DNA from: Rhodanobacter fulvus Jip2
GTDB taxonomy: Bacteria; Pseudomonadota; Gammaproteobacteria; Xanthomonadales; Rhodanobacteraceae
Assembly (NCBI RefSeq): GCF_000264315.1
Contig: NZ_AJXU01000065.1
Coordinates: forward strand, 1 to 64,000
Length of the DNA: 64,000 bases
Reading direction: 5' to 3'
A model generated the notes under the pieces. That model saw only the letters and a list, made by a program, of their open reading frames with translations. It made no database searches and had not been told where the DNA came from. The position numbers and the translations under genes are program-made. This document shows positions 1 to 64,000 of the stretch, one piece after another; positions within the stretch are counted from its first letter, which is position 1, and every line of letters begins with the position of its first letter.

Positions 1-3000
1 CCGCCGGTGGCGTTCAGCGTGAGGTCGCCTGCGGCGCGCAGGGTGCTGCCCTGCTCGGTGGTGGTGTCGACCTGGCTCGACTGGTTGCTGCGCTGGCTGC
101 CGTAGCTGATGGCGATGCCCGGCATGTCGAGCGCGGCCGCGCTGAGGGCGTGCAGCGTGTCCTGCGTCTTCTTGCCGGAGCTGGCCTTCTCGCGCCGCGT
201 CTGCCGCACGTTGCGATACCCGTCCAGCGCCGTGCCGACCATGGCCATCGACAGGCCGTGGCTGCGGGCTTGCTGGGTGGTGGTTTCGTGGTCGGTCTGG
301 GTGGCGGAGGTGATGGTGACGTTGTTGCCCTGCAGGGCAATATTGCCGCCGCTGCTGGCACCCTCCGCGCGCTGGGCGATGAGGTCGCTGCCGATCACCG
401 CCAGGTCGCCGCCGGCCGCCACCGTCAGGTTGCCCTCGGTGCTGCCGATCAGGCTGCCGACGGTGATGTGCTGCTCCACGGTGTCGGTGGCGTTGGCCTT
501 CTGGCTACCGGCGGTGAAGCCAATGCCGCCCAGGCCGCTGGCACCGCCACCGCCGAACACCCCGCTCTTCTTCTTGCTGATGCTGTAGGCCTCGGTGGAA
601 ACCTCCTCGGCCGTGCCGATGGTGACGTCATGGCCGGCCGCCAGCGTGACGTCGTGGGTGCCAGCTATCTGCGCGGCCTGGGTGGTCAGGTCGTGCCCGG
701 CCGCCACCGTCACCGACTCGCCGGACAACGTGCTGCCGATGGCGTAGCTGTCGGTGGTGGCGTCGTGGGTGGTGGTGGTTTTGCTGGACAGGAAGCCGCT
801 TTTCTTGCGTTTGGTGTCGAGGGTAGCGCTGTGGTTTTCCACGCCGGCGTTGAGCGCGATGTCGTGCCCGGCGCCGAGTGCGATGCCGCCCTTTTCGCTG
901 CCGAGGGTGGCGGCGGTGGTGGTGATGTCTCGCCCGGCGCTGACCACGATGCCGTTGGCGGCGTCGAGGGTGGTGCCGTGCAGCGTTTCATCGCTGGTGG
1001 TCGTGCTGACTGAGGTGCGGCCTTCCTTGTGATGTTCGCTGGTGGTGGTGAGGTCGGTGACGGCGTTGAGCACCACGTCGCGGCCGGCGCTGGCAACCAG
1101 CGTATTGCCGGCCTTGAAGGCGGCACCTTCGCTGGTGAGGTCGCGGCCGGCGGCGAGGGCCACGCTGTCGCCAGCGGTGACGCTGCTAACGGTGTGGGTG
1201 GTGGTGTGGGTCTCCGAATGGGCATCACGGCTGATGGTGGTTTGTTCGGTGGCCGTAAAGGTGAGGTCGCGGCCGGCCACGAGGGCCGCGTTGCCCCCTG
1301 CGTCGACCGTGCCGGCAGTGGCGGTCAGATCGCGGCCGGCAGCCAGGCCGAGATCGCCGCCTGCGCCGATCGATACCTGGTTCAGCGCGAGGTCGCGGCC
1401 GGCATTGGCAACCAACATGTCGCTGGCCTTGAGCGCGGCCCCGTTGCTGGTGAGATCGCGGCCAGCCGTCAGGGACAGGTTGCCGGCGCTGACATTGCCG
1501 ATGGTGTGCGTACCGCTGGACGTGGTCAGCTGCGTGGCGGTCACACCGAGATCACGACCGGCCACCAAAGCGGCATCGCCACCGGCGCTGATCGGCGTGG
1601 CGGTGGCGGTGAGGTCGCGGCCGGCGACGAGGCTGAGATCCCTGCCGGCGCTGATCGGCGCCTGATCCAGCAGCAGATCGCGGCTGGCCTGCACGGCCAG
1701 GCTGCCGCTGGCGCTGATGCTGCCGCCGGTGGCCAGACCCAGGCGCTGGGCATCGATGGGCGACAGGCTGTCGCCGAGGTTCACGCCACCGAGGTCGACC
1801 TTGCCGAGGTCGGCGCCGCTCACCACGTCGCGACCGGCCACCACGGCGACGTTGCCGCCCTGAATGTGCCCGGCGTTGAGCACGTCTTGTGCGGCGCTGA
1901 TGCTGAGGGTGTCGGCGGCGCTGAGGTTGCCGCTGTTGAGCAGGGTGCCGGCCTTGAGGGTGGCGTCGCGGCTGGCCAGCACGTTGCCGGTGTTGGTGAG
2001 GGTGCCGCTGGCGTCGAGGATGATGTCCTGGCCGGCCATGACGGCGCCGCGTTCGCTGGCCAGGTTTTTCGCGTGCTGCGCCGAGAGGTACACCACCGGC
2101 ACCAGCACCTTTTCGCCGTTCACCTCCTGGCTGACCAGCCACACGATGTCGTCGCTGAGGCTGGCCATCTGCTGCGCGGTGAGCGCCACGCCCACGCTGA
2201 GGTCGAACTGGCCAGCGGCGGCCACACCGGCATCCATCAGCTCGCGGTATTGCGCCACGGTGTCGGTGCTGTTGCTGAGGAAGCGGCGGCCGGTGAGCGC
2301 GGTGATCTGGTTGAGCACCAGGCGGTTTTCGTAGAAGGCGTCGCCGAGGCGCTTGAGGGTCTGCTCGCCGTTCCAGGGCAGCCGGTCCATCAGGTAATCG
2401 CTGCCGTAGAAGCCGCTCATGCTGGCGAAGCGCGGGTCGGTTTCGATCAGATAGCCGGCGCTGCTGCCCGGATGGGTGGTGAACAGGCCGTTGCTGGGCA
2501 GCTGGATGTGCCCGCCGGGGGCGTCCAGCGTGCCCACGGTTTGTGCGCCGGGTGCGGGGCCGGCGTTGTGCAGGCCGCCCACTGCGCCCAGGCTGGCACC
2601 GCCGGCCACGGCGCCGACACTGCCGGTGCTGGCGCCGGTGATTGCGGGGCCACCGCTATTGCTGCCCAGCGCCGCGCTGGTGTTGACCGGTCGGCCATCC
2701 GCGCCCACCACCTGGTTGGTGATGGTGGTGCCATGGATCGCCAGGGTATCGCCGGCGGTCATGTAGGCCGGGGCATCGAGCCCCGGCGTGATGCTCATCC
2801 AGGCGGGCGGCGTGCCCGCGATGGCCAGATCGGAGGAGGTCGAGCTCTGGCCGAAGTGATTGACGCTGTTGTCGTCCCAGCAGGTCTTGGTGCCGAGGGC
2901 GCATTTGCTTTTTTTCTGCACCTGGATCCAGTTGTCGACGTCGGTTTGCTGAGAAACCGTTGGCATCCAGCCGAGATTGCGGATGCTTTCGCCACCGAGG

Positions 3001-6000
3001 GTGCCGCTGCCCCCGGCAACGGTGCCCGACTGGCCGTTCACCACCAGATTGCCGGCCGCTGCGATGGTGGATTTGTCGTTGAGCACCGAGCCACCGAGCA
3101 CGATGTCAGCACCAGAAACGATCTTGCCCTGTGCGCTGGTGCGCAGCAGACGCTGCTGGCTGATCACGGTGGTGGTGGTTTGCCCGGTGGCATTTTCATC
3201 GGGGGCGCAGCGGTGGCTATCGTCCAGGCCGGCGCAGTAGGCGATGGCAACGGGGTCGGTGGTCTTGTCCACCACGTATTGCTCGGACGTGGTGTTGTTG
3301 GCCTGCTCGGCGCTGGTGAGCGCGTAGGTTTCAGTGTCGAACACGCGCCGCTCGTTGGTGATCTGGCTGGCCGCGAGGGTGATGTTGCCGTCGGCCTCGA
3401 TGCTGCCGGAGCGGTTGGTGATGGCGCCTGCGCGGCTGCCGCCGGCGTTGGCGGCGATGGTCAGATCCTGCATGGCATAGATCAACGCATCGCGGTTGAG
3501 CAGGGTGCCGGTGACGTACAGGTTGACGTTGCCGGTGGCGGCGATCACGGCCGAATCGTAGGCGGCGTTGTCGGTGGCGCTACCCAGGTCGCTGCCGTTG
3601 GTGAGGTTGCCGGCGTGGACGGTGATGGCGTCGCCGATCAGAGTGGCGGTGTTGTCGACGCTGGCGGCGGTGATGGCGAGGGTATCGCCCTCGATGCGGC
3701 TGGTGTTGGTGAGCGCGCCGGGGGTGGTAAGCGTGGTGGTGGCGCTGTCGATGGTGCCGCTGTTGGCGATGCCGGCGGCCTTGACGGTGAGCGCGCCGAC
3801 CGCGCCCAGCGTGGCGCCGGTAGCGTTGTCGAGGCTGCCGCTGAAGGTGAGGCTGGCGTTGCGGTTGGCCTTGAGCGTGTTGCCGGCGACGTTGGTGTAG
3901 TTGCCGGCGAGGGTGAGGGCAAGGTCGTTGCCGGCCACGACGCGGCCGCTGCCGACGAGGCTGCCCAGGTCCAGGGTGACGTTGGCGTTGGCCGCGGTTT
4001 CGCCGCTGCTGTTGTCCAGCGAGGCCAGCGTGAGCACGGTGTTGCCGCCCGCGCCGAGATGGCCCTGGCGGTTGGTCAGGCTGGCCAGTTGGTTGACCCA
4101 GGCCAGGTTGCGTGCGGCGTACAGCGTGCCGCTGGTGTTGTCCAGGCTGGCGGCGGTGAGGTTGAGGTCGCGCCCGGCGACCACGGTGCCGCTGCCGGTA
4201 TTGCCAATGGCGCCGGCGCTGGCCGTCACATCGCCCTGCCCGCCCAGCGTGCCGGCGGTATTGGTGAGTGCGCCGCCGTGCAGGTTCAGCGTGGTGGCGC
4301 CCTGGGCCGCGTTGGCGACACGGCCGGCGCTGTTGTCCAGCGATGCGGCATCGAGCGAAAGCGTGGCGGTGTTGCGGCCGCTACCGGCCTCGATGCGACC
4401 GTGGCCGTTGCTCAGTTTGCCGACGGCGCTGGCCGCCAGGGCGCCCGTCGCCTGCAGCGCGCCGTTGCGGTTGTCCAGATCGCCGCCGCTGGTTGCCGCC
4501 AGGTCACCGCCGGCATAGACCTGGCCGGCGTTGGCGAGGCTGCCCACGTGCAGGTTGACCGCGCCGTTGCCGGCGATGAAACCGCCCGCGGCACTGGTCA
4601 GACCCCGCGTGATGTACAGCGACAGCGCATCGCTGCCGAGCGCCTTGATCTGGCCGGTGCCGTTGGTGAGGCTGTCGGCGTGCAGGGTGAAGCCATCGCT
4701 GGCTTGCAGGTTGCCGCCGGTGTTGAGCAGGGCCTGGGTCAGGGTGATGCCGAGGGCGTTGCCCGCAAGCGTGCCGCCGGTGTTGTCCAGCGACTGCGCC
4801 GTAACGGTAACGTCGCCGCTGAAGGAGGCACTGCCGCCAGCATTGCCGAAGGCGCCGCCGCTGGTGAGCTCCAGCGCGCCGTTGCCGGCGATCGAACCGG
4901 CGCTGTTGTCGAGTGCGCCATCCACATCGAGGGTGAGCAGGCCGCTGCCGGCATGGGCGATGTGGCCGTCGGCGTTGAGCAGGGTGGCCGCCTGCAGCGT
5001 GAGGTCACCCGCATTGCTGGCAATACTGCCCGCGCTGTTGTCGAGGGTACCGCTGATGTCGAGCGTGGAGGCGGCCGCGCCGGTCTGCAGCAGCTGGCCG
5101 CCGCGGTTGACGAAGCTGGCAGCGCCCAGCGCCACGTGGCCGGCCTGCAGCTTGCCGCCGCTGTTGTTTAGCTGGCCGGTGGCCCGCAGGGCGAGGTTGC
5201 CGTTGGTGGCGAGGTCGCCGTTGCGCAGGTTCAAGCCACCCAGGGTGGCGGTCAGCCCAATGGCGCCGCCGGCGCGCGTGGTGGCACCGTCCAGGTCGAG
5301 GCTGGCGCCGTGCAGATCCAGCGTGGTGGCGGCCAGGTTGCGGCCTTGAGCCACCAGCGCGGCGGTGGTGTCGACACTCAGGGCGCCGGTGCCGGCAAGG
5401 CTGCCGTCAGCCTGCACGCCGGCGCCAAGCACGCCGCTGGAATCGAGGCTGCCCGCGCCGATGTCCAGGTCGCCCTGGCCGGCCAGCGTGCCCGTATTGG
5501 CCAGCTGGCCGGTGACCATCCATTGCGCGGCGGTACCGGCGTAGGTAGTGCCTCGATTGTTCGCATGGCCGCCGACGCTGACCGTCTGCGCGGCACCGCT
5601 GCGCAAGAGGCCCGTGTTCTGCAGATCGCCGGTGAGGGTGGCCGTCAGGTCGTGATCCGCACGCAGCGTGCCACTGCTGGAGAGGCCATCGGCATGCACG
5701 GTGCCATCAGTACCGGCGTAGATCAGGCCGGCATTGGTGACCTTGCCGCTGCTGGCCAGGTTCAGTGCCTGGGCGGCATAGAGCCAGCCTTGCGCGCCCA
5801 CGTCGACGGCGTCGCCGGCCGTCAGGTACAGGTCCTGCCCGGCCTGCAGCACGCCGCCGGCATGCACCGGTCCGGTCGCCGCCACAGTCAGACGACGGGC
5901 GGCCAGCAGGTTGCTGCCGGTGTCGGCATCCAGCCGACCGATGGTCAGGCTGACATCACTCTTGCCGTCGATCAGGCCCTGGTTGTGCAGGGCATCGGCC

Positions 6001-7469
6001 GTAATCGTCAGCGCGCCGCCGGACTGCCATTGACCGCTGTTGTCGACCTGGCCGCCCTGCACGGTGCTGCTGCCGGCGCTGACAACGGTGCCGGCGTTGT
6101 CCAGCGACTGCGTGCCCGTGAGTTGCGCGCGCCCATTTGCGCTGAGCGCGCCGGCATTGTCGAGCACCAGGGCGCCGAGCGTTGCGTCGCCACCATCGGC
6201 AAGCAGGTGACCGCTGCTGGAAAGCCGACCGTCGGCGCGGAGATCAAGGCTCGTCAGCGCCTCGACAGTGCCGGCGTTGTCCATGCCAGCCGCGTGCATG
6301 GTGATGCCCTGCCCCGCATAGACATCGCTGGCCGCGGACAAGGAAAGTGCGCCGCCGGCGTCCACGGCAACCGCGCCGCTTGCGGCATACAGCTTGCCGC
6401 TGTTGCGGATGTCACCGGTGCCGGTGAGGTTGGCTCCCTCGCCCGCGTAGAGCGTGCCGCTGTTGCCCACATCGCCATTGCCGCGGACGTCCAGACGTCC
6501 ATTTGCGGCCAGCGTGCCGCTGTTGTCGATCCCGGTGGCCTCCACGGCAAGGTCGCCGGTGGCGGTGAGCTTGCCGGTGACCACCAGCTTGCCGGCGCTG
6601 GTGAGCTGGAAGTCGCCGGCCTGGGCGGCGATCTCGCCGCTGTTGCGCACGCCCACGCCGGCTTCGGTGCCCAGCAGGTGGATCTTGTCGGCGTACATGC
6701 CACCCAGCGCGGCCACATCCAGGCTCACGCCCGGCGCCACGCCATCGCCATTGATCGCCTGCGTCGCCAGATCGGCATAGCCGACCTGGTTGGCGCCGGT
6801 GACCACGTTGAGGTTGTGCGCCCAGACCTTGGCGTTGGCCTGCACCGCACGCGCGATCAGATCGAGCCGGTCGGGGCGCGTGGCGTCGAGGCCGCCGCCA
6901 TTGATGGCGATGGCGCCGCGGGTAACCCGGAACGCCTGCAGGCTGCCGTCGCCGCCGAACACCGGCGTACCGGTGGTCAGCACGCTGCGGGTAGTGTTGA
7001 TGAAACCGCCGCCGTTGACGCTGATGCCGTTGGGGTTGGCCACGATCACGTCGGCGGCCTTGCCGGCCACTTCGGTATAGCCGTTGAGTGCGCTGGCGCG
7101 GGTGCCGGTGACCTCGTTGAGGATGATGCGCGCCGATGGTCCCGCGCCAAGGTTCGTGTTGCCCACGATCATGCCGGCCAGTTGGGTCTGGCTGACCGCG
7201 CCGCTGTTGTTGAGGATCAGCCCCTTGCTGTCGACATCGAAGGACTGGAATTGGTTGTGCGACACGCCGCCCGCCGAGGGCGCCACAATGTTGACCACCG
7301 GGGTGCCGTTGGCCGCGGTATCCATGCCCGGGCGATGCAGTCCAGCCTGCGCATCCGGCACGGCTTGGGCCTGGCTGGCCGCCGGAGCGCCGAGGAGTGC
7401 AACGGCGATGGCGATGGCCAGCGTGTTCAGGCCCTGGCGAAGCGCGTGTGGGGAATGGATGGTGGTCAT
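1..7469 (-). CDS. Filamentous haemagglutinin / CdiA-like TpsA exoprotein, 3' end outside window
   Basis: This is the secreted partner of a two-partner (type Vb) secretion system. It starts at ATG 7469 behind a GGGA-type RBS, and the frame stays open to the window edge (about 2,489 codons). Residues 1-36 look like a long Tps signal peptide ending near ASQAQA. The TPS secretion domain follows, with the diagnostic NPNGISVNGGGF segment and a degenerate NPNL motif (VGNTNLG). Then come thousands of residues of beta-helix repeats of the type N-S-G-x-L. The part nearest the window edge (below about position 2050) has haemagglutinin-type repeats with recurrent AAGRDL/AAGHDV motifs. The C-terminus, which would show whether it is an adhesin or a contact-dependent toxin, is not visible. 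It lies downstream of and in the same direction as its transporter gene. Confidence 0.93.
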   Translation of the reverse strand, partial: MTTIHSPHALRQGLNTLAIAIAVALLGAPAASQAQAVPDAQAGLHRPGMDTAANGTPVVNIVAPSAGGVSHNQFQSFDVDSKGLILNNSGAVSQTQLAGMIVGNTNLGAGPSARIILNEVTGTRASALNGYTEVAGKAADVIVANPNGISVNGGGFINTTRSVLTTGTPVFGGDGSLQAFRVTRGAIAINGGGLDATRPDRLDLIARAVQANAKVWAHNLNVVTGANQVGYADLATQAINGDGVAPGVSLDVAALGGMYADKIHLLGTEAGVGVRNSGEIAAQAGDFQLTSAGKLVVTGKLTATGDLAVEATGIDNSGTLAANGRLDVRGNGDVGNSGTLYAGEGANLTGTGDIRNSGKLYAASGAVAVDAGGALSLSAASDVYAGQGITMHAAGMDNAGTVEALTSLDLRADGRLSSSGHLLADGGDATLGALVLDNAGALSANGRAQLTGTQSLDNAGTVVSAGSSTVQGGQVDNSGQWQSGGALTITADALHNQGLIDGKSDVSLTIGRLDADTGSNLLAARRLTVAATGPVHAGGVLQAGQDLYLTAGDAVDVGAQGWLYAAQALNLASSGKVTNAGLIYAGTDGTVHADGLSSSGTLRADHDLTATLTGDLQNTGLLRSGAAQTVSVGGHANNRGTTYAGTAAQWMVTGQLANTGTLAGQGDLDIGAGSLDSSGVLGAGVQADGSLAGTGALSVDTTAALVAQGRNLAATTLDLHGASLDLDGATTRAGGAIGLTATLGGLNLRNGDLATNGNLALRATGQLNNSGGKLQAGHVALGAASFVNRGGQLLQTGAAASTLDISGTLDNSAGSIASNAGDLTLQAATLLNADGHIAHAGSGLLTLDVDGALDNSAGSIAGNGALELTSGGAFGNAGGSASFSGDVTVTAQSLDNTGGTLAGNALGITLTQALLNTGGNLQASDGFTLHADSLTNGTGQIKALGSDALSLYITRGLTSAAGGFIAGNGAVNLHVGSLANAGQVYAGGDLAATSGGDLDNRNGALQATGALAASAVGKLSNGHGRIEAGSGRNTATLSLDAASLDNSAGRVANAAQGATTLNLHGGALTNTAGTLGGQGDVTASAGAIGNTGSGTVVAGRDLNLTAASLDNTSGTLYAARNLAWVNQLASLTNRQGHLGAGGNTVLTLASLDNSSGETAANANVTLDLGSLVGSGRVVAGNDLALTLAGNYTNVAGNTLKANRNASLTFSGSLDNATGATLGAVGALTVKAAGIANSGTIDSATTTLTTPGALTNTSRIEGDTLAITAASVDNTATLIGDAITVHAGNLTNGSDLGSATDNAAYDSAVIAATGNVNLYVTGTLLNRDALIYAMQDLTIAANAGGSRAGAITNRSGSIEADGNITLAASQITNERRVFDTETYALTSAEQANNTTSEQYVVDKTTDPVAIAYCAGLDDSHRCAPDENATGQTTTTVISQQRLLRTSAQGKIVSGADIVLGGSVLNDKSTIAAAGNLVVNGQSGTVAGGSGTLGGESIRNLGWMPTVSQQTDVDNWIQVQKKSKCALGTKTCWDDNSVNHFGQSSTSSDLAIAGTPPAWMSITPGLDAPAYMTAGDTLAIHGTTITNQVVGADGRPVNTSAALGSNSGGPAITGASTGSVGAVAGGASLGAVGGLHNAGPAPGAQTVGTLDAPGGHIQLPSNGLFTTHPGSSAGYLIETDPRFASMSGFYGSDYLMDRLPWNGEQTLKRLGDAFYENRLVLNQITALTGRRFLSNSTDTVAQYRELMDAGVAAAGQFDLSVGVALTAQQMASLSDDIVWLVSQEVNGEKVLVPVVYLSAQHAKNLASERGAVMAGQDIILDASGTLTNTGNVLASRDATLKAGTLLNSGNLSAADTLSISAAQDVLNAGHIQGGNVAVVAGRDVVSGADLGKVDLGGVNLGDSLSPIDAQRLGLATGGSISASGSLAVQASRDLLLDQAPISAGRDLSLVAGRDLTATATPISAGGDAALVAGRDLGVTATQLTTSSGTHTIGNVSAGNLSLTAGRDLTSNGAALKASDMLVANAGRDLALNQVSIGAGGDLGLAAGRDLTATAGTVDAGGNAALVAGRDLTFTATEQTTISRDAHSETHTTTHTVSSVTAGDSVALAAGRDLTSEGAAFKAGNTLVASAGRDVVLNAVTDLTTTSEHHKEGRTSVSTTTSDETLHGTTLDAANGIVVSAGRDITTTAATLGSEKGGIALGAGHDIALNAGVENHSATLDTKRKKSGFLSSKTTTTHDATTDSYAIGSTLSGESVTVAAGHDLTTQAAQIAGTHDVTLAAGHDVTIGTAEEVSTEAYSISKKKSGVFGGGGASGLGGIGFTAGSQKANATDTVEQHITVGSLIGSTEGNLTVAAGGDLAVIGSDLIAQRAEGASSGGNIALQGNNVTITSATQTDHETTTQQARSHGLSMAMVGTALDGYRNVRQTRREKASSGKKTQDTLHALSAAALDMPGIAISYGSQRSNQSSQVDTTTEQGSTLRAAGDLTLNATG

Positions 7470-7541
7470 GGTCTCGTTCCCTGATTCATGGCTGTCGCCG
7501 GCGTGGTTGGGCGGCGGGATGGCGGTTGCCTGGCGCTTTCG

Positions 7542-7656
7542 GCTCCTCCCCCTGCTCGCAGGGGGAGGCTGGGAGGGGGTGGCTCGGGCTTGCCGTAAAG
7601 ATCAAGAGCGAACCCCTCCCCAACCCTCCCCTGCGAGCAGGGGAGGGAGCACGGCG
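7542..7656. repeat. Double-hairpin intergenic repeat, copy 1
   Basis: About 115 bp containing two GC-rich inverted repeats, CTCCCCCTG..CAGGGGGAG and CCCTCCCCTG..CAGGGGAGGG, joined by a conserved linker (GTAAAGATCAAGAGCGAAC). A second copy lies 13 bp away and related copies occur elsewhere in the window. It sits between tpsB and tpsA, so it is probably transcribed and could act as an attenuator or an mRNA end. That role is inference. Confidence 0.85.
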
Positions 7657-7668
7657 TGGCGTGTTTTT

Positions 7669-7784
7669 GCTCCTCCCCCTGCGCGCAGGGGGAGGTTGGG
7701 AGGGGGTGGTTCGGGGTGGCCGTAAAGATCAAGAGCGAACCCTTCCCCAACCCTCCCCTGCGAGCAGGGGAGGGAGTACGGCGT
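7669..7784. repeat. Double-hairpin intergenic repeat, copy 2
   Basis: Direct second copy of the element at 7542-7656, same orientation, with the same two hairpins and linker and only scattered differences. Together the two copies fill most of the 344-bp tpsB-tpsA gap. No gene is visible in that gap. Confidence 0.85.
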
Positions 7785-7813
7785 AGGCCCTTGTTCAATC
7801 GCGTGCGGCACGA

Positions 7814-9520
7814 TCAGTACTGGTAGACCAGCTGGAAACCGGTGGCCGGCCGGCGTGTTTCCAGCACGCGGCCGCCCGTCAGTGCCCAGCCCGCGAAAAC
7901 ATCCCAGCCGAGGCGGCCGAGCTGGCCGCGCAGGCCGAACACGCCGCCGCGCAGCGTGTGTTCGGTGCCGTAGATGTTCTTGCTGGGGCCGCCGATGTGG
8001 CCCACGTCGAAGCCGACGTATAACGCCGCCGGCAAAGCGCCCAGCGGCGCGGTGAGGGTGTTGCGCCAGGTCCAGCCGCGCTCGGCGGCCAGGGTCTGTT
8101 CGCCGTCGAAACCACGTACGGTGTAGCGACCGCCCAGGGTGATGAACTCGGATCCGTAGAGGGTTTCGCCGCTGCATTGCGCATGCAGTTCGGACATCCA
8201 TTGCAGCGGCAGCGCGCCGGCCTGGAAAGGCAGGTTCAGGGAAGCATCGAGTATCCACAGCCGGTAGCCGAAGCTGGGATCCGAGGGCTGGTGCCCGGGA
8301 GCATCGCGCTGGCCACCGAACCAACTCACGCCGCGGCGCTGCGCCAGCCGCAGATCGAGCTGGGCGGCGCCGAGATACTGGCGTTGCACCAGCGCCAGCT
8401 CCGCCGAGGTGACGTCACGCCGCTGGGAGGTCACCTCGGTGTCCTCGATGAAGCTGTGTGCCTTGCGCTTGCCCAGGCGCAGTTCCAGCGAGGTCTTGCC
8501 CGAACCGTTGCGGTGGATCATGCGCTGCACGGTGAGGTCGGTGGTGCGCGACTTGCCGCGGCTGAGGAAGGTGGTCTGGTAGCCGGCCACGGTCTGGTGA
8601 TAGGCGTAGTCGTAGGCCGACAGGGTGAACAGCCAGCGGCCGAACGGCACCGAATAGCTGGCGTTGACGCCGCGCGTGCCGTGGCCGGTGCTTTGCCACA
8701 CGTCGTGGTTGTAGCCCAGCGAGAGGATGTCGTTGATGCCCAGCGGGTTGTCGAATCCCGCGCTGATGCCGGCTTGCCCGCGCCCAGTGGCGCGCGAGCC
8801 TGCATCGTCCAGCGTGGCCACCAGATGCCAGGGCCGGCTGCGCTTGACCGTGATGACGAGGTCGGAGGCGCCGGGCACGTCGCCCGGCGCGATGTCGATG
8901 TTCACGTCCTGCGAGGGCACCCGCTTCATCTGCTCCAGCCCCTGCTCGACGTCGCGCAGGTTGAGCAGGTCGCCCGGGCGCATCGGCAGGGCGGTCTGCC
9001 ACGCGCCAGCCAGCGTACTGTCGGCATAGCGGATACGGCGGATGACGCCGGGCACCAGGGTCAGATGCAGCACGCCGGTGGACAGGTCCTGCGCGGCCAC
9101 ACCGACGCGGGTGGTGACGTAGCCGCGATCGATGATCAGGTCCGACGTGCGCCGCACGACCAGCTCGATGCCCCGGCGACCCGCGCACTTGCCGGCATAG
9201 CGATCGAGATAGCGTTGCACCCAGGCGAAATCGGCCAGGTGCGGCCCTTCCAGACGCACGCTGTCAAGCCGGAAGCAGGGTTGCTCGGCCGGCAGATCGG
9301 TACGGTGAAAGTCGGTGCCGCGCGAGGTGGTCAGCCGCACATCCGGCGTCGCACGCTGCTGCTGCCGCGCCTGCGCCTCGCGCTGCGCGCGTTCGCGTTG
9401 CTCCTGCTGATCGAGCGTGGTCTGCGCCAGGCCAATGCATGGCAACAAGGCGATGCATGCAAACAGCCATTTTGCGGTCGCAACACTGCGCCGAGACGTG
9501 GAGATCCCTTCCGTATCCAA
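7814..9520 (-). CDS. Two-partner secretion outer-membrane transporter (TpsB, ShlB/FhaC family)
   Basis: Omp85-superfamily pore that exports the haemagglutinin encoded downstream. The chosen start is TTG 9520, giving a proper signal peptide (arginine-containing n-region, then WLFACIALLPCIGLAQ). An in-frame ATG at 9592 would add 24 residues that look untranslated. A Gln/Arg-rich linker (QQEQRERAQREAQARQQQ) follows the signal peptide, then a POTRA-type region around FRLDSVRLEGPHL and VTVKRSRPW. A 16-strand-type barrel follows, with the family motif GRYTVRGFDGEQTL, ending in the aromatic residues YQY. Length of about 568 residues is normal. It precedes tpsA in one transcriptional direction. Confidence 0.92.
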   Translation of the reverse strand: MDTEGISTSRRSVATAKWLFACIALLPCIGLAQTTLDQQEQRERAQREAQARQQQRATPDVRLTTSRGTDFHRTDLPAEQPCFRLDSVRLEGPHLADFAWVQRYLDRYAGKCAGRRGIELVVRRTSDLIIDRGYVTTRVGVAAQDLSTGVLHLTLVPGVIRRIRYADSTLAGAWQTALPMRPGDLLNLRDVEQGLEQMKRVPSQDVNIDIAPGDVPGASDLVITVKRSRPWHLVATLDDAGSRATGRGQAGISAGFDNPLGINDILSLGYNHDVWQSTGHGTRGVNASYSVPFGRWLFTLSAYDYAYHQTVAGYQTTFLSRGKSRTTDLTVQRMIHRNGSGKTSLELRLGKRKAHSFIEDTEVTSQRRDVTSAELALVQRQYLGAAQLDLRLAQRRGVSWFGGQRDAPGHQPSDPSFGYRLWILDASLNLPFQAGALPLQWMSELHAQCSGETLYGSEFITLGGRYTVRGFDGEQTLAAERGWTWRNTLTAPLGALPAALYVGFDVGHIGGPSKNIYGTEHTLRGGVFGLRGQLGRLGWDVFAGWALTGGRVLETRRPATGFQLVYQY

Positions 9521-9789
9521 TCCTTTCCCCTGTTGCCGATGCCGCACCGCCGGACCGGGCGGAAGACGCCCCGATGCGCGACCGGAAAACATTACACGCG
9601 ACCCGACAAGAACCGAACGTATCCCGACCAGAAAGTGTCGACGGCGTCACACTTTTGCGGAAAACCATGTCGGTCCGCATCGGCGGGGCATCGGGTCGAA
9701 CGCCGTGGACGTGGCGGTGCGCAATCCACGTAAGCTATGCGCTCCCAAGCCGGCGCAGGCCGGCCTTACTTGCTGCGGAGTATCTGTTC

Positions 9790-10587
9790 TTGAGCGACCT
9801 GATCCGCGTCACCTTGCTCGGCATCATCGAGGGCGTTACCGAGTTTCTGCCCATTTCCAGCACCGGCCACTTGCTGATCGCCGAGAAGTTCGGGCTGGGG
9901 GCCCGCTCGGATCTGTTCAATATCGGCATCCAGGCGGGTGCGATCCTGGCGGTGACGTTGATCTACTGGAAGCGCATCTGGCAGTTGCTGACGCAATGGC
10001 GCGATGCGACCAATCGCGACTACCTGTTGAAGCTGGCGGTGGCGTTTCTGATCACGGCGGTGCTGGGCCTTATCGCGGTGAAGATGGGTTTCAAGTTGCC
10101 GGAGACGGTGACGCCGGTGGCGTGGGCGCTGGTGATCGGCGGCGTGTGGATGATCGCTGCCGAGCGGCTGGCGGCGCGCCAGCCCGATCGCACCGAGGTG
10201 ACGTGGAAGGTGGCCATCCTGGTGGGCATTGCGCAGATGGTTGCGGGGATTTTCCCCGGCCTGTCGCGCTCGGCGTCGACGATTTTCGCGGCGATGCTGT
10301 TCGGTACCAGCAACCGCGCGGCGGCGACCGAGTTCGCGTTCCTGGTGGGCATTCCCACGATGTATGCGGCGACCGGCTACGAGTTGCTGAAGGTGGTGAA
10401 AGGCGGCGGCGCAGCGCATGAGGACTGGACCGCGCTGGCGCTGGGTTTCGTGGTGTCGGCGATCGTGGCGTTCATCGCGGTGAAGTGGCTGCTCGGCTAT
10501 ATCCGCACGCACACGTTCACGCCGTTCGCGATCTACCGCATCGCGTTCGGCGTGGCGCTGCTGTTGCTGGTGCCGGCCGGCGGCTGA
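9790..10587 (+). CDS. uppP: Undecaprenyl-diphosphatase UppP/BacA
   Basis: Integral membrane enzyme that dephosphorylates undecaprenyl diphosphate to recycle the lipid carrier for peptidoglycan synthesis; it gives bacitracin resistance when overproduced. The start is TTG 9790 with GGAG at 9777-9780, giving 265 residues, the family norm. The catalytic motif EGVTEFLPISSTGHL is at residues 14-28 and the second motif PGLSRSAST begins at about residue 156. Several hydrophobic helices are evident. An upstream in-frame extension to 9439 overlaps the tpsB 5' region and is not credible. Transcribed divergently from tpsB, with a 269-bp gap that shows no other gene. Confidence 0.95.
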   Translation: MSDLIRVTLLGIIEGVTEFLPISSTGHLLIAEKFGLGARSDLFNIGIQAGAILAVTLIYWKRIWQLLTQWRDATNRDYLLKLAVAFLITAVLGLIAVKMGFKLPETVTPVAWALVIGGVWMIAAERLAARQPDRTEVTWKVAILVGIAQMVAGIFPGLSRSASTIFAAMLFGTSNRAAATEFAFLVGIPTMYAATGYELLKVVKGGGAAHEDWTALALGFVVSAIVAFIAVKWLLGYIRTHTFTPFAIYRIAFGVALLLLVPAGG

Positions 10588-10614
10588 GGCCGGCGCAGCG
10601 GCCCCGGCAGCGGC

Positions 10615-11592
10615 TTACGCCACTTCCGCCAGCGTTTCGGTGCGTACCGGTTTCGGCCGGGCGATGGCGAGGACGGTGTTGGGTGTGGCCACTGTGCACC
10701 GATTGGTACGTTCGAACAGCTCGCGCACCCATTCGATGAAGGCCTGCACGCGGGCCGACAGGTGTTTTTTCTGCGGGTAGACGATCCACACCGGTTTGCC
10801 GGTGGAGTTGGTGTCGGCCATCACCAGTTCCAGCATGCCTTTTTCCAGCATGCAGGCGGCCAGCATGCGCGGCACCTGGGTGATGCCCAGCCCGGCGGCC
10901 ACGGCCTGCAGCACGGATTCGCCGTCGTTGATCAGCATGTGCGCGTCGATATCCACGCTCACCTGGCCGTCGGGCGTGTCGAACTGCCACTGCCGCGGAC
11001 GGCCGTTCGGGTACACGTAGTTGATGCAGCGGTGGTCTTTCAGGTCCTCGATGCTGCGCGGCGCGCCGTACTTGCGCAGGTACTCGGGCGAGGCGCACAC
11101 CACGTTGCGCAGGTAGCCGATCTTGCGCGCGATCAGGCTGGAATCCTCCAGTTCGCCCACGCGGATGGCGCAGTCCAGTCCCTCGCCGTTGAGATCCGAG
11201 GGTGAGTCGCTCATCGACAGTTCCAGCCGGATGTCGGGGTAGCGCTGCTCGAATTCGGTAAGGCGGGGGATCACTGCGGCACGGCCCACCGACAGCGAAA
11301 TACCGACCCGCAATTTGCCCGTGGGCTTGCTGTTGGCGAAGTTCAGTGCTTCGGTGGCCTCGGCCAGATCGGCCAGGATTTCCCGGCAACGTGCATGGAA
11401 AGAGGCCCCATCGTCGGTCAGTCGCAAGGAGCGGGTGGAGCGGAACAACAGCCGCGCGCCGAGCTGGGTTTCCAGTCGCGACACGGCGCGGCTGACGCCT
11501 GACGGGGTCATGCCCAACTGGCCGGCGGCGGCGGCGAAACTGCCGGCCTCGACCACGCGGACGAAGGTCGAAATTGCTGAAAAGTCTTCCAT
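10615..11592 (-). CDS. LysR-family transcriptional regulator, probable regulator of the RND efflux operon
   Basis: N-terminal winged HTH (FSAISTFVRVVEAGSFAAAA..GVSRAVSRLE, residues about 5-60) followed by a LysR substrate-binding domain (VGISLSVGRAAVIPRL onward). The start ATG 11592 is preferred because GAGGA lies 9 nt upstream; ATG 11616 is an alternative. 325 residues is typical of the CrgA/DhcR-like subgroup. It is divergent from the adaptor-RND-OMF operon, the arrangement of MexT with mexEF-oprN. The 142-bp gap should hold the shared operator. The effector is unknown. Control of the efflux operon is inferred from position. Confidence 0.9.
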   Translation of the reverse strand: MEDFSAISTFVRVVEAGSFAAAAGQLGMTPSGVSRAVSRLETQLGARLLFRSTRSLRLTDDGASFHARCREILADLAEATEALNFANSKPTGKLRVGISLSVGRAAVIPRLTEFEQRYPDIRLELSMSDSPSDLNGEGLDCAIRVGELEDSSLIARKIGYLRNVVCASPEYLRKYGAPRSIEDLKDHRCINYVYPNGRPRQWQFDTPDGQVSVDIDAHMLINDGESVLQAVAAGLGITQVPRMLAACMLEKGMLELVMADTNSTGKPVWIVYPQKKHLSARVQAFIEWVRELFERTNRCTVATPNTVLAIARPKPVRTETLAEVA

Positions 11593-11734
11593 CGGTCCCA
11601 TTCCTCGTCGATTCATGACTGCGGCGCACGAGTGTAATGCCTGAAAAGGGGATTTTCTATACCGTCAGGTACACCTATTCTCTCGACCCTCGCCGGTGCC
11701 CCCTGCCCGGCCAACAAGGTGTTGGGAGTTCAAG

Positions 11735-12982
11735 ATGAAGAAACAATGGATGCTGATCCCGCTGATCGCGGTCACCGTGCTGGGCAGCTGGATGGTGCTG
11801 CATGGCGATGACAGCCAGGCGCAAACCCCCGCCGGCGCGCCGCCGCCGGAAGTCACCGTGGCGCAGGCGCTGAGCCGCAAGGTCAGCGACAGTGCCGAGT
11901 TCACCGGTCGACTGGAAGCGGTCAACACGGTGCAGGTGCAGCCACGCGTGGGCGGTTTCGTGGAGTCGGTGCATTTCCAGGAAGGCGCCGTGGTGCACAA
12001 GGGCGACGTGCTGTTCCAGCTCGACGCCCGGCCCTACCAGGCCGAAGTGGATCGGCTGACCGCCAACCAGGCGCAGGCCCGTGCCGAGCTGAGCCTGGCC
12101 GAGACCAACCAGCAACGCGCCACGATGCTGCTGGCCCAGCATGCGATCGCCAAACAGGAAGCCGACCGCCAGGAAACCACGGCACAAAGCGCGCGTGCCC
12201 AGTTGGGCGCCGCCACCGCCGCGTTGGCCGCCGCCCGGTTGAACCTGGATTTCACCAAGGTGCGCTCGCCGATCGACGGCCGCGTCAGCAATGCCCGCGT
12301 CACCCCCGGCAACCTGGTCACCAGCAGCGACGTGCTGACCAGCGTGGTCTCGGTGAACCCCGTCTATGTCTATTTCGACGTGGACGAGCACACCTGGCTG
12401 AAGCTCGATCACCTGCGCGCCGACGCCAAGCAGGCCGGCCGCAGCGCCCGCATCGAAGCGACGATGGGCCTGGCCGACGAATCCGGTTACCCGCATGAGG
12501 GCCGCCTCGATTTCGTCGACAACCAGCTGCACACCGGCTCCGGCACGATGCGTTTGCGCGCCGTGTTCGACAACGCCGACGGCCTCTACACGCCCGGCCT
12601 GTATGCCCGCGTGCAGTTGCAGAGCGGCCAGGTGAAATCGCGCGTATTGGTGGATGACCGCGCCATCGGCACCGACCTGGGCAACCAGTTCGTCTACGTG
12701 GTCGACAAGGACCACAAGGTGCAATACCGCAAGGTCGAAACCGGTGCGCTGGTGCATGGCTTGCGCGTGATCGAAAGCGGCGTGAAGCCCAGTGACCTGG
12801 TGGTGGTGAACGGCCTGCAGCGCGTGCGCCCCGGTGCCGAGGTGAACCCGCAGAAGGTGGCGATGAGCTACCGGCTCGATGCGGCCGACAAGGCGCTGGT
12901 CGAGCGCGGCGATGCGGATGTCGACACGGATTCGCGTACCGCGCAGGTCAAGCCCGTGAAGGCACACGACCCGCAGGGCTGA
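11735..12982 (+). CDS. RND efflux periplasmic adaptor (membrane fusion protein)
   Basis: Periplasmic adaptor linking the inner-membrane RND pump to the outer-membrane channel. ATG 11735 has GGGAG at 11724-11728; the longer frame from 11696 adds only an unlikely leader. The N-terminus MKKQWMLIPLIAVTVLG is a signal or anchor segment. The lipoyl/biotinyl half-motifs (VQVQPRVGGFVESV and LDFTKVRSPIDGRVS) flank an Ala/Gln-rich alpha-hairpin, then beta-barrel (IEATMGLADESG) and membrane-proximal domains (VVVNGLQRVRPGAEV). 415 residues. The overall pattern is of the AcrA/MexE type. First gene of the operon; a short GC hairpin in the 104-bp gap separates it from the pump gene. Confidence 0.94.
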   Translation: MKKQWMLIPLIAVTVLGSWMVLHGDDSQAQTPAGAPPPEVTVAQALSRKVSDSAEFTGRLEAVNTVQVQPRVGGFVESVHFQEGAVVHKGDVLFQLDARPYQAEVDRLTANQAQARAELSLAETNQQRATMLLAQHAIAKQEADRQETTAQSARAQLGAATAALAAARLNLDFTKVRSPIDGRVSNARVTPGNLVTSSDVLTSVVSVNPVYVYFDVDEHTWLKLDHLRADAKQAGRSARIEATMGLADESGYPHEGRLDFVDNQLHTGSGTMRLRAVFDNADGLYTPGLYARVQLQSGQVKSRVLVDDRAIGTDLGNQFVYVVDKDHKVQYRKVETGALVHGLRVIESGVKPSDLVVVNGLQRVRPGAEVNPQKVAMSYRLDAADKALVERGDADVDTDSRTAQVKPVKAHDPQG

Positions 12983-13011
12983 GCCCGCCTCCCCGCCCGG
13001 CACCCTCCCCA

Positions 13012-13039
13012 CCTCCTCCTGCGCTGCAGGGGGAGGAGC
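13012..13039. repeat. Short GC-rich inverted repeat between adaptor and pump genes
   Basis: CTCCTCCTG..CAGGGGGAG forms a hairpin resembling half of the double-hairpin repeat family. It lies between two genes of one operon and could modulate their relative expression or mRNA stability. Confidence 0.5.
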
Positions 13040-13086
13040 AAAAGAAAGACCGAAGCCGCACACCGGCTTCGTCGAGGACTCTTTGC

Positions 13087-16000
13087 ATGAAAAACATCGC
13101 CCAATTCTTCGTCGACCGGCCGATCATGGCCGCGGTGCTGTCGTTGCTGTTCGTGATCACCGGCTCCATCGCGGTGTTCCAGCTGCCGATCAGCGAGTAC
13201 CCCGAAGTGGTGCCGCCGACCGTGGTGGTGCACGCCAGCTATCCCGGCGCCAACCCGAAGGTGATCGCACAGACCGTCGCCACGCCGCTGGAGGAACAGA
13301 TCAACGGCGCCGAAGGCATGCTGTACACCTCGTCGCAGGCGACCAGTGACGGCGCGCTCACGCTCACCGTGACGTTCGCACTCGGCACCGATCTCAACAA
13401 CGCCCAGGTCGACGTGCAGAACCGCGTGGCGCAGGCGCTGCCGAAACTGCCCGAGGAAGTGCAACGGCTCGGCGTGACCACGCAGAAGAGCTCGCCCGAC
13501 CTGACCATGGTCGTGCATCTGACCTCGCCCGATCAGCGCTACGACATGCTGTACCTGTCGAACTACGCGCGGCTGCACGTGAAAGACGTGCTGGGCCGGC
13601 TCGACGGCATCGGCGACGTGCAGATCTTCGGTGCCGGCGAATACTCGATGCGCGTATGGCTGGATCCGCAGAAACTGGCTTCGCGCGGGCTCACCACTGG
13701 CGACGTGATCGGCGCGATCCGCGAGCAGAACGTGCAGGTGGCCGCCGGCTCGTTGAATGCGCCGCCCGGCCCGTCCAACTCGGCGTTCCAGCTCAACATC
13801 AACACGCGCGGCCGGCTGGTCAGCGAGGACGACTTCCGCAACATCATCGTGCGCACCGCCGCGAACGGCGGCGTCACCCATCTGGGCGACGTGGCGAAGG
13901 TGAATCTGGGTTCGAACAACTACGCGCTGCGCAGCCTGCTCGACAACAAGCCAGCGGTTGCGTTGCCGATCTTTGCGCGGCCCGGCTCCAACGCGATCCA
14001 GATTTCCGACGAAGTGCGCGCCACCATGGCGACGCTGAAGAAGGATTTCCCGCAGGGCGTCGACTATTCGATCGTCTATGACCCGACCGTGTTCGTGCGC
14101 GGCTCGATCGAGGCGGTGGCACACACGCTGCTGGAAGCGATCCTGCTGGTGGTGCTGGTGGTGATCCTGTTCCTGCAGACCTGGCGCGCCTCGATCATTC
14201 CGCTGGTAGCGGTGCCGGTGTCGCTGATCGGCACGTTCGCGATCATGTACCTGGCCGGCTTCTCGCTGAACGCGCTGAGCCTGTTCGGACTGGTGCTGGC
14301 GATCGGTATCGTGGTTGATGACGCGATCGTGGTGGTGGAAAACGTCGAGCGGCATATTGAACTGGGGCAGAGTCCGAAGGAAGCCACGCGCAAGGCGATG
14401 CGTGAAGTCACCGGCCCGATCGTGGCCACCGCGCTGGTGCTGTGCGCGGTGTTCATCCCGACCGCCTTCGTCAGCGGTCTCACCGGCCAGTTCTATCGCC
14501 AGTTCGCGCTGACCATCGCGATCTCCACGGTGATCTCCGCGTTCAACTCGCTGACCCTGAGCCCGGCGCTGGCCGCCGTGCTGCTGAAGCCGCACGACGC
14601 GCCGAAGGACCGCCTCACCCGCGGCATCGACCGCGCGTTCGGCTGGCTGTTCCGTCCGTTCAACCGCATGTTCCATCGCGGTTCGGAGCGTTACGTGGGC
14701 GGCGTCAAGCGCGTCGTCGGCAAGGGCAAGCTGGCGCTGGTGGTGTATGCCGGCCTGATTGCGCTGACCTGGTTCGGCTTCTCGCACGTGCCGACCGGTT
14801 TCGTGCCGGGCCAGGACAAACAGTACCTGGTGGCATTCGCGCAGTTGCCTGATGCGGCATCGCTCGATCGCTCCGAGGACGTGATCGAACGGATGAGCGC
14901 GATCGCGATGAAACAGCCGGGCGTGGAGCATGCGATCGCCTTCCCCGGCCTGTCGATCAATGGCTTCACCAACTCGACCAACTCGGGCGTGGTGTTTGTC
15001 GCGTTGAAGTCGTTCGATGAACGCCGCAGTGCGGATCTGTCGGCCGGCGCAATTGCCGGCGCGCTGAACCAGAAGTTCGGCGCCATCCAGGACGCCTACA
15101 TCGCCGTGTTCCCGCCGCCGCCGGTGATGGGGTTGGGCACGATCGGTGGCTTCCGCATGCAGATCGAGGATCGCAGCGACCGCGGCTTCGACGAGCTGTA
15201 CAAGCAGACGCAGAACCTGATCGCCGCCAGCCGCAAGGATCCGGCGCTGGCCGGGCTGTTCTCCAGTTTCCAGGTCAGCGTGCCGCAGGTGGACGCCGAC
15301 GTGAACCGCGAGAAGGCCAAGGCCGAGGGCGTGAACCTGGGCGACGTCTACCAGACCATGCAGGCCTACATGGGCTCGCTCTACGTCAACGACTTCAACC
15401 GTTTCGGCCGCACCTACCAGGTGAACGTGTCGGCCGACCCGGCGTTCCGCCACACGCCGCAGGACATCCTGCAGCTGAAGACCCGCAACGCGCAGGGCCA
15501 GATGGTGCCGCTGGGTTCGTTCGTCACCGTCACCCAAGGCGCAGGCCCGGATCGCGTGCAGCATTACAACGGTTATCCGACCGCCGAGATCAACGGCGGC
15601 CCGGCGCCGGGCTTCAGCTCGGGCCAGGCGCAGGCGGCGATGGAAAAGCTGGCCAAGGACAACCTGCCCAACGGCATCAGCTTCGAGTGGACCGAGCTGA
15701 CCTACCAGCAGATCCTGGCCGGCAATACCGCGATCCTGGCGTTCCCGTTGTGCGTGCTGCTGGTGTTCCTGGTGCTGTCGTCGCTGTACGAGAGCTGGTC
15801 GTTGCCGCTGGCGGTGATCCTGATCGTGCCGATGGTGCTGCTGTCCGCGATTGCCGGCGTGTGGCTCTCCGGTGGCGACAACAACATCTTCACCCAGATC
15901 GGATTGATCGTGCTGGTGGGACTGGCCTGCAAGAACGCGATCCTGATCGTGGAGTTCGCCCGCGAACTGCAGCTGGAAGGCGTGTCCCGCCACGAGGCCG

Positions 16001-16281
16001 TGCTGGAAGCGGCAAGGCTGCGGCTGCGCCCGATCCTGATGACCTCGATCGCGTTCATCATGGGCGTGGTGCCGCTGGTCACCTCCAGCGGCGCCGGTGC
16101 CGAGATGCGCCATGCGATGGGCGTGGCGGTGTTCGCCGGCATGCTGGGCGTGACCATCTTCGGGCTGATCTACACGCCGCTGTTCTATGTCGTCATCCGC
16201 GCCCTGGTCGAGCGTCGCGAGGCCCGCGCGGCCGAACGCGCCGCCGCCCACGCACTGCCGGCGCTGGAGAACCAGGGATGA
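13087..16281 (+). CDS. RND multidrug efflux pump, inner-membrane subunit (MexF/OqxB type)
   Basis: Proton-driven drug antiporter of the HAE-1 family, 1,064 residues, the usual length. It opens with the canonical MKNIAQFFVDRPIMAAVLSLL first helix. It carries the TM4 proton-relay segment GIVVDDAIVVVENVERH with paired aspartates, two large periplasmic loops and the internal repeat (second half from about VVYAGLIALTWFG). The C-terminal helix is FGLIYTPLFYVVIRALV. The closest flavour is MexF/OqxB, which export chloramphenicol and quinolones; the substrate here is unproven. Its stop overlaps the start of the next small ORF (ATGA), so translation is probably coupled. Confidence 0.96.
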   Translation: MKNIAQFFVDRPIMAAVLSLLFVITGSIAVFQLPISEYPEVVPPTVVVHASYPGANPKVIAQTVATPLEEQINGAEGMLYTSSQATSDGALTLTVTFALGTDLNNAQVDVQNRVAQALPKLPEEVQRLGVTTQKSSPDLTMVVHLTSPDQRYDMLYLSNYARLHVKDVLGRLDGIGDVQIFGAGEYSMRVWLDPQKLASRGLTTGDVIGAIREQNVQVAAGSLNAPPGPSNSAFQLNINTRGRLVSEDDFRNIIVRTAANGGVTHLGDVAKVNLGSNNYALRSLLDNKPAVALPIFARPGSNAIQISDEVRATMATLKKDFPQGVDYSIVYDPTVFVRGSIEAVAHTLLEAILLVVLVVILFLQTWRASIIPLVAVPVSLIGTFAIMYLAGFSLNALSLFGLVLAIGIVVDDAIVVVENVERHIELGQSPKEATRKAMREVTGPIVATALVLCAVFIPTAFVSGLTGQFYRQFALTIAISTVISAFNSLTLSPALAAVLLKPHDAPKDRLTRGIDRAFGWLFRPFNRMFHRGSERYVGGVKRVVGKGKLALVVYAGLIALTWFGFSHVPTGFVPGQDKQYLVAFAQLPDAASLDRSEDVIERMSAIAMKQPGVEHAIAFPGLSINGFTNSTNSGVVFVALKSFDERRSADLSAGAIAGALNQKFGAIQDAYIAVFPPPPVMGLGTIGGFRMQIEDRSDRGFDELYKQTQNLIAASRKDPALAGLFSSFQVSVPQVDADVNREKAKAEGVNLGDVYQTMQAYMGSLYVNDFNRFGRTYQVNVSADPAFRHTPQDILQLKTRNAQGQMVPLGSFVTVTQGAGPDRVQHYNGYPTAEINGGPAPGFSSGQAQAAMEKLAKDNLPNGISFEWTELTYQQILAGNTAILAFPLCVLLVFLVLSSLYESWSLPLAVILIVPMVLLSAIAGVWLSGGDNNIFTQIGLIVLVGLACKNAILIVEFARELQLEGVSRHEAVLEAARLRLRPILMTSIAFIMGVVPLVTSSGAGAEMRHAMGVAVFAGMLGVTIFGLIYTPLFYVVIRALVERREARAAERAAAHALPALENQG

Positions 16282-16445
16282 AAACCGTACGCAGGATCGC
16301 CGGCGTCGGTGTCGCCGTGGCCTCGGACATGCTCGGCGTGACCCTGGCGGGGCTGATCTACACACCGCTGGTCTACAACGTCATTCACGCCCTGGCGGAG
16401 CGTCGCGAGTCGCGCGCCCACGCTGCCGGGATGGAGAACCATTGA
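16278..16445 (+). CDS. 55-residue ORF duplicating the C-terminal helix of the RND pump
   Basis: The product resembles the last part of the preceding pump: VAVASDMLGVTLAGLIYTP against the pump's VAVFAGMLGVTIFGLIYTP, followed by HALAERRESRAHA against RALVERREARAAE. It begins at an ATGA overlap with the pump and ends at a TGATG overlap with the lipoprotein gene, so an intact translational relay is kept. It looks like the residue of a partial tandem duplication or of a deleted second pump gene. Whether it is made as a one-helix peptide or only couples translation is unknown. Confidence 0.6.
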   Translation: MKTVRRIAGVGVAVASDMLGVTLAGLIYTPLVYNVIHALAERRESRAHAAGMENH

Positions 16446-18000
16446 TGAAAATTTTCATGCACAACACCGAGCCGAATCCCCACGCTCGTCATCCCAGCGG
16501 AAGCTGGGATCCAGTGACTTTCACGAAGCCCCAAAGGCGCTGGATTCCTGCTTTCGCAGGAATGACGGTGGTGGTGCGCGGTACGCTGCTCGCAGCCGCC
16601 CTCGCGCTGGCCGGTTGCGCCAGCATCGGCCCCGACTATCACGCCGAGAAAATTGCCGCGCCGCAACTGCAGGGCCTCGACGCCGCGCAGGAAAGCAATG
16701 CGCAATTCCAGGCCGCGTGGTGGAAGCAGTTCAACGACCCGACGCTGGATGCGTTGATCCAGCGCGCCGCGGCGAACAACCTCGACCTGCGTATCGCCGT
16801 GGCGCGTCTGCATGAATCGCGCGCGCTGCTCAGCGGTGCCAAGTCCGACCGCCTGCCCACCATCAACACCGGCGTGGACTACACCCGCAGCCGCGGCCAG
16901 CAGCCGGGCTTCAGCGACCAGCGGCTCACCACGACCACCTACCAGGCCGGCTTCGATGCCTCGTGGGAGCTGGACGTGTTCGGCGGCGTGCGTCGTTCGG
17001 TGGAAGCGGCCGGTGCCGATCTGGGCGCCAGCGAGGCGGCATTGCACGACGTGCAGGTCAGCCTGCTGGCCGAGGTGGCGCGCAACTATTTCGAATTGCG
17101 CGGCAGCCAGCTGCGGCTGGACATCGCCCGGCGCGACATCGACAACCAGCGCCAGACCGTGCACCTGACCGAGGTGCGCCAGCAGGTCGGCACCGGCGCC
17201 GAGCAGGACGTGGCCAGCGCGAAGGCCCGCCTCAGCGCGGTGCAGGCGCAACTGCCGTTGCTGCAGACCCAGGCCAGCGCCAGCGAGTACCGCCTCGCCG
17301 TGCTGCTGGGCGAGCGGCCGGGCGAGCTCGACATCGACGTGTCGCCGAAGAGTTTCACCCCGATCGCCACCACGTTGCCGATCGGCGACGCCGGCGATGT
17401 GCTGTCACGCCGTCCGGACGTCCAGATGGCCGAACGCGAATACGCCGCTGCCAACGCGCGCATCGGCGTGGCCAAGGCGGATTTCTTCCCGCATATCTCA
17501 TTGGGCGGTTTCCTTGGCTTCCTGTCCGGGCGCAGCAATGACTTCGGCAGCCCATCGACGCGTGCATGGTCGCTGGCACCCAGCATCAGCTGGGCCGGCC
17601 TCAACGTGCAGCGCGTGCGTGCGAACCTGCACGTCAGCGAGGCGCGTGCCGATGCGGCGCAGGCGAACTACCAGCGCACCGTGCTGGAAGCGATCGAGGA
17701 CATCGACAACGCGGTCACCGGCTTCAACCAGCAACGCGTGCGCGTCGATCACCTGATCGAGCAGGCCACGCAGAGCAAGCGCGCCGCCGACCTCGCCCGC
17801 ATCCGCTACCAGGAAGGCGCCACCGGCTTCCTCGAACTGCTCGACGCCGAGCGCACCCAGCTGGGCGCCGAGGACGATCTGGCACAGGCCGAGGCGGCGA
17901 TCAACACGCGCGCCGTCGCCCTGTACAAATCGCTTGGCGGCGGCTGGCAGGCCTGCGGTGATGAACACTGCAGCGCCGTGGCCCAGGTCGACGCCACGCC

Positions 18001-18004
<4 letters not shown>
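16445..18004 (+). CDS. Outer-membrane efflux lipoprotein (OprM/OprN/NodT family) with N-terminal repeat insertion
   Basis: TolC-like outer-membrane channel of the RND system. The lipoprotein signal VVVRGTLLAAALALAGC lipidates Cys after LAG; ASIGPDYH follows, as in the NodT family. The two OEP repeats are visible, the first around QFNDPTLDALIQRAAANNLDLRIAVARL and the second around SRRPDVQMAEREYAAANARIGVAKADFFP. Starting at ATG 16445 (TGATG overlap with the previous ORF) gives 519 residues, but the first 41 include a translated repeat (RHPSGSWDP..RWIPAFAGMT). ATG 16562, inside that repeat, would give a clean signal peptide and is an alternative start. The stop overlaps the SDR gene start. Confidence 0.92.
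16487..16567. repeat. 81-bp terminal-inverted-repeat element inside the efflux lipoprotein gene
   Basis: Ends are CGTCATCCCAGC..GCTGGGATCCAG and CTGGATTCCTGC..GCAGGAATGACG, imperfect inverted copies of one another, with an internal linker. The type is a widespread interspersed bacterial repeat whose translation gives PAFAGMT. Its length of 81 bp is exactly 27 codons, so the host frame is preserved. It also supplies a potential ATG at 16562. Confidence 0.85.
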
Positions 18005-18750
<746 letters not shown>

Positions 18751-18818
18751 TCTGCGGCGACGCCTGTGCGTCTCAACGCATGCAACGCGTCGATGGCGCC
18801 CGCGGCGCGGACAGCGGA

Positions 18819-18861
18819 TATAGCATCGCTATAGACATGCCAATATAGCGTCGCTATATTG
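18819..18861 (+). promoter_or_regulatory. Twin palindromic operators upstream of tetR-epimerase operon
   Basis: Two related palindromes: TATAGC-ATC-GCTATA at 18819-18833 and the perfect CAATATAGC-GTC-GCTATATTG at 18841-18861. The second ends 5 bp before the TetR start codon, so repressor binding would block the promoter or ribosome access. Autoregulation by the adjacent TetR protein is the simple reading. Confidence 0.75.
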
Positions 18862-18866
18862 GCCCC

Positions 18867-19442
18867 ATGAATACACGCGACATCCTGCTCGATGCCGCCC
18901 TGAAGGTTCTTGAGGAAGACGGCGAGGCACAGTTCTCGACGCGCAAGGTTTGCGCGATTGCGAACGTGACGGCACCGACGCTTTACCACCACTACGGCAG
19001 CGCCGATGGGCTGCTGAGCGCGGCCATGGCCGAAGCCTTTGGGCAGTTCCTGGAAAGCAAAAAGGCGGTGGTTCGATCAGCCGATCCGGTGGTGGTGCTG
19101 CGCGAGGGCTGGAACGATTACGTGCGCTTCGCGGCAACGCGGCCCCGGCTTTACGCGGCGATGATGAGCCGCGTTCTCGACGGCGCTGACATCCCTGCCG
19201 CCGAGCAGGCTTTTGCGCTCCTGCTCGCACGCATCGCCGCCATTGCCGCCAAGGGGCGGCTCGGTCCGACGGTCGGGGCGGCGGCCGATCTCATGTGGGC
19301 TTCGGCGAACGCGGCCTCCATGCTTCACGTGACGGCCCGGCTGCGCAAGGGTGCGCCGCCCGCTTCGGCCGTCCTTGAGCAAATCCGCGAGGACGCTCTG
19401 CGGTCCATCCTGAAACCCGCAACGAAAGGCCGGTCACGATGA
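18867..19442 (+). CDS. TetR/AcrR-family transcriptional regulator
   Basis: 191 residues. The N-terminal HTH has the family pattern ILLDAALKVLEEDGEAQFSTRKV..ANVTAPTLYHHYGSADGLL. The C-terminal ligand domain is divergent, with RPRLYAAMMSRVL and a TetR_C-like helix pair. It starts at ATG 18867 immediately after the operator palindromes and overlaps the epimerase gene by ATGA, so it probably represses its own operon. The inducer is unknown. Confidence 0.92.
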   Translation: MNTRDILLDAALKVLEEDGEAQFSTRKVCAIANVTAPTLYHHYGSADGLLSAAMAEAFGQFLESKKAVVRSADPVVVLREGWNDYVRFAATRPRLYAAMMSRVLDGADIPAAEQAFALLLARIAAIAAKGRLGPTVGAAADLMWASANAASMLHVTARLRKGAPPASAVLEQIREDALRSILKPATKGRSR

Positions 19443-20407
19443 GAATGCTCGTCACCGGCGGCACCGGCCTGCTCGGCGGTCGCCTGATTCCCAAGCTTGT
19501 GGCCGATGGCCACCAGGTTTTCGCCCTCACCCGCTCCACGTCATCTCACGCCAGGCTGCAGGCCATGGGGGCAACGCCCGTCGACGCGGATCTGGAAAGC
19601 GGCGCGCCGCCGGTGCTGCCGCTGATCGATGCCGTTGTGCATGCGGCGGCCATGTTCCGCTTTTCCGGGCCCCGCAAGCCCTTCTTCCGCACCAACACCG
19701 ATGGCACCGCAGCGTTGCTGAAGGCGGCCGGATCGGCGAGTGCGCGGACGTTCGTCTACATCAGTGCGGCCGGCATCATCATGGACGACGACGGCACGCC
19801 TGTGCGCAACGCCGATGAAAGCGCGCCGGTTTTCACGCACCACTTTTCCGCCTACCTGGCGAGCAAGGCACGGGCGGAGGCGCTGGTTCTCGCCGCCAAC
19901 CAAACCGGTTTTCGCACGATCGCGCTCCGTCCACCGGCCATCTGGGGGCCTGGCGATCCGTTCGGCAGGGCGCTTCCCGATGCCGTCGGCTCGGGGCGAT
20001 TCGCCTTCATCGATCGCGGCGATTATGCGTTTTCGACCTGCCACGTGGACAACGTGATCGAGGCGATACGGTGCGCTCTTGAACGGGGTGAAGGTGGACG
20101 CGCCTTCTTCATCAAGGATCGGGAAGAACAGACCTTCCGGGCGTTCGTCGCGTCGCTCGCGCGTGTGCAGGGTTTGTCGATCGACAAGCTGGGCTCCATG
20201 CCGTACTGGCTCGCGTCTGCCGTGGGCCGGCTGCTTGATGCCATCTGGGCCGTGGCGCGGAAAGATGGCGACCCGCCGATTTCGCGCTCGATGATCCGCA
20301 TGATCGGGCGCGCGTTCACCATCGATGACACCGCTGCCCGGCGGGAACTGGGCTATGCAGGAAGGACGTCGCGGGCCGATGGCCTGGGGCGTTATGGGGA
20401 ATCGTAG
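19439..20407 (+). CDS. NAD-dependent epimerase/dehydratase (extended SDR)
   Basis: 322 residues. Rossmann motif VTGGTGLLGGRL (residues 5-16), acidic residue after the second strand (DADLE), catalytic YLASK of the extended-SDR type, and a substrate-side RPPAIWGPGDPFGRALP segment. It resembles 3-beta-HSD/dihydroflavonol-reductase-like proteins, so a steroid-like, terpenoid or sugar substrate cannot be decided. Co-transcribed with tetR with a 4-nt overlap. It ends 79 bp before the convergent AI-2E-type gene. Confidence 0.87.
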   Translation: MRMLVTGGTGLLGGRLIPKLVADGHQVFALTRSTSSHARLQAMGATPVDADLESGAPPVLPLIDAVVHAAAMFRFSGPRKPFFRTNTDGTAALLKAAGSASARTFVYISAAGIIMDDDGTPVRNADESAPVFTHHFSAYLASKARAEALVLAANQTGFRTIALRPPAIWGPGDPFGRALPDAVGSGRFAFIDRGDYAFSTCHVDNVIEAIRCALERGEGGRAFFIKDREEQTFRAFVASLARVQGLSIDKLGSMPYWLASAVGRLLDAIWAVARKDGDPPISRSMIRMIGRAFTIDDTAARRELGYAGRTSRADGLGRYGES

Positions 20408-20485
20408 GCTGCTGCCTCGAAGCTCGCGTGCTGGAACCCAGCGGACAGGAGCGCCACGTCGCTCCCGCCGGGAGAACCGCCCGGG

Positions 20486-21670
20486 TTAACGCTGCACGAT
20501 ATGCGCGAACCACTCCCAGCCGTGCACGCGTTCGGTGATGAGCTTGGTGCAGGTGAGCATCGGCACGGCCAGCAGGGCGCCGGGGATGCCCCAGAGCCAG
20601 CCCCAGATCAGCAGCCACAGCAGGATCGCGATGGGGCTCAGCCGCATGCTGCGGCCCTGGATGAACGGGGTGATCAGGTTGCCTTCGATCGCGGTGATGC
20701 CGGCGAAGGTCAGCACCGGCAGGAACACGTCGAAGCTGGCGTCGTTCGCATACAGCATGCACACGATGGACAGCACGATGGTGGTGACGATGGCGCCCAC
20801 GTACGGGATGAAGTTGGCGAACATCGCCACCGCGCCCCACAGCAGCGGGTCGGGTACGCCGTACAGCCACAGCATGCAGGCAGTGACCGCGCCCAGCCCC
20901 GCGTTGATCGACAGTGCGGTGAGCAGGTAGCGCGACACCTCGGTCTGGATGCTGCGCACGATGGTCACGGCGTGGCGCTTGTAGGTGAAGCCGGGGGTGA
21001 TCTCCACCAGCCGACGCAGCATGGAGTCGCCGTAGAGCAGGAAAAAGAACACCAGCAACACCACACTCAATACCGCCGCCAGCACCTTGGGTGCGGTGGA
21101 AACCACGTCCCAGGTACTGAACGACACCGGCGACGGCTGGCTCGACGAACTGCGCACGGGATGCCCGGCGACCAGGGTCTGGGTGGCGCGGTTGGCCGCC
21201 TCCAGTGGCTGGGTGATGCCCTTGAGCTTGGGCACGAAATGACGGATGGCCGCGGGCGCACCCTGGAACCAGCCCACCGCCGGCTGCGCCAGCTGCCCCA
21301 CGCCGGTGCCGATGCCCACCATCAGGCTGATCACCAGCACGCTGGCGGTGAGCCAGCGCGGCAGGCGCACGCGTGCGCCGGCCGCCACGATGGGGTTCAA
21401 CGCCAGGCCGATGAAGGCGGCCAGCACCAGCGGTATCAGCAGGGCGCGGGTGATGGTGATGGTGTAGAGCAACGCCAGCAGCAACAGCGCATTCATCACC
21501 ACGCGCAGCGCACGCAGGTGGCGACGCATGCCGCGCATGTAACGCGTGCCCGGCGCGGCCCGGTGCAATGGCAGCGCGGGCGGCAGCTCCGCATCCAGGG
21601 CGATGCCGGATTCGGCGGAGAGCTCCGGCAGCATGACCGGAGCGGGTGGCGGCGGCTCGATCTCGCTCAT
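20486..21670 (-). CDS. AI-2E/PerM-family membrane transporter
   Basis: 394 residues with about eight hydrophobic segments in the family layout: a pair of N-terminal helices (ALLLLALLYTITITRALLIP), a soluble central loop, and the conserved C-terminal block (LWGAVAMFANFIPYVGAIV..AIEGNLITPFIQGRSMRLSP..WGIPGALLAVPML). The family includes the AI-2 exporter TqsA and sodium/proton antiporters, so the substrate cannot be named. It is the last gene of a minus-strand envelope operon and overlaps the upstream ORF by 4 nt. Confidence 0.92.
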   Translation of the reverse strand: MSEIEPPPPAPVMLPELSAESGIALDAELPPALPLHRAAPGTRYMRGMRRHLRALRVVMNALLLLALLYTITITRALLIPLVLAAFIGLALNPIVAAGARVRLPRWLTASVLVISLMVGIGTGVGQLAQPAVGWFQGAPAAIRHFVPKLKGITQPLEAANRATQTLVAGHPVRSSSSQPSPVSFSTWDVVSTAPKVLAAVLSVVLLVFFFLLYGDSMLRRLVEITPGFTYKRHAVTIVRSIQTEVSRYLLTALSINAGLGAVTACMLWLYGVPDPLLWGAVAMFANFIPYVGAIVTTIVLSIVCMLYANDASFDVFLPVLTFAGITAIEGNLITPFIQGRSMRLSPIAILLWLLIWGWLWGIPGALLAVPMLTCTKLITERVHGWEWFAHIVQR

Positions 21671-22008
21671 GGCTGGTCGGCGTGCGGCTCGGCATCGACG
21701 CGGCCGGCCTCGGCGGCGGCCGCCGCACCCAGGCCCGCCACGCCCAGCTCGGCAATCATGCGCGAGCCGATCGTCACCAGTTCGGACAGCCCGCCGCCCA
21801 GCAGCGCACCCAGGCCCGGCAGTCGCAGCGGGTGCACGTTGAGCCGGCCCAGCGCGAAACCGGTCGCCGCCGAGATGCCTACCGTGCTCAGCGGATGGGC
21901 ACGGCCACGCGCCAGCAGGGCGGCCGCGGGCAAGCCGACGCGGTGGCGCGCCAGCCCCACGTGTGCCTTCGCCAGTTTCACCCTGGCCAGTTTCGACGCC
22001 ATGCTCAT
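21667..22008 (-). CDS. Hypothetical protein, 113 residues, envelope cluster
   Basis: Not recognised as a named family. The start ATG 22008 follows a GGGGGGA-type RBS. The N-terminus is basic (KLARVKLAKAHVGLARHRVGL), followed by two Gly/Ala-rich, weakly hydrophobic stretches (TVGISAATGFALGRL and ELGVAGLGAAAAAEAG). It overlaps both neighbours by 4 nt, the holin-X-like gene upstream and the AI-2E-type gene downstream. The tight coupling argues that it is real and belongs to the same inner-membrane system. Confidence 0.75.
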   Translation of the reverse strand: MSMASKLARVKLAKAHVGLARHRVGLPAAALLARGRAHPLSTVGISAATGFALGRLNVHPLRLPGLGALLGGGLSELVTIGSRMIAELGVAGLGAAAAAEAGRVDAEPHADQP

Positions 22009-22547
22009 GTTCGATCCCCCCGGTCTTGCGGCTGCAGCGGCGCGTCCGGCGCTGCCGTCGATGACGCCTCCCGCGTCGGCGCGGCAGTGGCCGCGCCGCC
22101 CTGCCGTGCCTCGTGCAGGGTATCGCGCATCATCGCACTCCATTCGTCGCGCGTGGCGGGCAAGGTCATCCAGTGCATGCAGCGACGAAACAACCAAACG
22201 GCGCCGGCCAGCAGCAGGATCTGCAACACGCAAAGCGTTGTCAGCGCCCACAGCCACGAGCCAAACCACTGCGCCAGCGCCAGCCCCAGCAAGGCCATCA
22301 AGGTCAGCGCCAGCGCCACCCCGGCGGCGGTGGCAACCAGCCCGGCCAGCAACAGCCACGAAACGGCGCTGCGGGCCAGGCCAAGCTCGGCCGCCAACAG
22401 ATCCCATTGCGCGCCGAACAGGTGGCCGAGTGCCCGGCCGAGCTGCGCGATTTCCGCGAGCAATCCAGACGGCAACGGCGCCGTTGATTCCGGCGCCGTT
22501 GCAGATTCACCGGGGATATCGCCCCGGTCGCTCCTTGGTTCTTGCAT
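22005..22547 (-). CDS. Phage-holin-superfamily-III-like / DUF1469 membrane protein
   Basis: 180 residues from ATG 22547 (AGGGG RBS 8 nt upstream). An acidic, Pro/Ser-rich N-terminus is followed by an amphipathic helix (AEIAQLGRALGHLFGAQWDLLAAELGLA) and two long membrane helices (SWLLLAGLVATAAGVALALT and WALTTLCVLQILLLAGAVWL), then a charged tail. This is the YqjE/DUF1469 layout. Such genes usually lie beside DUF883/YqjD genes, as here. Role in envelope physiology is inferred. Confidence 0.82.
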   Translation of the reverse strand: MQEPRSDRGDIPGESATAPESTAPLPSGLLAEIAQLGRALGHLFGAQWDLLAAELGLARSAVSWLLLAGLVATAAGVALALTLMALLGLALAQWFGSWLWALTTLCVLQILLLAGAVWLFRRCMHWMTLPATRDEWSAMMRDTLHEARQGGAATAAPTREASSTAAPDAPLQPQDRGDRT

Positions 22548-22567
22548 GGAATATCCCCTGGCGCCGA

Positions 22568-22933
22568 TCAGCGCCGCAGGATACGGCCAAGCAGCCAGCC
22601 CGCCCCCAATGCCATGGCCACCGATTGCACCGGTTTCTCGCGCACGTAGAGGCGTGCCCGCTCCAGCCATGCGTCCGCGGTGTCCATCGTGCGATCGCAG
22701 GCTTCGCGGCCGCGTTCGGCCACATCGGCGGCGGTGTCGGCGGCGCGATTGGCCGCTTCGGCCGTCTTGTCGGTGGCGCGGTGGAGGCTGTCCTCGACAT
22801 GGTCGGCGGCACGATCCACCGCCTCCTTGGTGCTGGCGACGGCACTGGATGTGGCCTGTTTCACGCGCTCGGCCTTCTCGTCGATCCGGTTGCCGGTCAG
22901 CGGTGCGGAATGGTCGGGTACCTGGTTACTCAT
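22568..22933 (-). CDS. DUF883/ElaB/YqjD-like membrane-anchored protein
   Basis: 121 residues: a long Ala-rich helical region with regular charged heptads (STKEAVDRAADHVEDSLHRATDKTAEAANRAADTA, residues about 33-70) and a C-terminal anchor (VREKPVQSVAMALGAGWLLGRILRR). This is the YqjD architecture; E. coli YqjD is a stationary-phase inner-membrane protein that binds ribosomes. The internal (AADxxxD)-type periodicity is pronounced. It lies 20 bp upstream of the DUF1469 gene in the same operon. Confidence 0.87.
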   Translation of the reverse strand: MSNQVPDHSAPLTGNRIDEKAERVKQATSSAVASTKEAVDRAADHVEDSLHRATDKTAEAANRAADTAADVAERGREACDRTMDTADAWLERARLYVREKPVQSVAMALGAGWLLGRILRR

Positions 22934-22978
22934 TGCTTGCTCCGGAAAATACGTGGGTGGATGGACGGGCCGCGCCCG

Positions 22979-23134
22979 TTACCTGGCGCGGCGGAAGAAC
23001 GCAATGATCGCCAGGATCAGGAAAATGACGAACAGGATTTTCGCGATGCCGGCGGCGGTGCCCGCGATACCGCCGAAACCGAACACGGCGGCAATGATGG
23101 CGATAACCAGAAAAACCAGCGCGTAGTGAAGCAT
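22979..23134 (-). CDS. DUF1328 small membrane protein (YtjA-like)
   Basis: 51 residues: [20 protein letters not shown], then [18 protein letters not shown] and an [12 protein letters not shown] tail. This is the two-helix DUF1328 family, often induced by envelope or osmotic stress. ATG 23134 has GAGGA 7 nt upstream, better placed than ATG 23140. It is the first gene of the minus-strand envelope cluster, 45 bp before the DUF883 gene. Confidence 0.9.
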
Positions 23135-23279
23135 GGACATGTCCTCGTGGAGTGGGGGGCTGCGGACATTTGCCGCATGCCCGCATCATCCCCAGCCCGA
23201 TGCCATGCGCGCGTGAAGGTTGGCGATGTCGGCCTGCACGCTGCGGCGACGTTCGGCCGGCGCGGCAATCGCCGGCTCG

Positions 23280-23903
23280 TCAGCCCCGGTGCGCGGGGTT
23301 GAGGCTGTACGTGCCCACCCATTCCGCGCTGGCCAGCACATGGCCCTCCATCGCCTCGCGCAATTGCGTCAGCGTGAAACCGGGGGCCAACCCCAGCGTG
23401 GCCACGTCCAGTGCGGAAACGCGGAAATGGTAGTGATGCACCCGTTCGTCGTTCCACGGCGGACAGGGGCCGTCGTAGCCCAGGTACTCGCCCACCATGT
23501 CGGCGTCGCCGGCGAAGAAGCCGGTGAAATCGTTCATGCCCTGCACGCTGCGCGGTGGTCCGAACGGCTCGTGCTTGCCGTGCGCCGTCACGCCGTCGCT
23601 GCAGGCACCCGCCGCCAGCTCGGTGTACTCGGGCGGGATGTCGGCCATCAGCCAGTGCACGAATTCCACCCGGCGCAGGTCGGCCGGCACGCTGCGACCA
23701 GGCTGGTTGACGTCATCGCGGCGGCTGGGCACGTCGGGGTCGATCACGGTGAGCACGAATGAGCGGGTGCCGGCCGGCGCATCCTTCCACGCCAGGTGCG
23801 GGTTGCGGTTGTCGGACAGCGCCATGGGATCGCCGGGACGACCAAAGGCGAACTCCGCCGGGATGGGCTGACCGTTTTCGAAACTGTCGCTGCGTAGCTG
23901 CAT
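23280..23903 (-). CDS. YbhB/YbcL family (PEBP, Raf-kinase-inhibitor-like) protein
   Basis: 207 residues from ATG 23903 with GGGAGA upstream. Phosphatidylethanolamine-binding-protein fold markers are present: NRNPHLAWKDAPAGTRSFVL, IDPDVPSR, VEFVHWLMADIP, and YLGYDGPCPPWNDERVHHYHFRVSALD, with the conserved D-P-D and GPCPP ligand-pocket motifs. Bacterial members are cytoplasmic with no agreed substrate. The longer frame to 24230 reads through intergenic repeats and is not supported. Standalone gene. Confidence 0.92.
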   Translation of the reverse strand: MQLRSDSFENGQPIPAEFAFGRPGDPMALSDNRNPHLAWKDAPAGTRSFVLTVIDPDVPSRRDDVNQPGRSVPADLRRVEFVHWLMADIPPEYTELAAGACSDGVTAHGKHEPFGPPRSVQGMNDFTGFFAGDADMVGEYLGYDGPCPPWNDERVHHYHFRVSALDVATLGLAPGFTLTQLREAMEGHVLASAEWVGTYSLNPAHRG

Positions 23904-23937
23904 GGGGTTCTCCCTGGAGTGCGGCGCGTTGATTGTC

Positions 23938-24026
23938 GCCCCTCCCGCGTGCAGGGGGAGGGAAAAGATAGTGCAAGAGCGACCCCTCCCCAGCCCTCCC
24001 CTGCCTTGCAGGGGAGGGAGCAAAGC
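23938..24026. repeat. Double-hairpin intergenic repeat, copy 3
   Basis: Shorter copy of the tpsA-tpsB element: CCTCCC..GGGAGG hairpin, linker GTGCAAGAGCGACCCCTC, then CCCTCCCCTG..CAGGGGAGGG. It lies between the divergent ybhB-like and DUF3820 genes. The rest of the 292-bp gap holds only the related hairpin at 24078-24099. Confidence 0.8.
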
Positions 24027-24077
24027 CGCGGTTTCACGTCGCAGCTCGCCTGAAGGGCCGTTGGCGCACGTTCGGTT

Positions 24078-24099
24078 CCTCCCCTGCGTGCAGGGGAGG
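24078..24099. repeat. Single GC-rich hairpin of the same repeat family
   Basis: CCTCCCCTG-CGTG-CAGGGGAGG is a perfect 9-bp stem followed by a GGAGGGGTTCGC motif like the linker of the longer copies. It is a probable degenerate half-copy. Confidence 0.6.
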
Positions 24100-24195
24100 T
24101 CAGGAGGGGTTCGCTTTTTGGACCCGCAGCGCCACAGGAAACCCGCCCCTGCCGCAGCCCTTACCATGCGGCCACACGATAACGACGAGCGAACC

Positions 24196-24420
24196 ATGGA
24201 TGCACAAGACCTGCAGCGGCTGGTGACCACGCCGATGCCCTACGGCAAATACCAGGGCCGCCTGTTGGCCGACCTGCCGGGCGCGTACCTGGCCTGGTTC
24301 GCGCGCAAGGGCTTTCCGCCCGGGCAACTGGGGCGCCTGTTGGCGTTGGCGCTGGAGATCGACCACAACGGCCTGTCCGGCCTGCTCGATCCGTTGCGGC
24401 AGGCGCCGCCGCGGCGCTGA
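24196..24420 (+). CDS. DUF3820 family small protein
   Basis: 74 residues. The hallmark MPYGKYQGRLLADLPGAYL, then WFARKGFPPGQLGRLLALALEI, is the DUF3820 pattern, named after a putative quorum-sensing-regulated virulence factor of Pseudomonas. ATG 24196 is used; upstream sequence is repeat DNA. Biochemical function is unknown. Monocistronic, 123 bp before metY. Confidence 0.88.
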   Translation: MDAQDLQRLVTTPMPYGKYQGRLLADLPGAYLAWFARKGFPPGQLGRLLALALEIDHNGLSGLLDPLRQAPPRR

Positions 24421-24543
24421 GGCGTCGCGGCGCGGCCATCCAGACGGCCAAAACGCGTCGCCGTGCCTGTAGGCTAGGGAGAAATGCGCCCATCCCGCGG
24501 ATGCGCATGATGACCTCTCGGATATCGACCACGGAGCGCCGCC

Positions 24544-25827
24544 ATGAAGATCGAGACACTCGCCGTCCACGCCGGCTATTCCCCGGACCCCACCACCCGT
24601 TCCTCGGCCGTGCCGATCTACCAGACCGTGGCGTACGCGTTCGACAACGCGCAGCACGGTGCCGACCTGTTCGACCTGAAGGTGCCGGGCAATATCTACA
24701 CCCGCATCATGAACCCCACCCAGGATGTGCTGGAGCAACGCGTCGCCGCGCTGGAAGGCGGCATTGCCGCGCTGGCGCTGGCCTCGGGCATGGCGGCGGT
24801 GACCTACGCCATCCAGACCATCGCCGAGGCCGGCGACAACATCGTTTCCACCGCCACCATCTATGGCGGCAGCTACAACCTGTTCGCGCATACGTTTCCG
24901 CAGCAGGGGCTGGAGGTGCGCTTCGCCGACGCGGGCAAGCCGGAGAGCTTCGCCGCACTGATCGACGCGCGCACCAAGGCGATCTTCTGCGAGTCGATCG
25001 GCAACCCGCTGGGCAACGTCACCGACATCGCCGCGCTGGCCGAGGTCGCGCATGCGCACGGCATTCCGCTGATCGTGGACAACACCGTGCCCAGCCCCTA
25101 CCTGTGCCGCCCGATCGAGCACGGCGCCGACATCGTGGTGCACGCGTTGACCAAGTACATCGCCGGCCACGGCAACAGCATCGGCGGCGCCATCGTCGAC
25201 AGCGGCAAGTTTCCCTGGGCCGAGCACAAGGAGCGCTTCCGCCGCCTCAACGAGCCGGACGTGTCGTACCACGGCGTGGTCTACACCGAGGCGCTGGGGC
25301 CGGCCGCCTACATCGGCCGCGCCCGCGTGGTGCCGCTGCGCAACACCGGCGCCGCCATCTCGCCGATGAACGCCTTCCTGATCCTGCAGGGCGTGGCCAC
25401 GCTGGGCCTGCGCATGGATCGCACCTGCGACAACGCGCTGGCCATCGCCAAGTACCTGCAGAAGCACCCGAAGGTGTCGTGGGTGCGCTACGCCGGCCTG
25501 CCCGATCACCCGGACCATGCGCTGGCGCAGAAGTACATGGGCGGCAAGGCCTCGGGCATCCTGTCGTTCGGCGTGAAGGGCAGCGATGCCGACCCGCGCG
25601 CGGCCGGTGCGCGAGCGCTCGACGGGCTGAAGCTGTTCACGCGCCTGGTCAATATCGGCGACGCCAAATCGCTGGCCACCCACCCCGCCTCCACTACCCA
25701 TCGCCAGCTCGATGCGACGGAACTGGCCAAAGCGGGCGTCAGCGAGGATATGATCCGCCTGTCCGTGGGCATCGAGCACATCGATGACCTGATCGAGGAT
25801 CTGGCGCAGGCGCTGGACGCGGTCTGA
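24544..25827 (+). CDS. metY: O-acetylhomoserine sulfhydrylase / Cys-Met metabolism PLP enzyme
   Basis: PLP-dependent enzyme that converts O-acetylhomoserine plus sulfide to homocysteine. 427 residues, the MetY length (MetB and MetC are nearer 390). Visible features: NIYTRIMNPTQDVLEQRVAALEGG, SGMAAVTYAI, PLP-stacking and ring-binding IVDNTVPSPYLCRP with D179, Schiff-base lysine K204 in HALTKYIAGHG, and the C-terminal THPASTTHRQL block. GGAG lies upstream of ATG 24544. An intrinsic terminator follows directly. A cystathionine gamma-synthase role cannot be excluded. Confidence 0.9.
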   Translation: MKIETLAVHAGYSPDPTTRSSAVPIYQTVAYAFDNAQHGADLFDLKVPGNIYTRIMNPTQDVLEQRVAALEGGIAALALASGMAAVTYAIQTIAEAGDNIVSTATIYGGSYNLFAHTFPQQGLEVRFADAGKPESFAALIDARTKAIFCESIGNPLGNVTDIAALAEVAHAHGIPLIVDNTVPSPYLCRPIEHGADIVVHALTKYIAGHGNSIGGAIVDSGKFPWAEHKERFRRLNEPDVSYHGVVYTEALGPAAYIGRARVVPLRNTGAAISPMNAFLILQGVATLGLRMDRTCDNALAIAKYLQKHPKVSWVRYAGLPDHPDHALAQKYMGGKASGILSFGVKGSDADPRAAGARALDGLKLFTRLVNIGDAKSLATHPASTTHRQLDATELAKAGVSEDMIRLSVGIEHIDDLIEDLAQALDAV

Positions 25828-25833
25828 CCGGCA

Positions 25834-25862
25834 GCCCACCGACGATCACATCGTCGGTGGGC
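25834..25862 (+). terminator. Strong hairpin terminator after metY
   Basis: Perfect 13-bp stem GCCCACCGACGAT / ATCGTCGGTGGGC with a CAC loop, 7 bp after the metY stop. The downstream run is only TTCGCGTT, so termination may be inefficient or need Rho. Confidence 0.7.
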
Positions 25863-25957
25863 TTCGCGTTCCAAGGGTGGTTGCGGCAAGTTTTCCGCGT
25901 GACGCCCGCCTGGCGTCGTCGATCGACGACCGCGCAAAGCACGCGCCCAGGCCGCCC

Positions 25958-26572
25958 ATGCTTTCCCCACCGGGCGAATTCTCCGCCGCGGCGGCGGCCA
26001 TCGCCGCCGACGGCTGGTACCTGTTGCCGGGCCTGCTTTCGCCCACGCAGACCCGCGCACTGGCCGGCGAATGCCGCGCCATGCATGAAGCGGGGCAGCT
26101 CAAGGCCGCCGGGACCGGCGCCAACCGCACCGCTTCGTCGCTGCGCGGCGATCTCACCGGCTGGTTCGTGGCCGGCGCACTGAGCGTGCCGCAACGGGCA
26201 TTCAGTGATCGGCTCGACCAGTTGCGCCAGGCGCTCAACCGCGAGCTGATGCTGGGCTTGGTGGACAGCGAATCGCACTATGCGGTGTACCGGCCCGGTA
26301 CCGGATACGGCCGGCACCTGGATCGCCTGCGCGGCGACGATGCGCGGGTGGTATCAGCGGTGTTTTATCTCAACGAGGACTGGCGGCCGGCCGAAGGCGG
26401 CGCGCTGCGGCTGTATCTGGCCGACCGTTCGCACCGGGACATCTACCCCTGCGCCGGCGACCTGCTGCTGTTTCTCTCGGCGCAGTGCGAGCATGAGGTA
26501 CTGCCGGCCACCCGCGACCGCATGAGCATTGCCTGCTGGATGCGCCAGCGCCGCCTGGATGCTGGCGTGTAG
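25958..26572 (+). CDS. 2OG-Fe(II) oxygenase (SM-20/PKHD-type)
   Basis: 204 residues from ATG 25958. It has the double-stranded beta-helix iron triad H120-x-D122 (YGRHLDRL) and H179 (CEHEV), with R188 (RDRMS) placed to bind 2-oxoglutarate, plus FYLNEDW and EGGALRLYL strands. The substrate is unknown; relatives hydroxylate proteins or small molecules. Upstream in-frame codons to 25877 overlap the metY terminator region and were not used. Its TAG stop lies inside an inverted repeat. Confidence 0.9.
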   Translation: MLSPPGEFSAAAAAIAADGWYLLPGLLSPTQTRALAGECRAMHEAGQLKAAGTGANRTASSLRGDLTGWFVAGALSVPQRAFSDRLDQLRQALNRELMLGLVDSESHYAVYRPGTGYGRHLDRLRGDDARVVSAVFYLNEDWRPAEGGALRLYLADRSHRDIYPCAGDLLLFLSAQCEHEVLPATRDRMSIACWMRQRRLDAGV

Positions 26573-26660
26573 GAGCGCACCCTGTGCGCGAGCTTTTGCT
26601 GTTGCGATTCCCGATTCCCGATTCCCGTAAAACGCATCGCGCACAGGGTGCGCTCCTACA
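26568..26660. repeat. REP-like inverted repeat between convergent genes, supplying both stop codons
   Basis: Two perfect 24-bp arms (26568-26591 and 26637-26660), each beginning TGTAGGAGCGCACC, enclose a 45-bp spacer with a GATTCCC triplet repeat. TAG in the left arm stops the oxygenase gene. TAG in the right arm (reverse strand) stops the hydrolase gene. The sequence resembles TGTAGGAGC-type REP/BIME elements of pseudomonads and probably acts as a bidirectional transcript end. Confidence 0.88.
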
Positions 26661-27672
26661 TTTTGTCGTGCCCGTCCGCCACCGCGTTGAAGCGCCCCGC
26701 GATGTAGTCGTCGGTGAAGCTGGTCATGCCGAAGTCGCGGATGAAGCCGCAGTGGCCGCCGTACGGTGCGATATCCAGCTCGATGTTGGGCGGCAATTCC
26801 AGTTGCTCGAAACTGCGCACCGGGATCACCGGATCGTCGCGCGCGGTGAGAATGGTGGCGGGGATCTGCATCGCCTGCATGATGTCGCCGGCCACCGAAT
26901 AGCCGTCCAGATACTGCTGCAGCGATTTGAAGTCCGTGTGGCGCAACACCAGCGCCTCGGTCAGCCCGCGCAGATGCTGTTTCATCTCCGACATCTCGAA
27001 GTACTGATGTTCGGGAAACGCCTTCTGCTTGGTCAGCAGCGAGTGGCGCCACTTGCGCATGAAGTAGGCCTGGTAGAACCAGGGCGCGGATTCCTCCAGC
27101 GAAAACAGCCCCACCGCCGGATCGATGATCGGGCACACCGCCAGCACGTAGCTCAGCGGAATGCCCACCAGCGACGTATGCATGGCGACGCGCAGCGCGA
27201 AATTGCCGCCCAGCGAAAACCCCGCCAGCACCAGCGGTCGCGCCGGCCAGCGGCGGGCGATGTCGCCCAGCGCGTGCACCACCTCGTCCAGCTGGCAGGA
27301 ATGGAACAGCGCCTCGTTGAGGCCGTGGCTGTCGCCGTGGTCGCGGAAGTTCAGCCGGAAGATGTCCCAGCCATCGGCCAGCAGCCGGCTACCGGTCTGC
27401 AGCACATAAGTGGAGTCGACGCTGCCTTCCCAGCCGTGGAACAGCACCGCCAGGCCGCGCGGCTCAGGCCGCGAGGATTGCGCGGTATACGCGCCGGACA
27501 GGCGCACGCCGTTGCCGCCGTCGACCACCACCGGCTCGGCGCCCTGCGACACGGTTTTGGCCGCGGCCGGCAGCAGCAGCCGGCGCACGCCGCTGGAGGA
27601 AAGCATGGTCTGGATGTGGCCGCTGCGCAGCGGCCAGGGCGGGCGAAAATCCTTCCCGTACAGCAGGCTCAT
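26656..27672 (-). CDS. YheT-family alpha/beta hydrolase
   Basis: 338 residues. FRPPWPLRSGHIQTM is the YheT N-terminal signature. LFHGWEGS supplies the oxyanion region, GFSLGGNF the nucleophile elbow (Ser), DDPVIPV the acid and GGHCGF the catalytic His. Family members are esterases of unknown natural substrate. It overlaps the acyltransferase gene by 4 nt, suggesting joint action on lipids. The last codons merge into the inverted repeat (..GHDKM stop). Confidence 0.92.
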   Translation of the reverse strand: MSLLYGKDFRPPWPLRSGHIQTMLSSSGVRRLLLPAAAKTVSQGAEPVVVDGGNGVRLSGAYTAQSSRPEPRGLAVLFHGWEGSVDSTYVLQTGSRLLADGWDIFRLNFRDHGDSHGLNEALFHSCQLDEVVHALGDIARRWPARPLVLAGFSLGGNFALRVAMHTSLVGIPLSYVLAVCPIIDPAVGLFSLEESAPWFYQAYFMRKWRHSLLTKQKAFPEHQYFEMSEMKQHLRGLTEALVLRHTDFKSLQQYLDGYSVAGDIMQAMQIPATILTARDDPVIPVRSFEQLELPPNIELDIAPYGGHCGFIRDFGMTSFTDDYIAGRFNAVADGHDKM

Positions 27673-28466
27673 TCCTGGCGGTCTTCCAGCGCGGCGGCGA
27701 TGCGTTCGCGCGACAGCTCGGCCATGCGGCGGCGGGCGTCGGGGGTGGCGGGCACCGGCGTGAGGAAATGGATCTCGGCATCCATCGGCGCCTCGCCCAG
27801 CAGGCGCACGATGTTGTTGAAGAAACTCTCATGCTCGCGGAAGCCGGCATCGAGCAGCCGCCGGCCGTTGCGGGCAAAACGCAGGGCCACCGGTTGCACG
27901 ATCACGTCGGCATCGAGCGCGGCCTGGAAGATGCGCGCATGGAACACCTTCAGCACGCCGTGGTAGCCGGTGCCACCTTCCGGAAACACCGCCACCGAAC
28001 GCCCCGCGCGCAGGCGATCGACCATCACCTGCATCACCGTCGACAGCGAGTGGTTGTTGCCCCGACGGTGGAAAATCGTGCCGCCGCTGGCGGCCAGCCA
28101 GCCGATCAGCGGCCAGCCGGCGATCTCCGCCTTGGCCACGAAACACGCGGCACGCTGGCTGTGCAGCATGGTGATGTCGATCCACGAGGTGTGGTTGGCC
28201 ACGAACAGCACCGGATCGCGCTGGGCCGTGCCGAAACGCCGCGCGCGCATGCCGAAGATGCGCAGCAGCGTCACCGACCAGGCCCGGATCATGCGGTGGG
28301 GAAACGGTTCGCGGCCGTTCTTCATCACCGCCTGCTGGGTCCAGCTGAGCAGCAGGCCGCACAGCAGGATGCCGAGCACGATGTGCACCAGCACCAGCGG
28401 CACCCGCCACAGATAGCGCAGCGGGCGTAACGGATCGTGGGATTCGGAGGGGGATGCGTCACTCAT
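27669..28466 (-). CDS. 1-acyl-glycerol-3-phosphate acyltransferase-like protein (PlsC family)
   Basis: 265 residues. An N-terminal membrane helix (VPLVLVHIVLGILLCGLLLSW) precedes the PlsC blocks NHTSWIDI (H-x4-D catalytic motif), FHRRGNN and VAVFPEGGTG. It acylates a lysophospholipid or a related acceptor at the inner membrane. A paralogue with a housekeeping role may exist elsewhere. First gene of a two-gene unit with the YheT-like hydrolase. Confidence 0.9.
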   Translation of the reverse strand: MSDASPSESHDPLRPLRYLWRVPLVLVHIVLGILLCGLLLSWTQQAVMKNGREPFPHRMIRAWSVTLLRIFGMRARRFGTAQRDPVLFVANHTSWIDITMLHSQRAACFVAKAEIAGWPLIGWLAASGGTIFHRRGNNHSLSTVMQVMVDRLRAGRSVAVFPEGGTGYHGVLKVFHARIFQAALDADVIVQPVALRFARNGRRLLDAGFREHESFFNNIVRLLGEAPMDAEIHFLTPVPATPDARRRMAELSRERIAAALEDRQE

Positions 28467-28530
28467 GAGCGCAGCAGTTTAGCGTTACTTCGCCGCCGCG
28501 CGGAACGCCGCCTAGACCCGCCATCCGCTC

Positions 28531-28610
28531 CAGGAGCGGCTTCAGCCGCGACGCTCTTCTCGACTCGCCTGGGGCAAAGGGCATCGCGACTGAAGTCGCT
28601 CGTACAGGGG
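28531..28610. repeat. REP-like imperfect inverted repeat between acyltransferase and lrp genes
   Basis: CAGGAGCGGCTTCAGCCGCGACG and, 30 bp on, GCATCGCGACTGAAGTCGCTCGTAC are imperfect opposed copies of the (T/C)AGGAGCG..GCGA REP type also seen at 26568-26660. It lies in the 157-bp gap between two minus-strand genes, where it could separate the transcripts. Confidence 0.7.
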
Positions 28611-28623
28611 TTTTACCGCCGCG

Positions 28624-29103
28624 CTACTGGCGGCCAAGATGCGCCAGCGGCAGCGAGGGAGAACGTTTCACCGTGCGCAGCACGAAGCTGGAGTTCACGT
28701 CAGCCACGCCGGACGCGTTCAGCAGATGATCGAGCAGGAAGCGCGAGAAATCCGCCAGGTCGGCAACGTACACGTGCAGCAGGTAATCCATGGCGCCGGT
28801 CAGTGCATGGCAGGCGACCACCTCATCCCACGCGTTGACGCGCTCGACGAAACCATCCACCACCGCGCTCTCGTGCTTGCTCAGTTGCACCCGCACGAAC
28901 GCCTGCAAACCCAACCCCACGGCCTGGGGGTCGACTTGCGCCGCATAGCCGCTGATGACGTGATCGGCCTCCAGCCGCTGCAGCCGGCGCAGGCACGCCG
29001 AGGGCGAGAGGCTGACGCGCTCGGCCAGCTCGGCGTTGGTAATGCGGCCTTCGCTCTGCAGCACGGCGAGCATGCGCAGGTCCGTGCGATCAAGCGTGTT
29101 CAT
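28624..29103 (-). CDS. Lrp/AsnC-family regulator, probable regulator of phhA
   Basis: 159 residues from ATG 29103. HTH (RTDLRMLAVLQSEGRITNAELAERVSLSPSACLRRLQRLE) followed by the RAM/AsnC ligand domain (SKHESAVVDGFVERVNAWDEVVACHALTGAMDYLLHVYVADL). Divergent from phhA with a 137-bp gap. Lrp-type regulators commonly control aromatic amino-acid catabolism genes beside them, and phenylalanine or tyrosine is the likely effector (inference). Confidence 0.93.
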   Translation of the reverse strand: MNTLDRTDLRMLAVLQSEGRITNAELAERVSLSPSACLRRLQRLEADHVISGYAAQVDPQAVGLGLQAFVRVQLSKHESAVVDGFVERVNAWDEVVACHALTGAMDYLLHVYVADLADFSRFLLDHLLNASGVADVNSSFVLRTVKRSPSLPLAHLGRQ

Positions 29104-29240
29104 ACACAATCTTCATCGTTGTTTTCCCTATTAAGCGCAATTATATGGCGCGCAGGTGCCCATCGGTCGCAAGAATGCAATCTTCGTGCGGACGATCGTC
29201 GCTAAGCTGCCCGAAGCCCTCGCCGAACGCAGGAACGGCC

Positions 29241-30128
29241 ATGAACACACCCCGCAAGATCGAACACCAGCAGACCGACCGCGGCTACGTGCCGGTCTAC
29301 GCCACCGGCGTGGTGGAGCAGCCGTGGGCGAGCTACAGCCGCAGCGAGCACGCGGTGTGGGACACGCTGTTCCAGCGCCAGCGCGACCTGCTGCGCGGCC
29401 GCGCCTGCCAGGAATTCCTCGACGGCGTCGAGCGCTTCGGCCTGGGCGACGGCGGCATTCCGAAATTCGCCGAGCTCAACACCGTGCTGGGCGCGGCCAC
29501 CGGCTGGCAGGTGGTGGCGGTGGAAGGCCTGCTGCCGGACGAGGTGTTTTTCGATCACCTGGCCAACCGCCGCTTTCCGGTCAGCTGGTGGATCAGGAAA
29601 CCCGACCAGCTCGACTACCTCAGCGAGCCGGACCTGTTCCACGACCTGTTCGGCCACGTGCCGCTGCTGCTCAACCCGGTGTTCGCCGACTACATGCAGG
29701 CGTACGGCCGCGGCGGCATGAAGGCGTTCAAGATCGGTCCCGAGGCGCTGATGAACCTCACGCGGCTGTACTGGTACACGGTGGAATTCGGCCTGATCCG
29801 GACGCCCGCGGGCATGCGCATCTACGGCGCCGGCATCGTCAGCTCCAAGGGCGAGTCGGTCTACAGCCTGGATTCGCCCTCGCCCAACCGCATCGGCTTC
29901 GACATCGAGCGGGTGATGAACACGCGCTACCGCATCGACACCTACCAGCAGACCTACTTCGTGATCGAGAACTTCGAGCAGCTGTTCGACGCCACCCGCC
30001 CGGACTTCACGCCGATCTACGCCAGGCTGCGCCAATCGCCCGCGCATGCCGCCGGCGACGTGCTGGATGGTGACCGCGTGTTCACCCGCGGCGACCGCGC
30101 GGGCTGGGCGACCGACGCGGACAGCTGA
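29241..30128 (+). CDS. phhA: Phenylalanine 4-monooxygenase
   Basis: Non-haem-iron, tetrahydropterin-dependent hydroxylase converting phenylalanine to tyrosine. 295 residues, the monomeric bacterial form without a regulatory ACT domain. Iron ligands H134 and H139 in PDLFHDLFGHVPLL and E182 in WYTVEFGLI; the upstream WIRKPDQLDYLSEP block is also typical. ATG 29241 has AGGA 6 nt upstream. Divergent from the Lrp-type regulator. A pterin carbinolamine dehydratase gene, often adjacent, is not seen here. Confidence 0.96.
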   Translation: MNTPRKIEHQQTDRGYVPVYATGVVEQPWASYSRSEHAVWDTLFQRQRDLLRGRACQEFLDGVERFGLGDGGIPKFAELNTVLGAATGWQVVAVEGLLPDEVFFDHLANRRFPVSWWIRKPDQLDYLSEPDLFHDLFGHVPLLLNPVFADYMQAYGRGGMKAFKIGPEALMNLTRLYWYTVEFGLIRTPAGMRIYGAGIVSSKGESVYSLDSPSPNRIGFDIERVMNTRYRIDTYQQTYFVIENFEQLFDATRPDFTPIYARLRQSPAHAAGDVLDGDRVFTRGDRAGWATDADS

Positions 30129-30151
30129 GGCGCCCAGCGCAAGCATTCGGT

Positions 30152-31195
30152 TTACGGGCCCTCGCGCCGACGGCGCGATTTCACCATGCCGTGCTTGCGC
30201 AGCAACGCGCGCAACTGGTGATAGCCGAGCCCCAGCAGCGGCGCGGCCTCGACCTGGTTGTGGCGCGCTTCGGCGAGCGCGCGCTGGACCAGGTCGACTT
30301 CCAGACGCGCCAGTTCCGTCTTGATGTCGCAGGGAAGCCGGATCGATGCCTGTTCCGGCGGCGTCCCTTCCACCACGTCAGGCACGGCGTCGGCCGCCGG
30401 CCGGAACGCGGAAGCGAAGGGATCGAAAACGATGGTGTCGACCGGCTCGTCGGCCGGCGTGCGGTGCACGGATCGCTCGACCACGTTCTTCAGCTCACGC
30501 ACATTGCCCGGCCACGGGTAGCGCACCAGCGCGGCGCGGGCGGCTTCGCTGAAACCGGCAAACAAGTCCCGGCCCAGCTCGCGGCTGATGTTGACCGCGA
30601 AGTGCTCGGCCAGTTGCAGGATGTCGCCCGTGCGTGCGCGCAGCGGGGGCACCGTCAGCACGTCGAACGCGAGGCGGTCGAGCAGGTCGGCGCGAAACGT
30701 TCCGGCCCGCACGGCGGCAGGCAGGTCGCCGTTGGTGGCGCCCACGATGCGCACGTCCACGCTCAGCGTCTCGCTGCCGCCGACGCGCTCGAACTGGCCG
30801 TACTCGACCGCGCGCAGGATCTTTTCCTGCACGCGCAGGGAGACCGTGGCCAGCTCGTCGAGAAACAGCGTGCCGCCATGGGCCTGCTCGAAGCGGCCGA
30901 TGTGGCGGCGGCTGGCGCCGGTGAACGCGCCCGCCTCATGGCCGAACAGCTCGGTTTCGAGCAGGGCCTCGGTCAGGGTGGCGCAGTTGAGCTTCACCAG
31001 CGGCGCTTCCCAGCGCGGCGACAGGTAATGCAGCCGCGCCGCGATCAACTCCTTGCCGGTGCCGCGCTCGCCGATCACCAGCACCGGCTTGTTCACCGCC
31101 GCCACCCGCGAGGCGTGTTCCAGCAGATCCAGGAATGCCGTGGACTCGCCCAGCATGGCGGTGGTTTCGGTATCCGATGGACGCGGATCTGGCAT
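30152..31195 (-). CDS. pspF: Phage-shock-protein operon activator PspF
   Basis: Sigma-54 enhancer-binding protein without a receiver domain. The 347 residues start almost directly in the AAA+ domain: Walker A GERGTGKE (42-49), sigma-54 contact GAFTGA (89-94), Walker B GGTLFLDE (107-114), arginine-finger region and WPGNVRELKN. A Fis-type HTH (ARHNQVEAAPLLGLGYHQLRALLRKHG) closes the protein. Divergent from pspA, as in other psp loci. In the known system PspA inhibits PspF until envelope stress titrates PspA away. Confidence 0.93.
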   Translation of the reverse strand: MPDPRPSDTETTAMLGESTAFLDLLEHASRVAAVNKPVLVIGERGTGKELIAARLHYLSPRWEAPLVKLNCATLTEALLETELFGHEAGAFTGASRRHIGRFEQAHGGTLFLDELATVSLRVQEKILRAVEYGQFERVGGSETLSVDVRIVGATNGDLPAAVRAGTFRADLLDRLAFDVLTVPPLRARTGDILQLAEHFAVNISRELGRDLFAGFSEAARAALVRYPWPGNVRELKNVVERSVHRTPADEPVDTIVFDPFASAFRPAADAVPDVVEGTPPEQASIRLPCDIKTELARLEVDLVQRALAEARHNQVEAAPLLGLGYHQLRALLRKHGMVKSRRRREGP

Positions 31196-31360
31196 GGGGG
31201 TATCACTCGCAGAGCGGTCGAGCGACCGGATGACTGGTTTCGCTCGGTATTGGTGAATATAACCATGTATCGGTTGATAAAGCCGACCCGGATGATGACC
31301 GCTTTTGGCCGTGAAGACATAACTCTCTATCTATCAATGGCTTGGACGAACGTGTCGGCT

Positions 31361-31376
31361 TGGCACGGCATGTGCT
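31361..31376 (+). promoter_or_regulatory. Sigma-54 (-24/-12) promoter of the psp operon
   Basis: TGGCACG-GCAT-GTGCT matches the sigma-54 consensus TGGCACG-N4-TTGCW at all but one position, with GG and GC ten bases apart. It lies 43 bp before pspA, downstream of the divergent pspF gene, so PspF is the expected activator. Confidence 0.85.
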
Positions 31377-31418
31377 GTAGGCATTTCGTGGCCCTTCACC
31401 ATCACGAGGCAAGCAGAC

Positions 31419-32099
31419 ATGGGCGTTTTTTCGAGAATGAGCGACATCATCAACTCCAACATCAACGCGATGCTGGACAAGGCCGAAGAACCGGAAAAGG
31501 TAGTGCGGCTGATCATCCAGGAGATGGAAGACACGCTGGTGGAAGTGCGCTCCGCCGCGGCGCGCGCCATCGCCGACCGCAAGGAACTGGAGCGGCGCGT
31601 GGAATACGCCCGGCGTGAATCCGACGAGTGGCAGCGCCGCGCCGAGCTGGCCATCACCAAGGGGCGCGACGACCTGGCCAAGGCCGCGCTGGCCGAGAAG
31701 AAACATACGGACACCGCGCGCGAGGCGCTGCAGGGGCAGTGTCATGAGGTGGAACTGGGCCTGGCCAAGCTCAATGACGACATTGCCGCGCTGCAGGGCA
31801 AGCTGGCCGATGCCAAGCATCGGCAGAAGTCGTTCGAATTGCGCCACCACACGGCGGCCAACCGCCTGAAGGCGCGCAGCCGCACCCACGACGAGCGCAT
31901 CAACAACGCGCTGGGCCGCTTCGAGCATTACGAGCGCAAGCTGGAGCACATGGAAGGCCGCGTCGAAGCCTACGACCTGGGCAAGCAGCGCGATCTGGAC
32001 CGCGAGTTCGCCGACCTGGAAACCAACGACCACGTCGAGGCCGAACTGGCCGCGCTGAAGGAACGGATGGGCTCGGGGACAGCAGCCGCCAAGGAGTAA
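31419..32099 (+). CDS. pspA: Phage shock protein A
   Basis: 226-residue ESCRT-III-like coiled-coil protein that binds stressed inner membrane and restrains PspF. It opens with an amphipathic helix (MGVFSRMSDIINSNINAML) and continues with long charged helices (KVVRLIIQEMEDTLVEVRSAAARAIADRK). GAGG precedes ATG 31419. Residues 175-201 (LEHMEGRV..DLDREFADLE) closely resemble the tail of the second PspC in this operon. First gene of pspA-B-C-C2. Confidence 0.95.
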   Translation: MGVFSRMSDIINSNINAMLDKAEEPEKVVRLIIQEMEDTLVEVRSAAARAIADRKELERRVEYARRESDEWQRRAELAITKGRDDLAKAALAEKKHTDTAREALQGQCHEVELGLAKLNDDIAALQGKLADAKHRQKSFELRHHTAANRLKARSRTHDERINNALGRFEHYERKLEHMEGRVEAYDLGKQRDLDREFADLETNDHVEAELAALKERMGSGTAAAKE

Positions 32100-32105
32100 C
32101 GCGAC

Positions 32106-32327
32106 ATGGACGTTACCGCCATCTTCGCCATGTTCTGCATTTTCGTCGCGCCGCTGTGGCTGATCCTGCACTACACGAGCCAGCGCCGGCGCGCGCAGGG
32201 CCTGACCCGCGAAGACGAAAAAATGCTGTCGGATCTGTGGCAGATCGCCAACCGGATGGAGAACCGCGTGAAAACGCTGGAAACCATCCTGGATACCGAA
32301 GTACCCAACTGGAGAGACAAGGCATGA
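32106..32327 (+). CDS. pspB: Phage shock protein B
   Basis: 73 residues. One N-terminal membrane helix (VTAIFAMFCIFVAPLWLILHY), then a basic region and a coiled coil ending LETILDTEVPNWRDKA, close to the E. coli PspB ending. It partners PspC in sensing inner-membrane stress. Begins 6 bp after pspA and overlaps pspC by 4 nt. Confidence 0.93.
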   Translation: MDVTAIFAMFCIFVAPLWLILHYTSQRRRAQGLTREDEKMLSDLWQIANRMENRVKTLETILDTEVPNWRDKA

Positions 32328-32599
32328 ATGCTTCAACGGACGAATATCATCAGCGCCGGCTTCATCGCGACTCGGAACGCGGCCTGATCTTTGGCGTGTG
32401 CACGGGCGTCGCCGAGGGTTTCGGCTGGCCGGTATGGCTGACCCGCATCGGGGCGCTGGCGCTGGCCTGGTGCTTCCCGATGTCGACCGTGGTGGCCTAC
32501 GTGGTCGCCGCCCTGGTCATGCCGCAGCGGCCACTGCGTTATTGCGGCCGCGGCGACGAGCGCAGCTGCTGGCAGCCACGCCACCGGACCGAGCCATGA
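32324..32599 (+). CDS. pspC: Short PspC-domain protein (PspC1)
   Basis: 91 residues containing the PspC core (RRLHRDSERGLIFGVCTGVAEGFGWPVWLTRIGALALAW) and a second membrane segment (STVVAYVVAALVMP), but ending in an unusual Cys/Arg-rich tail (YCGRGDERSCWQ) instead of the normal PspC C-terminal helix. It overlaps pspB and the next PspC gene by 4 nt at each end, so the three are translationally coupled. It could be the sensor partner of PspB or a regulatory paralogue of PspC2. Confidence 0.85.
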   Translation: MNASTDEYHQRRLHRDSERGLIFGVCTGVAEGFGWPVWLTRIGALALAWCFPMSTVVAYVVAALVMPQRPLRYCGRGDERSCWQPRHRTEP

Positions 32600-32988
32600 G
32601 ACGCGACGGCAACTGGCGCGCGCAGCGCTTCTATCGCGACCCGCGCCACGGCAAGCTGATGGGCGTGTGCGCCGGCCTGGCCGATTACTTCGGCTGGAAC
32701 GTGACCCTCGTGCGCGGCCTGGCCATCGTCGCGCTGCTGTGGTTCAACGTGGTGACGCTGGCGGCGTACCTGGTGCTGGGTTTCGTGCTGCCGACCAAGC
32801 CGGAAGCGCTCTACGACTGGGACGCCGACGAGGAATACTGGCGCAGCGTGCGGCGCTCGGCCGGCGACACCTTTCGCGACGTGCGCCACCGCTTCCGCGA
32901 GCTGGACATGAAACTGCAGCACATGGAAGGCTACGTCACCTCGAGCCGGTACGACCTCGATCGCCAATTTCGCGATCTGGAATCCTAG
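32596..32988 (+). CDS. Second PspC-domain protein with canonical C-terminal helix (PspC2)
   Basis: 130 residues: PspC core (FYRDPRHGKLMGVCAGLADYFGWNVTLVRGLAIVALLW), second helix (NVVTLAAYLVLGFVLP), then an acidic linker and a cytoplasmic helix ending MEGYVTSSRYDLDRQFRDLES, like the E. coli PspC ending. It is the better candidate for the conventional PspC function. The tandem arrangement suggests gene duplication followed by division of roles. Confidence 0.88.
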   Translation: MRRDGNWRAQRFYRDPRHGKLMGVCAGLADYFGWNVTLVRGLAIVALLWFNVVTLAAYLVLGFVLPTKPEALYDWDADEEYWRSVRRSAGDTFRDVRHRFRELDMKLQHMEGYVTSSRYDLDRQFRDLES

Positions 32989-32997
32989 GAATCAACG

Positions 32998-33210
32998 ATG
33001 GACAACGGTCAATTTTTCATCCTCTGCATCATCATCGTCGTCCTCGGCGCGCGCATCTTCCGCGACCACCTGCGCTTCAAGCACGTCCAGCCGCGCGAAG
33101 ATCCGAAATACCAGGCACGCATGGACACGCTGGAGCAGCGCGTGCAGACGCTGGAGCGCATCGTCACCGACAAGGGTTACGACCTGAAGCGGGAATTCGA
33201 CAAGCTGTAG
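32998..33210 (+). CDS. Small PspB/PspC-like chimeric membrane protein
   Basis: 70 residues: a PspB-like membrane helix (GQFFILCIIIVVLGARIF), a coiled coil (MDTLEQRVQTLERI) like PspB, and a PspC-type tail (VTDKGYDLKREFDKL). It starts 9 bp after pspC2 in the same direction and ends the psp operon. I know of no assigned function. The sequence suggests an accessory partner of PspA or PspC. Confidence 0.8.
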   Translation: MDNGQFFILCIIIVVLGARIFRDHLRFKHVQPREDPKYQARMDTLEQRVQTLERIVTDKGYDLKREFDKL

Positions 33211-33235
33211 CCGGCCGCCTGGCGACAACTCGCCC

Positions 33236-33943
33236 CTACGACTTGCCCGGGCTCGACCGTTTGACTTCACTCACCTCCAGCACCTGCGCGATGCGGGTGC
33301 CGTCCCAGCGATAGACCAGGTGCTGTGCCTGCACGCACGGCGCCACCACATCGGGATAGAACGCGGCCAGGCATTCGCCGCCGCTGTCGCGCGCGCTGTC
33401 GTAGACCACGCCATTGGCACCCGCGGCCCGCAGCGCGCGGGCCAGTGCCACGCTGGCCGCATAGCTGTCCGGCGCCTGCGCCGCGGCCCAGCCGCCCCGC
33501 AAGTCGTACAGCTTGCTGTCCACGCTGGTGCGATAGCAGCGCATCTGGATGTCGGCGGCGGGCTGGGCGGTGGCGGCCAGGAAACGTTCGCGGTGATACA
33601 CGGTTTCCTCAACCGCCGTGACCACGCTGTGGGCCGCGTAGAATACACCCCAGGTGCCGTCGGAAAACCGGCTGCCTTCGGGATTGAGATGGGTGAACGC
33701 GGCCATCACCGGCGTCGAACCCGGCCCGCTGAGACGCCGCTCGCGCGGCACCAGCCGCAACGCATCCGCCTCCTCCCGCAGCCGCGGGTTGGTCAGCGCC
33801 TCGATCGCGAACAGGGCGTCCAGATCCGCCGGATCGGCGATGCGATCGAACACGCCCACCGGCGGAAAGCGGCTGGGCACGATGCGGTAGGCGTGCGCCC
33901 AGCGAATGCGTTTGACGGGTGGCAGATCGGGCGGCATCGACAT
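33236..33943 (-). CDS. RES-domain toxin (NAD+-degrading type), RES/Xre module
   Basis: 235 residues. RES fold markers: WAHAYRIVPSRFPP at the start, NPEGSRFSDGTWGVFYAA, AVEETVYHRERFL and a YDSARDSGGECLAAF block near the end. Known RES toxins (MbcT, RES-Xre) break down NAD+. The partner antitoxin is upstream on the same strand, but 163 bp of repeat DNA separates the two genes, unlike the usual overlap. Confidence 0.85.
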   Translation of the reverse strand: MSMPPDLPPVKRIRWAHAYRIVPSRFPPVGVFDRIADPADLDALFAIEALTNPRLREEADALRLVPRERRLSGPGSTPVMAAFTHLNPEGSRFSDGTWGVFYAAHSVVTAVEETVYHRERFLAATAQPAADIQMRCYRTSVDSKLYDLRGGWAAAQAPDSYAASVALARALRAAGANGVVYDSARDSGGECLAAFYPDVVAPCVQAQHLVYRWDGTRIAQVLEVSEVKRSSPGKS

Positions 33944-33953
33944 TCCAGGGTTG

Positions 33954-34063
33954 TGCTCCCTCCCCTGCTTTGCAGGGGAGGGTTGGGGAGGGGTCGCTCT
34001 TGATCCTCAAGTCAAAAGCACCCCCTCCCAGCCTCCCCCTGCGAGCAGGGGGAGGAGCAAAGC
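33954..34063. repeat. Double-hairpin intergenic repeat, copy 4 (inverted), inside the toxin-antitoxin operon
   Basis: About 110 bp: CCCTCCCCTG..CAGGGGAGGG, linker with GGGTCGCTCTTGAT, then CTCCCCCTG..CAGGGGGAG. This is the reverse complement of the copies near 7600. It fills most of the space between antitoxin and toxin genes and may lower toxin expression by hairpin formation or termination (inference). Confidence 0.83.
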
Positions 34064-34106
34064 ATGGTTCGCAAGCGTCTCGTTCGTCGCGACGTGCGGG
34101 CTTCGC

Positions 34107-34517
34107 TCACCCGCGCTGCGCATCCAGGTACTGGCGCACCACGTAGAGGTCGGCGACGTTGCCGGACAGCATGCGTTCCAGCGCGGAATGGCCACCGAAC
34201 AACGGCGCCGTGTTCGGCTGGTGCAGCCATGCGTCGGCCTGGGCCGGGTCGGGAAACAGGATCTGCAGCGACTTCCAGATGCCCAGCAGGTAGCTGATCC
34301 GCTCCAGCGTGTCGCGCCCCAGGCTGCCGCCCTGCTGGCGCTTCCACTTGTAGAAGGTGGACTCCGGCGGATCGCCCAGCAGCTTGCGCTGGTCGGCGAT
34401 GCGCAGCTTCCACTGTTCGGTGAGGTTGAAGAACGCGCGCAGCGCCGGATCGGCGAGCGTATCCGGCGCTGCGTAACGGGGCGCGGCTTCGGCGATGCGG
34501 GTCGAATGAGCCGTCAT
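34107..34517 (-). CDS. Xre/MbcA/ParS-type antitoxin (DUF2384)
   Basis: 136 residues. The HTH-like region contains FFNLTEQWKLRIADQRKLLGDPPESTFYKWK. The C-terminal toxin-binding domain of the DUF2384 kind contains LERISYLLGIWKSLQILFPDPAQADAWLHQPN..FGGHSALERML. ATG 34517 has GGGAG upstream. First gene of the pair, as expected for RES/Xre systems, and probably autorepressing with the toxin. Confidence 0.88.
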   Translation of the reverse strand: MTAHSTRIAEAAPRYAAPDTLADPALRAFFNLTEQWKLRIADQRKLLGDPPESTFYKWKRQQGGSLGRDTLERISYLLGIWKSLQILFPDPAQADAWLHQPNTAPLFGGHSALERMLSGNVADLYVVRQYLDAQRG

Positions 34518-34567
34518 GCGCTTACTCTCCCTGTGAAGTTATTTCAAATATTACTACACAAATGCAG

Positions 34568-36358
34568 TTATTGGACTGAATGCTTCGAATCACCGTTCGC
34601 CTTGGCGCAGGCGCAGCCGTAATCGGGCTCCGGCCCACCCTCGGCGATGAAGCGGTCGATGCGCTGCTCCAGCAGCGGCAGCGGCACCGAGCCGGTGGAA
34701 AGCACCGTGTCGTGGAAATGACGCACATCGAATTTGGTACCGAGCGCCTTCTCCGCCCTGGCGCGCAGCTCGCGGATCTTCAGGTAGCCCAACTCGTACG
34801 ACAGCGCCTGGCCCGGCCAGCTGATGTAGCGGTCCACTTCGTTGGCGATCTCGCGGGCGGACAGCGCGGTGTTGACGGTGAGGTAGTCGATCGCCTGCTG
34901 GCGGGTCCAGCCCAGGTGATGGATGCCGGTGTCGACCACCAGCCGGCAGGCGCGCCACATCTGGTAGGTGAGGTAGCCAAAACGTTCGTAGGGCGTCTTG
35001 TAGATGCCCATCTCGTTGCCGAGATATTCCGAGTACAGGCCCCAGCCCTCGCCATAGGCGGAGATGTAGCTGTCGCGGCGGAACGCGGGTTGATCCGGGT
35101 TCTCCTCGGCCAGTTCCAGTTGCAGCGCGTGGCCGGGATAGGACTCGTGCAGGGTCAACGCCGGCATGTTGTACAGCGGTCGCGACGGCAGGTCGTAGGT
35201 GTTGACCATGTACTCGTTCGCGTCGCCGCGGCCGGAGGTGTAGTACGGCGCGATGGCGGCCGGCACCGGCACGATGGTGAAGCGCGCGCGCGGCAGGTGG
35301 CCGAACAACCGTGGCAATTGGCCGTCCACTTCCTTGGCCACCCAGGCGCTGCGCATCAGCAACTCTTCCGGCGTCCTGGCGTAGAAGCGCGGGTCGGTGC
35401 GCAGGAAGTGCAGGAACGCGGGGAAATCACCCTGAAAGCCGCTTTCCTTCATCACCTCCAGCATCTGCGCGTGCAGCTTCGCCACCTGGTCCAGCCCGAT
35501 CTGGTGGATGGCGTCGGGGCCGAGGTCGAGCGTGGTGTATTCGTGGATCTGCTGGCGATAGAACGCCTTGCCGTCGGGCAGCGCCTCGGCCGCCAGCGTG
35601 GTGCGCGCCTGCGGCACGTATTCGTTGCGGAAAAACGCCAGCAGGCTGGCGTAGGCGGGGATCACGTCATCGCGGATGCGCTGCAAGGCCTTGCCCTGCA
35701 TGGCCTGCGCCTGCTCGGCCGGCAACGTGGCCGGCAGCCGCAGGAACGGCGCGTAGAGGCTGGCCTGGGTGGGGTCGGTCAGCTCGGCCACGGCGGCAAT
35801 CGACGCGTCGCGCCCGTCCAGCACGGCGCGCGGCACGGAAAAGCCGCGTTTCAGGCCGGCGCGCATGTTCGCGATCTGCTGGTCGAAATACGCCGGGATC
35901 TGGCCCAGCCGGTCGAGGTAGATACGATAATCGTCCACCGTGCGCAGCCGGTCGCTGCCCAGGTCGTAGCCGATGTCCGACCAGAACGCCGAGTCGCTGT
36001 TGAACGGCATCTGCCAGTTCTTGAAGCGCTGGTTGGCGACGAAGTTGCTGATCTGGTCGCGGTAGATGGCGTAGTTCACCTGGTTGGCGCGCGACAGCGC
36101 GGTGGCGTCGACGCCGTCCAGCTGGTTGAGCACGTTCCGCCAGTAATCCAGCCGCTGCTGCTGGCTGGCCGCGTCGACCGTATCGAGCCGGCCGTTGTTG
36201 GGTTGCGATTCGCCCGACGCGATGATGCCGGCCTGCCCGACGCGCCACGACCATTCCTGCTGGTAGATCGCGCGAAAGCGGTCATCGGCCGTGCCGGCAT
36301 GCGCCAAAGCACTGCACGCCAGGCCCGCCAGCAGCAGGTAACGCCAACAACGGATCAT
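34568..36358 (-). CDS. DUF885 family protein, probable exported metallopeptidase-like enzyme
   Basis: 596 residues from ATG 36358 (GGAG 7 nt upstream). Signal peptide MIRCWRYLLLAGLACSALAHA. Helical DUF885 body with the metal-binding-like motif HESYPGH, followed by DSYISAYGEGWGLYSEYLGNEMG, where Glu/His residues complete the presumed zinc site. Family members resemble carboxypeptidase-like zinc enzymes, but few have been assayed. Monocistronic. Its stop is 51 bp from the antitoxin start. Confidence 0.9.
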   Translation of the reverse strand: MIRCWRYLLLAGLACSALAHAGTADDRFRAIYQQEWSWRVGQAGIIASGESQPNNGRLDTVDAASQQQRLDYWRNVLNQLDGVDATALSRANQVNYAIYRDQISNFVANQRFKNWQMPFNSDSAFWSDIGYDLGSDRLRTVDDYRIYLDRLGQIPAYFDQQIANMRAGLKRGFSVPRAVLDGRDASIAAVAELTDPTQASLYAPFLRLPATLPAEQAQAMQGKALQRIRDDVIPAYASLLAFFRNEYVPQARTTLAAEALPDGKAFYRQQIHEYTTLDLGPDAIHQIGLDQVAKLHAQMLEVMKESGFQGDFPAFLHFLRTDPRFYARTPEELLMRSAWVAKEVDGQLPRLFGHLPRARFTIVPVPAAIAPYYTSGRGDANEYMVNTYDLPSRPLYNMPALTLHESYPGHALQLELAEENPDQPAFRRDSYISAYGEGWGLYSEYLGNEMGIYKTPYERFGYLTYQMWRACRLVVDTGIHHLGWTRQQAIDYLTVNTALSAREIANEVDRYISWPGQALSYELGYLKIRELRARAEKALGTKFDVRHFHDTVLSTGSVPLPLLEQRIDRFIAEGGPEPDYGCACAKANGDSKHSVQ

Positions 36359-36478
36359 CACGGTCTCCACGAAGAATATCCGCCGATCATCGCACCGAAC
36401 GTCGTGATGGCACCGTGCCGATGGATGGGTGCCGTGAGTGGAGAAGGGCGACGCCGTTCCGTCCCTCCCGAATCCCGG

Positions 36479-37183
36479 CTAGTCGATAACCGTGTAATGG
36501 CCGCGCATCGCCTGCAGGTAGGCATCCAGATTGCGGCCGGCAACTTCATCGAACAACTCACCGGTTTCACGGAAATCGTCGATCCGGTCGGGGCGGAAAC
36601 TGCGGAAGCTGTCGCGCAGGCGGCACCACGCGCCCAGCGTCCACTTGCCGCCCCAGAACGCCAGGCACAGCGGTTCGATCTCCCGCGTGCTGGGGTTGCC
36701 GGCTTCGTCGCGGTAGCCCAGCTCCAGCACGCGGTTGCCGCCGATGGCCGCGTGCAATTGATCGATGCGGGCGGCAAAGGCGAGGGTTTTCTCGTCGCGC
36801 CAGGTCGGCGCGAAGATGGGCGTGCGGCTGGAGCGCTCGCGCAGGTCCGGCGGCAATACCGCCTCGATCTTCAACAGCGCGGCCTGCGCTCCCGCGGCCA
36901 GCCGCGCGCCGGCAAAGGCGCGTACGAAGCGCGTGCCCACCACCAGCGACTCCAGTTCGTCGGCGTTGAACATCAGCGGCGGGATGTCCGAACCCTTGCG
37001 CAGCACGTAGCCCACGCCGGCCTCGCCCTCGATCGGCACGCCGGACAATTGCAGGTCGGCCACGTCGCGGTAGACCGTGCGCACCGACACGTCCAGCGTC
37101 TCGGCCAACTGACGCGCCTGCAGCGCGGTGCGGCGACCGCGCAGGGCGTGGATGATGAGGAAAAGGCGATCGGCACGGCGCAT
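36479..37183 (-). CDS. YafY-family HTH/WYL transcriptional regulator
   Basis: 234 residues. N-terminal HTH-11 (RRADRLFLIIHALRGRRTALQARQLAETLDVSVRTVYRDVADL) followed by a WYL domain (LELGYRDEAGNPSTREIEPLCLAFWGGKWTLGAWCRLRDSFRSF). WYL proteins respond to small ligands or nucleic acids. It sits between a GST gene upstream and the DUF885 gene. A GST/YafY pairing is common, and control of the GST gene is a reasonable guess. Confidence 0.92.
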   Translation of the reverse strand: MRRADRLFLIIHALRGRRTALQARQLAETLDVSVRTVYRDVADLQLSGVPIEGEAGVGYVLRKGSDIPPLMFNADELESLVVGTRFVRAFAGARLAAGAQAALLKIEAVLPPDLRERSSRTPIFAPTWRDEKTLAFAARIDQLHAAIGGNRVLELGYRDEAGNPSTREIEPLCLAFWGGKWTLGAWCRLRDSFRSFRPDRIDDFRETGELFDEVAGRNLDAYLQAMRGHYTVID

Positions 37184-37256
37184 CCGGACATCATGGTCGA
37201 GACCGGCGTTGGGGAAAAGCGTCGAACGTCACGCACGGCGCGCTATTGCTCTAAAG

Positions 37257-37293
37257 CCCTCTCCCCCAGCGGCTTCGCCGCCGGGGGAGAGGG
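37257..37293. repeat. GC-rich inverted repeat upstream of the YafY gene
   Basis: CCCTCTCCCCC-AGCGGC-TTC-GCCGCC-GGGGGAGAGGG forms a near-perfect long stem. It lies in the 139-bp gap after the GST gene and could terminate that transcript. No coding sequence is visible in the gap. Confidence 0.7.
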
Positions 37294-37322
37294 AGCAGGA
37301 GCGCGCCGCCGTCACGTCGGCC

Positions 37323-37952
37323 CTACGCCGATGCTGCGGCGATCAGTTCCGCGTCGGCCGCCGCGGCGCGCTGCACGCCCGGGCGCGCCAGCACCCGATC
37401 GATGTAGGCGCGGATCACCGGCAGCTCCGGCACCAGCTTGAACATGGTGGTCCAGTTCAACGCGGTGCCCCACAGCACATCGGCGGCGCTGTACGTGTCG
37501 CCCAGCAGCCAGGGGCCTTTTTCGAGCTGGTCGGTGAGCGTCTTCAACATGGTGTCGTAATCGCCGTAGCCGCAGGTCGAGGACGGCGCCGGTTCGCGCT
37601 GCATCGATCTGTCGGTCACCGCCGGCTCGAAGCAGGAGCCGTAGAACACCAGCCAGCGCAGGTACGGCCCGCGCAACGGATCGCCGATGGGAGGCGCCAG
37701 CGCGGCCTCGGGGTAGAGGTCGGCCAGGTAGATGTAGACCGCCGGCTGTTCGGTCACCAGCGCGTCGCCGTGGAGGATCGCCGGCACCTTGCCCATGGGG
37801 TTGACCGCCAGGTACGCCGGTTGGCGCTGCTCGCGGTCCTTCAGGTTGAGCAGGTGCAGCTCATAGTCGGCGCCAAGCTCTTCGAGCAGGGCGCGGGTGC
37901 CGGCGGAGCGGCTTTGCGGCGAGTGGAAAAACGTGACGTGTGGCTTGCTCAT
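37323..37952 (-). CDS. Glutathione S-transferase family protein
   Basis: 209 residues from ATG 37952. Thioredoxin-like N-terminal domain with FFHSPQSRSAGTRALLEELGADYELHLLNL, cis-Pro in NPMGKVPAI and glutathione-contact TEQPAVYIYLADLYP. Helical C-terminal domain with GPWLLGDTYSAADVLWGTAL. Resembles beta/theta-like bacterial GSTs that detoxify electrophiles. The longer frame upstream (to 38195) is intergenic. Confidence 0.92.
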   Translation of the reverse strand: MSKPHVTFFHSPQSRSAGTRALLEELGADYELHLLNLKDREQRQPAYLAVNPMGKVPAILHGDALVTEQPAVYIYLADLYPEAALAPPIGDPLRGPYLRWLVFYGSCFEPAVTDRSMQREPAPSSTCGYGDYDTMLKTLTDQLEKGPWLLGDTYSAADVLWGTALNWTTMFKLVPELPVIRAYIDRVLARPGVQRAAAADAELIAAASA

Positions 37953-38064
37953 GACAAACTCCTTGAGTGATCGAACTGAATGATCGGCCGGTCTCATGCT
38001 CTGTCCTGCAACAGGTTGCCGCTCCGCGACGATGGGGCTCCGTTGTGCTCCCCGGTCGATCGGC

Positions 38065-38430
38065 TCAGCGGCCGACGAACTGGTGGTCGGAGAGAATGCG
38101 CCCATCCTCGCCCATGAGGAGGAAGTCGGAGCCGCGGCCAGTGACCTTGCCTGTCGCCACCTCAACCATCTCCCATTGAAACCGCACGGCGCCATGATGG
38201 CCGTTGGCCCCTGCCACCGGACGGAAGATGTTCACGCCGGGCTTGACGAACTGTTCGTACCCCTCGGCCACCCGGACGTCCATCCGCTCCAGCCCATGGA
38301 ACTCTCGCGTGGGGGTGTAGTGCTCAGCCTCGGGAGCGAACAGCTCGCGGACGATCGCGCGGCGCTTGCCCGCGTCGGGCTCATTCCACATCTCGATATA
38401 ACGGGACGCCAGCGCATTCAGGTCGTTCAT
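38065..38430 (-). CDS. SnoaL-like / NTF2-fold protein
   Basis: 121 residues. LASRYIEMWNEPDAGKRRAIVRELFAPEAEHYTP is the standard helix-strand opening of SnoaL-like proteins, and the second half (VRFQWEMVEVATGKVTGRGSDFLLMGEDGRI) forms the cone-fold sheet. Such proteins are isomerases, hydrolases or ligand binders, and the role here is unknown. No visible operon partner; 112 bp from the GST gene. Confidence 0.85.
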   Translation of the reverse strand: MNDLNALASRYIEMWNEPDAGKRRAIVRELFAPEAEHYTPTREFHGLERMDVRVAEGYEQFVKPGVNIFRPVAGANGHHGAVRFQWEMVEVATGKVTGRGSDFLLMGEDGRILSDHQFVGR

Positions 38431-38564
38431 GGGTTCCTCTCTTGTTTCGGTACCGCGACCGGCTTCGCGGTGATGAAATCACGACACGGCAGATGCGGTC
38501 GCTCCTGCCGGTTCCTGGCGCAGGGCACGCTCATCGTGGCTTTCCCAACGACGAGTGGAAGATT

Positions 38565-38969
38565 TCAGAGATGCCGCGTTTCGGCGGGCGGCGACATCCA
38601 GTTGTCGTGGCGACCGTCGGCGTAGCGCAGCGGGGCGTCGATCAACTCCTGCGGCGTGGCGTCGTCAAGGCAGGCCAGGTTGACCGACACGTAGTCGCCG
38701 CCGATTTCCTCGATGTGGCCGCGGCCGAACGGGCGCACGCCACAGTGCCTGCAAAACAGATGATGCGCGCTGCGCGAATTGAACTGGTAGTCGGACAACG
38801 CTTCCCCGCCGGCCAGCAGGCGGAACGCGCCGGGGCGCACGATGGCAGCCCAGTTGCGTGTCTTGGTGCAGATCGAGCAATTGCAGCGGCCGGTGCCCGT
38901 GGCCAGGTCGATATCCGCTTCGAAACGCACCGCGCGGCAATGGCAACTGCCGTGATAGGTATGGGTCAT
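38565..38969 (-). CDS. GFA-family (glutathione-dependent formaldehyde-activating-like) zinc protein
   Basis: 134 residues. [17 protein letters not shown] and CRHCGV supply the Cys pairs for two zinc ions. The [13 protein letters not shown] segment is typical. True formaldehyde activation has been questioned for this family, so only the fold is certain. ATG 38969 overlaps the stop of a 59-residue ORF upstream, suggesting translational coupling. Confidence 0.9.
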
Positions 38970-39145
38970 GGTCGGGTCCTTGAACGAAAAAGGGGACGGC
39001 ACAGGCCGGCCAGGGCCACCAGCGTGCGGCGGTGCGCAGCGGCGATGGGAGGCACGGCGGCAGTGAGTTGCCGGCCATCCAGCAACAGGCCGCGCTGTTG
39101 CAATGGCTGGTAGGCCCGCAGCAGGCGCTGGAAGGTTGGTCCCAT
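38966..39145 (-). CDS. Hypothetical 59-residue ORF between DJ-1-like and GFA genes
   Basis: From ATG 39145, 7 bp after the DJ-1-like stop, to a TGA overlapping the GFA start. The product is Arg/Leu-rich ([20 protein letters not shown], then [12 protein letters not shown]) with no recognised domain. The close packing favours translation, but the RBS is weak. It may be a gene remnant that now serves to couple its neighbours. Confidence 0.35.
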
Positions 39146-39152
39146 GGCCGGC

Positions 39153-39764
39153 TCAGGCCGCGGCTGCCGCGTCGCCCACGCACCACGGCGGCATTTGCGC
39201 GTGCTTGAACAGGCGATACCACAGCTCGCGGTCGGCGGCGCTGTACAGATCCAGCGTGTGGATCACCTCGCGCGCAAATTCCACGCTGCCCAGATGGCTG
39301 GCGGTGATGACGCCGCCATCGCTCACCGCCAGCACGCCGGCATCGTATTGCGTGGCGCCGGCATACGTCGGCACGTGGCTGTCGATGTGGCCGGCCCAAT
39401 TGCCAGTGTGCCGGCAGCCATCGAGCAGGCCGCTGCGTGCCAGTGCCAGCACGCCGCTGTCTATCGCGGCCACCGGCGCACCGCCATCATGGACACGGCG
39501 GATCGCCGCCACCGCCGCGTCGCCGTCACCGCGCTGCCACAGGTGACCGCCGGGCACGACCAGCAAGGCGGCGCGCTCCACATCGATCCGCGCCAATGTC
39601 ACGTCGGGCGAGACCGTGAGGCCGCCCATCGACACGACTGCCGCGGACGAGAAGCCCACGGTCCGCACCAACCAGTCGCCGGGGCGACGGATCTCGCACA
39701 ACGCCAGCGCCGCCTGCCAGTCGGCAAAACCCTCGAACACCAGGAAGTAAACCGTATCGCGCAT
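39153..39764 (-). CDS. DJ-1/PfpI-like protein lacking the usual nucleophile cysteine
   Basis: 203 residues from ATG 39764 behind AGGAGG. Fold markers: VYFLVFEGFADWQAALALCEI, ALLVVPGGHLWQ and VAAIDSGVLALARSGLLDG. In relatives such as YdeA the elbow reads AAICxxxxxLA; here residue 102 is Asp, so a protease, deglycase or amidotransferase-like reaction by this Cys is unlikely. A sensory or binding role is possible. Followed closely by two small genes on the same strand. Confidence 0.87.
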   Translation of the reverse strand: MRDTVYFLVFEGFADWQAALALCEIRRPGDWLVRTVGFSSAAVVSMGGLTVSPDVTLARIDVERAALLVVPGGHLWQRGDGDAAVAAIRRVHDGGAPVAAIDSGVLALARSGLLDGCRHTGNWAGHIDSHVPTYAGATQYDAGVLAVSDGGVITASHLGSVEFAREVIHTLDLYSAADRELWYRLFKHAQMPPWCVGDAAAAA

Positions 39765-39864
39765 GCCCTCGCCCTCCTCTGCTGGAGTGACAGGATGAAC
39801 GGGCGCTACTGCCAACGTCGTGTCAGCAGGGTGGTCGCGAGGGATCGTGCGGCGACATGTTGTT

Positions 39865-39993
39865 CCTTCCCCGCTTGCGGGGGGAAAAGCGGATTGGGGC
39901 GCGGCAAGCTGCGCTACTGTTGGCTTTTCATACCGAAACCGAAGAGCGCCCCCTTCCGCCCTCCGGGCACCTTCCCCCGCTGCGCGGGGGAAG
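39865..39993. repeat. Pair of GC-rich hairpins between DJ-1-like and prolyl-hydroxylase-like genes
   Basis: CTTCCCCGC..GCGGGGGGAA near 39865-39886 and CTTCCCCCGC-TGC-GCGGGGGAAG at 39971-39993. They bracket an AT-richer linker containing GAAGAGCGCCCCC, like the linker of the double-hairpin family. The second hairpin directly follows the hydroxylase stop and may terminate it. Confidence 0.65.
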
Positions 39994-39996
39994 AAA

Positions 39997-40878
39997 TCAA
40001 GGCTCGGCGGGCGCCGCCAGCCCATAGCTGCGCTGGCGCATCCACTTGGTGATGATCCACTTCTCGCCTTTTTCCACCGGCTCGCCGCCATGCAGGGTCA
40101 GCGGGTCGACCTGGCCGTCGCGGTTGCTGTATTCGAAATAGACGGCCATACCTTTCCTCGGCAATACCCGCAGGCCCAGCGTGGGGAACACGGTGGCGCC
40201 GCCCTGCGCCACGTCGTTGAGGTAGATCAGCAAGGTGGACACGCGCTGGCCGCCGACCACCATCTGCGCCTCGCTGCCGGGGTCGCCGGGCGAGAAATAG
40301 TCGAAGTGGGGCTGGTATTCGCCGCCTTCGCCGTAGTGCAGCACCTGCAGGCCTTCGCCGTTTTCCACCGGGCAGTTCATCAGCTCGGCAATGCGGCGAT
40401 CGAGCCGCGCGATGAAGTCGTCCGCGTTGACGGGGAAGAAGGTGCCCTCGCTGCTGCGCGCGGCGATCACCTCGTAGCCGCCGTTGACCGGGTCGACCGT
40501 GGTCGATCGCTGCAGCTTGTCGGCGGAGCGGCGGATCAGCTCGTCGCATTCCTCGTCGTCGAGCACCTGGTCGAGCACGGCGATCGTGGGCGTCGCCACG
40601 CGCAGCAGCACGCGGACATCGCGATCGTGGGTGGGGATGACATTGCCCGCGGGCAGTCGCGGCGCGTCCGCGACATAGCCGGTGGCTTGCGCCTTCAGCG
40701 GTGCGGCGGCGGGGGGCTGCTCGCCACGGGCCAGGGCTTCCACCGCGGCATGGGCGAAGGTGGCGTCGAAGCCGCTGCGGCACATGTCCTCCACCAGCGC
40801 CTGCACGACGCAGCCGCGGGCCAGGTTTTCGACGATCCAGTCGTGCCACTGGGTGGTCAGCTGAGTGTGTGTTGCCAC
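39997..40878 (-). CDS. Prolyl 4-hydroxylase-type 2OG-Fe(II) oxygenase
   Basis: 293 residues. A helical N-terminal third (VQALVEDMCRSGFDATFAHAAVEAL) is followed by the catalytic domain with iron ligands H191-x-D193 (YQPHFDYF) and H263 (LTLHGGEPV) and 2-oxoglutarate-binding K273. LNDVAQGGATVFPTLGLRVLPRKGMAVYF is the P4H core. Probable substrate is a peptidyl proline or a secondary metabolite, but none is known. Divergent from the patatin lipoprotein gene. Confidence 0.9.
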   Translation of the reverse strand: MATHTQLTTQWHDWIVENLARGCVVQALVEDMCRSGFDATFAHAAVEALARGEQPPAAAPLKAQATGYVADAPRLPAGNVIPTHDRDVRVLLRVATPTIAVLDQVLDDEECDELIRRSADKLQRSTTVDPVNGGYEVIAARSSEGTFFPVNADDFIARLDRRIAELMNCPVENGEGLQVLHYGEGGEYQPHFDYFSPGDPGSEAQMVVGGQRVSTLLIYLNDVAQGGATVFPTLGLRVLPRKGMAVYFEYSNRDGQVDPLTLHGGEPVEKGEKWIITKWMRQRSYGLAAPAEP

Positions 40879-41046
40879 GGCGACTCCGGCTCGGGTGGGC
40901 GGCAGGCGGGGCCCTGCGCGTCGTGGGGAGGGTCAGTATCGCCTGCCCGGGGGCGGGTGCAAGCCGGCCGCGCCGCGCGCGAGGGTTATTTTTCGGCACG
41001 ATTGTTGTGCCCTACACTCGTCGTACTGCCGCCTGCTGGCCGAACC

Positions 41047-41979
41047 ATGTTGTTTTATCGCACCCGCTTCTTGTTGCCCGTGCTGGCTTCGCTCGCCCTG
41101 AGCGCCTGTTTCGCATCGCGCAAGCCCGACATCCCGCCCGCGCTGGTCGCCCCCGCGCCGGTGAAGCTGAAGATCGGGCTGGCGCTGGGCGGCGGCGCGG
41201 CGCGCGGGTTTGCGCACATCGGCGTGATCAAGATGCTGGAGGCCAGCGGCATCCACGCCGACGTGGTGGCCGGCACCAGCGCGGGCAGCGTGGTTGGCGC
41301 GCTGTACGCCAGCGGCATGAACCCGTTCCAGTTGCAGCAGGCGGCGCTGGCGCTGGATGAAGCGTCCATCCGCGATGTACGGCTGTTTTCCGGCGGCCTG
41401 GTGCAGGGCCGCAAGCTGCAGGATTACATCAACACGGAAGTGGGCAACCGGCCGATCGAGCGGCTGCAACTGCCCTTCGCCGCGGTGGCCACGCAACTGG
41501 AAAGCGGGCAGCGCACCGTGTTCGTGCTGGGCAATACCGGCCAGGCGGTGCGCGCTTCCAGCAGCGTGCCCGGTGTGTTCGAACCCACCGCCATCGACGG
41601 CAGGCATTACGTCGACGGCGGCGTGGTCAGCCCGGTGCCGGTGGATGCCGCGCACGGGCTGGGCGCGGATTTCGTCATCGCGGTGGACATCTCGGCACCA
41701 CCGGATCGCAGCAGCCCCGACGGCATGCTGGACGTCATCGGCAAGTCCATCTCCATCATGGGCCGCCAGCTCGGCGAGCAGGAACTGGCCCGCGCCGACA
41801 TGGTGATCCACCCCAAACTGGACGGTATCGGCGCGGCGGATTTCACCCAGAAGGACCGGGCCATCCTGCGCGGCGAACAGGCGGCGCTGGTAGCGGTGCC
41901 GACTATCCGCGCCAGACTGGCGGCGATGAAGGCGGCGCGACAGGCCTCTCTCGTGGCGCCGCATCCGCTGGCGCATTGA
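41047..41979 (+). CDS. Patatin-like phospholipase lipoprotein (RssA-like)
   Basis: 310 residues. Lipoprotein signal LLPVLASLALSAC with Cys21. Patatin core: oxyanion loop GGGAARG (48-54), nucleophile S78 in GTSAG, catalytic D190 in YVDGG, giving the Ser-Asp dyad. It is predicted to hydrolyse acyl esters at the cell envelope. The short form, lacking a POTRA/Omp85 barrel, distinguishes it from PlpD-type autotransporters. Monocistronic. Confidence 0.92.
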   Translation: MLFYRTRFLLPVLASLALSACFASRKPDIPPALVAPAPVKLKIGLALGGGAARGFAHIGVIKMLEASGIHADVVAGTSAGSVVGALYASGMNPFQLQQAALALDEASIRDVRLFSGGLVQGRKLQDYINTEVGNRPIERLQLPFAAVATQLESGQRTVFVLGNTGQAVRASSSVPGVFEPTAIDGRHYVDGGVVSPVPVDAAHGLGADFVIAVDISAPPDRSSPDGMLDVIGKSISIMGRQLGEQELARADMVIHPKLDGIGAADFTQKDRAILRGEQAALVAVPTIRARLAAMKAARQASLVAPHPLAH

Positions 41980-42030
41980 CGGCGCTGCGGGCGGGCCCGC
42001 GCAACATGCCAGGCATCGGGCGCGGCAGCT

Positions 42031-43167
42031 TCACGCGCTGCCGTGGGTGAACAGCTCGACCACGCCGCGGGGTGCGTTGTTGTCGAAGAACAGCGTCAGG
42101 TTGCGATCGGCCGCGGCAGCAGCGGACGCGCTGCGGGGGAAGAGATCCGTTTCATAGGCGGCGAGCGCCGCTTCGACGTCGCCGGGATGGGCGGCGATGG
42201 CGTTCGCGAGTTCGGCGCCGTCGTACATGGCCAGGTTGGCACCCTCGCCCGCGAAGGGTGACATCAGATGCGCCGCGTCGCCGAGCAGGGTCACGCCGGG
42301 TAGGCGATTCCAGCGATGGCCGACCGGCAGCGCGTGGATGGGGCGGGGCACGGGGTCGGTTTCGCTGCGGGTGATGAGCGCGGTCAGCGCCGGCGCCCAG
42401 CCATCGAATTCCGCCGCGACGCGGGCCAGCGCCGTCGCCGGGTCGGTGACGAAGTCGATGCCCGCGATCCAGTCCTGCGGTTTGTTCAATGCCGCATACG
42501 TGCGCAGCGCACCATCGGCTTCGCGGTGCGCGATGATGCCCTTGCCCGGCGCCATCGCGATCAACGTGATGCCGCCCACGGTTGCGGCGTCCGAGCCGTA
42601 GCGGTTCTCGTGGTCACGCAGACAGGTCTCGATGAACGAGGTGCCGACATAGCGCGGTTTTGCCGCGGAGAGCAGCGGGCGGACCCGCGACCAGGCGCCA
42701 TCCGCACCCACGAGGAGATCGGTTGTCACCATTGCGCCGTTGGCAAAGGTCAACCGGTGGCGTCCGTCGCCGCACGCCGACACCGACTTGAGCTTGTGTG
42801 CCCAGTGGATCGTGCCGGCCGGCAGCGAGTCGAGCAGCATCCGGCGCAGATCGCCCCGGTCCGCCTCCGGTCGACTGCCGTTGCCCTTGTCGGGCTGGTC
42901 GAGCAGAACGTTGCCGTCCTTGTCGAGCACCCGCTGCGCCTCGGTACCCGCGTGGATGATCGCGCGGAACGCCTCGAACAATCCGGCAGCCTTGAGCGCA
43001 AGCTGCCCGTTGTACGGGTGGATATCGAGCAAGCCTCCCTGCGCGCGTGCATCCGCCGAGTCTTCCGCCTCGTAGATCGTGGCGGCGATACCGTGAACAT
43101 GCAGGACGCGCGCAAGCGTCAGCCCGCCGAGGCCGGCGCCGATGATCGTGACGGGCGTATTCATCAT
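42031..43167 (-). CDS. FAD-dependent aromatic-hydroxylase-like monooxygenase (TetX-like)
   Basis: 378 residues from ATG 43167 (AGGA 5 nt upstream). FAD motifs: IIGAGLGGLTLARVLHVHGIAATIYE at the start (GxGxxG), central VGADGAWSRVRPLL and C-terminal GDAAHLMSPFAGEGANLAMYDGAELA. Size and pattern match TetX/TetX-like and related flavin monooxygenases. Tetracycline inactivation is possible but unproven. Divergent from a TetR regulator, with two palindromic operators between them, so it is probably inducible by its substrate. Confidence 0.88.
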   Translation of the reverse strand: MMNTPVTIIGAGLGGLTLARVLHVHGIAATIYEAEDSADARAQGGLLDIHPYNGQLALKAAGLFEAFRAIIHAGTEAQRVLDKDGNVLLDQPDKGNGSRPEADRGDLRRMLLDSLPAGTIHWAHKLKSVSACGDGRHRLTFANGAMVTTDLLVGADGAWSRVRPLLSAAKPRYVGTSFIETCLRDHENRYGSDAATVGGITLIAMAPGKGIIAHREADGALRTYAALNKPQDWIAGIDFVTDPATALARVAAEFDGWAPALTALITRSETDPVPRPIHALPVGHRWNRLPGVTLLGDAAHLMSPFAGEGANLAMYDGAELANAIAAHPGDVEAALAAYETDLFPRSASAAAAADRNLTLFFDNNAPRGVVELFTHGSA

Positions 43168-43194
43168 GGTTTCCTGAGGATTGCGGGGCCGCCT

Positions 43195-43232
43195 ATGGAA
43201 CGACGTTCCATGCATGTTGGAACGACGTTCCA
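43195..43232. promoter_or_regulatory. Two palindromic operators between tetX-like and tetR genes
   Basis: ATGGAACG-A-CGTTCCAT (43195-43211) and TGGAACG-A-CGTTCCA (43218-43232) are near-identical perfect palindromes with centres 22 bp apart, two helical turns on the same DNA face. They lie just upstream of both divergent start codons, as expected for TetR-type repression of both genes. Confidence 0.88.
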
Positions 43233-43250
43233 TCCGTGTCAAGATGCAGC

Positions 43251-43928
43251 ATGATCAAGAAAATACGCACCACGCCACGGCGCGAAGCCTCGCTGTCGCG
43301 TGACCGCATCGTTGAAGCGTCGATCGAGTTGCTGGATCGCAACGGCGAAGCCGGCCTGACATTCCGCGCCCTGTCCGAACGGCTGGCCACCGGCCCGGGT
43401 GCCCTCTATGGCCACATCGCGAACAAGGACGATCTGCTGATCGCCGCCTGCGACGCCATCGTCGCCCGCACGATGTCCGAATGCGCGATCGGCGCCACGC
43501 CGCAGGCCACCTTGCGCGCCATGGCGCTGGGCATGTTCGACACCATCGTCGCGCATCCGTGGGTCGGCTCGGCGCTCACCCGCGCGCTGGGACAGTTGCC
43601 CATCGTGCGCCTGCTCGAACGCACGGGCCAGCAGGTTGGCGCGCTTGGCGTGCCGGAGGACGAGCAGTGGGCCGCGGTGTCCGCCTTGCTGAGCTACATC
43701 CTCGGCGTCGGTGGGCAGAACGCGGTCAACGGGCAACTCGCCCGGGCGCGCGACATCGACCGATCCACGTTCCTGGAGGGATTGTCGACCACGTGGTCGC
43801 AGCTCGATCCACAGACGTACCCGTTCACCCGCCGTGTTGCGGGACGCCTGCGCAGTCACGACGACCGCGCCGATTTTCTCGCCGGCTTCGATTTCATCCT
43901 GCGCGGCATCGAGCGCTCCAGCTCCTGA
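43251..43928 (+). CDS. TetR-family repressor (TetR_C-type), divergent from monooxygenase
   Basis: 225 residues from ATG 43251. HTH: SRDRIVEASIELLDRNGEAGLTFRALSERLATGPGALYGHIANKDDLL. The C-terminal domain is of the TetR_C class (ALGMFDTIVAHPWVGSALTRALGQLP..LLSYILGVGGQNAVNGQLA). It probably binds the twin TGGAACGACGTTCCA palindromes just upstream, controlling itself and the flavin monooxygenase. Confidence 0.92.
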   Translation: MIKKIRTTPRREASLSRDRIVEASIELLDRNGEAGLTFRALSERLATGPGALYGHIANKDDLLIAACDAIVARTMSECAIGATPQATLRAMALGMFDTIVAHPWVGSALTRALGQLPIVRLLERTGQQVGALGVPEDEQWAAVSALLSYILGVGGQNAVNGQLARARDIDRSTFLEGLSTTWSQLDPQTYPFTRRVAGRLRSHDDRADFLAGFDFILRGIERSSS

Positions 43929-44195
43929 CCGGTGGGTGGATGCGACCGTCTCTGGCGCCATCGTGGGTGACCGCGGTGCCGGTCGGCCGGCGACTGACAT
44001 ATGGCCTGGAGTATCTATTCAATCCATGGCTATTCAAGGCGCCTCACCCGGACATCTCGACTTCTGGCAGCGCGTGGCGCAACACCCGCAACTGAGCGCC
44101 GACTTCCGCGCCATCGCCAACAGCAACCGGAGCCGGCTGGATCGCCCACGCCAGCGCTTCGGCTGACGCGCGATACCCCGTAGCGGCGGTCGTGC
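43929..44195. other. Gap with possible 46-residue ORF (44026-44166)
   Basis: About 270 bp with no clear gene. An ORF from ATG 44026 encodes about 46 residues (HLDFWQRVAQHPQLSADFRAIANSN..) with no good RBS and no recognised family. It could be a decayed gene end. I see no repeats here. Confidence 0.3.
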
Positions 44196-44232
44196 TTGAC
44201 ATCGGAGCGTGTGTATTGATGTACTGATACAC
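44196..44232 (+). promoter_or_regulatory. Promoter and inverted-repeat operator of the YtrA/ABC operon, probably leaderless
   Basis: TTGACA (44196-44201) is a consensus -35. The matching -10 region falls around 44214-44224, overlapping the inverted repeat GTGTAT (44211-44216)..ATACAC (44227-44232). The repeat abuts ATG 44233 and no RBS is visible, so the transcript is likely to start at or next to the start codon. GntR/YtrA repressors bind such repeats. Confidence 0.6.
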
Positions 44233-44616
44233 ATGGACGCATCGGTACTCACCATACAACCCAGCGCCAGCGAGCCGATCTATCGGCAGATCGTCGAACA
44301 GTTGCGCCGGCTGATTGCCGGCGGCCAGCTCGCCCACGGCGAATTGCTGCCGTCCGTGCGTGAGGTCGCCGGTTTCCACGCGATCAATCCGATGACGGTA
44401 TCGCGCGCCTATGGCATCGCCGAAAGCGAAGGTCTGGTCGAGCGCCTGCGCGGCAAGGGCATGGCAGTGATCGCCACGCGCAAGAGCGGAGAGAGCGAAA
44501 GCCATCGGCTGGCCCTGCTGGAATCACAGTTGCAGGCGCTGGCGCGCCAGGCCAACGAACTCGAATTGCCTGCCGCATCGGTGTTGCGGCGATTGACCAA
44601 GCTGCTGGGGGAATGA
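44233..44616 (+). CDS. GntR-family (YtrA subfamily) regulator
   Basis: 127 residues from ATG 44233. Winged HTH PIYRQIVEQLRRLIAGGQLAHGELLPSVREVA..NPMTVSRAYGIAESEGLVERLRGKGMAV, then a short dimerisation helix instead of a large ligand domain, the YtrA hallmark. First gene of an operon with an ABC ATPase and a permease, which YtrA-type regulators normally control in response to envelope-active compounds. Confidence 0.92.
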   Translation: MDASVLTIQPSASEPIYRQIVEQLRRLIAGGQLAHGELLPSVREVAGFHAINPMTVSRAYGIAESEGLVERLRGKGMAVIATRKSGESESHRLALLESQLQALARQANELELPAASVLRRLTKLLGE

Positions 44617-44617
44617 G

Positions 44618-45511
44618 ATGAATGCCATGCTTCGGGAAACAGGAATTGCCGTCGCTCCGCTCGCCGCGCGCGGGCTGGTCCACTCATATGACGGCAGCAC
44701 CGTGCTCAACGGGGTCGATCTGGTGTTGCCGCCCGGCAGCGTGCTCGGCCTGATAGGACGCAACGGGGCCGGCAAATCCACCCTGATCCGCGCCATGCTG
44801 GGGCTGTTCAAACCTCAAGGCGGCGAGGCCACCGTGTTCGGCGAACCAGCGCTGACGCTCAGTGACGCCACCAAGGCACGCATCGCCTACGTGCCGCAGC
44901 AGCCCGACGCATTGGCCTGGCTCACGGTGCGGCAGATGCTGGATTTTGTCGGCCGCTTCTATCCGCGCTGGGACGAGGCCTTCGTACAAAACACCTTGAC
45001 CCGCTGGCAGATCCCATCCAACAAGTTGCTGGCGAAACTGTCACCGGGCGAACGCCAGCGGGTGGACCTGATCCGTGCACTGGCCTCGCAGCCGGAACTG
45101 CTGGTGCTGGACGAGCCGGCCGCCGCGCTCGATCCGTTTGCCCGCCGCGAGCTGCTGCGGGAGGTGGCGCTGCGCGGGGGCGAATCGGGCACCACGGTGC
45201 TGTTTTCCACCCATATCGTGTCCGACTTGGAACGCGTGGCGTCGCACATTGCCCTGCTGCAATGGGGAAAGGTCCGACTGCACTGCAGCGTGGACGAAAC
45301 CAAGGAACGCTACGCACGGCTGTGGCTGCCGGCGCACTTGGGCAGCGCCGCGCCTGCACATGCCATCAGCCAACGCCGCCACGATGACGGCAGCCTCAGC
45401 CTGGTGGTCGAGCGCGACGCACAAGGGCAATGGCCGCGAGCGTCCCAGCTTGCCGGTGCCCGCATCGATGTGCTGGGGCTGGAGGATCTGTTCGTGGCGA
45501 TCGCCGCATGA
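44618..45511 (+). CDS. ABC transporter ATP-binding protein
   Basis: 297 residues. Walker A GRNGAGKST (48-56), Q-loop in YVPQQPDALAWLTV, an atypical signature LSPGERQRV in place of LSGGQ, Walker B LLVLDEPAAALDP and H-switch STHIVSD. A C-terminal extension of about 80 residues follows, as in YtrB/BcrA-type exporters. Starts 1 bp after the regulator stop and overlaps the permease gene by 4 nt. Confidence 0.93.
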   Translation: MNAMLRETGIAVAPLAARGLVHSYDGSTVLNGVDLVLPPGSVLGLIGRNGAGKSTLIRAMLGLFKPQGGEATVFGEPALTLSDATKARIAYVPQQPDALAWLTVRQMLDFVGRFYPRWDEAFVQNTLTRWQIPSNKLLAKLSPGERQRVDLIRALASQPELLVLDEPAAALDPFARRELLREVALRGGESGTTVLFSTHIVSDLERVASHIALLQWGKVRLHCSVDETKERYARLWLPAHLGSAAPAHAISQRRHDDGSLSLVVERDAQGQWPRASQLAGARIDVLGLEDLFVAIAA

Positions 45512-46980
45512 ACCCGCTGCCGTGGCTGCGGATGCCGTGGTACTGCGCATACCCTTCGACACGCTGGTTCACCGTGGTGGTGTACGCCTTGTGCGCCGCC
45601 GGTGCGGTGGCGAGCAGCCTTCTAGTCAATCCAGATCGCTGGAAGATGTGCCTGTTATGTCTGTTCATTGGCCAGATCACGTTGTGGACGGTGTTCCTGC
45701 CCAATACGTTGCGGCTGGCCGTGGACATCCATGCTCTGCGCGTACCGGGCGTCCAGCAGCAGATCGTCGGCAGCCTGTTGCTGTATGGCGCGCTAACCGT
45801 GGTGATGCCCGCGGCCTGGCTGACCACGCAGGGGGCGCCGGTGTGGTCGGTCGCCGCCGTGCTGGCGCTTTCTGTCTGCGGCGGCATGGCCTGGGTCCTT
45901 GTGCCACGCTATCTCGGCTTCTTTTTCGGCTTTTTTCCCTATCTGCTGACCATCGCGTCTTCGCGCTTGAACCTTTCCCTGGGTGATCCGCAGACCACCA
46001 GGCTCGCCGCTCTGTTGGCGCTGGTGCTACTGCTGATTGCCATCGGGCGTGGGCGCCGGTTGATCCATGATGGCGCTTCCATGCGCGGCTGGTCATCGCC
46101 CATGCTGTTGCAGGTGCGCCCTGCGGGCCGCACGAGCGGCGCGTTCGAGCAGTGGCGGCTGCGCCAGCGACCCGAGTCGCTGCGTATCCTTCCCGACCTG
46201 GCCGGCGCTGGCCCATCCCGGCCCGGCATGGCGGTGCGGATCGCGCTGGGTGGCGCCTACCTGCCGCGAACGGGGTTGAGCTACGCCAGGTATTTGGCCA
46301 GGGTTTTTGGCGCCGCTGCCGTGGTGCTGTGCATGTTCCTAGTGCCTGACCTGATCGCCGGACACGGCCCTGTCGCGCTGTTCGAGGCCATGCGCGAGAT
46401 CCTGCATGTCGCGTTGCCGTCGTTCGCCATCGCCCTGACCGTCGTGGCCGGAACGGCGATAAGTGCAAGCAGCGTGGCGCTTCTGAAAGGACGCTGGCAA
46501 CGCGTCAGTGGTGAGCTGCCTTTGCTGGCGCTATTGCCGGGGTTGGGCGACGGATCTCGCGCCCGCCGTATTCTGCTGCGTGCGGGCCTGAGCGTGCCCT
46601 TGGCCATGCACACTGCGGTGGCGCTGTTGCTGGGCGCCGCTATGCTGCTTTGGCACGGCCACGCATACGAACTGGCTTTTCTGCTGCTGGCGCAGCTGGG
46701 CTCGGCCACCGTCACCACCGCCCTGCTGCTGGACTTTTTCGGGGGCCGGCCGGTCGGCCCGTGGCACAGCGCGATGCTTCACGGCGCGTGCTTCACGCTG
46801 ACCCTGCTGAGCCTGGGTTTGCCGTGGGCATGGAGCCACCTTCACGTCGGCTGGGCCCACGAACTGCTCTCACCGCTCGCCCTGGGGTGGCTGCTCTTGG
46901 CACTGGCCATGTCATGGCTCGGCCGGCGCGGCTGGCAGGAATTGCAGCAGATTCCGCACCCCTTCCTTGCGCATCAATAG
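45508..46980 (+). CDS. ABC transporter membrane protein, partner of the YtrA-controlled ATPase
   Basis: 490 residues with about ten or more hydrophobic segments in two halves separated by a soluble region (about residues 185-265). The N-terminal half has FTVVVYALCAAGAVASSLLV; the C-terminal half has FLLLAQLGSATVTTALLLDFF. No named permease motif is recognised. Role is assigned from its 4-nt overlap with the ATPase gene. Probably exports or responds to an envelope-active compound. Confidence 0.8.
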   Translation: MNPLPWLRMPWYCAYPSTRWFTVVVYALCAAGAVASSLLVNPDRWKMCLLCLFIGQITLWTVFLPNTLRLAVDIHALRVPGVQQQIVGSLLLYGALTVVMPAAWLTTQGAPVWSVAAVLALSVCGGMAWVLVPRYLGFFFGFFPYLLTIASSRLNLSLGDPQTTRLAALLALVLLLIAIGRGRRLIHDGASMRGWSSPMLLQVRPAGRTSGAFEQWRLRQRPESLRILPDLAGAGPSRPGMAVRIALGGAYLPRTGLSYARYLARVFGAAAVVLCMFLVPDLIAGHGPVALFEAMREILHVALPSFAIALTVVAGTAISASSVALLKGRWQRVSGELPLLALLPGLGDGSRARRILLRAGLSVPLAMHTAVALLLGAAMLLWHGHAYELAFLLLAQLGSATVTTALLLDFFGGRPVGPWHSAMLHGACFTLTLLSLGLPWAWSHLHVGWAHELLSPLALGWLLLALAMSWLGRRGWQELQQIPHPFLAHQ

Positions 46981-46992
46981 TGACCGCCGCGA

Positions 46993-47172
46993 TCACGATT
47001 CCGGCGGATCACGGCGGCGCGTATGCGTGACCGCGCCCACGATGCCCACCCCTAGCAGCACCACGCCGCCGGCCACGATCCACTGCGATGGCACGTGCAT
47101 CAGGTAAGCCACGTACGCCAGCCCGCCGATCACGACGACCATGCCAATCAGATAGAGCGCGAATGAGGACAT
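46993..47172 (-). CDS. Small two-helix membrane protein, 59 residues
   Basis: From ATG 47172 with GGAGAC upstream. Hydrophobic segments SFALYLIGMVVVIGGLAYVAYL and WIVAGGVVLLGVGIVGAV with a basic tail (THTRRRDPPES). The good RBS and two clear helices support it as real. No family recognised with confidence. Convergent with the ABC permease gene, 12 bp apart. Confidence 0.72.
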   Translation of the reverse strand: MSSFALYLIGMVVVIGGLAYVAYLMHVPSQWIVAGGVVLLGVGIVGAVTHTRRRDPPES

Positions 47173-47335
47173 GGTTGTCTCCGTGATGGCGATCAGCGCA
47201 TTGAACCGGTGTAGCGATCAGTGCGGGGTGAAGACGATGGCGCTGCTTCCGCGTGGGATCCGGGGCTTGCCGTTGCCTTGACGCCTCCTTGGCGCCCGCC
47301 CACCCATGCTGATGCCCTTGCAGCGGGAGCAGCGT

Positions 47336-49021
47336 GTGACCGAATCGATCAGCCTGTCACGATACGCCCAGATCGGCGCCTTCCTGTTGCGCTATCGCAA
47401 GGCAGGCCTGTTCAACGGGCTGGATCTGGATCTGCAGGAGGCTGCGCTGGCGCAGGAAGCCGATCCGGTAGAATCGGGGCGACCCGAACAGTTCGTGGAT
47501 GACCTGGAAGCACTCGGCCCCACGTTCATCAAGGTGGGCCAGGCCTTGTCGACGCGGCCGGACATGGTACCGCCAGCCTATCTTGCCGCCCTGGAACGTA
47601 TGCAGGATGACGTCGCACCCGTGCCGGTGGCGGAAGTGCGGGCGATGATCGAGGCGGAACTTGGCGCGCGCATCGGCGTGCTGTTCGGCAGCTTCGACGA
47701 CCAGCCGCTGGCGGCCGGCTCGATGGCGCAGGTGCATGCGGCCACCTTGCGCGATGGTCGCGAGGTGGTGGTGAAGGTGCAGCGCCCGCACATCGCGCAG
47801 ACGTTGCGCGAGGACCTGGCCATTCTGGAAAAGCTGGCCGGCGCCGCGGACCGGCTTACCGACATGGGCCGGCGCTACGGCTTTGCCGACTGGGTGCACG
47901 AACTGCGCCACAGCCTGGCCAACGAGATCAATTTCGCGCTGGAGGCCGACAACCTGCGCCGCTTCGCCGCCAACCTGCACGATTACCAGCACCTGTATGT
48001 GCCACAGCCGCTGGACAACTTCACCACCGAGCGCGTGCTGACGATGGATCGCGTGCGCGGCATCAAGGTCACCCACGTCCCGCCGGTGCGCCGCATGGAG
48101 CATCCGCTGCAGCAGCAGGCACAGGAGTTGCTGCGCGCCTACCTCGACCAGGTGTTCGTGCACGGCCTGGTGCATGCCGACCCGCACCCCGGCAATGTGC
48201 TGCTGATGGACGACCAGCGGCTGGCGCTTTTCGACCTGGGCATGGTGGCGCGGCTGCCGCCACATACACGCCAGAGCCTGCTGAAGTTGATGCTGGGCGC
48301 GATCGGCGGCAACGGCGACCAAGTGGGCGAGATCAGCGAATCGATGGGCACGCCGCTGCAGGACTTTCGCCATAGCCAGTACCGCCGCAGCGTCGACCAG
48401 CTGGTTTCGGGCTACGCGGGATTGCACGATGCCAGCCGCGCCTTTTCCGAAGGGCGGCTGATTCTGGAACTGACCCGGGTGGGCGCGGCCTGCGGACTGC
48501 GGCCGCCGCCGGAGCTGACCATCCTGGGCAAGACCTTGTTGAACCTGGAGGCGGTCACCACCGCGCTGGATCCCACGCTGGATACCCGCGCGGTCGTCGA
48601 GCAGCACCTGCAGCAGATGATGCGCCACCAGGCGCTGAGCTCGCTGTCACCGGCCAACCTGGCCAGCGAGTGGCTGGACCTGCAGGAGCTGGCGCGGCGC
48701 ACGCCGCAGCACATGGGCGCCATCCTGCGCACGCTGGCGGAGAACCGCCTGCGGGTGCGCATCGACGGGCTGGAAGAATCCCGCATGATGGAAAGCCTGC
48801 AGAAGATCGCCAACCGCATCGCCACCGGCGTGATCGTGGCCGCGCTGGTGATCGGCGCCGCGCTCACCGCCCGCATGCAGGGCGGTGCCAGCCTGTTCGG
48901 CCTGCCCATCCTGTCCGCACTGTTCATCATCGTGGCCGCCATCCTGGGCGCGGGGTTGATCCTCAGCGCGTTGCGGCGCGACCGCAAGGTGGACCGGGCC
49001 GCGGATCGCACGCCCGACTGA
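47336..49021 (+). CDS. ABC1/AarF/UbiB-family kinase-like protein
   Basis: 561 residues from GTG 47336 (GGGAG 7 nt upstream; ATG 47312 and ATG 47306 are alternatives). Family motifs: LGPTFIKVGQALSTR (KxGQ), the Ala/Gly-rich loop AAGSMAQVHAATL, lysine in VVVKVQRP, HADPHPGNVLL and LALFDLGM in place of DFG. Two C-terminal membrane helices (TGVIVAALVIGAALTARM and LPILSALFIIVAAILGAGLIL). The family supports ubiquinone biosynthesis or lipid transport. Not beside ubiE/ubiJ, so it may be a paralogue. Confidence 0.9.
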   Translation: MTESISLSRYAQIGAFLLRYRKAGLFNGLDLDLQEAALAQEADPVESGRPEQFVDDLEALGPTFIKVGQALSTRPDMVPPAYLAALERMQDDVAPVPVAEVRAMIEAELGARIGVLFGSFDDQPLAAGSMAQVHAATLRDGREVVVKVQRPHIAQTLREDLAILEKLAGAADRLTDMGRRYGFADWVHELRHSLANEINFALEADNLRRFAANLHDYQHLYVPQPLDNFTTERVLTMDRVRGIKVTHVPPVRRMEHPLQQQAQELLRAYLDQVFVHGLVHADPHPGNVLLMDDQRLALFDLGMVARLPPHTRQSLLKLMLGAIGGNGDQVGEISESMGTPLQDFRHSQYRRSVDQLVSGYAGLHDASRAFSEGRLILELTRVGAACGLRPPPELTILGKTLLNLEAVTTALDPTLDTRAVVEQHLQQMMRHQALSSLSPANLASEWLDLQELARRTPQHMGAILRTLAENRLRVRIDGLEESRMMESLQKIANRIATGVIVAALVIGAALTARMQGGASLFGLPILSALFIIVAAILGAGLILSALRRDRKVDRAADRTPD

Positions 49022-49158
49022 TTCATCCACGCACGCGGGATGCGATCACGCCGAAGGCTTGCCCCAGGCCCACATGCATCCGCCATGTTGTGGGTACTCC
49101 GGTATGGACGTCCATTTGAGTCGGGCCTCCTCTCGCATGGTCACCGGATCGGCACGCA

Positions 49159-49199
49159 TTTACAAACCGATTTCTTAACATGTACTATGAATACATGTT
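49159..49199 (+). promoter_or_regulatory. Predicted promoter of the TonB operon with NsrR-like palindrome
   Basis: TTTACA (49159-49164), 18-bp spacer, TACTAT (49183-49188). The -10 lies within the palindrome AACATGTA-N7-TACATGTT (49177-49199). Aligned without gaps to the 23-bp core of the ncgA operator (54223-54245) it matches at 17 positions, and two of the mismatches are a compensating G/C swap. The remaining part of the 305-bp gap (49022-49326) shows no gene. Confidence 0.6.
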
Positions 49200-49326
49200 T
49201 ATCGGCACAGGCTTCCACTCCCCCTGCGATCCGTTTCCCGCCTTCTGAACAAGGCACACCGCCCGCTCGCCATCCATCGCCTCTCCCCCGGCGAATTCGA
49301 TAGACGCACCATTGGATTATCCCCCG

Positions 49327-51642
49327 GTGACCAACAACAACCGTCGCCCCGTTCGCCCGGGGCCGCGCCATGCGTCCGCGCCGCGCCGGCGCGCCGCAAC
49401 GCCCTGCCTTCTCGCCCTTTGCATTGCCGGCGTGCTGGCCGGGCCATCTCATGCCGACGAACCGGTGGCGGCAACCACCCTGTTGCCGATATCCGTCCAG
49501 GCGGAAGCCAGCCCGCTGGTAAATGCGCCCGCGGTCGATGTGCAAGTCAGCCGCGAGCGGCTGCAGCAGCAGAACGTCAGCAGCAGCGCGGACGCACTGA
49601 AGTACGTGCCCAACATGATCGTGCGCACGCGCTACATCGGCGATCCGAACGCGGTGATCAGCGGGCGCAATGCCGGCACGCTGCAAAGCGCACGCAGCCT
49701 GGTTTATGCCGACGATCTGCTGCTGTCCAACCTGATGACCAACGGCTGGGACGGCGCCCCGCGCTGGGGCATGGTGGCCGCCGAGGAAATCGGCGCGGTC
49801 GACGTGCTGTATGGGCCATATTCCGCGCTCTACCCCGGCAATTCTTTGGGTACCACCGTGCTGATCCACACCGTGCTGCCGCAGCATCGGGTCGCCAGCG
49901 TGAGCACGCAGCTCATGAGCCAGGATCATCACGATGCCTACGGCAACGAAGGCCACTACAGTGGCCACCAGGTCGCCGCCACTCTGGGTGACAAACACGG
50001 TCGCTGGAGCTGGTTGCTGGCGTTGAGCCGGCTGGACAACAAAGGCCAGCCCATGCAGTACGCCACCGCCATCCGCGGCGGTGATGCCGCCGCCGCGATA
50101 CCGGTCAGCGGCGCCACGCTCGATCGCAACCCGAACGGCACACCACGGCTGGTCTACGGCGCCAACAGCATCGAGCACACCGTGCAGACCCAGGCCAAGC
50201 TGAAAGTTGGCGTGGATATCAGCGACCATGTCGCCGCGTTGTTCACCCTCGGCGGATGGCACGACGACGCCGAGAATCGTACCCGCAGTCTGATCCGCGA
50301 TGCGGATGGCCAACCAGTCAGCAGCGGTGTGATCAACGCAGCGGGCCAGACCTGGACGTTGCCGGCCAGTGGCCTTGCGCCCACGTCGCGGCGCGACACA
50401 CACGTGCTCTACGGCGCGCAGTTGAAGGGCCGTTTCGACAACGGCTGGCACTGGAGCGCGGCGGCCAGTCATTACGATTTCCTGCGCTCGGAGGCAGCCA
50501 CCGCAACGCAGCCCGAAGCCGGCACGCCGCGTGGCGGCCCCGGCACCATCGCCGACCTGCGCGGCTCCGGCTGGTCCACGTTCGATCTGCGTAGCTACGG
50601 TCCGCTCGGCCAGCAAAACACGTTGTATGCCGGCGTGCATGACGACCGCTATGTGCTCGATACCCGCGTGCGCCATGCCGGCCACTGGCGCGGCGATGCG
50701 GACGGTGCGCCGGTCAGCGCGTTCGGCGGGCGCACCCGTACCCGCGCCATCTATCTGCAGGACGTGTGGAGCCTCGCGCCGGCCTGGGCGCTGACCCTCG
50801 GCGGACGGCTGGAGCAGTGGCGCGCCTACGGCGGCGTGCTCGGCGACGCAAGCAACACGCTGCGCTACGCGGACCGTCAGCGCACGGATTTCTCGCCCAA
50901 GGCCGCGTTGAGCTGGGACATCGCCGACGTCTGGCAACTGCGGCTGGCGCATGGCAGGGCGGTGCGCTACCCGACGGTGGCCGAGCTGTTCCAGGGCACG
51001 ATTTCCGGCAATGCCATCGTCAACAACAATCCCCGGCTCAAGCCCGAGATCGACGACTCCACCGACCTGACCCTGAGCCGGCAGACGAGCCAGGGCCACT
51101 GGCGCATCTCGCTGTTCCAGGACCGCATCGCCGACGCGCTGTACGCGCAGACCGATATCACCGTCACACCCACCGTCACCAGCGTGCAGAACATCGACCT
51201 GACGCGCGTGCGCGGCGTCGAAGGCGAACTGGTCGCGACCGATGTGTGGATAGCTGGGCTCGACATCTCCGCCAGCCTCGCCCTCAACGACGCCAAGACA
51301 TTGCGCGACCGCCAGTACCCGAGCGCCAACGGCAAGGTCTTCCCGCGGATCCCGAACATCCGCGCCAGCCTGTTCGCCGATTACCGCTTTGCGCCGCAAT
51401 GGGATGCCTCGCTCGGCATTCGTCACTCCGGCCATCAGTACGGCACGTTGAACAACAGCGATTTCGTCGACACCTACGGCGCGGTAAGCCGCTTCACCGT
51501 GGTCGACGCGAAGCTGCGCTGGCGCTTCTCGCCGCGCTGGACGGCGGCGCTCGGCGTGGACAACCTCACCAACGCCCGTTACTGGGTCTACCACCCGTAC
51601 GCCGGCCGCACCGCGTTTGGCCAACTGCGCTGGGAGTTGTGA
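49327..51642 (+). CDS. TonB-dependent outer-membrane receptor
   Basis: About 771 residues from GTG 49327; TTG 49312 is an alternative and no start has a strong RBS. Signal peptide with Arg-rich n-region and CLLALCIAGVLAGPSHA. Plug domain: LPISVQAEASPLVNAPAVDVQVSRERL and VDVLYGPYSALYPGNSLGTTV. The beta-barrel follows, ending GRTAFGQLRWEL. Imports a scarce ligand using TonB. No siderophore gene is nearby; the neighbouring copper enzymes and NsrR-like operator suggest copper or a cofactor for denitrification (inference). The stop overlaps the next gene. Confidence 0.92.
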   Translation: MTNNNRRPVRPGPRHASAPRRRAATPCLLALCIAGVLAGPSHADEPVAATTLLPISVQAEASPLVNAPAVDVQVSRERLQQQNVSSSADALKYVPNMIVRTRYIGDPNAVISGRNAGTLQSARSLVYADDLLLSNLMTNGWDGAPRWGMVAAEEIGAVDVLYGPYSALYPGNSLGTTVLIHTVLPQHRVASVSTQLMSQDHHDAYGNEGHYSGHQVAATLGDKHGRWSWLLALSRLDNKGQPMQYATAIRGGDAAAAIPVSGATLDRNPNGTPRLVYGANSIEHTVQTQAKLKVGVDISDHVAALFTLGGWHDDAENRTRSLIRDADGQPVSSGVINAAGQTWTLPASGLAPTSRRDTHVLYGAQLKGRFDNGWHWSAAASHYDFLRSEAATATQPEAGTPRGGPGTIADLRGSGWSTFDLRSYGPLGQQNTLYAGVHDDRYVLDTRVRHAGHWRGDADGAPVSAFGGRTRTRAIYLQDVWSLAPAWALTLGGRLEQWRAYGGVLGDASNTLRYADRQRTDFSPKAALSWDIADVWQLRLAHGRAVRYPTVAELFQGTISGNAIVNNNPRLKPEIDDSTDLTLSRQTSQGHWRISLFQDRIADALYAQTDITVTPTVTSVQNIDLTRVRGVEGELVATDVWIAGLDISASLALNDAKTLRDRQYPSANGKVFPRIPNIRASLFADYRFAPQWDASLGIRHSGHQYGTLNNSDFVDTYGAVSRFTVVDAKLRWRFSPRWTAALGVDNLTNARYWVYHPYAGRTAFGQLRWEL

Positions 51643-52826
51643 TGGCGCACCCATGGTCTTTGCCGCGCATGCTGACGGTGGTCGCGCTGGCCCTGTTGCC
51701 CCTGACCCTTCCCGCCCGGGACATGACGCCGTCCGCCGCCCCGGCGCTGGGCGCCAGCGCGGCCTTCGATACGCTGGGCCGGCTGTACGTGGTCGACACG
51801 GCGGATGGCCACGTGCGCTTGCGTCGCTCCGACGATGAGGGCACCACCTTCACCGTGCCGGTAAACGTGAACACGACCGCCGAGCCGATTTATGCCGAAG
51901 GCGAGAACCGGCCGAAGATCGCGCTCGGCCCGCACGACGAGCTGTATGTGAGCTGGTCGCAGCCGCGCGCGAAACCATGGACCGGTTTCGTCCGCTTTGC
52001 CCGCTCGCTGGATGGCGGCGACCATTTCTCCGCTCCGTTGACCGTGCACCGCGACCGCCGCGAGATCACCCACCGCTTCGACGCGATGGCCGTGGACGGC
52101 CACGGCCGCGTGGTCATCGCCTGGATCGACAAGCGCGACCTGGAAGCGGCCAACGCCGCGAACAAACCCTATGAAGGCGCGGCGACGTACTACAGCTGGA
52201 CGGATGACGGCATCCACTTTGTCCCCGAGCGCAAGCTGATGGACCAGAGCTGCGAATGCTGCCGCATCGCGCTGGCACGAACGGCGCAAGGTGGCGTGGC
52301 GGCGTTCTTCCGGGGCATCTGGGACGACAACCGGCGCGACCACGCATTTGCCGAACTGCGTACGGACGGCCAAACGGGTCGGGCCACACGCGCCACCTTC
52401 AGCGACTGGCGGATCGCCGGGTGTCCGCATCAGGGACCGGGCCTGGCGATCGGTGCCGACGGTGTCCGCCATGCCGTCTGGTATGAGGCCACACACGGCC
52501 CCACGCTCTGGTACGGCCAGCTCGATCCGGGGCATACGCCGCGCCACAAGCTGGCGCTCGCCTTTGCCGGTGCGGCCCATGCGGACGTTGCGACAGACGG
52601 CCCGAATGTGTGGCTGGCCTGGAACCAGATCGATGCCGCCGGCTACGCGCTTGTCGTGCGCACATCCACGGATGGCGGCGTGCATTTCAGTGCACCGCGA
52701 ACCCTGGCGCGCAGCCACGGCGACGTGGGCTCACCCCAATGGCTGCTGCACCAGCATCGCGCCTATGTGGCATGGAACACCGCGACCGGCTTCCGACTTC
52801 TCAAGCTCGATGGAGCACCCCGATGA
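51642..52826 (+). CDS. Exported Asp-box (BNR/sialidase-like) beta-propeller protein with CxCC motif
   Basis: 394 residues. Signal peptide (MLTVVALALLPLTLPA). At least four Asp-box repeats: RSDDEGTTF, SLDGGDHFSAP, TDDGIHFVP and STDGGVHFSAP, indicating a propeller. No sialidase Arg triad is evident. C204-E-C206-C207 (DQSCECCRIA) is unusual for an exported propeller and could bind a soft metal such as copper or be the target of the thioredoxin-like protein next door. It overlaps both neighbours, so TonB receptor, propeller and thioredoxin form one unit. Confidence 0.85.
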   Translation: MAHPWSLPRMLTVVALALLPLTLPARDMTPSAAPALGASAAFDTLGRLYVVDTADGHVRLRRSDDEGTTFTVPVNVNTTAEPIYAEGENRPKIALGPHDELYVSWSQPRAKPWTGFVRFARSLDGGDHFSAPLTVHRDRREITHRFDAMAVDGHGRVVIAWIDKRDLEAANAANKPYEGAATYYSWTDDGIHFVPERKLMDQSCECCRIALARTAQGGVAAFFRGIWDDNRRDHAFAELRTDGQTGRATRATFSDWRIAGCPHQGPGLAIGADGVRHAVWYEATHGPTLWYGQLDPGHTPRHKLALAFAGAAHADVATDGPNVWLAWNQIDAAGYALVVRTSTDGGVHFSAPRTLARSHGDVGSPQWLLHQHRAYVAWNTATGFRLLKLDGAPR

Positions 52827-53281
52827 AACCCTGGTTGTTTTTGCTCGCCTTCGCCCTGCCGGGCCTTTCCGCCGCCGCCTCGCTGCAGCCGCTGAACGCC
52901 GATGCCGTCGATGTCCTGTTGCAACCGCCAGCCCGGGGCGAGCGCTTCATTGCGCTGTGGTCACTGGATTGCGCGTACTGCGAGGCCAACATGCAGACCC
53001 TCGCCCGGCTGCAGCAAGCGCATCCGGAGCGGATCGAGCTGGTGACCGTCGCCACCGACAGCATTGCCCAGCGCGACGCCATAAGCGCGCGCCTGGATGC
53101 CGCCGGCATGGAGCAGTGGCCGGCCCGCGCCTATGCCGACACGACGCCGGATCGCATCAATTACCTGATTGATCCGCAGTGGGGAGGCGAGATGCCACGC
53201 ACGCTGGTGATCCGTGCCGATGGTTCGCGCCGCGGCCTCAGCGGCGCACTGACACCGGAACAATTGGCCAAGCTGCGTTGA
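52823..53281 (+). CDS. Exported thioredoxin-like (TlpA/redoxin) protein
   Basis: 152 residues. Signal peptide MKPWLFLLAFALPGLSAAAS, then a thioredoxin fold with FIALWSLDCAYCEANMQTLARL (C50-x2-C53) and cis-Pro in GGEMPRTLVI. Probably reduces cysteines in the periplasm, perhaps the CxCC of the preceding protein or a copper site. ATG 52823 overlaps the previous stop by 4 nt. Convergent with nsrR, 20 bp apart. Confidence 0.87.
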   Translation: MKPWLFLLAFALPGLSAAASLQPLNADAVDVLLQPPARGERFIALWSLDCAYCEANMQTLARLQQAHPERIELVTVATDSIAQRDAISARLDAAGMEQWPARAYADTTPDRINYLIDPQWGGEMPRTLVIRADGSRRGLSGALTPEQLAKLR

Positions 53282-53301
53282 TGCGCGCAAGGCTGCCCGA
53301 T

Positions 53302-53904
53302 TCAGGACGCGCCGCGCTTCGCCTTGGGCCCGGGCTTGCGCGCCGCGGCCACCGCCGACTTGCGCGCCGGGGCCACGGCGGGTTTGCGCGCGGTACCCAG
53401 CGCCGGTTTGCGCGCAACCTTGGCCACCGGCTTCGCGGGCAAGCGACGCCCACGCGCCGGCTCATCGACCGCGAATCCCGAAAGCAGTTCGTTCAAGACG
53501 CCCTGGTTCTGCGCCAGGTCCGCCAGGGTATAGCTGTCCAGCACGGTGAAGAACGCCACCCTGGCTTCATGCATGGCCTTCCTGAGCCTGCAGGCGGAAA
53601 CGATCACGCAATCGGCCTTGACCGGGTCCATGCAGGGTGCCGTCGCCATGTCGGGCTCCGTACGACGGATCAGCTCCCCCAGCAGTATCGACTCCGCCGG
53701 GCGCGCCAGCCGCAGCCCACCGCCCTTGCCCCGGGTGGTGGCCAGGTAGCCGGCCTGGCCCAGTTCATGGACCACCTTCATGAGGTGGTTCTTGGAAATG
53801 TCGTAGCTCTCGGCGATCTGCGCGATGGTTGGCAGCGGATCCGGCCGCACGGCAACAAAGATCAGCACCCGGAGGCAGAAGTCCGTGTATGTGGTCAGAC
53901 GCAT
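53302..53904 (-). CDS. nsrR: NsrR-type Rrf2 regulator (nitric oxide sensor) with basic C-terminal extension
   Basis: 200 residues from ATG 53904. HTH of the Rrf2 family (MRLTTYTDFCLRVLIFVAV..IAESYDISKNHLMKVVHELGQAGYLATTRGKGGGLRLAR), which is the NsrR opening. Iron-sulfur cluster cysteines C91, C99 and C105 (PCMDPVKADCVIVSACRL). Normal NsrR ends near residue 150; here a Lys/Ala/Pro-rich tail of about 50 residues (repeated ARKPA/ARKSA) follows, like histone H1 tails. Divergent from ncgABC-nirK, its expected target. Confidence 0.92.
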   Translation of the reverse strand: MRLTTYTDFCLRVLIFVAVRPDPLPTIAQIAESYDISKNHLMKVVHELGQAGYLATTRGKGGGLRLARPAESILLGELIRRTEPDMATAPCMDPVKADCVIVSACRLRKAMHEARVAFFTVLDSYTLADLAQNQGVLNELLSGFAVDEPARGRRLPAKPVAKVARKPALGTARKPAVAPARKSAVAAARKPGPKAKRGAS

Positions 53905-54156
53905 TGCATGCCCTTCACTGCCCTCGACGAATTGAACCGGTACCGCGTCTGCCGGAACGCGATGAACTGCATTGGCACCATCGTGGTCCGCACCGCCACC
54001 GTTCGCAATGCCGATCTCCGGATTGTAGCCGCCGCCCCGCATGGCGACCGTGAATGGACAACGGCGCGGGACGGAGGTTTCCGTACACATTGTCGCAGCG
54101 GCATCCGGCGGGCATGGATAAAAGGCCGCTCTCGATCATGCGTGGTGATGCCGGCG
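53905..54156. other. Non-coding upstream region of nsrR
   Basis: First part of the 695-bp nsrR-ncgA intergenic region. Frames running through it (for example an extension of nsrR to 54090) lack a coding look and an RBS. It should contain the nsrR promoter, but I cannot place it with confidence. Confidence 0.5.
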
Positions 54157-54170
54157 CTGACATCGATCAA
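54157..54170 (+). promoter_or_regulatory. Candidate Fnr/Anr/Dnr box
   Basis: CTGAC-ATCG-ATCAA differs at one position from the TTGAC/T-N4-ATCAA pattern bound by Anr/Dnr-type activators. Its centre lies about 70 bp upstream of the predicted ncgA transcription start, a class I activator position. This would fit activation in low oxygen or by NO. Suggestive only. Confidence 0.45.
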
Positions 54171-54198
54171 TGCAACCGCTGTTTTCCGCCTTTTTTCC

Positions 54199-54253
54199 TT
54201 GCCAACAAAGGCGCATGCACATAAGATGTATTACACATACATCTTATGTGCAT
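54199..54253 (+). promoter_or_regulatory. ncgA promoter overlapped by NsrR operator
   Basis: TTGCCA (-35, 54199-54204), 17-bp spacer, TAAGAT (-10, 54222-54227). The -10 lies inside a perfect 17-bp-arm inverted repeat: ATGCACATAAGATGTAT (54215-54231), spacer TACAC, and its reverse complement (54237-54253). Its core AAGATGTAT..ATACATCTT fits the known NsrR pattern AAGATGYATTT..AAATRCATCTT. Repressor binding would occlude RNA polymerase; NO would relieve it. Confidence 0.82.
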
Positions 54254-54599
54254 GATGTCGCAGCCAGGCCCGAAGACCCGTGATGACAGCCTCTCCACCG
54301 CCGTACCGAATGCCCGTGAAAAAGCAGGGTTGCCGGACTGCGGGCATGCCGCGCCCGGTGATCACGTCGCACTCTCCCGCGCACCCTGAAATCCTGAATC
54401 CATCCTTGCGCCTGCAAGGCCATTCATGGAAACGGGACCTCGGTACCAGCGAGCTTTCCGGCTAGCCGGCATCGCATCGCGATGACCAAGTCATCGCAAG
54501 GGAAATAACGCAACTACCTCTGCACGCATGGGCGCATTTCGTCCTTGCGGAGGAAGCCTGCGCCAAAAATTCTTCCACCGCCCGAAAGGAAACCACCAC
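54254..54599 (+). other. Long untranslated leader of ncgABC-nirK
   Basis: About 345 bp between operator and ncgA start, unusually long for this compact genome. Contains a short inverted element (GCATCGCATCGCGATG) and stretches that may fold, but no ORF with an RBS and no riboswitch class that I recognise. Confidence 0.45.
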
Positions 54600-55619
54600 G
54601 TGAAATGCCTGATCGTCGCAATGGCCATGATGGCTCTTGCCATTACCGACTCAGCGGTTGCCGCAAGTCGAAGTTTCGAGATGAATATCCAGGACACGGA
54701 AATCACCCTGGTCAATAACCAGAAGTACCACACGTTCGCATTCAACGGACAGGTGCCGGCACCGCTTATCTATGCCGACGAAGGCGACGACATAACCGTT
54801 GTCGTGAACAACCTGACCGCAATGAATCACACCATCCACTGGCATGGCCTTTTCCAGAAAAACAACTGGAAGATGGATGGTGTACCGGGCGTGACGCAGG
54901 AGGCGATCAAGCCGGGTGAAAGCTTCACCTATCACTTCAAGGCCGAGCCGGCCGGGACGCTCTGGTACCACTGCCACGTCAACACCAACGAGCACGTGGA
55001 CCTGCGCGGCATGTGGGGTCCGTTGATCATTCGACCGAAACACCCGACGGCCCTGGAAAAGACCGTCACCAAGGACTTCATCCTGATGTTGTCCGAGTGG
55101 GACTCCAAATGGGCCGATAAACCCGGTTCCGGCGGCCTCCCCACCGACCAGCCCGATTATTTCACCATCAACGGGAAATCGTACCCGGAAGTGCAGCCGA
55201 TTCGCATCAAGGAAGGCGACGTGGTGCGTATCCGCCTGATCGGCACCGGTGACAAGGTGCACAGCATCCACATCCACGGCCACGATTTCCTGATCGCATT
55301 CAAGGATGGCCAGCCGCTGAAAAGCCCGATCGTGGCGGACACCGTGCTTATCGGCCCGGGAGAACGCTACGACCTGATTTTCAAGGCGGACAACCCGGGT
55401 CGCTGGATGGTCCACGACCATATCGAAAGCCACACGGTCAACGGCAACCAGCCGATGGGCGGAATCATGACCGTCATCGAGTACGAGGGTATTCCCAACG
55501 ACCCCTGGTATGAGCTCGGCGACCACAAGTTTGTGCCGAACTTCTATTACGAAGAATCACTGAAGAAAGGTCCCGGCTTCTACAACGCCGACGTATTCCA
55601 CGGCAAGGTCATCGAGTAA
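54600..55619 (+). CDS. ncgA: Two-domain multicopper oxidase NcgA
   Basis: 339 residues from GTG 54600 (AAGGA 9 nt upstream). Signal peptide ending SAVAA. Domain 1: H80-x-H82 (HWHG) and HCHVNTNEHVDLRGMWG with Cys125, H132 and M138 as the type 1 copper site. Domain 2: HSIHIHGHDF (about 221-230) and HDHIESH, where HDH replaces HCH, so this domain has no type 1 site. That is the type C two-domain oxidase pattern described from Nitrosomonas europaea. First gene of ncgABC-nirK; required there for nitrite/NO tolerance. Confidence 0.88.
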   Translation: MKCLIVAMAMMALAITDSAVAASRSFEMNIQDTEITLVNNQKYHTFAFNGQVPAPLIYADEGDDITVVVNNLTAMNHTIHWHGLFQKNNWKMDGVPGVTQEAIKPGESFTYHFKAEPAGTLWYHCHVNTNEHVDLRGMWGPLIIRPKHPTALEKTVTKDFILMLSEWDSKWADKPGSGGLPTDQPDYFTINGKSYPEVQPIRIKEGDVVRIRLIGTGDKVHSIHIHGHDFLIAFKDGQPLKSPIVADTVLIGPGERYDLIFKADNPGRWMVHDHIESHTVNGNQPMGGIMTVIEYEGIPNDPWYELGDHKFVPNFYYEESLKKGPGFYNADVFHGKVIE

Positions 55620-55637
55620 CCAGGGAGGTTGAATCAC

Positions 55638-56336
55638 ATGCGATCACTATCAGTTGTTTTTCTTGCGTTGCTGGCTGGCCTCGGCATGGCGGATACCGCC
55701 ATGGCAGCGGGCGGAGCGGATGTTCTTCAGCAGCAATGTTCATCGTGTCATGCACTGACCAAACCGGCGGACGCCAGCCTCGACCGGCTATGGGAGCGCA
55801 AGGGTCCTGACCTCTATTACGCGGGCGTGAAGTTCAATCGCGAGTGGCTGGAGGCATGGCTGCAGAACCCGACCACCATCCGGCCCGGTGGCGTCATGTA
55901 TGCCAAGGCGATCAAGGCCTCGGCGGACAAGACCGCCGACACCATCGACACCGGCAAGCTCACGCCGCACGTGAAGCTCGGCAAGGCCGATTCGGCCGCG
56001 GCGGCCGACGCGCTGATGAAGCTCGGTGCCGATCTGAACCTGGTGCAGAAGGGTGCGTTCAAGAACGGATCACCCGGCCCGATGGCCAAGATGCTGTTTT
56101 CCAAGCTGCGCGGCTGTTCGTCCTGCCATAGCGCAAAGGGCGGCGACGGTGGCCGCTCCGGGCCGGAGCTCGGCGACGCCGGCAGCCGGCTGCAGCCGGA
56201 TTTCATGGTGGCCTACATCAACAACCCGCAGAAGTTCGATCCGCACATCTGGATGCCGACGCTCGGCCTGACCGATGCCGACGTACAGAAGTTGACGGGA
56301 TACCTGTTGACCCTGAAGCACACGGAGGCCCAATGA
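55638..56336 (+). CDS. ncgB: Dihaem cytochrome c NcgB
   Basis: 232 residues from ATG 55638 (GGAGG upstream). Signal peptide ending near TAMAA. Haem motifs C34-S-S-C37-H38 and C160-S-S-C163-H164, one in each half, with Met-containing segments (GGVMYAK, WMPTL) able to provide sixth ligands. Periplasmic electron carrier, probably passing electrons between NcgA/NcgC, the respiratory chain and NirK. Overlaps ncgC by 4 nt. Confidence 0.88.
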   Translation: MRSLSVVFLALLAGLGMADTAMAAGGADVLQQQCSSCHALTKPADASLDRLWERKGPDLYYAGVKFNREWLEAWLQNPTTIRPGGVMYAKAIKASADKTADTIDTGKLTPHVKLGKADSAAAADALMKLGADLNLVQKGAFKNGSPGPMAKMLFSKLRGCSSCHSAKGGDGGRSGPELGDAGSRLQPDFMVAYINNPQKFDPHIWMPTLGLTDADVQKLTGYLLTLKHTEAQ

Positions 56337-56704
56337 ACATTCGCATGCTATGCCTCACCGGCGTCCTGTCGCTGGCCGGCCTGTCCACCTTCCCGGCATA
56401 CGCCGACGATGCCACGACCCGCAGCGCCAGGGTCTACGACACCTACTGCGCGCAATGCCACGGCGCCAATCGCGACGGCAACGGCATCAACAGCACGGCC
56501 ATGGCGGTCAAGCCGCGCGACCACACCGACACCAAGGGCATGGGCGACACGCCCGATGAGGAGCTGCGCAAAGCCATCAAGAGCGGCGGCGGCGCCGTGA
56601 ACAAGTCGGTCTTGATGCCGCGCTGGGACGGTGTGCTCAGCGACGCGGAAATCGACGGCCTGGTCAGCTACCTGCGCGTCGTCAGCAAGAGTGGCAGCAA
56701 GTGA
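56333..56704 (+). CDS. ncgC: Monohaem cytochrome c NcgC
   Basis: 123 residues. Signal peptide MNIRMLCLTGVLSLAGLSTFPAYA. Class I cytochrome: C39-A-Q-C42-H43 and probable Met ligand in KSVLMPRW, with the usual C-terminal helix (SDAEIDGLVSYLRVV). Likely the direct electron donor to NirK (inference from order and known clusters). Overlaps ncgB by 4 nt and is followed by nirK. Confidence 0.88.
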   Translation: MNIRMLCLTGVLSLAGLSTFPAYADDATTRSARVYDTYCAQCHGANRDGNGINSTAMAVKPRDHTDTKGMGDTPDEELRKAIKSGGGAVNKSVLMPRWDGVLSDAEIDGLVSYLRVVSKSGSK

Positions 56705-56736
56705 ACTCACCCAGCAATGCAGCAAAAGGCTACCCC

Positions 56737-57657
56737 ATGAAACTGAAGCATCTCAGCTACGCCCTCACCCTCGCCCTGGTTGCCGCCGGCAGCCTGCAGG
56801 CCAAGACGGTCGACATCACCCTGACCGCCAAAGAGGTGAGCCTGCCCATCGACAACAAGGGCACGATGGCCACCACGTGGACGTTCGACGGGCAAGTTCC
56901 CGGGCCGCTGGTACGGGTCACCGAAGGCGATACCGTCAACGTCACCCTGATCAACGACAAGGCCAACCACAACTCGCACTCGATCGACATGCATGCGTCG
57001 CAGGAAGACGTATTGACCGACTTCGAGCCGGTCAGCCCCGGCTCGGTCGGCAAGTACACCTTCGTGGCCAAGCACCCGGGGGTGTTCTTCTATCACTGCG
57101 GTGCCGACCCGATGATCCAGCACGTGGCGCGCGGCATGTACGGCGCCATCCTGGTCGAGCCGAAGGACAGCACGATGCCGAAGGCCGATCGCGAGTACGT
57201 GCTGGTGCAGTCCGAGCAGTACCCCAACCCGGAAAACGTGCCGGAGATGATGGCCAACAAGTGGAGCCATGTCGTCTTCAACGGCATCCCGTTCCGCTAC
57301 GACCCGGTGCACGACGAGGCGGCCAGCAAGATGCTGCAGGCCAAGCCGGGCGAACTGGTGCGCATCTACTTCGTGAATGCGGGGCCGAACGAGTTCTCGT
57401 CGTTCCACCCGATCGCCGGCATCTGGGAGTCGGTCTACCCCAGCGGCAACCCGAAGAACGTGCTGCATGGCATGCAGTCGTACGTGGTCGGACCTGGCGA
57501 CGCGGCAACCTTCGATATCCGGTCACCGAAGGAAGGCGCCAACGCGATCGTCTCCCACTCGTTGCGCCAGGCACTGACGGGTGCGATCGCCGTGTTGCAG
57601 TTCACCAATGATGCCGACCCGGCCATGGGCCACGGCGACAACATCATCGTGCGCTGA
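56737..57657 (+). CDS. nirK: Copper-containing nitrite reductase NirK
   Basis: Periplasmic NO-forming nitrite reductase, 306 residues from ATG 56737 (AAAGG upstream; the GTG at 56701 gives a poorer signal). Signal peptide ends at LQA. Type 1 copper: H81, C121, H129, M134. Type 2 copper: H86, H120, H274 (IVSHSL). Catalytic D84 (HSIDMH) and H224 (SSFHPIAG), equivalent to Asp98/His255 of the Alcaligenes enzyme. All ligands are present, so it should be active. The HPIAGIW form resembles AniA-type rather than Alcaligenes-type enzymes. Confidence 0.94.
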   Translation: MKLKHLSYALTLALVAAGSLQAKTVDITLTAKEVSLPIDNKGTMATTWTFDGQVPGPLVRVTEGDTVNVTLINDKANHNSHSIDMHASQEDVLTDFEPVSPGSVGKYTFVAKHPGVFFYHCGADPMIQHVARGMYGAILVEPKDSTMPKADREYVLVQSEQYPNPENVPEMMANKWSHVVFNGIPFRYDPVHDEAASKMLQAKPGELVRIYFVNAGPNEFSSFHPIAGIWESVYPSGNPKNVLHGMQSYVVGPGDAATFDIRSPKEGANAIVSHSLRQALTGAIAVLQFTNDADPAMGHGDNIIVR

Positions 57658-57670
57658 GGCGATGGCTGGT

Positions 57671-57697
57671 CCGGAGGCCGGCACCGCCGGCCTCCGG
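57671..57697 (+). terminator. Hairpin after nirK
   Basis: Perfect 12-bp stem CCGGAGGCCGGC / GCCGGCCTCCGG with ACC loop, 13 bp after the nirK stop; poor T-tract (GCTACCTTCGTT). May end the ncg operon or only partly separate it from ccmF, 168 bp further on. Confidence 0.6.
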
Positions 57698-57865
57698 GCT
57701 ACCTTCGTTGCCCACGCGGACGACGGACGACAACACCGCGTTGCCACGCTGCACAACACACCCCTTCTTTCTTGTCGTGGCCCGGCCACGGCGATGCATC
57801 CATCCCATGGCCCAGGCCCACGCCCGGAAACAACGCCGCAACGCCGCCGAACCGGATACCTTCCG

Positions 57866-59839
57866 ATGATGCCCGAACTGGGTCAATTCAGCCTGATTCT
57901 TGCCTTGCTGCTTGCCGCCGTGCAGGGCGTCGTACCGATCGTCGGCGCCTGGCGCGGCAGTCCGTCGTTGATGGCGGTGGCGCGGCCGGCGGCCGCGGGA
58001 CAGGCGGTTTTTGTCGCCGCGGCTTTTTTCATCCTCACCTACGGCTTTCTCACGTTCGATTTCTCGATTACCTACGTGGCCGACAACTCCAACCTCGCCC
58101 TGCCGTGGTATTACCGCGTTGCCGCGGTGTGGGGCGCGCACGAGGGATCGTTGCTGCTGTGGATCCTGATCCTCAACCTGTGGACGGTGGCGCTGGCCAT
58201 CTTCAGTCGGCAACTGCCACCGGCGTTCGCCGCGCGCGTGCTGGGTGTGCTCGGCCTGGTGGCGGTCGGTTTCCTTGCCTTCATCGTGTTCACCTCCAAC
58301 CCGTTCGCGCGGCTGCTGCCGATGCCGGGCAACGGCGCGGATCTGAACCCGGTGTTGCAGGACCCCGGCATGACCTTGCATCCGCCGGTGCTGTACATGG
58401 GCTATGTCGGTTTTTCGGTGGCCTTCGCATTCTCGATCGCCGCCCTGCTCGGCGGTGAGCTGGAACAGGCCTGGGTGCGCTGGGCGCGGCCGTGGACGAA
58501 TGCGGCGTGGGGCTTTCTCACCGGCGGCATCGTGGCCGGCAGCTGGTGGGCGTATGCGGAGCTGGGCTGGGGCGGCTGGTGGTTCTGGGACCCGGTGGAA
58601 AACGCCAGCTTCATGCCGTGGTTGATCGGCGTGGCACTGATCCATGCCCAGGCGATCACCGAGAAACGCGGCTCGTTTCGCGCCTGGACGATTCTGCTGT
58701 CGATCTTCGCGTTCTCGCTGAGCCTGCTGGGCACCTTCCTGGTGCGCTCGGGTGTGCTGACCTCGGTGCATGCGTTCGCCTCCGATCCGCGCCGCGGCGT
58801 GTTCATCCTGATCTTCCTGGGGATCGTGGTGGGCGGCTCGTTGCTGCTCTACGCGGTGCGCTCGCCGAAAATGATCGGCCAGGGGAAGCCTTTCGCGGTG
58901 GTGTCGCGCGAGACCGCCATCCTGGTTGCCAACCTGATGTTTGCCAGTGCGGCGGGGATGGTGTTGCTGGGCACGCTGTTTCCGTTGCTCAGCGACGCGC
59001 TGCAACTGGGCAAGGTGTCGGTGGGCGCGCCGTATTTCGGTTTCCTGTTCCCACTGCTGATGCTGCCGGTGGTGTTGCTGTTGCCGTTCGGGCCGCACCT
59101 GCATTGGGGCCGCGGTGACAAGGGCGCGCTCGCGCGCGTCGCCGGCCGCGCCGCGATCGGCGCGGTCAGCTGCGCGCTGGTCATGTGGGTGCTGGTGGAC
59201 GGGCAGCTGAAGGCGATCGCCGGCGTGGCCGCGGCCGTCTGGATCGGCACCGGCACCGTGCTGTTCGCGCTGAAGCGCTGCCGCGCGGTGCCGCGCGGCA
59301 GCCACTACCCGGCCGAAATGGCCGGCATGCTGCTGGCGCATCTGGGCGTGGGCGTGTTCCTGATCGGCGTGCTGCTGTCCGAACCGCTGGGCATCACGCG
59401 CGACGTGCGCATGGCGCCCGGGGAGACGCAGACGATCGGCAGCTACACCTTCCGCTTCGATGGCGTGCACGGCGTCGATGGCCCGAACTGGCACGCCGAA
59501 CAGGGTGCGGTCACGATCCTCGAGGGCAGCGACGTCGTGACCGTGATGCACCCGCAAAAGCGGGTCTACGCGCGCGGTCAGGTGCAGACCGAGTCGGCCA
59601 TCAACGCGGGCTGGCGGGGCGATCTTTATGTCGCGCTGGGCGAACCGATGCCAGGCGGGGATGTCGCCGGCGCCTGGACGCTACGGCTGTACCAGAAACC
59701 GTTCATCCGCTGGATCTGGTTCGGCGGGCTGTTCATGATGCTGGGCGGCTTCGTGGCCGCCGCCGACCGCCGCCTGCGCCATCCACGCACCGTGGCGGCG
59801 GTCGTGACGACGCCGGCAGTTGGGGAGTCGCTCGCATGA
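57866..59839 (+). CDS. ccmF: Cytochrome c maturation protein CcmF
   Basis: 657 residues from ATG 57866. Polytopic inner-membrane haem lyase component that attaches haem to apocytochromes with CcmH. Contains the WWD motif WGGWWFWDPVENASFMPW, the conserved NPVLQDPGMTLHPPVLYMGYV block and a C-terminal periplasmic domain (MAPGETQTIGSYTFRF). Upstream in-frame codons to 57581 overlap nirK's 3' region and are not credible. Head of ccmF-G-H-I, each overlapping the next. Confidence 0.96.
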   Translation: MMPELGQFSLILALLLAAVQGVVPIVGAWRGSPSLMAVARPAAAGQAVFVAAAFFILTYGFLTFDFSITYVADNSNLALPWYYRVAAVWGAHEGSLLLWILILNLWTVALAIFSRQLPPAFAARVLGVLGLVAVGFLAFIVFTSNPFARLLPMPGNGADLNPVLQDPGMTLHPPVLYMGYVGFSVAFAFSIAALLGGELEQAWVRWARPWTNAAWGFLTGGIVAGSWWAYAELGWGGWWFWDPVENASFMPWLIGVALIHAQAITEKRGSFRAWTILLSIFAFSLSLLGTFLVRSGVLTSVHAFASDPRRGVFILIFLGIVVGGSLLLYAVRSPKMIGQGKPFAVVSRETAILVANLMFASAAGMVLLGTLFPLLSDALQLGKVSVGAPYFGFLFPLLMLPVVLLLPFGPHLHWGRGDKGALARVAGRAAIGAVSCALVMWVLVDGQLKAIAGVAAAVWIGTGTVLFALKRCRAVPRGSHYPAEMAGMLLAHLGVGVFLIGVLLSEPLGITRDVRMAPGETQTIGSYTFRFDGVHGVDGPNWHAEQGAVTILEGSDVVTVMHPQKRVYARGQVQTESAINAGWRGDLYVALGEPMPGGDVAGAWTLRLYQKPFIRWIWFGGLFMMLGGFVAAADRRLRHPRTVAAVVTTPAVGESLA

Positions 59840-60378
59840 TGCGCACGCTGCCGCTGCCGGGCTTCGCCCTGCTCACCGCGCTGTTCGGTTTTGGCATCCG
59901 GTGGAACAGCCATCACGACCCGCACGAGGTGCCTTCGCCGCTGATCGACAAGCCGGCGCCGGCGTTCGTGCTGCCCCGGCTGGACCACCCCGGCCAGAGC
60001 CTCGACAAGACCTCGATGCTGGGCCGCCCCTATCTCGTCAACGTGTTCGCCAGCTGGTGCATCGCTTGCGGCGAGGAGCATCCGGTGCTGATGACGGCGG
60101 GCCGCAAGCTCGGCATCCCGCTGATCGGCTACAACTACAAGGATGACCCGAGCGAAGCCAAGGCGTGGCTGGCGCGACATGGCAATCCGTACGACCAGGT
60201 CATCACCGACCGCAGTGGCCGTACCGCGATCGACTTTGGCGTGTATGGCGCGCCGGAGAGCTTCCTCGTCGATGCCGGCGGCGTGATCCGCTACAAGCAC
60301 ATCGGCCCGTTTACCGCCGAGCTGATCGCCACCGAACTCGCGCCGGCGATCGCCGCGTTGCGCAGGGAGGCGCCATGA
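59836..60378 (+). CDS. ccmG: Periplasmic thiol:disulfide oxidoreductase CcmG/DsbE
   Basis: 180 residues. N-terminal anchor, then a thioredoxin fold with W74-C75-I-A-C78 (FASWCIACGEEHP), GVYGAPESFLVD cis-Pro region and the DsbE GYNYKDDPSEAKAWL motif. Reduces the CxxCH cysteines of apocytochromes before haem attachment. Overlaps ccmF and ccmH by 4 nt. Confidence 0.94.
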   Translation: MMRTLPLPGFALLTALFGFGIRWNSHHDPHEVPSPLIDKPAPAFVLPRLDHPGQSLDKTSMLGRPYLVNVFASWCIACGEEHPVLMTAGRKLGIPLIGYNYKDDPSEAKAWLARHGNPYDQVITDRSGRTAIDFGVYGAPESFLVDAGGVIRYKHIGPFTAELIATELAPAIAALRREAP

Positions 60379-60803
60379 CGCGCCTGCTGTGGTGCCTGCT
60401 TGCCTTGTTCGCGGTCAGCGGCTGGGCCAGCGCCCAGGCGATCGATCCCCTGCCGTTCAAGAGCCGGGTCGAGGAGGTGCGTTTCCAGCACCTGACGAAA
60501 CAGCTGCGCTGCATGGTGTGCCAGAACGAGAGCCTTGCTGATTCCAATGCCGAGTTGGCGCGCGACCTGCGACACGCGGTGTTCGCACTGATGCAGGTGG
60601 GCAAGAGCGATGCGCAGATCAAGCACTACCTGACCGAGCGCTATTCCGACTTCGTGCTGTACGACCCACCCTTCCGACGCGGCACGTTGCTGCTCTGGCT
60701 GGGACCGATCCTGCTGCTGTTGCTGACCGCGGCCGCACTGATTGCCACGGATCGCGGCCGCATCCCATCCCGAACCCAGGCGCGACAGGAGGAACCATGG
60801 TGA
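60375..60803 (+). CDS. ccmH: Cytochrome c maturation protein CcmH (CcmL type)
   Basis: 142 residues. Signal peptide, then the LRCMVCQNESLADSNAELARDLR motif (C46, C49) and a C-terminal membrane helix (LLLWLGPILLLLLTAAALIA). It is the short form with the thiol domain only; the TPR part is encoded separately as ccmI. Helps reduce apocytochrome cysteines. Overlaps both neighbours. Confidence 0.94.
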   Translation: MTRLLWCLLALFAVSGWASAQAIDPLPFKSRVEEVRFQHLTKQLRCMVCQNESLADSNAELARDLRHAVFALMQVGKSDAQIKHYLTERYSDFVLYDPPFRRGTLLLWLGPILLLLLTAAALIATDRGRIPSRTQARQEEPW

Positions 60804-61468
60804 ACCTCGCTTTCATGGCCACGGCGGCCGTCATGGTGGTCGTCACGACGGCCGCCCTCGTTTTCCCGATGGTGCGAAAAAAGCGGGACGTCGGCGATTC
60901 GCATGGGACGCTCGGCTGGGTCGTGGCCATCGCCATCGTGCTCCCCACCGGCGCGCTGGGGCTGTACGCCATGCTCGGTACGCCCGCCGCGCTGGATCGA
61001 TCGGCCTACGCGGCTCCCAGCGACGTCGACAGCACGCTTGCACAGCTGCGCGCCGAGGCGCTGGAGCAACCCGATGCACTCCCGCCCTGGCTGCTGCTGG
61101 GTCGCGCCGCCGCCACCATGCAGCAACCGGATGTCGCGCTGGAGGCATTCGGTCACGCCCTGAAAATGGCGCCGGACGACCCTGACGTCATGGTGGCCTA
61201 TGCCGAAGCGATGGCAGCGAAAAATGTCGACCACCGGCTCGACAAGCCGACGCTGGCGTTGCTCGAACGCGCGGTAAGCCTCAACCCCCGGCACCAGCAC
61301 GGCCTGCTTCTGCTGGGCATCGCCGATTACCAGGATGAACGTTTTGCCGAGGCGGCGACGCGCTGGAAGCAGCTGCTGGCGGTGCTTCCGGCGGACTCCA
61401 GCATTGCCGACGCCATTGCAACCCAGATTGCCGACGCCGAGTCGCGCATGGCCGGCGCCCGGCCATGA
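60797..61468 (+). CDS. ccmI: TPR-containing cytochrome c maturation protein CcmI
   Basis: 223 residues, strong RBS (AGGAGG) before ATG 60797. Two membrane helices (FMATAAVMVVVTTAALVFP and LGWVVAIAIVLPTGALGLY) followed by TPR units (PWLLLGRAAATMQQPDVALEAFGHALKMAPDD; LLLLGIADYQDERFAEAATRWKQLL). Acts as apocytochrome chaperone. Shorter than most CcmI proteins. Last gene of the cluster; ccmABCDE are not in the window. Confidence 0.87.
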   Translation: MVNLAFMATAAVMVVVTTAALVFPMVRKKRDVGDSHGTLGWVVAIAIVLPTGALGLYAMLGTPAALDRSAYAAPSDVDSTLAQLRAEALEQPDALPPWLLLGRAAATMQQPDVALEAFGHALKMAPDDPDVMVAYAEAMAAKNVDHRLDKPTLALLERAVSLNPRHQHGLLLLGIADYQDERFAEAATRWKQLLAVLPADSSIADAIATQIADAESRMAGARP

Positions 61469-61511
61469 ACGCGGTGCCGCCCGCAGGTTTACGAATCCCC
61501 AATCCCGGCCC

Positions 61512-62600
61512 TCAAAACAACTCCCCCTGCGGCGACGCCTTGCGTGGCGGCACGAAGCGCGAGGTATCGAGTTTCAGGTCGTGGGCGCGAGTCAGGCCGT
61601 GTTTGCGGCAGGCGACGGTGAAGCGTGTGCGCAGCAGGTCGGCGAACACGCCCTGGCCGTGCATGCGGGTGGAGAAATCGCTGTCGTAGTCGCGGTCGCC
61701 GTTCATCTGCCGCACCAGGCTCATCACGTGTTCGGCGCGTTGCGGCACGTGCAGGGCCAGCCATTCGCGGAACAGGGTTTTCAGTTCCCACGGCAGGCGC
61801 ACGGTGGTGTAGCCGGCGCTGCTGGCGCCCGCCGCCGCGGCCTGCGCCAGCACGGCTTCCATGTCGCGATCGTTGAGAGCGGGGATGATCGGCGCCACCA
61901 GGACGCCCACCGGCACGCCGGCGGCGTGCAGCGCGCCGATCGCCTGGATGCGGCGGTGCGGGGCGCTGGCGCGTGGTTCGAGTTTGGCGGCCAGGCGGTT
62001 GTCCAGTGAATTGACCGAGACCAGCACCCGCACCAGCCCCTCGCGCGCCATCGGCGCCAGGATGTCCAGGTCGCGTTCCACCAGCGCGTTCTTGGTGACG
62101 ATGGTGCAGGGGTGGTGGCATTCGGCCAGCAGCTCCAGCGCGGCGCGGGTCAGCCGCCAGCGTTTTTCCACCGGCTGGTACGGGTCGGTGTTGCTGCCGA
62201 TGTTGATCGGGCTGACCACGTAGCCCGGCTTGGCCAGCTCGCCGCGCAACACCTCGGCAAGATTGCTTTTGGCGCGCAACCGGGTTTCGAAATCGAGGCC
62301 CGGCGACAGGTTGAGGTAGCTGTGCGACGGCCGCGCAAAACAATAGATGCAACCGTGCTCGCATCCGCGGTACGGGTTGATCGCCTGGCTGAAGCCGATG
62401 TCGGGCGAATCGTTGCGGCTGATCACGCTGCGGGCGCGTTCCTCGGTGACTTCGGTGCGCGGGCGCGGCGTCTCCTCGTCCAGCAGTTCGCGCGGCCAGC
62501 CGTCGTCCTCCGCCTGGTGGCGGATGTTCTCGAAGCGACCTTCGGGATTGGAGGCGGCGCCGCGGCCCTTGAGTGCGCGGCGATCAGGCGGAACGTTCAT
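61512..62600 (-). CDS. PA0069-family radical SAM protein
   Basis: 362 residues from ATG 62600. Radical SAM cysteines C80-x3-C84-x2-C87 in GCEHGCIYCFAR, preceded by SQAINPYRGC. GSNTDPYQPVE and VLVSVNSLD strands continue the partial TIM barrel. It belongs to the SplB-like/PA0069 group; no substrate is established. Convergent with ccmI, 43 bp apart. The frame continues upstream but without a better start. Confidence 0.92.
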   Translation of the reverse strand: MNVPPDRRALKGRGAASNPEGRFENIRHQAEDDGWPRELLDEETPRPRTEVTEERARSVISRNDSPDIGFSQAINPYRGCEHGCIYCFARPSHSYLNLSPGLDFETRLRAKSNLAEVLRGELAKPGYVVSPINIGSNTDPYQPVEKRWRLTRAALELLAECHHPCTIVTKNALVERDLDILAPMAREGLVRVLVSVNSLDNRLAAKLEPRASAPHRRIQAIGALHAAGVPVGVLVAPIIPALNDRDMEAVLAQAAAAGASSAGYTTVRLPWELKTLFREWLALHVPQRAEHVMSLVRQMNGDRDYDSDFSTRMHGQGVFADLLRTRFTVACRKHGLTRAHDLKLDTSRFVPPRKASPQGELF

Positions 62601-62762
62601 CGGCGCAGTGTGCCGCGGCGGCGTCTCAGCGCATGCGAAGGGCCACGTCCTGCGGCGGCGGACGTACTCACAGCGGCTATACACCCGGGCACGGATTCTT
62701 GGCGGGCGCGGCTCCGGGGCGCCGCGCGCTATCCAACGCCTCGTCTGATCAAGGAGTTCGTG

Positions 62763-63023
62763 ATGACTGCCACTGGATTGATCATTTTTCTTGTCATTGG
62801 TGCGATCGCCGGCTGGCTGGCCGGGCTGATCGTGCGCGGTTTCGGCTTCGGCCTGCTGGGCAATATCGTGGTCGGCATCATCGGCGCGTTTCTGGCCGGC
62901 TGGCTGCTGCCGGCGCTGGGCGTGGGTTTCAGCCTGGGCAGCCCGATCGTCACCAGCATCGTGTACGCGATGATCGGCGCGATCGTGTTGCTGGTGATCA
63001 TCGGATTGATCAAGCGCGCCTGA
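62763..63023 (+). CDS. GlsB/YeaQ/YmgE-family small membrane protein
   Basis: 86 residues. Three hydrophobic Gly-rich helices: TGLIIFLVIGAIAGWLAGLI, FGLLGNIVVGIIGAFLAGWLL and IVTSIVYAMIGAIVLLVIIGL, the transglycosylase-associated-protein pattern. Stress-linked in enterobacteria; biochemical role unknown. Followed by a strong terminator. Confidence 0.92.
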   Translation: MTATGLIIFLVIGAIAGWLAGLIVRGFGFGLLGNIVVGIIGAFLAGWLLPALGVGFSLGSPIVTSIVYAMIGAIVLLVIIGLIKRA

Positions 63024-63040
63024 CCGATGGGCGCAAAAGA

Positions 63041-63072
63041 AAACGCAGCGGCTCGCGCCGCTGCGTTTTTTT
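63041..63072. terminator. Bidirectional intrinsic terminator
   Basis: Perfect 12-bp stem AAACGCAGCGGC / GCCGCTGCGTTT with TCGC loop, flanked by AAAAGAAA on one side and TTTT on the other, so it can serve both the yeaQ-like gene and the convergent MFS gene. Confidence 0.9.
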
Positions 63073-63091
63073 GTGGCCGTCGGCAAACCGC

Positions 63092-64000
63092 TCAGGCGGT
63101 GATGTCGACATCCTTGGTTTCACGCACGAAGAACAGGCCGATGACGAAGGTCATCATCGCGATCACCACCGGGTACCACAGGCCGGAGTAAATGTTGCCG
63201 GTGAGCGCCACGATGCCGAACGACACCGAGGGCAGGAAGCCGCCGAACCAGCCGTTGCCGATGTGGTACGGCAGGCTCATCGAGGTGTAGCGGATCCTGG
63301 TGGGGAACATCTCCACCAGCCATGCGGCGATGGGGCCGTAGACCATGGTGACGTACAGCACCAGCAGGAACAGCAGCAGGATCAGCATCGGATAGTTGCT
63401 GTTGGCCGGTGCGGCCTTGGCCGGATAGCCGGCCTGATCCAGCACGCCACCGAGGCTGGCACCGAACGCCTTGGACTGGGCGGCGAACTCCGCCTTGGGC
63501 AACGCGGAGCCATCGAACGAATCGACCGACGCGCCGCCCACCGTCACCCTGGCCACCGAGCCGGCCGGCGCCGCCTCATTGGTGTACGGCACGCCGCGCT
63601 TGGCCAGCGTGCTCTTGGCGATGTCGCACGAGCTGGTGAACACCGAGGTACCGGTGAGGTTGATCTGCAGATGGCAGTCGGCCGGATCGGCCACCACCGT
63701 GATCGGTGCGCTGGCACTGGCCGCCTCGATCGCCGGGTTGCCGAAGTGGGTGAGGCCCTGGAAGATCGGGAAGTAAGTCAGCGCCGCCAGCAGGCAGCCG
63801 GCCAGCACCACCGGTTTGCGCCCGATCTTGTCCGACAGCCAGCCGAACACCACGAAGAACGGCGTGCCGATCAACAACGCCGCGGCAATCAGCAATTGCG
63901 TGGTGGTGGCGTCGATCCTCAGCGTGCTGCCAAGGAAATACATCGCGTAGAACTGGCCGCAGTACCACACCACGGCCTGGCCGGCGGTGGCGCCGAACAG
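63092..64000 (-). CDS. MFS transporter (metabolite:H+ symporter-like), 5' end outside window
   Basis: At least 303 residues are visible, with the start off the right edge. FGWLSDKIGRKPVVLAGC is the MFS loop motif. The C-terminal half has WLVEMFPTRIRYTSMSLPYHIGNGWFGGFLPS, typical of the MHS subfamily (proline/betaine/shikimate/alpha-ketoglutarate importers). A soluble loop of about 115 residues with two cysteines interrupts the helices after LTHFGNPAIEA, a feature of a subset of these carriers. Substrate not predictable. Confidence 0.9.
   Translation of the reverse strand: MFGATAGQAVVWYCGQFYAMYFLGSTLRIDATTTQLLIAAALLIGTPFFVVFGWLSDKIGRKPVVLAGCLLAALTYFPIFQGLTHFGNPAIEAASASAPITVVADPADCHLQINLTGTSVFTSSCDIAKSTLAKRGVPYTNEAAPAGSVARVTVGGASVDSFDGSALPKAEFAAQSKAFGASLGGVLDQAGYPAKAAPANSNYPMLILLLFLLVLYVTMVYGPIAAWLVEMFPTRIRYTSMSLPYHIGNGWFGGFLPSVSFGIVALTGNIYSGLWYPVVIAMMTFVIGLFFVRETKDVDITA

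Follow-up and report, generated by a model that had tools for sequence, protein, structure and literature searches.

A probable horizontally acquired ncgABC-nirK cluster with a predicted NsrR operator and an adjacent second ccmFGHI set in Rhodanobacter fulvus Jip2

Gene content of the locus

The window analyzed here is the stretch of 64,000 nucleotides from position 1 of contig NZ_AJXU01000065.1 of Rhodanobacter fulvus Jip2. Within it, the five reading frames of nsrR, ncgA, ncgB, ncgC and nirK are all open and undamaged, and the last four follow each other on one strand with operon-like spacing (18 bp between ncgA and ncgB, a 4-bp overlap of ncgB with ncgC, and 32 bp between ncgC and nirK). 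Domain and PDB matches, motifs and gene order thus confirm the original prediction of an ncgA-B-C-nirK array beside an NsrR-type gene. The limits of the module may reach beyond 53302..57657, to approximately 49312-61468, and the features of this wider region are as follows.

49312..51642, + strand: TonB-dependent outer-membrane receptor that opens a trio of genes (161.7 bits with the Pfam TonB barrel)
51642..52826, + strand: BNR-like beta-propeller protein, secreted, in which the motifs CxCCR and CPHxGP are conserved
52823..53281, + strand: TlpA-like periplasmic thioredoxin, presumably so by its CAYC motif; ATGA overlap with the propeller gene
53302..53904, - strand: nsrR-like Rrf2 regulator (116.9 bits with PF02082, cut-off 30); CX6CX5C; Ala/Lys/Pro-rich C-terminal tail
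54214..54254, no strand: inverted repeat of 41 bp with perfect 18-bp arms, enclosing the predicted operator
54600..55619, + strand: ncgA, two-domain multicopper oxidase with copper motifs
55638..56336, + strand: ncgB, dihaem cytochrome c (two CXXCH; Pfam cytochrome c)
56333..56704, + strand: ncgC, monohaem cytochrome c (one CXXCH; Pfam Cytochrome_CBB3)
56737..57657, + strand: nirK, copper nitrite reductase with invariant ligand residues
57667..57702, + strand: G+C-rich hairpin directly 3' of nirK (RNA fold)
57869..59839, + strand: second ccmF, haem lyase (CcmF_C, 350 bits; WWD-type motif intact)
59836..60378, + strand: ccmG-like thioredoxin (WCxxC); 4-bp overlap with ccmF
60375..60803, + strand: ccmH (CcmH, 147.1 bits; LRCxxC); 4-bp overlap with ccmG
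60797..61468, + strand: ccmI-like protein; 7-bp overlap with ccmH; 40% identity to the gene after ccmFGH on contig C51

The top PDB matches of the two copper proteins are 3g5w for NcgA (496 bits; runner-up 2zwn, 424 bits) and 4kns for NirK (444 bits vs 194 for the runner-up), both of which we take to be N. europaea proteins. NcgA, for which a GTG start at 54600 is likely, retains the His-rich motifs and the HCH cysteine that presumably hold copper, and in NirK the presumed T1 and T2 copper ligands as well as the presumed catalytic Asp and His do not vary across a 10-row alignment. The score of NirK with NCBIfam TIGR02376 is below the curated cut-off (191.5 vs 296.3 bits); because 4kns is its top PDB match despite this shortfall, we read the window protein as a probable divergent clade of NirK. 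The role of NcgABC "has not been fully elucidated", in the words of an excerpt from one report (PMC6967387).

Predicted control by NsrR

The divergent regulator gene, which more likely starts at 53904 than at 54090, encodes a protein that scores 125.3 bits with the NsrR equivalog model, below the cut-off of 182 for that model. Between nsrR and ncgA, at 54223-54245, lies a predicted NsrR-type operator, AAGATGTATTACACATACATCTT, the sole site in the genome at up to two mismatches (3.88 Mb searched), which supports NsrR control, as described for N. europaea, at this locus. A sigma70-like match at 54199-54227 reaches into the operator with its second hexamer; the scan gave promoter matches at chance number (2 found vs 2.1 expected). 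In 25 of 70 relatives, the operator box recurs in the 700 bp before ncgA, compared with four sites in 750 kb outside ncgA upstream regions, and the reversed pattern yields zero sites in the ncgA upstream regions of these 70. The ncg locus of N. europaea (L117) shares the gene order, the divergent nsrR and an NsrR-type box (2 mismatches).

Distribution and provenance of the cluster

Here and below, counts of gene order, flanks and ResB refer to the best 80 named relatives unless another set is given. The ncgA-B-C-nirK order is kept in 72 of these, and therefore is not due to chance. The nearest relatives of the window NirK are found in Burkholderiales (67-76% identity), compared with 61-64% for Nitrosomonas, so that the "Nitrosomonas-type" label initially given to the operon is misleading; the N. 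europaea copy (identity of 62% for NcgA, 52% for NcgB, 54% for NcgC, 64% for NirK and 50% for NsrR) is more distant from the window than the copies of Burkholderiales and Thiobacillus. Ncg-type NirK (E up to 1e-75) was detected in 24 of 369 genomes of the class and 15 of 398 genomes of the phylum, the window host being counted in both. Within the family, it is present in R. fulvus Jip2 alone (1/147) and was not found in the 146 other genomes. Trees of NcgA, NcgB, NcgC, NirK and their concatenation, each with 74 rows (the 72 full-order loci, locus L211 and the window), all contain an identical set of 18 rows that includes the window, 16 Burkholderiales and one Steroidobacteraceae. Given the absence from the rest of the family and the single Burkholderiales-dominated set in five trees, acquisition of ncgABC-nirK by the Rhodanobacter host via horizontal transfer appears well supported, in agreement with the earlier suggestion that the module spread by transfer.

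Congruent trees had been put forward as a sign of co-inheritance. The four gene trees are indeed correlated (Mantel r 0.81-0.88) and share 34-39 of 71 splits pairwise, but AU tests, based on fast tree searches, reject for each gene the trees of the others; the outcome is mixed, and strict co-inheritance, which calls for identical topologies, is rejected. Base composition is weak evidence for transfer because clearly low GC is limited to ncgA (0.567, with 0.631 for ncgB, 0.659 for ncgC, 0.633 for nirK and 0.669 for the window); by 2-kb blocks, GC dips to 0.583 at 54-56 kb and ranges from 0.645 to 0.710 elsewhere. No tRNA that could mark an insertion site was detected in the 64-kb window. A plasmid was considered as the vehicle, and a tblastn search of a plasmid collection with NirK at 1e-60 gave zero matches.

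The presence of ncgABC with nirK beyond ammonia oxidizers is not new, being already in print for Nitrobacter winogradskyi and Loihi Zetaproteobacteria; linked cytochrome c maturation genes go unmentioned in the parts of these reports available to us (PMC5080386, PMC3603346). Our literature search found no work that joins Rhodanobacter nirK with NsrR or with a multicopper oxidase, and none on copper toxicity together with cytochrome c maturation and nirK, or on nirK together with cusA and NsrR. For nirK, ResB and cytochrome c biogenesis combined, the one paper found concerns anammox bacteria.

A second set of cytochrome c maturation genes

The second ccmF begins 211 bp after nirK in the same orientation. 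The products of this gene and its neighbors carry the motifs to which we assign, presumptively, the roles of a System I haem lyase (the WWD-type motif in CcmF, WCxxC in CcmG and LRCxxC in CcmH). Another CcmF is encoded on contig C51, and R. fulvus Jip2 is the only one of the 147 family genomes with two complete copies; that is, the single genome with Ncg-type NirK and the single genome with two CcmF are the same, and the two genes are adjacent. In a CcmF tree of 31 sense rows, the C51 copy groups with its genus, at 89-92% identity to genus copies, and the window CcmF appears to be a long-branch paralogue. That it arose by recent duplication of the C51 gene is disfavored, given identity of 76-77% vs the 89-92% of the C51 protein to its genus, and a clade uniting the window and genus CcmF is opposed by the AU test (p 0.027), although the long branch calls for caution.

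So does this gene set belong with ncgABC-nirK? It may not: the ncg-nirK operon could be real and the second ccmFGHI an unrelated paralogue that became its neighbor by accident, an explanation to which we assign appreciable, albeit minority, weight. The ncg-ccmF adjacency occurs in one genome only, and no CcmF match was found in the flanks of the best 80 named ncg loci or in 32 wider loci of the class and phylum. Moreover, the nirK-ccmF gap contains a strong hairpin (-45.9 kcal/mol for 57655-57720, z -4.87, 0 of 200 shuffles as low), which weakens the tie between ccmFGHI and NcgB/C. This hairpin, which the terminator scan did not list and which is not followed by a T run, is a possible terminator or mRNA stabilizer, and transcription from nirK might stop there. 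A search of 36 further ncg host genomes gave a CcmF match in 26, and in all but one of these 26 (25) a second full copy was absent; ncg hosts thus do not as a rule require a private haem lyase.

Against mere accident stand the coincidence of the two rare genes in one genome, adjacent and co-oriented, and a parallel among the relatives. Haem attachment is performed by CcmFGHI in System I and involves ResB in System II, and in 14 of the best 80 named relatives the machine for the same job, ResB-CcsA, lies downstream of nirK and cusBA. A second ResB was found in all 12 Burkholderiales ncg genomes with ResB-linked clusters that were searched, and these second copies form their own branch, apart from the housekeeping ResB at 100/100. 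In a set of 60 genomes centered on Duganella rivi, a second full ResB is present in just two, and these are the two that carry ncg. The ncgABC-nirK-cusBA-resB(-ccsA) clusters, found in Duganella, Cupriavidus, Herbaspirillum, Massilia, Mitsuaria, Inhella, Paucibacter, Pelomonas and others, resemble the window in the core quartet (NirK up to 76%), in having a second machine for haem attachment and, for part of the clusters, in the TonB, propeller and TlpA genes. They differ in that System II ResB, with a CcsA-like gene, takes the place of System I CcmFGHI, in the presence of cusBA, and in the trio being downstream, partial or absent. N. europaea (G919) has one CcmF and shows no match to CcmF, CusA/B, ResB or TonB in the flanks read.

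We tentatively propose, as a possible rather than probable scenario, that ncgABC-nirK is accompanied in transfer by its own machinery for cytochrome c maturation, and that this part is swapped by host, the ResB-CcsA of Burkholderiales having given way to a CcmFGHI paralogue after entry into a System I host. If true, this would be a modular exchange of the assembly factor of a transferred redox operon, with haem attachment sustained under NO or copper stress. The "self-contained" character originally ascribed to the module may be truer than stated because possible cofactor-supply genes lie outside 53302..57657.

Neighboring genes and copper

The trio of TonB receptor, propeller and thioredoxin recurs beside some ncg clusters, at 30-44% identity to its counterparts, and may serve metal supply. 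Homologues of the receptor (30-42% identity) are located beside ncg in loci L108, L110, L112, L115 and L125 and in the extended loci L199, L202, L208, L209 and L210, and L132 has a short match at its end; thioredoxin homologues (30-32%) occur in L199, L202 and L210, and the thioredoxin frame has no Pfam match. The Cupriavidus ncg loci, sister to the window in three of the five trees, have no trio in the regions read. Fold comparisons of the propeller protein return propellers such as lectins, glycoside hydrolases and sialidases at low identity, and accordingly we assign it no function.

These surroundings bring up the alternative that the locus primarily handles copper in the periplasm, with NcgA as a Cu(I) oxidase and NirK secondary. 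CusBA follows nirK in 35 of the best 80 named relatives, the one linked CusA that was examined aligns with E. coli CusA and keeps what we take to be the metal-site methionines, the receptor and the TlpA-like protein are close by, and c-type cytochrome assembly is reportedly a copper target, to go by the title of Durand et al. 2015. The window cluster, however, has no cusBA match, its predicted operator is of the NsrR type, and the receptor is far under the cut-off for TIGR01778-type copper receptors (34 vs 472 bits), an identity that is thus not supported; we regard copper handling as an improbable primary role.

A nitrite/NO-tolerance hypothesis

In N. europaea, tolerance of nitrite is reported to depend on nirK and ncgABC, and nirK to do harm once ncgABC is mutated (PMC5080386), with which the proposed detoxification role appears consistent. 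The original prediction also allowed for respiration, and NirK with NcgBC could form an energy-conserving denitrification branch, NcgB and NcgC being plausible electron donors. The R. fulvus genome encodes two other NirK-like proteins and relatives of qNOR and cNOR, which would complement such a branch but also argue against a primary respiratory role; the module would be redundant with a cytochrome-fused NirK encoded on contig C18, which passes the NirK cut-off at 375 bits, and the control element found is of the NsrR type. We therefore consider a respiratory module unlikely.

On balance, we lean toward the view that the locus was acquired horizontally and forms a nitrite/NO-tolerance module under NsrR control, equipped with a cofactor supply whose haem-attachment part differs by host. 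NsrR would keep the ncg promoter closed until NO derived from nitrite damages its iron-sulphur cluster, whereupon NcgABC and NirK would enter the periplasm. There, the NcgB and NcgC cytochromes would pass electrons to NirK, which would remove nitrite, and NcgA would hold the NO/redox load tolerable, either as an oxidase acting on the same cytochromes or by acting on NO or Cu(I); NO from NirK would be passed to the NO reductases of the genome. The second haem-attachment machine, CcmFGHI here and ResB-CcsA in the Burkholderiales relatives, would attach the haems of NcgB/C, brought or recruited by the module, and the receptor, propeller and thioredoxin may provide metal. The sequence itself shows the genes, the operator, their rarity in the family, the affinity to Burkholderiales, and the second haem lyase with its ResB counterpart; that nirK and ccmF are expressed together, that CcmFGHI works for NcgB/C, what the trio does and the enzymology as a whole are inferred.

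Many heterotrophs turn out to have the ncg cluster, one branch of which has a paralogous haem-attachment machine that accompanies ncg in the genomes checked. This suggests that nitrite/NO defence includes the protection of cytochrome c assembly, an idea open to experiment in culturable Burkholderiales, and offers a possible example of an operon whose maturation factor varies by host type.

Core cluster and operator

Between 53302 and 57657, the window carries a divergent Rrf2/NsrR-type gene and four genes on a shared strand, with all haem motifs and copper-ligand residues intact. The features of this region and its flanks are:

49312..53281, plus strand: TonB receptor, propeller protein and TlpA-like thioredoxin, upstream of nsrR, overlapping by 1 and 4 bp
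53302..53904, minus strand: nsrR
54214..54254, intergenic between nsrR and ncgA: inverted repeat with perfect 18-bp arms
54600..57657, plus strand: two-domain multicopper oxidase (ncgA), dihaem cytochrome c (ncgB), monohaem cytochrome c (ncgC) and copper nitrite reductase (nirK), in this order
57869..61468, plus strand: ccmF, ccmG, ccmH and ccmI, following nirK, with neighbouring ccm genes overlapping by 4-7 bp

The inverted repeat encloses AAGATGTATTACACATACATCTT, which matches what we take to be the NsrR operator pattern and is the sole site at up to 2 mismatches in the whole 3.88 Mb genome, where the reversed pattern finds none. This operator overlaps the second hexamer of a sigma70-like match; since 13 kb holds 2 such matches and shuffles give 2.1, the promoter counts as weak evidence. 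At its C-terminus, the NsrR-like protein has a histone-H1-like tail rich in Ala, Lys and Pro (53302-53460).

Distribution and gene order

The core cluster is known, because ncgABC-nirK of Nitrobacter and Zetaproteobacteria is already in print (PMC5080386, PMC3603346). Within a sample of 147 family genomes taken out of a larger group, Ncg-type NirK is confined to the window's own genome, since the next best family match falls to 204 bits (43% identity) vs 702 for the window NirK. A cut-off of E up to 1e-75 finds it in 24 of 369 genomes of the class and 15 of 398 of the phylum, the window's genome being counted in both.

A scan of GTDB species genomes yielded 496 loci with a relative, the best 80 of which were analysed. 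Their hosts include Oxalobacteraceae, Cupriavidus, Thiobacillus, Sphingopyxis and Phenylobacterium, along with an acidobacterium, Methylacidiphilum, Nitrosomonas and Nitrospirota; the window NirK is 67-76% identical to the Burkholderiales sequences, 69-72% to Thiobacillus and 61-64% to Nitrosomonas. No Xanthomonadales genus appears in the titles of these 80, several of which are MAGs titled merely Gammaproteobacteria or Proteobacteria, and close kin of the window's genome may have been excluded from the sample on purpose. The ncgA-B-C-nirK order is kept in 72 of the best 80, the remainder being B-C-nirK (three), C-nirK (one), B-C-nirK-A (one) and nirK alone (three), some of them truncated at a contig end. 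Of the 72 full-order loci, 31 have an NsrR/Rrf2 gene no more than 900 bp upstream of ncgA, including 23 with a divergent copy. An NsrR box (up to 2 mismatches) occurs in the 700 bp before ncgA at 25 of the 70 loci with sufficient upstream sequence, on a background of 4 sites in 750 kb outside these regions. Three Nitrospira records (L149, L156, L157) have Ncg-type NirK and no ncg match in the available flanks; two genomes of family f207 (L286, L289) carry two ncgBC sets near each other, L289 adding a tandem nirK.

Co-inheritance

Gene trees of 74 rows were built by fast searches without branch support and drawn midpoint-rooted. The NcgA, NcgB, NcgC and NirK trees correlate strongly (Mantel r 0.81-0.88, a level reached by 0 of 999 permutations), have 34-39 of 71 splits in common between any two and, like the concatenated tree, contain an identical 18-row set (the window, 16 Burkholderiales and one Steroidobacteraceae MAG). 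Cupriavidus is sister to the window in the NcgA, NcgB and concatenated trees. In AU tests, each gene rejects the topologies of all other genes and the concatenated one. Taken together, correlation and rejection indicate that the operon moved for the most part, though not strictly, as one unit.

Flanking trio

In the propeller protein (51642-52826), adjoined by the thioredoxin, the CxCCR and CPHxGP motifs are invariant and may form a metal or redox site. TonB homologues stand beside 6 of the best 80 of 496 loci, one being a short match. Among 12 extended Burkholderiales loci, TonB homologues lie downstream in five, a propeller homologue occurs in four and a TlpA homologue in three; sequence read upstream in ten of these genomes gave no trio homologue beyond the previously found Paucibacter TonB. 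In L110, L112, L115 and L125, a membrane protein that we take to be PepSY-like accompanies a TonB receptor near ncg. Elsewhere in the window, a ShlB/FhaC-type two-partner secretion pore lies at 7814-9592; as a guess, its large partner may lie at 1-7500, minus strand.

Haem attachment

The 211-bp nirK-ccmF gap shows no terminator-like site in a terminator scan, though it holds a very strong hairpin, rich in G+C and lacking a T run (57667-57702, -45.9 kcal/mol, z -4.87), possibly a terminator, stabiliser or attenuator, so nirK and ccmF may or may not share a transcript. Another CcmF is encoded on contig C51 of the same genome, clustered with ccmG, H and I, and this is the only one of the 147 family genomes with two complete CcmF; three others have two matches each that are partial pieces on separate contigs, and one has no CcmF. 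In the CcmF tree, the C51 copy falls with those of its genus and the window's CcmF is a paralogue on a long branch, a clade of the latter with the genus being rejected (p 0.027).

In Burkholderiales clusters, haem attachment, the job of ccmFGHI here, is served by another machine, ResB. In 14 of the best 80 of 496 loci, it comes after cusBA at 4.5-5 kb downstream of nirK; 61 of the 80 offered 5 kb of downstream sequence. In L199, the gene after ResB exceeds the CcsB/CcsA cut-off, and among the 12 extended Burkholderiales loci, 11 have a CcmF-like (WWD-protein) match after ResB. All 12 host genomes searched, out of 13, have two near-full-length ResB matches, one adding a short third. When the 12 linked copies were placed in one tree with their 12 housekeeping counterparts and a further 6 from relatives, a 100/100 branch parted linked from housekeeping copies. 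Among 60 genomes (Duganella rivi and relatives), two carry Ncg-type NirK and the same two have a second full ResB; they count as one lineage rather than two independent cases because both carriers are Duganella; a third genome with two ResB matches has one gene split in two pieces. CusBA follows nirK in 35 of the best 80, and the single CusA examined from such a locus matches E. coli CusA at 1178 bits and ZneA at 520.

Two surveys count against the generality of a second haem lyase with ncg. A CcmF match is present in 26 of 36 additional ncg host genomes, with two full copies in just one of the 26; and 32 more distant NirK loci (11-19 kb read each) all lack an adjoining CcmF or ResB, CusBA being present in three. 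We found no report of ncg linked to a second haem-attachment machine in the open-licence papers searched.

Functional implications

For N. europaea, PMC5080386 describes nitrite tolerance conferred by nirK and ncgABC, with nirK being harmful in ncgABC mutants. Could the ncg-linked NirK be the only nitrite-reduction route of this host? This is unlikely because the genome also encodes a cytochrome-fused NirK, a further NirK-like fusion, relatives of qNOR and cNOR and a third NorB-like protein. The further NirK-like fusion, a 660-aa protein on contig C33 (L194:8121-10103), runs from a hydrophobic N-terminal part, in which there is no Pfam match, through a NirK-like domain to a cytochrome c; in 12 other genomes of the 147, long frames of 611-850 aa hold NirK-like matches at 41-45% identity to the window NirK. 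Given these other nitrite/NO enzymes, we favour an NO-induced nitrite/NO-tolerance module that would bring its own cofactor supply, in which CcmFGHI, judging from adjacency, rarity and the ResB parallel, would attach haem.
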